A DNA stretch of 23,202 bases, from positions 1 through 23,202 of the IMG/VR virus record IMGVR_UViG_3300010883_000510. One strand, written 5' to 3'. Positions 1 to 23,202 of the stretch are shown in pieces. Origin of the DNA: a virus. Position numbers and translations under genes: made by a program. How positions within the stretch are numbered: position 1 is the stretch's first letter; every line of letters begins with the position of its first letter. The notes beneath the pieces are model-generated. The model did not search any database and was not told the DNA's origin. It saw nothing but the letters and a program-made list of their open reading frames with translations.

Positions 1-1415
1 AAAAAGAGTACAAGAATTCTAAAAAATTAACCCTATGCCACCCAATCTTCCCTACCCATTTCCAGCTGCCTGTTAAGGTAGGAGAACATGTATTTTTTAT
101 TAAGTACGGTAATATAGGGTATTGGCTTTGCAGAGTACCTGACAGTCGCTCGGTGGAAGACGCTAACTATGCCCACGGTGATAGAAAGCACATGCATGCA
201 ACGTCTGATGAATCAACGATCGACCAAGCAAAGCAAGAAGAGGGGAGCAAAGACATGTTCATCGGCCTCTTTAATAACGGCGCCGAAGCAGAAGACACTC
301 AGTCATTCTCACCAGACGACTCTTACGAAAAGATTTTTGAAACCACATTTTCTACCGGTAGCTTTGTCCCAGAGCCTGTCCCATTTTATAAAAAGAGCCC
401 CGGGGATTTAGTTTTTCAGGGGTCTAACAATACGTTGATCTGCTTAGGGACAAATAGGGGCTGGACAAAAGCTGCTACACCGTCGGATTTCGAAATTGGG
501 ACAAATGCATATTTTGAAGTACCCGAAGACCTAACGGAGGCCTTCGGAAAAGGTGCAATCGATATTGTCGTCGGACGCGGAAGATTCCCTCCAGACAAAC
601 CAACCACAAAAGCTGAAGTCGGTGATGATCCAGTCCGCACCGCGACAAGGACATCTCAAAACGCTAGAGACCTCTTGGAAGCAGACCGTGTCTCCATCAT
701 GAATGAATTACCTGTTAACCCTGTCGAGGGCGACCCGGATTATGAATATGATGCAGCGAGAATACTACTTTCGATGAAGGCTGCTTTTGATGATGATTTT
801 CACATACTTAAGGATCCGGAAAATACAGAGCTATTACCTACAATTCCATCTTGGCCTGATGGCCCCAAACCAGCTGACGATGGAAGCTCACTCGAACCCA
901 TCGCCGATTCTTCTTATAGTCTTATAAAATCTGACGAAATCAGAATAATAGCACGCCGTCAAGAAGAAAACATGAATGGGGAGAAAGATGGTATAGCTGA
1001 AATTAATGGGTCGATTAAGATTATTAAAGAAGGCGTTAGGAATTCAGAAGCCGGTGACGGCCAAGCGGTTATCTTGATGCAGCCAGATGGAACAATCATG
1101 ATCGACGGTCCAACGATTGTAATCGGTAGTGGTCATGCTGATTTAGAAAAGCCTGAAGGCGAGGGTACTCAAATTATCCTAGGGCGAGGCGCAGAAGAAC
1201 CACTCGTTTTGGGTACCGCACTAAAAGATTTATTGGATGCCCATTTCGCAGACCTGAAGACTTATCTAAGCTCCGTTTTTGATGTGCACATTCACCCTAC
1301 TGGAGTCGGCCCATCAGGCCCACCAACAGTACCAGCAACGTCTCTAGCTTCTTCCCTCAACGGCTCGAAGAGTGACCTAATTAAGATATTGTCGAAATAT
1401 GGAAAGTTAAAATAG
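1..1415 (+). CDS. Baseplate hub/spike protein, gp5/gpV-like (5' partial)
   Basis: This is the central spike/hub protein of a contractile tail baseplate. The frame is open from base 3 with no stop, so the gene enters from the left of the window. A GTG at 153 is only an internal codon. The residues before it (bases 66-172) read as a typical OB-fold segment: LPVKVGEHVFFIKYGNIGYW, then LCRVPDSRS. The middle is acidic and linker-like. The C-terminal third has short beta-strand runs (IMIDGPTIVIGS), as in gp5-type beta-helices. It ends with HIHPTGVGPSGPP at bases 1287-1325, a motif frequent at the C-terminus of gp5/gpV-like proteins of marine myoviruses. I see no lysozyme domain such as T4 gp5 carries, although the missing N-terminus cannot be judged. 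The stop is TAG at 1413-1415, one base before the next ATG. The family call is confident; the full length is unknown. Confidence 0.85.
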   Translation, partial: KEYKNSKKLTLCHPIFPTHFQLPVKVGEHVFFIKYGNIGYWLCRVPDSRSVEDANYAHGDRKHMHATSDESTIDQAKQEEGSKDMFIGLFNNGAEAEDTQSFSPDDSYEKIFETTFSTGSFVPEPVPFYKKSPGDLVFQGSNNTLICLGTNRGWTKAATPSDFEIGTNAYFEVPEDLTEAFGKGAIDIVVGRGRFPPDKPTTKAEVGDDPVRTATRTSQNARDLLEADRVSIMNELPVNPVEGDPDYEYDAARILLSMKAAFDDDFHILKDPENTELLPTIPSWPDGPKPADDGSSLEPIADSSYSLIKSDEIRIIARRQEENMNGEKDGIAEINGSIKIIKEGVRNSEAGDGQAVILMQPDGTIMIDGPTIVIGSGHADLEKPEGEGTQIILGRGAEEPLVLGTALKDLLDAHFADLKTYLSSVFDVHIHPTGVGPSGPPTVPATSLASSLNGSKSDLIKILSKYGKLK

Positions 1416-1416
1416 T

Positions 1417-2031
1417 ATGCTGAGCTTATCTAAATTGGAAAATGGCATACTTTCCGCTATGGGAAAGTCTCGCGAAGTTGGCCCAGCTGACGGCGCCGGA
1501 GCTGTTGAACCAAAATATAGCAAAGCCGACGTAGCTGGATTTTATGCTGATGCTGTCGTTACATATGTAAAAGATGCAGAAATTATGATGCTATACGGAC
1601 CCTTTATGTTCCCAAACCCAGCTGGGACCCCACCCTTGTTGCCTGATGTTGCAGCATATACTCAGACAGTGGCAATTAAAACTGCTGATGTTGGGAAATC
1701 TGCACTGAAGGGTGCCTTCCAATCTAGCTTTGAAGCAAATGATCCAGCCATGGCCATAGTAACCGCGGGAATCATTGCTTATGCTGCAACACTAACATTT
1801 TTTCAAGGAGCTTTTGTACCTTTGTATACAGCGACAGGTGCAACAGCCATGGCACTTCCGCCTATTTTTGTTCCTGTACTGGTCGGTGGATTAGCTGGTA
1901 TGGGTGAGGCAGACTGCGCAAAATTAATGTCTGCAATTATCCATGCTAGTTTTAAAGCATCTGTTTTCAATGGAGTCGGAACAACCCTGCTGCTCGGCAT
2001 CGGCCCTGTCTTAGGCCAAATGTTATTGTAG
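1417..2031 (+). CDS. Hydrophobic Gly/Ala-rich protein, probable tail/baseplate component
   Basis: A 204-aa protein that I do not recognise. It starts one base after the hub gene stop, with only a weak GGAA (1401-1404) upstream, so it is probably translationally coupled. The N-terminal 60 residues are mixed and polar. From about residue 110 it becomes hydrophobic and rich in Ala and Gly, with runs such as AIVTAGIIAYAATLTFF (near residues 113-129) and PPIFVPVLVGGLAGMG. The C-terminus is also hydrophobic (TTLLLGIGPVLGQMLL). There is one cysteine, in the segment EADCAKLM, and no signal peptide. It does not show the PAAR pattern expected of a spike-tip protein. The position between the spike and gp25 suggests a virion role, such as a hub-interior or membrane-contacting component, but that is inference from context only. 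Confidence 0.7.
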   Translation: MLSLSKLENGILSAMGKSREVGPADGAGAVEPKYSKADVAGFYADAVVTYVKDAEIMMLYGPFMFPNPAGTPPLLPDVAAYTQTVAIKTADVGKSALKGAFQSSFEANDPAMAIVTAGIIAYAATLTFFQGAFVPLYTATGATAMALPPIFVPVLVGGLAGMGEADCAKLMSAIIHASFKASVFNGVGTTLLLGIGPVLGQMLL

Positions 2032-2084
2032 CTTCCTTGCGCGCAAAATTCCATATCTCTATAATTATAGAAGAGGTTGAATAA
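2032..2084 (+). promoter_or_regulatory. Intergenic gap with late-promoter-like box upstream of gp25
   Basis: This is one of only two gaps of about 50 bases in the window. It contains TATAATTATAG at 2060-2070, within the perfect palindrome CTATAATTATAG (2059-2070). The first eight bases differ at one position from the T4 late-promoter box TATAAATA. The ribosome binding site AGAGG follows at 2072-2076, eight bases before the ATG at 2085. The other long gap (15361-15410) has the same motif and the same AGAGGTT downstream. Caveat: a T4-type start about six bases past the box would fall at or inside the ribosome binding site. The element could therefore instead be a translation or RNA-processing signal. 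Confidence 0.45.
2037..2046. repeat. 10-base palindrome TTGCGCGCAA
   Basis: A perfect inverted repeat without a spacer, six bases after the stop of the 204-aa gene and followed by AAAATT. It is too short to form a stable hairpin terminator, since a four-base loop leaves a three-pair stem. A protein-binding site or chance are both possible. Confidence 0.3.
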
Positions 2085-2570
2085 ATGGCAACAAGACAAG
2101 ACAGGAAAATGTACGATTTTAAGAGTGTCGGGGAATCTTCGACATTCACTAAAGCTCATCGTATTACAAAAGACCCACTACCCATAGGTATTATGACGCC
2201 TTTGCAACTGGGCTCTGGAAATCAGTTGTTTAAGATGCACACTGATCTCACTAATCAGATTAGTGATAATCTAAGAAACATCGTTTTAACAAATCATGGC
2301 GAGAGGCTCGGCTTATACGATTTTGGCGCAAACTTGCAGGATTTAACATTCGAACTAGGTACCACGGAAGGAGACCAGGAAGCGATGTCTAGAATTAAAG
2401 CGGCTTGTGGAAAGTATCTTCCTTACATGGCTTTAGATGGTTTCGCTTCTGAAACAGAATATTTCAATAATAAAGAGGTCGCAAAAGTTATTTTATTTAT
2501 TACTTACAAAATACCAAGAATTAACTCTGGCCAGAAAGGGCTTAAGATAACCCTATACACAGCGGGATAA
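2085..2570 (+). CDS. 25: Baseplate wedge protein, gp25-like
   Basis: This 161-aa protein belongs to the GPW/gp25 family. These small wedge proteins join the gp6/gp7 core of each baseplate wedge to the sheath-initiating inner ring in contractile tails and related injection systems. The family region spans roughly residues 44-125. It begins with GNQLFKMHTDLTNQISDNLRN and continues with HGERLGLYDFGANLQDLTFE (from H71), the conserved pattern of an Arg followed by a hydrophobic G-x-N-L-x-x-L-x-F-E element. It is somewhat longer than T4 gp25 (132 aa), mainly through an N-terminal extension. The start ATG at 2085 has AGAGG at a good spacing. Three bases separate its stop from the gp6-like ATG, so the two wedge partners are co-translated. 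The family assignment is firm. Confidence 0.9.
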   Translation: MATRQDRKMYDFKSVGESSTFTKAHRITKDPLPIGIMTPLQLGSGNQLFKMHTDLTNQISDNLRNIVLTNHGERLGLYDFGANLQDLTFELGTTEGDQEAMSRIKAACGKYLPYMALDGFASETEYFNNKEVAKVILFITYKIPRINSGQKGLKITLYTAG

Positions 2571-2573
2571 ACG

Positions 2574-4412
2574 ATGGCATCTAATACCAAAAAGAAGATA
2601 AAGAACGAGTTAAATAGAAAGTATATTTCTAAAGATTTCGATTCACTTAAATTAGACTTATTAAAGTATGCTAAAATTTATTATCCTAATACGATGCAGG
2701 ATTTTAGTGAAGCATCACTCGGCGGGCTTCTGGTTGATTTAGCTGCTTACGTCGGTGATACCATGACGTTCTATACGGATCACCAATTCCGCGAGCTGGA
2801 TCCGACCCTAGCTGTTGAAGCAGACAATATCCAAAAAATGGCTCAAAATGCTGGGATCAGAATATCGGGTGCAGCTCCTGCTGTAGCAGAAGTAGATTTT
2901 TATGTAAGGATACCCGCTGTACAGGAAGACGGTATTCTCACACCACAGATAAATGCACTGCCAATTATTAAAGAGGGAACTATCCTAACTTCAAAAACAG
3001 GGGTACAATTCTTTTTAATAGAAGATCTGAACTTTAATTTGAGAGATTCTTTAGATCAATTAGTTGCTAAAAAAATAAAGATTAAGACTAGGAATAACAA
3101 GGAGTACTTCGTGCTAGTTATGCCAGGGACTTGTGTGTCCGGCCAAATAACTACTCAGAATTTCACCTTAAATAATTCCCATGTACCGTTTCGTACCCTA
3201 ACACTTAGTAGTGGCGATGTTAGCACTATTTTAAGAGTCACTGACGGTGACGGCAATGAATACTACGAAGTTGACAGTCTGTCACAAGACACTGTGTTTA
3301 AGTCTTTCCCAAATAATAAAGCTACAGAGGACGGCGTAGAATCAAATCTGTCAATAATACCTGCACCATATAGATTTATTACCCAAACAGATATTAGGAC
3401 CAGACAGACAATGATAAAGTTTGGTGCTGGTAAAGCTAGCTCGATCAACGACGACGGCGTACCAGATCCTAGCGACTTAGCTTTACCATTATATGGCAAG
3501 AAAACCATGTCGAGGTTCAGTTTAGACCCATCAGCTATGCTCGATACCAAAACTCTAGGTATCTCTCCAAAGGGTACAACGTTATCCGTGACTTACAGGT
3601 ACGGCGGTGGATCTTCTCACAATGTCTCCCCTAAATCTATAAGTGGGGTAAAAACTTTAGCTATAAGGTTTAATGATTCTTTATCTGGAGCTGTAGCTAG
3701 TGAAGTAAGAACATCTGTAGAGGTGGTCAACGAACAACCTGCTGCCGGCGGTGCTAACCGCCCTTCGATCGAGGAGATTAGGAATCTAATCCCTATTGCA
3801 AGAAACCTTCAGTCTAGAATTGTTACTAGAGAAGATTTGCTAGCCAGATTGTACATGCTTCCTAATGAGTATGGAAGAATATTCAGGGCTGGTATTGTTG
3901 CTAACCCAAATAATCCTCTAGCTAGCATACTTTTCATCATTTCAAGAGATGCAAACGGTCGCCTAGCACAAGCACCAGACGTTTTGAAAAAGAATATATC
4001 AAAATATTTAAACGAATTCAGAATGATCAGCGATGCGATAGATATTCTGGATGTAGCTGTAATTAACTTTAGGATTAACGTCAGTATTGCTGTCGCTCCC
4101 GGTGCAAACAAAATGCAAGTAACAAAAATGACCCTAGACAAAATCAAAAAACAATTCCAATTGATAAAAATGCAAGTTGGCCAACCAATCATTGAATCTG
4201 AATTAGTGAACATTATAATAAACACACCTGGGGTGATGTCTTTAATCGACCTAAGGTTAACTAGTTTGGCTGGGACTATTTCAGGGAAACCATACTCAGA
4301 ACAGGAAATTAACTTTGATAGTATTAAATCAAATGGTATATACTTCCCGCCAACAGGTGGAATGTTCGAACTCAAGTACCCCAATAGCGACGTATTCATT
4401 ACAGTCAGGTAA
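2574..4412 (+). CDS. 6: Baseplate wedge protein, gp6-like (baseplate J family)
   Basis: This is the main wedge protein of the baseplate. In T4, gp6 dimers form the continuous inner ring that opens on sheath contraction. The protein is 612 aa, close to T4 gp6 (660 aa). Its N-terminal 100 residues carry the T4-like gp6 signature: KDFDSLKLDLLKYAKIYYPN, an acidic DFSEASLGG, then LAAYVGDTMTFYTDHQFRE, and a helix containing EADNIQKMAQNAGI. The C-terminal part (about residues 480-565) fits the baseplate-J pattern: a ferredoxin-like strand segment INVSIAVAPG, then a helix, VGQPIIESELVNIIINTPGV and DLRL. It directly follows gp25, the usual pairing. The ribosome binding site before 2574 is weak (GGGA in the gp25 tail), consistent with coupling. 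Confident call. Confidence 0.9.
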   Translation: MASNTKKKIKNELNRKYISKDFDSLKLDLLKYAKIYYPNTMQDFSEASLGGLLVDLAAYVGDTMTFYTDHQFRELDPTLAVEADNIQKMAQNAGIRISGAAPAVAEVDFYVRIPAVQEDGILTPQINALPIIKEGTILTSKTGVQFFLIEDLNFNLRDSLDQLVAKKIKIKTRNNKEYFVLVMPGTCVSGQITTQNFTLNNSHVPFRTLTLSSGDVSTILRVTDGDGNEYYEVDSLSQDTVFKSFPNNKATEDGVESNLSIIPAPYRFITQTDIRTRQTMIKFGAGKASSINDDGVPDPSDLALPLYGKKTMSRFSLDPSAMLDTKTLGISPKGTTLSVTYRYGGGSSHNVSPKSISGVKTLAIRFNDSLSGAVASEVRTSVEVVNEQPAAGGANRPSIEEIRNLIPIARNLQSRIVTREDLLARLYMLPNEYGRIFRAGIVANPNNPLASILFIISRDANGRLAQAPDVLKKNISKYLNEFRMISDAIDILDVAVINFRINVSIAVAPGANKMQVTKMTLDKIKKQFQLIKMQVGQPIIESELVNIIINTPGVMSLIDLRLTSLAGTISGKPYSEQEINFDSIKSNGIYFPPTGGMFELKYPNSDVFITVR

Positions 4413-4423
4413 CGGAGATAAAA

Positions 4424-5947
4424 ATGTATCTAGTATTTACGGCTAGTAAAGACACTTATATTACAAACAAGATAATCAGTACGTCAGCAAGAGCTACTGA
4501 TGCTAACCTAGGTGGAGCCTCGACGCTCGATTTGTTTAAATTATACGATGAGACGGCGATATCTGGTGAAACTACACCTATAGAATTATCTCGAGCATTA
4601 ATTAAATTCGAACTTCAGGACATATCAGCTTCTCTTAAAGACAAAGTATCATTTGATGATGGATCTTTTAATTGTGTATTAAAATTACACGACGTCCAAG
4701 GAAATCAAATTGCCCCATCGGACTTTTCCCTCGCGGTATTCCCACTCTCTAGTAGTTTTGATGAAGGCAAAGGGAAAGACGTTGCATCGATGGCATATTT
4801 AGATCGCTGTAACTGGCTTACATCTTCTTATACTACAACTAACGTTGTGTGGAACTCCGGCGGAGCTATGGCTTCCGGCACCTTGGGTGCTTCAAACATT
4901 GACATTATAGAAGATGGTGATATCGGCGGCAATAGTACCTATTTCGTTAAGAACCAGGCATTCGAAAAAGGGTCAGAAGATCTAGCGATTGATATAACAA
5001 CAATAGTTTCAGCTTCGATGTGTGGGTTATTACCAAACCACGGGTTTTTGATTGCTTACTCTGGGTCACAAGAACATGACCATCAGTCTAGGTTTGTGAA
5101 AAGGTTTGCTAGTAGGCACTCTCGGTCTCCTTACATGCGCCCTAAATTAATAGTACGCTATGATGACTCTCAAATAGACAGAAATGAAAGTTTCGAATTT
5201 AACGTAACGGGGTCGTTATTTCTAGAGTCATACTCTAGAGGTGCTCGAACGAATTTTATAAGTGGCTCAGCAGCAACATCTGTGACAGGCCATAATTGTG
5301 TAATCTTAAAATTGCACACTGGCAGCTTTTCTAGTTATTTTACAGGATCCCAACATTATTCTAGTGGTCTCCAAAAATCCGGTGTTTATACTGCATCCTT
5401 TGCAATAGACCAGTACGTCTCCGCTAGTGTTACTTCTGTTAGCACACTCGCTGAGTTTGCTGCCGCTTCTGGATCGGTTACTTTCGGACAAGAATGGCTA
5501 AGTTTAGATGAGAATATTAGTTATTTTACCGGTAGTCTAACAATAGACACTCAGAACAATACCAATGCAACCCACCCGCCTAACATTGCCATCACCGCGG
5601 TCAACATAAATTCAGAATACAGATTATCGGATGAGCCAGAGATCCAATTGTTCGTTAGGGACGTCTCCAAGCAGCATAAGTCTGTTCGGGTTCCTAGAAA
5701 ATTGCCTTCCCTAGTCTTGAATGAAGCTTATTACAGGATTAAAGATCCTTATGGCGGCAATATACTAACTCCTTTTGTAAAAACGGGTAATGGGACAAGG
5801 CTATCTGCTCGTAAAGACGGAATGTATTTCCAGCCAAGTTTTGAACACCTTGTTGCAGGTAAAGTATACACTGTAGAAATTTTGGTCGTAGAAAATAACG
5901 TTGAAAGAGTATACGACACTGGAAGTGCCTTCAGGATTGTTATATGA
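4424..5947 (+). CDS. Structural protein with DNRLRE-like N-terminus, probable baseplate component
   Basis: A 507-aa protein of uncertain family. The first 70 residues have the outline of a DNRLRE-type beta-sandwich: DTYIT near the start, an N-L-G-G-A-S-T-L-D-L run, then SRALIKFEL. Such domains occur in secreted and surface adhesion proteins. The central part is rich in Ser, Gly and Thr with repeated SGS/TGS turns. The C-terminal 120 residues (from about YRLSDEPEIQLFVRDVSKQ) look like a separate beta domain. There is no signal peptide and no coiled coil. The start is well supported by GGAG at 4414-4417. Its stop overlaps the next start as ATGA (5944-5947), so it is coupled to the 1145-aa protein. 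Position directly after gp6 suggests a wedge-periphery role. The domain call rests on pattern only. Confidence 0.7.
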   Translation: MYLVFTASKDTYITNKIISTSARATDANLGGASTLDLFKLYDETAISGETTPIELSRALIKFELQDISASLKDKVSFDDGSFNCVLKLHDVQGNQIAPSDFSLAVFPLSSSFDEGKGKDVASMAYLDRCNWLTSSYTTTNVVWNSGGAMASGTLGASNIDIIEDGDIGGNSTYFVKNQAFEKGSEDLAIDITTIVSASMCGLLPNHGFLIAYSGSQEHDHQSRFVKRFASRHSRSPYMRPKLIVRYDDSQIDRNESFEFNVTGSLFLESYSRGARTNFISGSAATSVTGHNCVILKLHTGSFSSYFTGSQHYSSGLQKSGVYTASFAIDQYVSASVTSVSTLAEFAAASGSVTFGQEWLSLDENISYFTGSLTIDTQNNTNATHPPNIAITAVNINSEYRLSDEPEIQLFVRDVSKQHKSVRVPRKLPSLVLNEAYYRIKDPYGGNILTPFVKTGNGTRLSARKDGMYFQPSFEHLVAGKVYTVEILVVENNVERVYDTGSAFRIVI

Positions 5948-8900
5948 GTAATCTTTTTAGCCCATCGGTTGTAAGAGACCTTTACGGAAGCGGTTATGCT
6001 TTTAAAAACCTAACCCGCGATCAGCTAACCGGTTCAGCACCAGAATCAGACTTAGTCTGGCGTGATGACCCTTATGGGACCGGCCTTAAGTCATCACAGC
6101 AGATTTCTTTGGATTGGTCAAAATTCGAGCATCATACATTTTTTAACAATGCTGAAAGTAAAGTTAATGTTGCTTTTGAAAGAATCATAAACGGTTTCCC
6201 TTTTGATGGTAGTAAAAAAGAAGTAAGTGAATTCGAAGATTCACTAGGTGGTTTTGAAAAGTACATTTTTGATGCGTTCCCGAAATATAAAGGGGATCTT
6301 AAATTTACAAAATCGTCATCGCAGTCTTTAGCCTTCCAAGATAAGTCTGGTTATCTTTTTCCAGATATATCCAGGAACGTTTTAGGTGAAAGGGTGATTG
6401 CTGGGGCTTCTGATTCAGGAGACTTCACTTGCGAATTTTGGCTTTACCCTTCATCTTCTACAGCGTACGACAATCAAACAATATTTCAGAAATTAAATAC
6501 TTCCAATAACCATGGAATATCCTTGTTTATAAGTCAGTCATCTGTGTCAGGCACTACGCTGCCGATTTTAATGGGTGTCTCGTCAGGTAGTGTTTTTGTG
6601 TCAGCTTCCGTTGACATTCCAAAAGGAGAATACTCTCATTTAGCGTTTAGCTATGATTCTAGTTCTGATTCTGCAATATCTGTATATGTTAATTCACTGC
6701 TGCAATCAACGTCATCGGTTTCAGAGATTTCAAAATTGGATTTTGCTGCAACGGTTTGCACAATTGCGTCAGGGTCTCAACAAAAATTTAGAAACATCTC
6801 TTTTGCACCGCAGGAGACATTAGATGCTAACCTTGACGAGTTTAGGTTTTGGAAAAACGTAAGAAGCCAGCAGCAAATAAAAGAATTTTACCGAAACAAT
6901 GTATTCCAGCAAGAAGATTTGGCCCTGTATTATAGGTTTAACGAACCAACGGGGTCTTTTGCTAATAAGTCCCTTGCTTTAGATCATTCTGGAAATGGAC
7001 TACATGGTTCAATTACCAATTTTAGTGAAACGATGAGAGGGACAAAAGAGCAATTTCAATTACCTATGCACATGGAAAGATCCTATAACAGCCCAGTTTT
7101 GTTTCCGGACTACCCTAGCTTGCTAACTCTAAACGCTGATTTATTGACTAGCGCTAGCTTATATGACAATAATAATCCCAACGCAATCACGAAATTAATA
7201 CCGCCCCACTACTTTTTAGAAGGCCAAGCTGAAGAAGGCTTGGAAAATGAATTCGGTGCTCAGGGCGAAGCTTATGGATATAATGAAAGCTCCTTTCCTG
7301 GCAATGGAAAATTACCATCATCGCAGGTTTTGTCTTCCTTCTTGTTTGTTTGGGCCAGCTTCTTTGACGAAATCAAGATATACTTAGACAGTTTTGCAAA
7401 ATTGCACGATATAAGTCACAGTGCGATCAATTCAGTGCCCAGCCAATTTTTAATTACACTGGGTAGAAGATACGGGCTAGATCTTCCGAATTCTTTTTCA
7501 TCGGCGAAATTAGGCTCTTATTCTAGTGGAGAAAATTTAACAACTACGGAAGGGTACGGCACACTTAGTTTAAGGGAAGTACAAGAGCTACTCTGGCGCC
7601 GCCTCTTAGCGGAAATGCCTAATATCCAGCGTTCCAAAGGTACTATACATTCGGTTAAAAGTCTGATGCTTTCTTTAGGAATTAACCCTGACACTAACTT
7701 TAGAATTAGGGAGTTCGGCGGACCAAAAACCAAAAAATTACAGAACAATCGTTCCGTAGTCAACAGCTATTATAACTCTATTGACTTCTCTAAAGGAACT
7801 CCGTTCATGTCGTCTTCGTACCTTTCAGCCTATAGACATGCATCCGGCGTTCCATTTGGCGGACCAACACCTGAAAGAATAATTATCGATCATATGGGAG
7901 CTGAATCAAGCACGATGAAGGTCTCCGTCCCCGGAACTCCTCCAGCACTTACAATGCTAACGTCTGCGTCTTGGTCTTGGGAAGGCCACTATATCTTGAA
8001 TCCTTCTCTTCCTAATCAGTCTCTTTTTAGGATTGAGTCTTCTGGATCTTCGACACCTGGCACAAAACCAGGGATTGTAGTTAATCTAACAGCTGTCTCT
8101 GGTTCAAAAACGTCTTCCGGCCAGCCCGGTACTAAACTAATTTTAGCTTTTTCAGGAAGCGAAGCTAGCAAATTATCGATTACTGGTTCGAACATCGACA
8201 TCTATGATGGCAATCCTTGGTACGTTAATATTAACCACACAGCTGGTAATAAAAGATCGGAATTTGCTGTTAGGACCTACAGGACGAATGGTACCGATAT
8301 TTTAGAATCCCACTATTTTTCTGGGTCTTACAGTAACAGCGAAGATACCGTAAATAGACTGTGCGACGTCACTTCTGGGAAAAGAAATTTTGTTGCTATC
8401 GGTTCATCATCCAACTATACAAATGAATTATTAAATCAGTCCGGTGATAATACTGTTGACTTTAATGGTAAGCTTGGCTCAATGAGGTTTTGGACAAAAG
8501 CCTTAGAGTTGAACGAATCAAAGGAACACGCCTTAAACCCATATTCGGTCGGTGTAAATAAGCCATTAGCCAATTATAACTTTATAACTCCTGAAAACAT
8601 CGACATATCAAAGTCTAGCGCCGCAATAACTAGTGGCTCGTTGCCTTTAGGGTCATGGGAAAGATTAAGGTTAAGTACAGACTTGTACCAAGAAATAAGC
8701 AGTTCAAATGGCTATGGTAGGCTCGACGTTATAGATACTAGTAAGAATGGTCATTTTGGGTTTTCTGGATTTACTGCCGCTACGCAGGTGTTTGAGCCTA
8801 CAATCAAACTTTACTCAAGGCTAGATCCAAATTATGATATCACTACTAACGTTAATAAGGTCAGGATAAGGTCTGTGCAAAATATTGAGCTGGCAAGCGA

Positions 8901-9381
8901 AATAAACGCAGATGCCAACTCCGTATATGACTTAGACCCACGAGAGCCTATAACTGACGATCGAAGATTTAGTGTTGAGGCCTCAATAGTCCAGGCTCTA
9001 AATGAGGATATGGTAAATATATTGGCGGATAATCAATATATCAATGACGCTATGGGCACACCTGAACAAATGTTTGCCGTTAACTACCCTGCTTTAGAAA
9101 GACTATCTGACAAATACTTTAATCGATTAACTGATAAAATTAATACAAATGAATATTACAAATTCTTCAAGTGGTTCGATAATAATTACGGTAATTTAAT
9201 AGAAAAAATAATCCCTAGAACAACTGAATTTCTAGGAATTAATTTTGTTATTGAGTCTCACATGTTTGAAAGGCATAAATTGGAATACAAGCAAGGGGAC
9301 GTGCACATCGATCTTAACTCTAGACTAGCAGCAAGAATTGAGCCTTTTTATGAAGGGAAAATTCAGATGGGGAGCACTTAA
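5944..9381 (+). CDS. Large baseplate protein with two LamG-like domains and a tail-protein-I-like core (gp7-like candidate)
   Basis: An 1145-aa protein following gp6, where T4 encodes the wedge scaffold gp7 (1032 aa). Two concanavalin/LamG-like segments are visible. One is near residues 150-355, with FTCEFWLYPSS (161-171), FRFW at 300-303 and LDHSGNGLHGS. The other is near 660-870, with ASWSWEGHYILNP and MRFW at 847-850. Between them, residues about 543-583 read REVQELLWRRLLAEMP, then RSKGTIHSVKSLMLSLGI (563-580). This resembles the Lys-Gly-Thr followed by helix and Leu-Gly motif of P2 gpI-type tail proteins. The C-terminus (NEYYKFFKWFDNNYGNLIEK, IPRTTEFLGINFVIESHMFE) looks like a conserved virion-assembly region. 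The LamG folds are well supported by pattern. The gp7/gpI equivalence is inference from order, size and one motif. AGGA at 5933-5936 precedes the start. Confidence 0.75.
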   Translation: MSNLFSPSVVRDLYGSGYAFKNLTRDQLTGSAPESDLVWRDDPYGTGLKSSQQISLDWSKFEHHTFFNNAESKVNVAFERIINGFPFDGSKKEVSEFEDSLGGFEKYIFDAFPKYKGDLKFTKSSSQSLAFQDKSGYLFPDISRNVLGERVIAGASDSGDFTCEFWLYPSSSTAYDNQTIFQKLNTSNNHGISLFISQSSVSGTTLPILMGVSSGSVFVSASVDIPKGEYSHLAFSYDSSSDSAISVYVNSLLQSTSSVSEISKLDFAATVCTIASGSQQKFRNISFAPQETLDANLDEFRFWKNVRSQQQIKEFYRNNVFQQEDLALYYRFNEPTGSFANKSLALDHSGNGLHGSITNFSETMRGTKEQFQLPMHMERSYNSPVLFPDYPSLLTLNADLLTSASLYDNNNPNAITKLIPPHYFLEGQAEEGLENEFGAQGEAYGYNESSFPGNGKLPSSQVLSSFLFVWASFFDEIKIYLDSFAKLHDISHSAINSVPSQFLITLGRRYGLDLPNSFSSAKLGSYSSGENLTTTEGYGTLSLREVQELLWRRLLAEMPNIQRSKGTIHSVKSLMLSLGINPDTNFRIREFGGPKTKKLQNNRSVVNSYYNSIDFSKGTPFMSSSYLSAYRHASGVPFGGPTPERIIIDHMGAESSTMKVSVPGTPPALTMLTSASWSWEGHYILNPSLPNQSLFRIESSGSSTPGTKPGIVVNLTAVSGSKTSSGQPGTKLILAFSGSEASKLSITGSNIDIYDGNPWYVNINHTAGNKRSEFAVRTYRTNGTDILESHYFSGSYSNSEDTVNRLCDVTSGKRNFVAIGSSSNYTNELLNQSGDNTVDFNGKLGSMRFWTKALELNESKEHALNPYSVGVNKPLANYNFITPENIDISKSSAAITSGSLPLGSWERLRLSTDLYQEISSSNGYGRLDVIDTSKNGHFGFSGFTAATQVFEPTIKLYSRLDPNYDITTNVNKVRIRSVQNIELASEINADANSVYDLDPREPITDDRRFSVEASIVQALNEDMVNILADNQYINDAMGTPEQMFAVNYPALERLSDKYFNRLTDKINTNEYYKFFKWFDNNYGNLIEKIIPRTTEFLGINFVIESHMFERHKLEYKQGDVHIDLNSRLAARIEPFYEGKIQMGST

Positions 9382-10583
9382 TGTCTTTAGACCCTATTTC
9401 TATTAAAATCCTTACCGGCTCTATGGTCACCGGCCGATCTCATTTTAAACCTGTTAGGGCTCATGCTCAAGGTATTGAAATTACTAGCATACACGGTTAC
9501 CGTTCTGCTTTACCAATCGTAGGCAGAAACCAGCGGTATAAGATTTTTGATACCGAAATTACTGGTTCAATATCAGATAAGCCATATTTTACCGACGTCG
9601 AATCGTCTAGCGATGCAGGGCTAGGACAAGATATTTATCAAGTCTACACTGGTACATTATATCACAACCCTGGGTGGGTATTGAATGGTCTTATAAACAC
9701 CGACCATACCACATCCACTCAAGTTAACTCCCAAAGGGATATGTTGATAAACACTGGACTGACCGGCGCCGCTTTAGAAGCCGCCCTTAAGGGCAGGATC
9801 AGAACAATATTAGAGCAAGTACGTTCTGAATGGGAGCTTGGAAAAGCTTATGTTAATGGTACTTTAAACGAAGAAGTGTACTATACAGCCGGCACCTTCT
9901 CTGCGATAACAAAAGCAAACGTTAAATTCCCAGATGGTAGGATAAAACAAGTTATTTCCTTTGATCTGCAGTCTGAAGATTATGGTTATGGAAAAGAATA
10001 CATAGATTCTGTGCCATATTTTGATCTAGCTAAGTATCACGCTGAGACTTATGTTAGGGAATCTGGTCCTACCGGAATGTTTCCAATAGTTGGAAGCTAT
10101 TTATCTTATGACGAAAAATTATCCTTCAATGGTATCGTTGAACCTTTCGCAATACGGAGGCGTGCTCTGGGCTTAAGCATATTTCTAGAAGATGATAAGC
10201 AGCCTGGCACGGTCTGGGCTGAAACAACGATCATACCAAATCATTCTTACGACTCAAGAGAGAATGATATTAGGGCGGAATTTTTTGAAGATGCGCATGT
10301 AAAAGGCTTCGCTAGGTATAATGATCCACTCGACCAAGCACAGGCTCTCCTCGAGCCTGAATTCGTTTCTTCTTATAACAAAAACCAATACCCGTTTAAA
10401 GAACGAAGCAATGCCGATTTATTAATTAGCGATTCTGAGATAGAATCAATACAGCTATCTATGGATCCAACTTTAGATGAGGGCTTGCTTCCTGTTACCC
10501 ATGTCGATATGACTACTGGTTTTGATGCAGAATCAAGGGACAGAATTAACTCAATCGTCTATAGAGGAATGAAACGGAGATAA
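9381..10583 (+). CDS. Structural protein of unknown family, probable baseplate component
   Basis: A 400-aa protein I cannot place in a named family. Its ATG overlaps the TAA of the preceding gene by one base and has GGGGAG (9369-9374) upstream. The N-terminus has short strands: ISIKILTGSMVTGRS, then a basic HFKPVRAHAQGIEI. A helix rich in charged residues lies around 130-150 (EAALKGRIRTILEQVRSEW). The remainder alternates strands and acidic loops, ending in a basic tail RGMKRR. There are no cysteines, no membrane segment and no fibre-type repeats. Size and place, between the gp7-like candidate and a lectin-like protein, would suit a gp8- or gp10-like wedge component, but no sequence motif proves that. 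Confidence 0.7.
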   Translation: MSLDPISIKILTGSMVTGRSHFKPVRAHAQGIEITSIHGYRSALPIVGRNQRYKIFDTEITGSISDKPYFTDVESSSDAGLGQDIYQVYTGTLYHNPGWVLNGLINTDHTTSTQVNSQRDMLINTGLTGAALEAALKGRIRTILEQVRSEWELGKAYVNGTLNEEVYYTAGTFSAITKANVKFPDGRIKQVISFDLQSEDYGYGKEYIDSVPYFDLAKYHAETYVRESGPTGMFPIVGSYLSYDEKLSFNGIVEPFAIRRRALGLSIFLEDDKQPGTVWAETTIIPNHSYDSRENDIRAEFFEDAHVKGFARYNDPLDQAQALLEPEFVSSYNKNQYPFKERSNADLLISDSEIESIQLSMDPTLDEGLLPVTHVDMTTGFDAESRDRINSIVYRGMKRR

Positions 10584-10584
10584 T

Positions 10585-13500
10585 ATGGCAATTTTTAAAG
10601 ACAAAACCGGACGCGGCGAAGTAGATTACGCAAAATCACCGGTTCAGGGTTCTGACGGTACTATTTTATTTTTAAACGACCGTACTGGCATGACGCCAAA
10701 TGTCTATGGTTACAGCGGGACAGGTCTCCACACAAACCACGTTGTTTTTCAACTTAGGGGAGAGTCTGGAGGTGTGCAGGATGTATCGGATAGTAGATTT
10801 TCCGTAACCGAAAGTACAGCGCTTACGAAAAGAATAGAAAACGTTACCCATAATCAAAAACTAAAAACTTTTGAATTTAATGACGGTAGAACTGCTACTT
10901 TTAGTCCAAAATTGGACAAAAAATATCAAAGGCAAGAGACACTTGCTAGTTTGTCCATAACGCTGAATATCGTTCCCTCAGTATCCAACACGATATCGAT
11001 TACATTTGGTTCTTACGGTGCCTCAGCCCCGCAAGTGATTACTATGGCCGTTGGCGCAGGTACCGATTCAACTAGTTTCTCTTTAAATGCTGCCACTATT
11101 TATGCAGCCAACAATGCTACGACGACTTTAACTGCGGCTTCTATCGCTGTCCTTGCTAATTCCGTTAATAGTTATACGGCTACGTCACTCGGTGCAGTAA
11201 TTACAATAACTGCCACCAATCCTGACGTAAATCTCAGCTTTACATATAGCGAGACAATATCTGTGGGGAACGCCTCCGATGTAGTGAATACTCCTGGAGT
11301 TACACCAACCCAATACCCACCTAACTTAGGGAGAGGCCAGGGCCATTCAAATTCTCCACACGAATCGATTTTACCATTTGAGGTAGGCAACACAGCCGCT
11401 GAGTTCAATACCGTGGTAGAAGATGGAGACTCCCAGATCATATTATCTTTTTGGGTACGTCCATCAAGTTTTGGCCAAGGTACCGATGGCGGTGGATCCT
11501 GTATAATGGAGCAAGTAAGTGGCACAGCGAGGGGCTTTGGTGTCATATTAACATCAACCGGGGAATTGGTTTTTCGTTTTTACGACTTTGGAGCAAATTC
11601 AACATCGGCAAATGCGTTTCAACAAATTAAGACAACTAAACGACTGGTTTTAAATCAGTGGTACCATATAACTATTTTTGCCGTAGGTATGAAAAGCGTC
11701 AGCGGGGCTTCTTCAAATCCATTATACAACCCTGGAGGACTCGATCAATCATATGCATCCGGTGTTGGCTCAGTGCCCTATGCTTCTCCGCAAGTTGAAA
11801 TTTATATTAATGGATCCGCACAAACCGATATATCGGAATTAGGCAACACGTCCGGAAATTTTGCTGGCAACTTAAACGCGGTACCCTCTATGCCCGTAGT
11901 ACTTGGTACAGGGCTAGCCGGGTATGATAGCACACCGGAATTCCAATCAGGCGCAGCTGCTAATTTTAATGGAAGGCTAGCAGAAGTAACGTACTTTTAT
12001 ACTCATTCTCTAGAGCGCGCCCTGAATCAAATAGCTGGTGCTGCAAATGTTAGTTATCGTTCTGTCATTGCAAGATCCCTTATGACCGGCACGCGGCAGC
12101 CAACATCCGGCATAACAAACGTATCAGAGCGACTGCTCCTAAGAGATTTAGATCAACATTCAGCTCACCCAACAGTTAAAAGGTCCGGTGACCAAAGAAG
12201 ATTAGGTAACCATACTGTTAAATTTGACGATTCAAAAGCACAAACACTAGGCGCAGCAACTGTTCAGTATCCAACTAAGCTAGTTAGCGGTGATAACCTT
12301 CTTCAGACTATTTATGGCAACGCTGGTTATTTTGATGGTAGCCTTACTTTGCAACATACTGCTTCCGTTGAATCTTACGATACCCGTTATAGAAGAAACG
12401 ACCAGCCCTCGCTTGATCCTTTTGTAGAAAGCAGGGTTTATATAGATAGCGGAAGTACCTTCTATCAAACAGGTACACTTGAAAGTGTTTTACCCGGGTT
12501 TAGTGGTCCATTGCATAACAAGGCAATGTTCATTATCGATCTTACGCCTTCGGCTGAAACGGAATTAGACAACGGCCATGTGAGCATCTCAGCCGCCGAG
12601 AGCGTAGACCGCACCCTTGAACGTAATATGAAATTAATGGCATATTACAATTTTGATAGAAAAATTTGGGAGCCATTACATCACTCACCTGCACCATTCT
12701 CCACCTCCACACCCGCCGGTGGTAATGCAATCGATTCGGCTAATCTTCAGAACGATTCTTTTATTGCTCGTTGTTATGAGACTAGACTTGGGTTTTCCCC
12801 TATGTTTGCCGGGCAAGTATCATTAGTACATGACACAAAAACCAAAGCCCAGATTGACTCTGCAGTCACCGGCGATGGTAATCCTGGTTTATCTGACTGG
12901 ACGTTCTTTGATGACAACGCTTATAAAGCAAGAGCGAAGCCAACAGACTTTTTTGGATTTCCTGTTCACGCAAAATATCACGCAACTAGTTCTTGTGCAG
13001 TTTCTATGTCCGATTACATAGCTGAACCATTCCTTTTAGAGAAGATAGAATATACATACTACTTTGAAACAAAAATACCAAGGACCACCAATACCGAACG
13101 AGAAGGATCCTTCTACAACACCGGAGATCTGGAGAACAGCGGAGAAGGTATACCAGAAGCACTCTACTTGATTAGGGACAAGACTGGCATCAATAATGAC
13201 GACGGCAAACCGTCTGAAGTTCACAACGGCGTCCCTGACGCGAATAATTCAATTATGTACTTTAACGCGCATTCTTTCTTTGTGTTGAAACAATCACTGG
13301 GTGTAGTTACTGGCAGTAATAACGGTACCTCTTTTAGGATTTTTGGTTCGAGTAACCTTGGAACTCTCAGTGGCGAACCTAGAAGGGCCGGCCCAGCCGG
13401 AACACGCCAAGCATCAGTAGCTCAATCATTTTCAATACCCACATCCCAGGCATTGGTCTCTGGTTCATCTGCATTAACTTACGTTGAAGATACTAGAGAA

Positions 13501-15360
13501 CTTATTGGCTATGCTCAACACGTTCACCATGGCTATAACGATAAATCTCTCGACAACCCTTCGATAGGTAAATTAGCTCATGATCATTTTGCAAGCCAGG
13601 ATAGATTACTTCGTGAAGTTAATATTAATGTAAACAACAATGCTTATGACAGCAACGGCAATTCGTTTACTGGATACGAAGATTATCCAGAATTTACAAT
13701 GAGATTTACTCCATCAAAGGTACAAAAAACTGAGTTTGGTGGTACTATAAAAGAGTATACTGGCTTCTCCTATCAGAACAATAACCATGGCGAAATTTCT
13801 TTAGGGCATTCTGGACAACGCCTACCTGGTGAAATGACTTCAGGCAGAGATTTTGCTGCTGGGGTGACAGGACAATTAAGCTCGGGTTCATACATAGCCG
13901 CCGGAGGACCAAACGTCAACAGCGCAGAGGGAGTCCAGAAGTCTGTGGCTACAATTAACGTTTCTGATTCTTCCGTATATGATCAAGCGGCACCATACGT
14001 GTTGTTGCCCGAAGATAAATTAATTTTTGGTTGGCAGTGTCCATATCATGGGATAGACGGCCTACAATACGCCTCATACGGCGGTACCGGCTTAGGGATG
14101 ACACTTAAGTCAAAAAATAATAGGCCACAAAAAATCACTTTTTATGGTTCTTTTATAAGAAACTCACAGCCTAAACAGCCTCAGTTAAACCAGCTTCTTA
14201 ATAATGATATTGTTCATGAGTCAATTGGTGCTGTTTCGATCCACGACCAATTTGATATCGAAAGTAGTTCTGCATTTTCTGGTTCCTACGTTGACGAGGC
14301 TATGTCAGGATCCCTGGAAGGGCCTCTATATAGAGGCTGGAACAATAAGTTTCATAGTGATAATGGTGGAAGTTCGGTAACGGCTGAGCTCACAACAAAC
14401 TTGGCCCGTCGTGTCGGTGGACGAAATTCCGTAGGTAGTATAGGTACCACCGGTTCTTTAAGAAGGACTGTATCTATAGCTTCTCATGATGTAACAGAAT
14501 ATGACTCATTTTTGTTTGACCTTGAAAGTATGTTCAGCGTTGATGAAAGGAGCACTCCGACTCAGCAAGCCACACTAGGGAATTACCAGAACGACCTCGG
14601 CACCCGGAAAGCTGACGATCTGCGCATTGGAAACGACCCAAGTTTAATTGGTAATATAGCAACCAACGCCGGCGTTATCGCCAATGTCGACATTGGTGCT
14701 AGCTTCTTTTACCATAGGTACAATACCGTTGGCAGGGTTCGCTCTAGCCAGATTGGTAAAGGTTCAACTACCTTTACTATTAGCGTTACAGGAAGCTATT
14801 CGGTCCCTGGACTAATAGATCCAGATCAACCTTCGACATTCGTTGGTACCAAGCAGCTTTTAAACCAGCGCCCCCTCGAAGTCCAGGCCGAACGAGGCTT
14901 TATTAACTCTGCAGAGACATCACAATTTATGTTTGGTATTGGTGAAGGAGTACAGAACGCTCATGTGGGAATTGTAGGCGGTGGTGGTGGTGTTGGAATC
15001 GATGTGGAAAAAATAAGAGGGTTCAGGTATGGTTTTTCAAACGTAGTAGATAAAAAACCTAGAAATGTCTTCCGCCGCGACAGATACGGGCAATTGAGGG
15101 ACATGTTAGAAATGGCCCCGAATACAGCGTATATCAACGATAGAACGAATCAAATAACATACCCTATCGAAGCCCGGTTTTTTGACAATGATGGCAGTGT
15201 AATACAGCCAGGAAATACAAGCTGCTCAAATCTTTCAACTTATTGTACTTCTTCTGCTCCATATTTTGATAGGGATAAAAAATCAGACGGTAGCGATCTT
15301 GTAATTAGGAATCGTGGCCCACTTAATAATAAGATAGCTGATATTACTATAGAGATTTGA
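10585..15360 (+). CDS. Very large structural protein with LamG-like domain, probable baseplate/fibre adhesin
   Basis: A 1591-aa protein with GGAG at 10576-10579 before its ATG. Residues about 110-240 are Thr/Ser/Ala-rich strands, probably an Ig-like or shaft domain. Residues 270-485 form a concanavalin/LamG-like domain. It begins IILSFWVRPSSFG (285-297), continues with WYHITIFAVG and VEIYINGSAQT, and ends GRLAEVTYFYTHSL (463-476). The long middle (500-1450) has no repeat I can see, but contains many aromatic and His-rich patches (HVHHGYNDKS, KLAHDHF). A Gly run precedes a basic C-terminal region with RYGQLRDMLE (1500-1509), and two cysteines (C1547, C1554) lie close to the end, before SSAPYFDRD. 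LamG domains bind glycans in many proteins, so surface attachment is a fair inference. A connecting role between baseplate and fibre is also possible. Confidence 0.7.
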   Translation: MAIFKDKTGRGEVDYAKSPVQGSDGTILFLNDRTGMTPNVYGYSGTGLHTNHVVFQLRGESGGVQDVSDSRFSVTESTALTKRIENVTHNQKLKTFEFNDGRTATFSPKLDKKYQRQETLASLSITLNIVPSVSNTISITFGSYGASAPQVITMAVGAGTDSTSFSLNAATIYAANNATTTLTAASIAVLANSVNSYTATSLGAVITITATNPDVNLSFTYSETISVGNASDVVNTPGVTPTQYPPNLGRGQGHSNSPHESILPFEVGNTAAEFNTVVEDGDSQIILSFWVRPSSFGQGTDGGGSCIMEQVSGTARGFGVILTSTGELVFRFYDFGANSTSANAFQQIKTTKRLVLNQWYHITIFAVGMKSVSGASSNPLYNPGGLDQSYASGVGSVPYASPQVEIYINGSAQTDISELGNTSGNFAGNLNAVPSMPVVLGTGLAGYDSTPEFQSGAAANFNGRLAEVTYFYTHSLERALNQIAGAANVSYRSVIARSLMTGTRQPTSGITNVSERLLLRDLDQHSAHPTVKRSGDQRRLGNHTVKFDDSKAQTLGAATVQYPTKLVSGDNLLQTIYGNAGYFDGSLTLQHTASVESYDTRYRRNDQPSLDPFVESRVYIDSGSTFYQTGTLESVLPGFSGPLHNKAMFIIDLTPSAETELDNGHVSISAAESVDRTLERNMKLMAYYNFDRKIWEPLHHSPAPFSTSTPAGGNAIDSANLQNDSFIARCYETRLGFSPMFAGQVSLVHDTKTKAQIDSAVTGDGNPGLSDWTFFDDNAYKARAKPTDFFGFPVHAKYHATSSCAVSMSDYIAEPFLLEKIEYTYYFETKIPRTTNTEREGSFYNTGDLENSGEGIPEALYLIRDKTGINNDDGKPSEVHNGVPDANNSIMYFNAHSFFVLKQSLGVVTGSNNGTSFRIFGSSNLGTLSGEPRRAGPAGTRQASVAQSFSIPTSQALVSGSSALTYVEDTRELIGYAQHVHHGYNDKSLDNPSIGKLAHDHFASQDRLLREVNINVNNNAYDSNGNSFTGYEDYPEFTMRFTPSKVQKTEFGGTIKEYTGFSYQNNNHGEISLGHSGQRLPGEMTSGRDFAAGVTGQLSSGSYIAAGGPNVNSAEGVQKSVATINVSDSSVYDQAAPYVLLPEDKLIFGWQCPYHGIDGLQYASYGGTGLGMTLKSKNNRPQKITFYGSFIRNSQPKQPQLNQLLNNDIVHESIGAVSIHDQFDIESSSAFSGSYVDEAMSGSLEGPLYRGWNNKFHSDNGGSSVTAELTTNLARRVGGRNSVGSIGTTGSLRRTVSIASHDVTEYDSFLFDLESMFSVDERSTPTQQATLGNYQNDLGTRKADDLRIGNDPSLIGNIATNAGVIANVDIGASFFYHRYNTVGRVRSSQIGKGSTTFTISVTGSYSVPGLIDPDQPSTFVGTKQLLNQRPLEVQAERGFINSAETSQFMFGIGEGVQNAHVGIVGGGGGVGIDVEKIRGFRYGFSNVVDKKPRNVFRRDRYGQLRDMLEMAPNTAYINDRTNQITYPIEARFFDNDGSVIQPGNTSCSNLSTYCTSSAPYFDRDKKSDGSDLVIRNRGPLNNKIADITIEI

Positions 15361-15410
15361 TACGGTAATTTTAGTACTTTATAATTACAGTATAGAGGTT
15401 CTGTTATAGT
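15361..15410 (+). promoter_or_regulatory. Intergenic gap with late-promoter-like box upstream of the giant fibre
   Basis: TATAATTACAG lies at 15380-15390. It matches the element upstream of gp25 at 10 of 11 positions and differs from the T4 late box TATAAATA at one base in its first eight. AGAGGTT follows from 15394, as it does upstream of gp25. Spacing from AGAGG to the ATG at 15411 is 12 bases, slightly long. This is the only other gap of this size in the window, so an independent start for the fibre transcript is plausible. I see no hairpin terminator for the preceding gene. Confidence 0.45.
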
Positions 15411-18400
15411 ATGGCAAAAAATATTTCGAAAGGTGATCTTAGGAAGCAAGATTTTTTAGTCTTGAAGCAATCTCGTGACGACACAGTCACGAGTGTTATT
15501 GCTCCTAATGGATTACAGGTAGGGTTAACGGACAAAAGGTTCCAGAACCCACTAACGGCTAAAGGCCCTATAATTGGTGAAGCCGGGCTCACGGGCTCGC
15601 TAACTCAATTGGTCGACGGTACCCCGTACCTTACCGCGGGTGCAAATATTCTTTTAACAACTGGCTCGACAGGCCAGATTACTATCGCAACCAGCATAGG
15701 TTCCATCGCTGTTAATAGGAATAAGCAGCAATATAATATAGCTTCGAGTGATATCGCTGCTGGTACCGATATATCGGTTACTAACTCTGCATTCAACACT
15801 ATCGACGTCCAAGATACGGACAGCTTTATAGACGTGTATCATAATAATAAATTGATGCTTTCTGGTACTGTCGCAGATGTTACAGCGGCTACTGCAGACT
15901 ATTATATAAAGCAATCTGACAATGAATTGGTTTTTGGATTCAATGTTTTAACTAACGACACCATCGTAACTTCTGTTATATCTTCTGGTTCCGCCAATGT
16001 TGCATCAGCTGGTGACGCGTTGGCTCTTACCAATAATGCATATAACATCTTGGTAGCTTCCGCCGGTGGCGTCCAGATATCCTCTGATGCGTTATCTATA
16101 AAATTAAAAACAGCCTCTGCACTTGCCACTACATCGGACGGACTATCTGTAGACATAAATAGTTTAACCCAGTTGTCGTCTGGTGTAGATGCCTCTAATG
16201 ATAAATTATTAATCTATGATGCTAATACCGGAGCATTAAAAGCTGTAGCCCCGAACTTAATCGGCGCAACCGCCGCTCTTGACATTGCATCAGTCTCCAG
16301 TTTTTTAACAGAAACTAGTCTGGCTTCTGGCGATTTATTAGGTGTTGCCGATGTGGACGCCGGCAACGCTGTTAAGAAAATAACAGTTGAAGATTTTGGT
16401 CAATACCTTGCTCTTGGTACGAATGCTGGTATTGGTGAATCATCTGGTAAACTAACGATCGATCTAAACGATCTAAGTTCTGAAGTTGTCGCAGTCGCCT
16501 CTGACAGCATCGCGTTCATCGATGCAGGTGATGGTTCAACCAAGAAGGAGACGATCGTTGATTTTGTTTCTGCCATAGCTGCCACAGTTACTGCGACTGG
16601 GCTAGCTCCTTCCGCTGGAACACTAAAGCTTGACATAACAAACCAAACGTCCGTAGGGACAATTCATACATCCGATGAAATAATTATATGGGATGCTGAC
16701 ACTAGCTCATTAAAGAAAGCAACTGTTAACCAATTGCAAGCTGGGTCAGCAGCTCCACCAGCTGCGCAATATGTCACCTTGGCAACAGATAATACTCTGA
16801 GCAATGAAAGAGTGCTGACCGCCGGCGATGGTATAGATATAACGGACGGTGGAGCTGGAGCAGCTGTTACTATAGCAGCTGATGTTACTGATTTCATCGA
16901 TACATCTTACGGGTTAAAAGAATCTTCGAATAACGTACAAGTAGCTTTAAAAACTAGCGGTGGCCTCACGTTTGATAGTGGGGAAATTAAGCTAGACTAT
17001 GGCTCAACCTCAGGCTTACCAGCTCAAGGAACTAACTCCGTTAGTATAATAGCTGGCGATGGTCTCAAAACAGGTGGTAGTTTTAATATCGGCGCTGCTA
17101 CATCCACCATACAGCTTGATATCAAACCTTCTGACTTTGCTGGCAACGGCCTTAGAACCAGTGGTAATGATCTAACGGTGTCCATCGGTGCTGGTAACAA
17201 TATCCAGATCACCACTGGGTCTGATGGATCTTTTATTATTGCTGGTACTACGCCCACGAACGCTATTTATACAGCGGGCAATGGTTTAGATTTAACCGGC
17301 CAAGAATTTAGTGTCGACCTTAAAGCTAACTCCGGATTACAGATCGTTTCGAACGAGTTAGCCATCGCCTTAAGTGACTTTACCGGAAACGGATTAGAAA
17401 ACGACGGTTCTGATAATCTAAGGGTAAAATCTGATAGTAACACTGGCACGGGGCATGCTCCAGTTAGTGTCTCGACAAATGGTGTCTCTGTTAGATATGG
17501 TGCTGGATTAGAGGATGCTGGTTCTGGTGTTTTAGCTATAACCGATGGTGGTGTGTCTAATACTAAATTAGCCAATTCATCGTTAACGATTACAGCTGGC
17601 GACGGACTTCAAACAGGGGGCTCCGTCTCTCTGGGTTCTAGCGTTACGCTAAACATTGACGTTTCTGATTTCGCAGGTTTAGGTGTTAAAGTTACCGGCT
17701 CTGAAGATCTCGCCATAGATAATTCGATTGTTGCTACTTTAACCGGATCACAGTTTTCTGGCGCCATAGGCGTGACTGGCTCAGTAGGCGCCACAAGCTT
17801 TATGAGTGCTAGTATGTTTAAAGCCCCGGCTTTATCTGGGTCTCTTACTACGTTACATGATGGCACTCCTTATTTATTAGCCGGTACTAACATTGCACTC
17901 TCGACTGGTTCGAACGGAGCGATTACAATCACTGCAGCGGGATCCGCTGAGGGTGACATATCAGCTGTTGCAGCTGGCACCGGTCTATCTGGTGGCGGAA
18001 CTTCTGGAAGTGTTTCTCTTGCTATAGATAACGCTGTTGTTGCTACCTTAACTGGCTCCATCTTCTCGGGTCATGTAGGAATTACTGGGTCTCTACATTC
18101 AACTGCAGAGCTTAGCGGATCAATTTTAAAAGCCCCTGCTATATCCGGATCGCTCACCCATCTCGAAGATGGTAGCTCTTATTTAATAGCTGGCGCCAAT
18201 GTTACTATTGCTACGGGATCTAATGGAGCTATAACTATTGCTTCTACTAGCGGAGCTTCAAATGCATTTAGTACGCTCGCTGTTGCTGGGCAAGATAATG
18301 TTGTTGCCGATTCTGAAACAGACACTTTAACATTAGCTGCCGGTTCTAACGTCGTTATAACGACTAACGCCGGCTCTGACACAATTACCATAGCAGCGAC

Positions 18401-21400
18401 TGATACAAATACGACGTACGTCTCTTCTGACTTTGACCATGACCAGCTTACTAACTTTGAAGCTAACGAACATATTAATTGGGCATCTGCTTCCGCAGGC
18501 ACAGTCCATGCGACAAACTATTCCGATACAAACACGACCTACACTGCGGGAGATGGTCTAGACCTAGGTGGTACTGAATTTTCGTTGGATCTTAAATCCG
18601 GCTCTGGTCTTACAATAACTTCGGGTGAACTGGATATAGACGATTCAGTTGTTGCTACTCTATCCGGCTCAGTCTTCTCCGGTCATGTCGGTGTCACTGG
18701 TTCACTTCATACCACCGCCGAAGTCAGTGGATCGATTCTAAGAGCGCCAGCTTTGACTGGTTCGCTAACCCATCTAGAAGATGGTAGTTCATATTTGGTT
18801 GCAGGGACGAACGTCCAGGTGGCCACTGGTTCGACCGGCGCTATTACTATTTCCTCAACAGATACTAATACGACATATTCAGCTGGTACTGGTTTAGATC
18901 TATCCGGAACAACTTTCGATCTAGATCTTAAAGCAGACTCTGGATTAATTATAGATGCAACGGAATTGTCTATTGATAATTCAAAGATTGCTACTCTATC
19001 CGGCTCTGTATTCTCTGGTCATGTTGGTGTAACCGGTTCAATCCATTCAACTGCTGAAATCAGCGGCTCAATTTTAAGAGCGCCAGCTTTGACTGGGTCA
19101 CTAACTCATCTTGACGATGGCAGTTCATACTTAGTTGCCGGGTCTAATGTTACTATAACCACCGGTTCTACCGGAGCGGTGACCATTGCTTCAACTGGTG
19201 GTGCAGCAAACGCATTCAGTACATTCGCCGTCGCCGGCCAAGACAATGTAGTTGCGGACTCTCAAACTGATACTTTAACATTAGCCGCAGGCTCTAACGT
19301 TACTATAACAACTGTCGCAGGGTCTGATACGATAACGATTGCTTCCGGTGGCGGTTCGATTACAGCAACATCTGGCTCGACATCAGTTAATTCCATGTCT
19401 ACGTTAAGGTTCGGCCCCGGTCTATTATTAAACCAAGATTCTTCTGGCATAGCTTCAGTAACAGCATCAATCGGCCCACCAGAAGACGGCTCATATTCCG
19501 ACGGCCTATTTACCGATTTCACAGCAAATACTTTGGTCGGAACAGCCGTCGATAGGTTCAACGAGATATTTTTGGCATTAGCTCCAAACCCAGCGCCTGC
19601 ATTGGATGACATGGATTGTAATAATTCGGCTGGTACCACTGCATTCCTCTCCTTTGGGTCTAGTAATGACCAATCATCTGCTTCGCCAGCTTATGTATCG
19701 AGCAATACCGCAGCTGGGTTTTCAGCTGTTGATGTAAATGCGTCTTATTCGGCTGCTACTAGCGGTAATAATATTAAGAAAGGCATATACGATGGAACAA
19801 CAATTGTTTCCGGAGACTTGAATGAAGATATACCAATAAACCAGCACAATACTGATGTAACAAATTATGTGGTTAACTCATTCGGTGACGCAAACGAAGG
19901 CACTTTAAAATTACACCTTAACGGATCCCAAATACACAGCGTCGACTTAACTAACGCCGGCTCTGGTGGCGGTGTTCCTGGTTCTGGTACCGGCACCCAA
20001 GTTAACGGTAATGGATCAGGGTTTATAAACCTGTCCCAGACCGGAAGCGCAGTTCAGTCAAACAATGTCGCATTCGCTCCCTTCCAACACCGAACAGGTA
20101 AATTTCAGGTTGGCACTGCTGATCAGAGAAATGGCTGGAACTATGCCCAGGTGATCCATTCAAAGCTATCTGGTAATATTACAACAAACTATGTTGAGTG
20201 GGTTAATGATAGCAGTTCGGATGTATTGGCTGCCACAGGAAATTCAATTAATTTTGTAGGCTCAGGCTCAATCCATCTATCTGGTGTTGAATATTTCCAA
20301 AGTGGCACAGTTGAATATAAAACTCGGGTAACAAACGCGTACAAATACGTGTACGACAATAGCAATATTACATTTTCATTGTTAAATGCAGCGTCAGCGC
20401 AATCTAGCCTTAGTATTACACTACCAGCCCAATCTAAGCCGACTATAAATACTGGAGCCGGCGAGACCCACACGAAGGTACTCCACTTGACATCTTCAGC
20501 AGCGATAACGGCTGATTACTTCCTTAGTGGCACTATTACTTCCGGTGTTAACGTTTCGCATCCTATGAAGTCTAATCTATCAAATACTGCCCAGAGTACG
20601 TTAAGCCCAGTTTTAATGTATAACTTGTCTAATAATTCGACAGCACTGTCTGAAACATTTAGAAGAGAGGACTACAGGGTAGTCTCTTCGTCTTATAATA
20701 CACAAGCATCGGTTACTGATTCGGGTAATATTTGGAACTCAGCGGTATTTATGACATCCTCGAATGGAGGCCATTCAACTGGACTGCAATTTTTCAATCA
20801 AACACTGGTATCCCCAATAAGCAGTTTAAATTCTGGCAATTTTTCTATATTTTCTAATGCCCCGTCACAAAATCCAGATTATTCTAGTCAAACTGGCACT
20901 CGGACATTCCATCGCTGGTTTAAAAACGAAACTGGCTCGAACCAATTCGATTTAAGCCTCGCAATTGCAGGCTCAGGTAATATCGTATCCCACGGGACTA
21001 CTTTAGACTCATCAAAAATCACTATATTGGTAAAAATCCCAGGGAAAACAGGATGGATGGATGTTGCTGGCACTTATGCGATAGACTCTGTTGCTGATAA
21101 TGACGGAGCGTCAGCTGTTACAACAATAATTTCGAAAGACTTAAGTCTTGCTGCGACAAATTACGTAAACTTCGGCAACATTCCCATTGCTGATGATGAG
21201 TACATCGTTGCTTGCATTAAAGCTGATGAAAGCTGGACCGGGAATATATCATCAATTACTGTCAACTTCGGCGCCGGCACAGGAACATTGTCTGCAGTCC
21301 CAGATTTAGATGACATCGACTGCAACCAAGATGGTACCGACGCGAATTTATCATTTGGTTCGAGTAAGTCTATAGGCGGATACTCCGATCCATCAACAGC

Positions 21401-23069
21401 CGCGGGCTTTTCAGCAGCAAATGTTAACGACTTCTATCAAACCGCGGCTAATAGTAACAACCTAAGGAGAGCGGTCTTTGCTGGGACAACAATTCTTGAA
21501 GGTGATCTAAACGAAGACGTCTCATCACCCGGAAACGACTACGTTGCTAACGCTTTTTCTGATGCTAACAGCGGAAGCTTAAAATTAGAGGTCAATGGCT
21601 CGATAATACACGAGTTCGAGATCACAGGATCAGTTAGTTTAGTTGGAGCAGGTAACCCAGGCTCGGGATCAGACACTAATTTGAACGGAAATGGATCTGG
21701 ATTTATATCGTTGAGCAATTGGGCCCCTGGAATGTTTGATAATGGCGTTCCTAGGTATTCTGAGATCCAAAGAACCGCGAGGTACCGCGTCGTTACTGCA
21801 GAACAGAGGACTGGCTGGAATTATGCTAGGGTAATCCACTCTGTTGGAGGCTCAGACCGCGCTACTAACTATATCGAGTGGATTAATGATCCAAATGCGG
21901 ATGCTTTGGCTTCAGCCGGCAACGGATTGTCGATTTTCGGAGATAATTCGTTCTCTTACCTAAGCGGAGTCAAATATTTCACCTCACCGTCCGGAAGTAT
22001 ACTCGCACGAGTGAGTAACATCTATAAAAACGTGTATTCCGATAGTAATTCGGCAATTTCCTTCACCAGTTTTACAAATGCGTCCGCTTCGAAGCTTATT
22101 CAGTCTGGTTCAGGCCTGTCTTCAACAAAGACGACTAATTCTTCGACTGACAGCTTACAAACAATCAGCACGACCGCAGGAAGCCAGGACCAATTGCTCC
22201 ATGTGTCAGGTACCATCAATTTCTCACGAGCTAAGTCTCTTCCTGGTACATATACAACAGCTTATAGTTGCGCAGGCGCCCTTGTTTTCCAACATCCGCT
22301 CAAAGCCAACCTTACTGTCCCGACACAGACGACAACGAACCTACTGGTTTGGACGCCTTCGGATACTTCTAACGCAAATACGGAAGAATATTTCACCGGT
22401 GAAGCATATCGTTTAGTAAGTGGCTCTTATACTGCACAAACAGACGTTTCTGGCGGTTCAAAAGTCTGGAATTCCCAAAGGTCGATGAATGACGTAGGAT
22501 CCTATTCTGAGCATTCCACCGGTCTTTTGATATATGACACATATCTGGTCCCTCCGAAGGATGGCGGCTCGTCTGGAGACTTTCGGAACCATGATGAAGG
22601 GGGTGGAGTAGAATCCCCTGCAGGAAACGTGAATTATTCCTCGGGGGCATTAACTAATGCTACAAGAGATTATTTTAGATCGTATAAGAACAATACTTCG
22701 AACGACCTTTCCAGCGTCAGCATAGTAGTTTACGGTAACGCCACGCTCAAAGGTCGTGTAGGTGCCAACCAAGGCTCTTTAGGGGCAAATACACACATAT
22801 ACGTTGAGGTTGGTATTCCTGGAAAAACAGGGTTCCTGGATTTAGGAAGACCTTCAGCTGGCGCTGGTAATTACCTCGAAGGTGATGGATGTCTAAGTGG
22901 AGACATAGACGCAACCATTGATGTCGCCGGCGCAACTAACACATGTACTTTTAACGGTAGAACAGTTGATGGCACGGTATCCACCGCTGGCGAATACTTA
23001 GTTATTAGAATTTCTGCGTCCAAGGATTGGACCGGGCATGTCGACAGAATCTCTGTGGATTGGAGCTAA
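15411..23069 (+). CDS. Giant tail fibre, repeat-built shaft with duplicated C-terminal head
   Basis: A 2552-aa tail fibre. Residues 1-45 form a charged N-terminus that probably attaches to the baseplate. Residues 100-195 resemble a fibre adaptor domain (FIDVYHNNKLMLSG). Residues 255-445 hold four hairpin-like repeats of the form D-x5-D-A-x-T-x3-K-K. Residues about 540-1310 are shaft repeats of two kinds: a GDGLDLxGTEFSLDLK type, and an ATLSGSVFSGHVGVTGS type ending GSTGAITI. A boundary segment near 1360-1398 (FTDFTANTLVGTAVDRFNEI) precedes the head. The head consists of two homologous modules starting at L1398 and L1966. The protein is very rich in Ser, Gly, Thr and Ala, poor in Cys, and has no Gly-X-Y collagen tract or coiled coil. 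Shaft repeats are typical of trimeric beta-structured fibres; receptor binding by the head is inferred. Confidence 0.85.
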   Translation: MAKNISKGDLRKQDFLVLKQSRDDTVTSVIAPNGLQVGLTDKRFQNPLTAKGPIIGEAGLTGSLTQLVDGTPYLTAGANILLTTGSTGQITIATSIGSIAVNRNKQQYNIASSDIAAGTDISVTNSAFNTIDVQDTDSFIDVYHNNKLMLSGTVADVTAATADYYIKQSDNELVFGFNVLTNDTIVTSVISSGSANVASAGDALALTNNAYNILVASAGGVQISSDALSIKLKTASALATTSDGLSVDINSLTQLSSGVDASNDKLLIYDANTGALKAVAPNLIGATAALDIASVSSFLTETSLASGDLLGVADVDAGNAVKKITVEDFGQYLALGTNAGIGESSGKLTIDLNDLSSEVVAVASDSIAFIDAGDGSTKKETIVDFVSAIAATVTATGLAPSAGTLKLDITNQTSVGTIHTSDEIIIWDADTSSLKKATVNQLQAGSAAPPAAQYVTLATDNTLSNERVLTAGDGIDITDGGAGAAVTIAADVTDFIDTSYGLKESSNNVQVALKTSGGLTFDSGEIKLDYGSTSGLPAQGTNSVSIIAGDGLKTGGSFNIGAATSTIQLDIKPSDFAGNGLRTSGNDLTVSIGAGNNIQITTGSDGSFIIAGTTPTNAIYTAGNGLDLTGQEFSVDLKANSGLQIVSNELAIALSDFTGNGLENDGSDNLRVKSDSNTGTGHAPVSVSTNGVSVRYGAGLEDAGSGVLAITDGGVSNTKLANSSLTITAGDGLQTGGSVSLGSSVTLNIDVSDFAGLGVKVTGSEDLAIDNSIVATLTGSQFSGAIGVTGSVGATSFMSASMFKAPALSGSLTTLHDGTPYLLAGTNIALSTGSNGAITITAAGSAEGDISAVAAGTGLSGGGTSGSVSLAIDNAVVATLTGSIFSGHVGITGSLHSTAELSGSILKAPAISGSLTHLEDGSSYLIAGANVTIATGSNGAITIASTSGASNAFSTLAVAGQDNVVADSETDTLTLAAGSNVVITTNAGSDTITIAATDTNTTYVSSDFDHDQLTNFEANEHINWASASAGTVHATNYSDTNTTYTAGDGLDLGGTEFSLDLKSGSGLTITSGELDIDDSVVATLSGSVFSGHVGVTGSLHTTAEVSGSILRAPALTGSLTHLEDGSSYLVAGTNVQVATGSTGAITISSTDTNTTYSAGTGLDLSGTTFDLDLKADSGLIIDATELSIDNSKIATLSGSVFSGHVGVTGSIHSTAEISGSILRAPALTGSLTHLDDGSSYLVAGSNVTITTGSTGAVTIASTGGAANAFSTFAVAGQDNVVADSQTDTLTLAAGSNVTITTVAGSDTITIASGGGSITATSGSTSVNSMSTLRFGPGLLLNQDSSGIASVTASIGPPEDGSYSDGLFTDFTANTLVGTAVDRFNEIFLALAPNPAPALDDMDCNNSAGTTAFLSFGSSNDQSSASPAYVSSNTAAGFSAVDVNASYSAATSGNNIKKGIYDGTTIVSGDLNEDIPINQHNTDVTNYVVNSFGDANEGTLKLHLNGSQIHSVDLTNAGSGGGVPGSGTGTQVNGNGSGFINLSQTGSAVQSNNVAFAPFQHRTGKFQVGTADQRNGWNYAQVIHSKLSGNITTNYVEWVNDSSSDVLAATGNSINFVGSGSIHLSGVEYFQSGTVEYKTRVTNAYKYVYDNSNITFSLLNAASAQSSLSITLPAQSKPTINTGAGETHTKVLHLTSSAAITADYFLSGTITSGVNVSHPMKSNLSNTAQSTLSPVLMYNLSNNSTALSETFRREDYRVVSSSYNTQASVTDSGNIWNSAVFMTSSNGGHSTGLQFFNQTLVSPISSLNSGNFSIFSNAPSQNPDYSSQTGTRTFHRWFKNETGSNQFDLSLAIAGSGNIVSHGTTLDSSKITILVKIPGKTGWMDVAGTYAIDSVADNDGASAVTTIISKDLSLAATNYVNFGNIPIADDEYIVACIKADESWTGNISSITVNFGAGTGTLSAVPDLDDIDCNQDGTDANLSFGSSKSIGGYSDPSTAAGFSAANVNDFYQTAANSNNLRRAVFAGTTILEGDLNEDVSSPGNDYVANAFSDANSGSLKLEVNGSIIHEFEITGSVSLVGAGNPGSGSDTNLNGNGSGFISLSNWAPGMFDNGVPRYSEIQRTARYRVVTAEQRTGWNYARVIHSVGGSDRATNYIEWINDPNADALASAGNGLSIFGDNSFSYLSGVKYFTSPSGSILARVSNIYKNVYSDSNSAISFTSFTNASASKLIQSGSGLSSTKTTNSSTDSLQTISTTAGSQDQLLHVSGTINFSRAKSLPGTYTTAYSCAGALVFQHPLKANLTVPTQTTTNLLVWTPSDTSNANTEEYFTGEAYRLVSGSYTAQTDVSGGSKVWNSQRSMNDVGSYSEHSTGLLIYDTYLVPPKDGGSSGDFRNHDEGGGVESPAGNVNYSSGALTNATRDYFRSYKNNTSNDLSSVSIVVYGNATLKGRVGANQGSLGANTHIYVEVGIPGKTGFLDLGRPSAGAGNYLEGDGCLSGDIDATIDVAGATNTCTFNGRTVDGTVSTAGEYLVIRISASKDWTGHVDRISVDWS
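16180..16742 (+). repeat. Four degenerate hairpin modules in the fibre
   Basis: The protein repeats a short unit four times: DKLLIYDANTGALKAV, then DLLGVADVDAGNAVKKITVE, DSIAFIDAGDGSTKKETIV and DEIIIWDADTSSLKKATV. Each has a hydrophobic strand, an Asp-Ala turn, a Lys-Lys (once Leu-Lys) strand start and a following helix-like stretch. Spacing is irregular (roughly 140-180 bases) and the DNA has diverged, so the copies are old. Confidence 0.7.
17715..17934 (+). repeat. Fibre shaft module, copy 1 of the ATLSGS...GAITI repeat
   Basis: This copy of the roughly 73-residue shaft module starts at IDNSIVATLTGSQFSG and ends SNGAITIT. It is the most diverged of four full copies, with GATSFMSASMFKAP where the others have STAEVSGSILRAP. 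A still more distant half-copy (LTGSLTQLVDGTPYLTAG) sits near the N-terminus at about bases 15590-15650. Confidence 0.75.
18024..18240 (+). repeat. Fibre shaft module, copy 2
   Basis: This copy starts IDNAVVATLTGSIFSG and contains LHSTAELSGSILKAPAISGS and HLEDGSSYLIAG, ending SNGAITIA. It is followed by AFSTLAVAGQDNVVADSETD (from about base 18258), a linker that occurs again after copy 4. Confidence 0.75.
18525..18860 (+). repeat. 336-base tandem unit, first copy (shaft module copy 3)
   Basis: A 112-residue unit runs from DTNTTYTAGDGLDLGGTEFS through DDSVVATLSGSVFSGHVG to SLTHLEDGSSYLVAG and TGAITISS. The next 336 bases repeat the whole unit in frame. A 22-base segment at 18739-18760 is identical at 19075-19096, exactly 336 bases later. 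Confidence 0.85.
18861..19196 (+). repeat. 336-base tandem unit, second copy (shaft module copy 4)
   Basis: This copy runs from DTNTTYSAGTGLDLSGTTFD through DNSKIATLSGSVFSGHVG to SLTHLDDGSSYLVAG and TGAVTIAS. It is the closest relative of the preceding unit at DNA level, although third-position changes are already common. The two copies are in frame and lengthen the shaft by 112 residues per chain. Confidence 0.85.
19602..21280 (+). repeat. Fibre C-terminal head module A
   Basis: Residues 1398 to about 1955. Landmarks in order: LDDMDCN, LSFGSS, TAAGFSAVDVN, SGDLNEDI, NGSGFINLS, QRNGWNYAQVIHS, TNYVEWVND, LSGVEYF, the VSSSYNTQASV segment, PGKTGWMD and SWTGNISSITVNF (W1942). All recur in the same order in module B, so this is an ancient duplication. 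Confidence 0.8.
21306..23069 (+). repeat. Fibre C-terminal head module B
   Basis: Residues 1966-2552. It carries the same landmarks as module A: LDDIDCN, LSFGSS, TAAGFSAANVN, EGDLNEDV, NGSGFISLS, QRTGWNYARVIHS, TNYIEWIND, LSGVKYF, VSGSYTAQTDV, PGKTGFLD and DWTGHVDRISVDWS. The landmark offset grows from 568 to 598 residues along the module, so B has about 30 extra residues. These include a loop near its end with two cysteines (C2494, C2512) that A lacks. Confidence 0.8.
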
Positions 23070-23072
23070 CAA

Positions 23073-23202
23073 ATGGCGGGAAAAAGCAATACTTCGGCTA
23101 CCTTCTTTGCTCAGAAAAAGCTTTTGGGCAAAGCGCATACATCAAATCTTAAAGTTGATGGCGAAGAAGTAATAGGCTCAAACATCCAGGCTGCTACTTC
23201 AC
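23073..23202 (+). CDS. Start of a further structural gene (3' partial)
   Basis: Only the first 43 codons are inside the window. The ATG at 23073 lies three bases after the fibre stop and has GGAG at 23062-23065, seven bases upstream. The visible protein begins MAGKSNTSATFFAQKKLLGK and continues AHTSNLKVDGEEVIGSNIQA. The basic start, with no signal peptide, resembles the N-termini of virion proteins encoded next to fibres in marine myoviruses. That recollection cannot be tested here, so I give no function. It is probably co-transcribed with the fibre. Confidence 0.75.
   Translation, partial: MAGKSNTSATFFAQKKLLGKAHTSNLKVDGEEVIGSNIQAATS

Follow-up and report, generated by a model that had tools for sequence, protein, structure and literature searches.

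In the long tail fibre of phage T4 the C-terminus of gp34, followed by gp35, gp36 and gp37, holds the next fibre protein (PMC5537660). The branched tailspikes of phages G7C, CBA120 and phiKp24 contain T4gp10-like docking domains (PMC9700779), and there too one fibre or spike bears the docking site for the next. The fibre gene described here resembles the T4 system in that a proximal fibre protein is proposed to hold the following protein by its C-terminus. T4, however, uses trimers and a separate knee-cap monomer, whereas here the holding part would be a folded head, which is duplicated. In the branched tailspikes the docking site is N-terminal in the primary fibre, whereas here it is proposed to lie in the C-terminal head. 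No sequence relation to T4 gp34, gp36 or gp37 was found in PHROGs with either the whole protein or its modules (E 0.1), and no gp10-like fold appeared among the fold or profile matches, where absence is no proof. Counterparts of both elements described below, a head and a dock, are found in phages CcrColossus and Atu_ph07, as PHROGs families phrog_8578 and phrog_9417. These have the same head-dock-head-dock order, profile homology and a matching head fold, but only single heads, with no tandem on one chain seen, and their link to the marine proteins is visible only via profile or fold.

The window, i.e. the whole stretch of DNA analysed, comes from an uncultured virus; the record has 23,202 bases, with genes ordered from left to right (Table 1). 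Its fibre gene lies among baseplate genes. The whole fibre protein matched no Pfam family above cut-off and no PHROGs family (E 0.1). In the shaft (15594-19220) five copies of the motif GSLTxLxDGxxYLxAGxNxxxxTGSxGxxTI were seen, at protein positions 62, 810, 913, 1117 and 1229, the later ones within longer near-repeats; the shafts of neighbouring fibre genes in relatives hold similar stretches.

Table 1. Features of the window and their positions
Feature	Position	Strand	Basis
gp25-like baseplate-wedge gene	2085-2570		
gp6-like baseplate-wedge gene	2574-4412		
LamG-type lectin domain gene	5944-9381		above Pfam cut-off
LamG-type lectin domain gene	10585-15360		weak Pfam match
Fibre gene, 2552 aa: anchor, shaft, stem, head A, head B	15411..23069	+	open frame, translation
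N-terminal anchor, about 50 residues, boundary approximate	15411..15560	+	N-termini compared, 91 proteins
Stem before head, 44 residues, IGPPEDGSYSDGLFTDFTANTLVGTAVDRFNEIFLALAPNPAPA	19470..19601	+	recurs at that site in relatives
Head module A, 568 aa	19602..21305	+	
Head module B, 587 aa, C-terminal up to the stop; proposed socket for the following fibre protein	21306..23066	+	
Start of next gene, cut by the end of the window; MAGKSNTSATFFAQKKLLGKAHTSNLKVDGEEVIGSNIQAATS, the initial 43 residues of an LK-type dock domain	23073..23202	+	translation

The sequence-only reading of this DNA had proposed that the fibre protein ends in two related heads in tandem, and this was borne out. Modules A and B aligned over their full length in BLASTP with 37% identity and 54% similarity (E 2e-95), and a profile of the A family matched that of the B family with a probability of 100% over 541 columns. 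Structure prediction of each module, which had been proposed beforehand as a check, revealed a common fold; neither of the outcomes named as refuting, absence of such a fold or likeness confined to motifs, was observed. The AlphaFold2 single-chain models had mean pLDDT values of 93.7 (A) and 94.7 (B), and the predicted secondary structures agreed at 86% of 539 aligned positions (shifted controls: mean 46%, maximum 54%). Identity peaked at 40-60% per 40-residue block within the first 200 residues and dropped to 23-37% beyond approximately residue 250; this profile along the whole length indicates that the likeness exceeds short motifs.

Searches of Pfam, PHROGs and NCBIfam with the modules of the window returned nothing useful, and the head family has no entry in Pfam or NCBIfam. 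The phrog_8578 profile did not directly match the A or B module of the window at E 0.1; it matched 2 of 68 relatives, with a best E of 9.7e-5. The PDB gave chance matches alone when searched by sequence, and no structure matching a whole module when searched by fold. The N-terminal part of the modules resembled immunoglobulin-like domains, but no function was read from the resemblance, because the scores were those usual for any such sandwich. In each module the C-terminal third aligned with a baseplate chain of Staphylococcus phage phi812 (PDB 9euf chain 0), with Z 7.3 for A 348-561 and Z 8.3 for B 357-587 (131 residues, rmsd 3.4 for B), a match that covers at most a quarter of a module and has a score in the range of common arrangements.

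Scans of IMG/VR yielded about 100 related loci, many of them on contigs of 100-290 kb. The heads were found in two layouts, two in tandem or one alone, always C-terminal, and every complete member of the family ends with a head. Proteins with a single module, which the earlier reading had suggested looking for, do exist: 15 distinct ones in the first set and 25 of the 98 heads in a larger one. A single head of the same family was also present in four huge phages of 462-735 kb. Among the relatives there were no proteins with a single B or with more than two heads; apparent triple heads proved to be the match of one module split in pieces. One tandem protein (L080:9458-13894) was the sole one seen with a long insert, of about 150 residues, between the heads. 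Bacterial genomes gave one match alone, in a Methylococcaceae bin. The contig L099 (NHDW01000006.1, 305,838 bases, TMED69 bin), which carries a tandem head, a dock and a gp6-like wedge gene, resembles a phage contig in the Methylococcaceae bin, and this could be a hint to the host or a binning error.

N-termini related to the anchor were found on tandem-head as well as on single-head proteins. Of the 91 proteins compared, 55 tandem and 22 single ones fell into one large cluster, where single linkage over 110 residues was used and may chain unlike anchors. The stem occupied the same position in nearly all inspected tandem and single proteins and in three of the four huge phages, and CcrColossus gp87 and gp88 have a similar motif ahead of their heads.

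In a tree of 129 modules the 57 A modules lay on one side of a branch with a support of 97, the 57 B modules formed one branch (support 100) whose stem was long (0.4), and the 15 single heads formed a third (support 85). No switching of position between the A and B clades was observed in any of the 57 tandem proteins. Since A, B and the single heads each form one branch, one duplication explains them all: the tandem heads arose by a single ancient event, which is not recent and not confined to this phage. Rooting with the single heads of the huge phages gave the order (B,(single,A)), in which the grouping of A with the single heads had a support of only 92 and the outgroup branches were long, so that the single heads may be either ancestral or the product of a loss of B. 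A is the more conservative copy, nearer to the single heads.

The comparison of rates in the two modules among relatives, another of the checks proposed earlier, showed them to evolve about equally, with a mean pairwise identity of 0.494 for A and 0.474 for B. Within one protein A and B were 0.27-0.42 identical, on the whole below the values found between phages in A or in B. Neither module contained a sharply hypervariable patch of the receptor-tip kind; entropy was flat at about 1.0-2.1 bits per 20 residues. Taken together, the tree, the identities, the rates and the absence of such a patch argue against a fresh duplication and against a rapidly varying tip. A recent widening of the host range by duplication was thus not supported, and the host-range reading of the duplicated C-terminal head is not supported as stated.

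The gene directly downstream of the head turned out to begin with a conserved domain of about 225 residues, which we call the dock. It is recognizable by the motif ...FAQKKLLGKAHTSNLKxDGEExIGSNIQ... or ...ISLKKLxGKAHTSNDKGLANEGLPSG..., and by a uniform rule a gene with a dock motif followed all 98 heads that had room downstream, starting between 16 bases before and 92 bases after the stop of the head gene (median 4). The next gene of the window bears the motif. Past the dock the downstream proteins diverge; they are long and fibre-like, up to about 2700 aa. The number of docks equalled that of head proteins in each of 23 long records, two of which (G005 and G012) contained two docks and two heads each, every pair adjacent. 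In the reverse direction, a scan starting from docks (the best 80 of 104 confirmed matches) found a head one gene upstream in 78 of 78 cases, with a dock profile that had been learned from docks behind heads. An adjacent dock was detected in three of the four huge phages. In the 735-kb phage (W04; L181, LR756501.1) the gene after the single head starts with MPFGSSGDNRANVAFKNVMGRSQTRAEHDLGNEP, which is dock-like by eye and below profile detection. This strict pairing of head and dock is the new observation of this work.

To see which module goes with the dock, dock N-termini were divided, blind to the heads, into two clusters of 67 and 31. The dock label had to change once on the last-module tree, once on the B tree and four times on the A tree. 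The NDK dock type occurred with the single heads and one B subclade, the LK type with the other B modules. One protein (L042) had an A from the NDK-associated A clade, a B from the main clade and an LK dock. The partial Mantel correlation with the dock was 0.62 for B given A and 0.007 for A given B. The correlation climbed along A toward B, from 0.19 to about 0.6, and, since B adjoins the dock, the co-variation may be due in part or wholly to genetic linkage. Because sub-regions of A gave this linkage-like gradient, we gave the pairing counts more weight than the partial Mantel values. That not one of the 98 pairs combined mismatched head and dock subtypes is suggestive but not proof.

A fold search in predicted viral structures with the model of A led to proteins of the cultured phages CcrColossus, Atu_ph07, PTm1 and G. 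In CcrColossus three genes stand in a row: gp87 has a stem with its head, gp88 a dock followed by stem and head, and gp89 a dock, the two heads being 65% and the two docks 54% identical. The corresponding row in Atu_ph07 is AUZ95085 (head), AUZ95084 (dock and head) and ASV44746 (dock). In PHROGs the heads of both phages belong to phrog_8578 and the docks to phrog_9417, both families of unknown function. Profile comparison linked the marine docks, including the family of the window's dock, to those of CcrColossus and Atu_ph07 with 97.3% (E 2.4e-11) and the marine heads to theirs with 95.3% (E 2.4e-8), whereas dock-against-head controls gave 0.1-0.3%. ORF-290 of PTm1 is a head by fold alone, without sequence recognition, and ORF-291 directly after it is a dock by profile (96.2%), again of phrog_9417. 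Phage G was rejected as a further case: gp427 was a weaker fold match, and no dock was found in the following gene, gp428.

When CcrColossus head and dock queries were run separately against 50,697 phage records, they returned the same 52 records, which include phiCbK, CcrColossus and Atu_ph07 and also some duplicate deposits or close relatives. These contained 77 head places and 75 dock places, neighbouring each other; the two absent docks are probably the second dock of both Atu_ph07 records, which is visible by profile. The gap between head and dock was worked out for 21 cultured records and measured 4-19 bases. The genomic setting varies: the CcrColossus pair lies shortly downstream of the capsid genes and the PTm1 pair ahead of a gene annotated as a neck protein. 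Fibre-like appendages on the capsid have been described for PTm1 (PMC13282480, PMC10537231), capsid-associated whiskers have been reported for Atu_ph07 and a head filament for the phiCbK group. The head-dock pair and reported capsid-associated filaments thus coincide in all three, a co-occurrence without a control. Proteomics of phiCbK detected eight virion proteins, with head and dock both absent (PMC3556154 Table 2).

Phages have exchanged heads separately from their core genes, as is evident from the conflict between the terminase and head trees. In a terminase tree of 20 phages tandem and single heads were intermixed, yet the single heads formed one clade in the head tree. Terminases were 87% identical between L031 (tandem) and L056 (single), 80% between L045 (tandem) and L059 or L066 (single), and 75% between L079 (tandem) and L048 (single). 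The fibre proteins of the first pair were 72% identical over 633 aligned N-terminal positions and their heads about 52% alike. The heads thus travel as cassettes, a tandem taking the place of a single head or the reverse between phages whose terminases are 75-87% identical. A and B also recombine: in two adjacent tandem genes of L017 the A modules were 83% and the B modules 57% identical. Behind each B of these two genes (L017:812-4738 and L017:4742-13465) stands the dock subtype that is usual for its clade. In four records (L005, L009, L017 and L022) the tandem heads were 59-67% identical to those of the window, and relatives of neither the gp6-like wedge nor the LamG baseplate protein of the window were found in these records, which are 138-236 kb long and may be fragments. 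The tails of these phages may be of another kind.

Because one matching domain always opens the gene behind such a head, we regard the last head as a probable socket and the fibre gene as probably coding for one link in a phage fibre made of several proteins. B in the window, or the lone head in single-module proteins, would hold the dock of the next fibre protein, and the chain would be extended where that protein itself ends with a head, an arrangement seen in CcrColossus gp87-gp88-gp89 and in L017, L027, L041 and L055. The earlier reading had considered that one head might hold the other in place; the data suggest that the last module holds the next protein. A could serve as a spacer, make a second contact or act as an adhesive head, and B would have acquired a new dock type after the duplication. 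If stem, head and dock are a standard connector, as we propose, the swapping of heads as cassettes would follow. Genetic coupling and co-variation suggest that the C-terminus of one fibre protein may hold the N-terminus of the next; physical contact and the order of the chain are what we infer from them. The lack of a dock behind phage G gp427 and the phiCbK proteomics speak against this explanation. The strict link between head and dock points to B as a likely assembly joint.

Other explanations account for parts of the data. The heads could be free C-terminal receptor-binding heads, the tandem providing two sites and the downstream gene encoding a separate fibre of the same operon. In favour of this are their C-terminal place on a long fibre with baseplate genes nearby, the swapping of tandem and single forms between close phages in the manner of host-range cassettes, and the similar heads of the four records in which no gp6-like relative was found. 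The free variation of the remainder of the downstream protein, on the other hand, is what is expected if the tip is at its C-terminus. Moreover, variation is even along the modules, and the downstream N-terminus is obligatory whatever the genomic setting, its type tracking the last head; we therefore consider free heads unlikely. A recent or phage-specific duplication that widened the host range has the presence of two diverged copies in its favour, and nothing else. It is contradicted by the module tree, in which A and B each form one clade, and by the low identity of A and B within one protein, and can hardly be maintained.

It is also conceivable that head and dock do not touch, either because both bind a common third part of the virion or because the dock is a folding or trimerisation chaperone for the head. 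Phage fibre genes commonly adjoin the gene of their assembly factor, and the last dock of phiCbK-like phages is small, at about 231 aa. The dock is, however, the N-terminal part of long fibre-like proteins and recurs ahead of a further head, both of which fit a structural link better than a chaperone, and we regard the arrangement without contact as rather improbable. The connector explanation can be taken further, though only tentatively: head and dock may form a general plug and socket in large phages of very different kinds, making fibre links interchangeable, with the tandem reflecting one copy that was freed from the role of socket or added to it. The chains may then be the capsid filaments of PTm1, Atu_ph07 and the phiCbK group.

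These results correct the plain reading of a duplicated C-terminal head as a sign of wider host range. Two families of unknown function, phrog_8578 and phrog_9417, gain a testable role as the halves of one connector, in families that span large phages of the ocean and of Caulobacter, Brevundimonas, Agrobacterium, Sinorhizobium and Salicola. If the connector explanation is true, the order of the fibre links of giant phages would be readable from gene order, and the receptor-binding tip would have to be sought in the downstream protein and not in the head.
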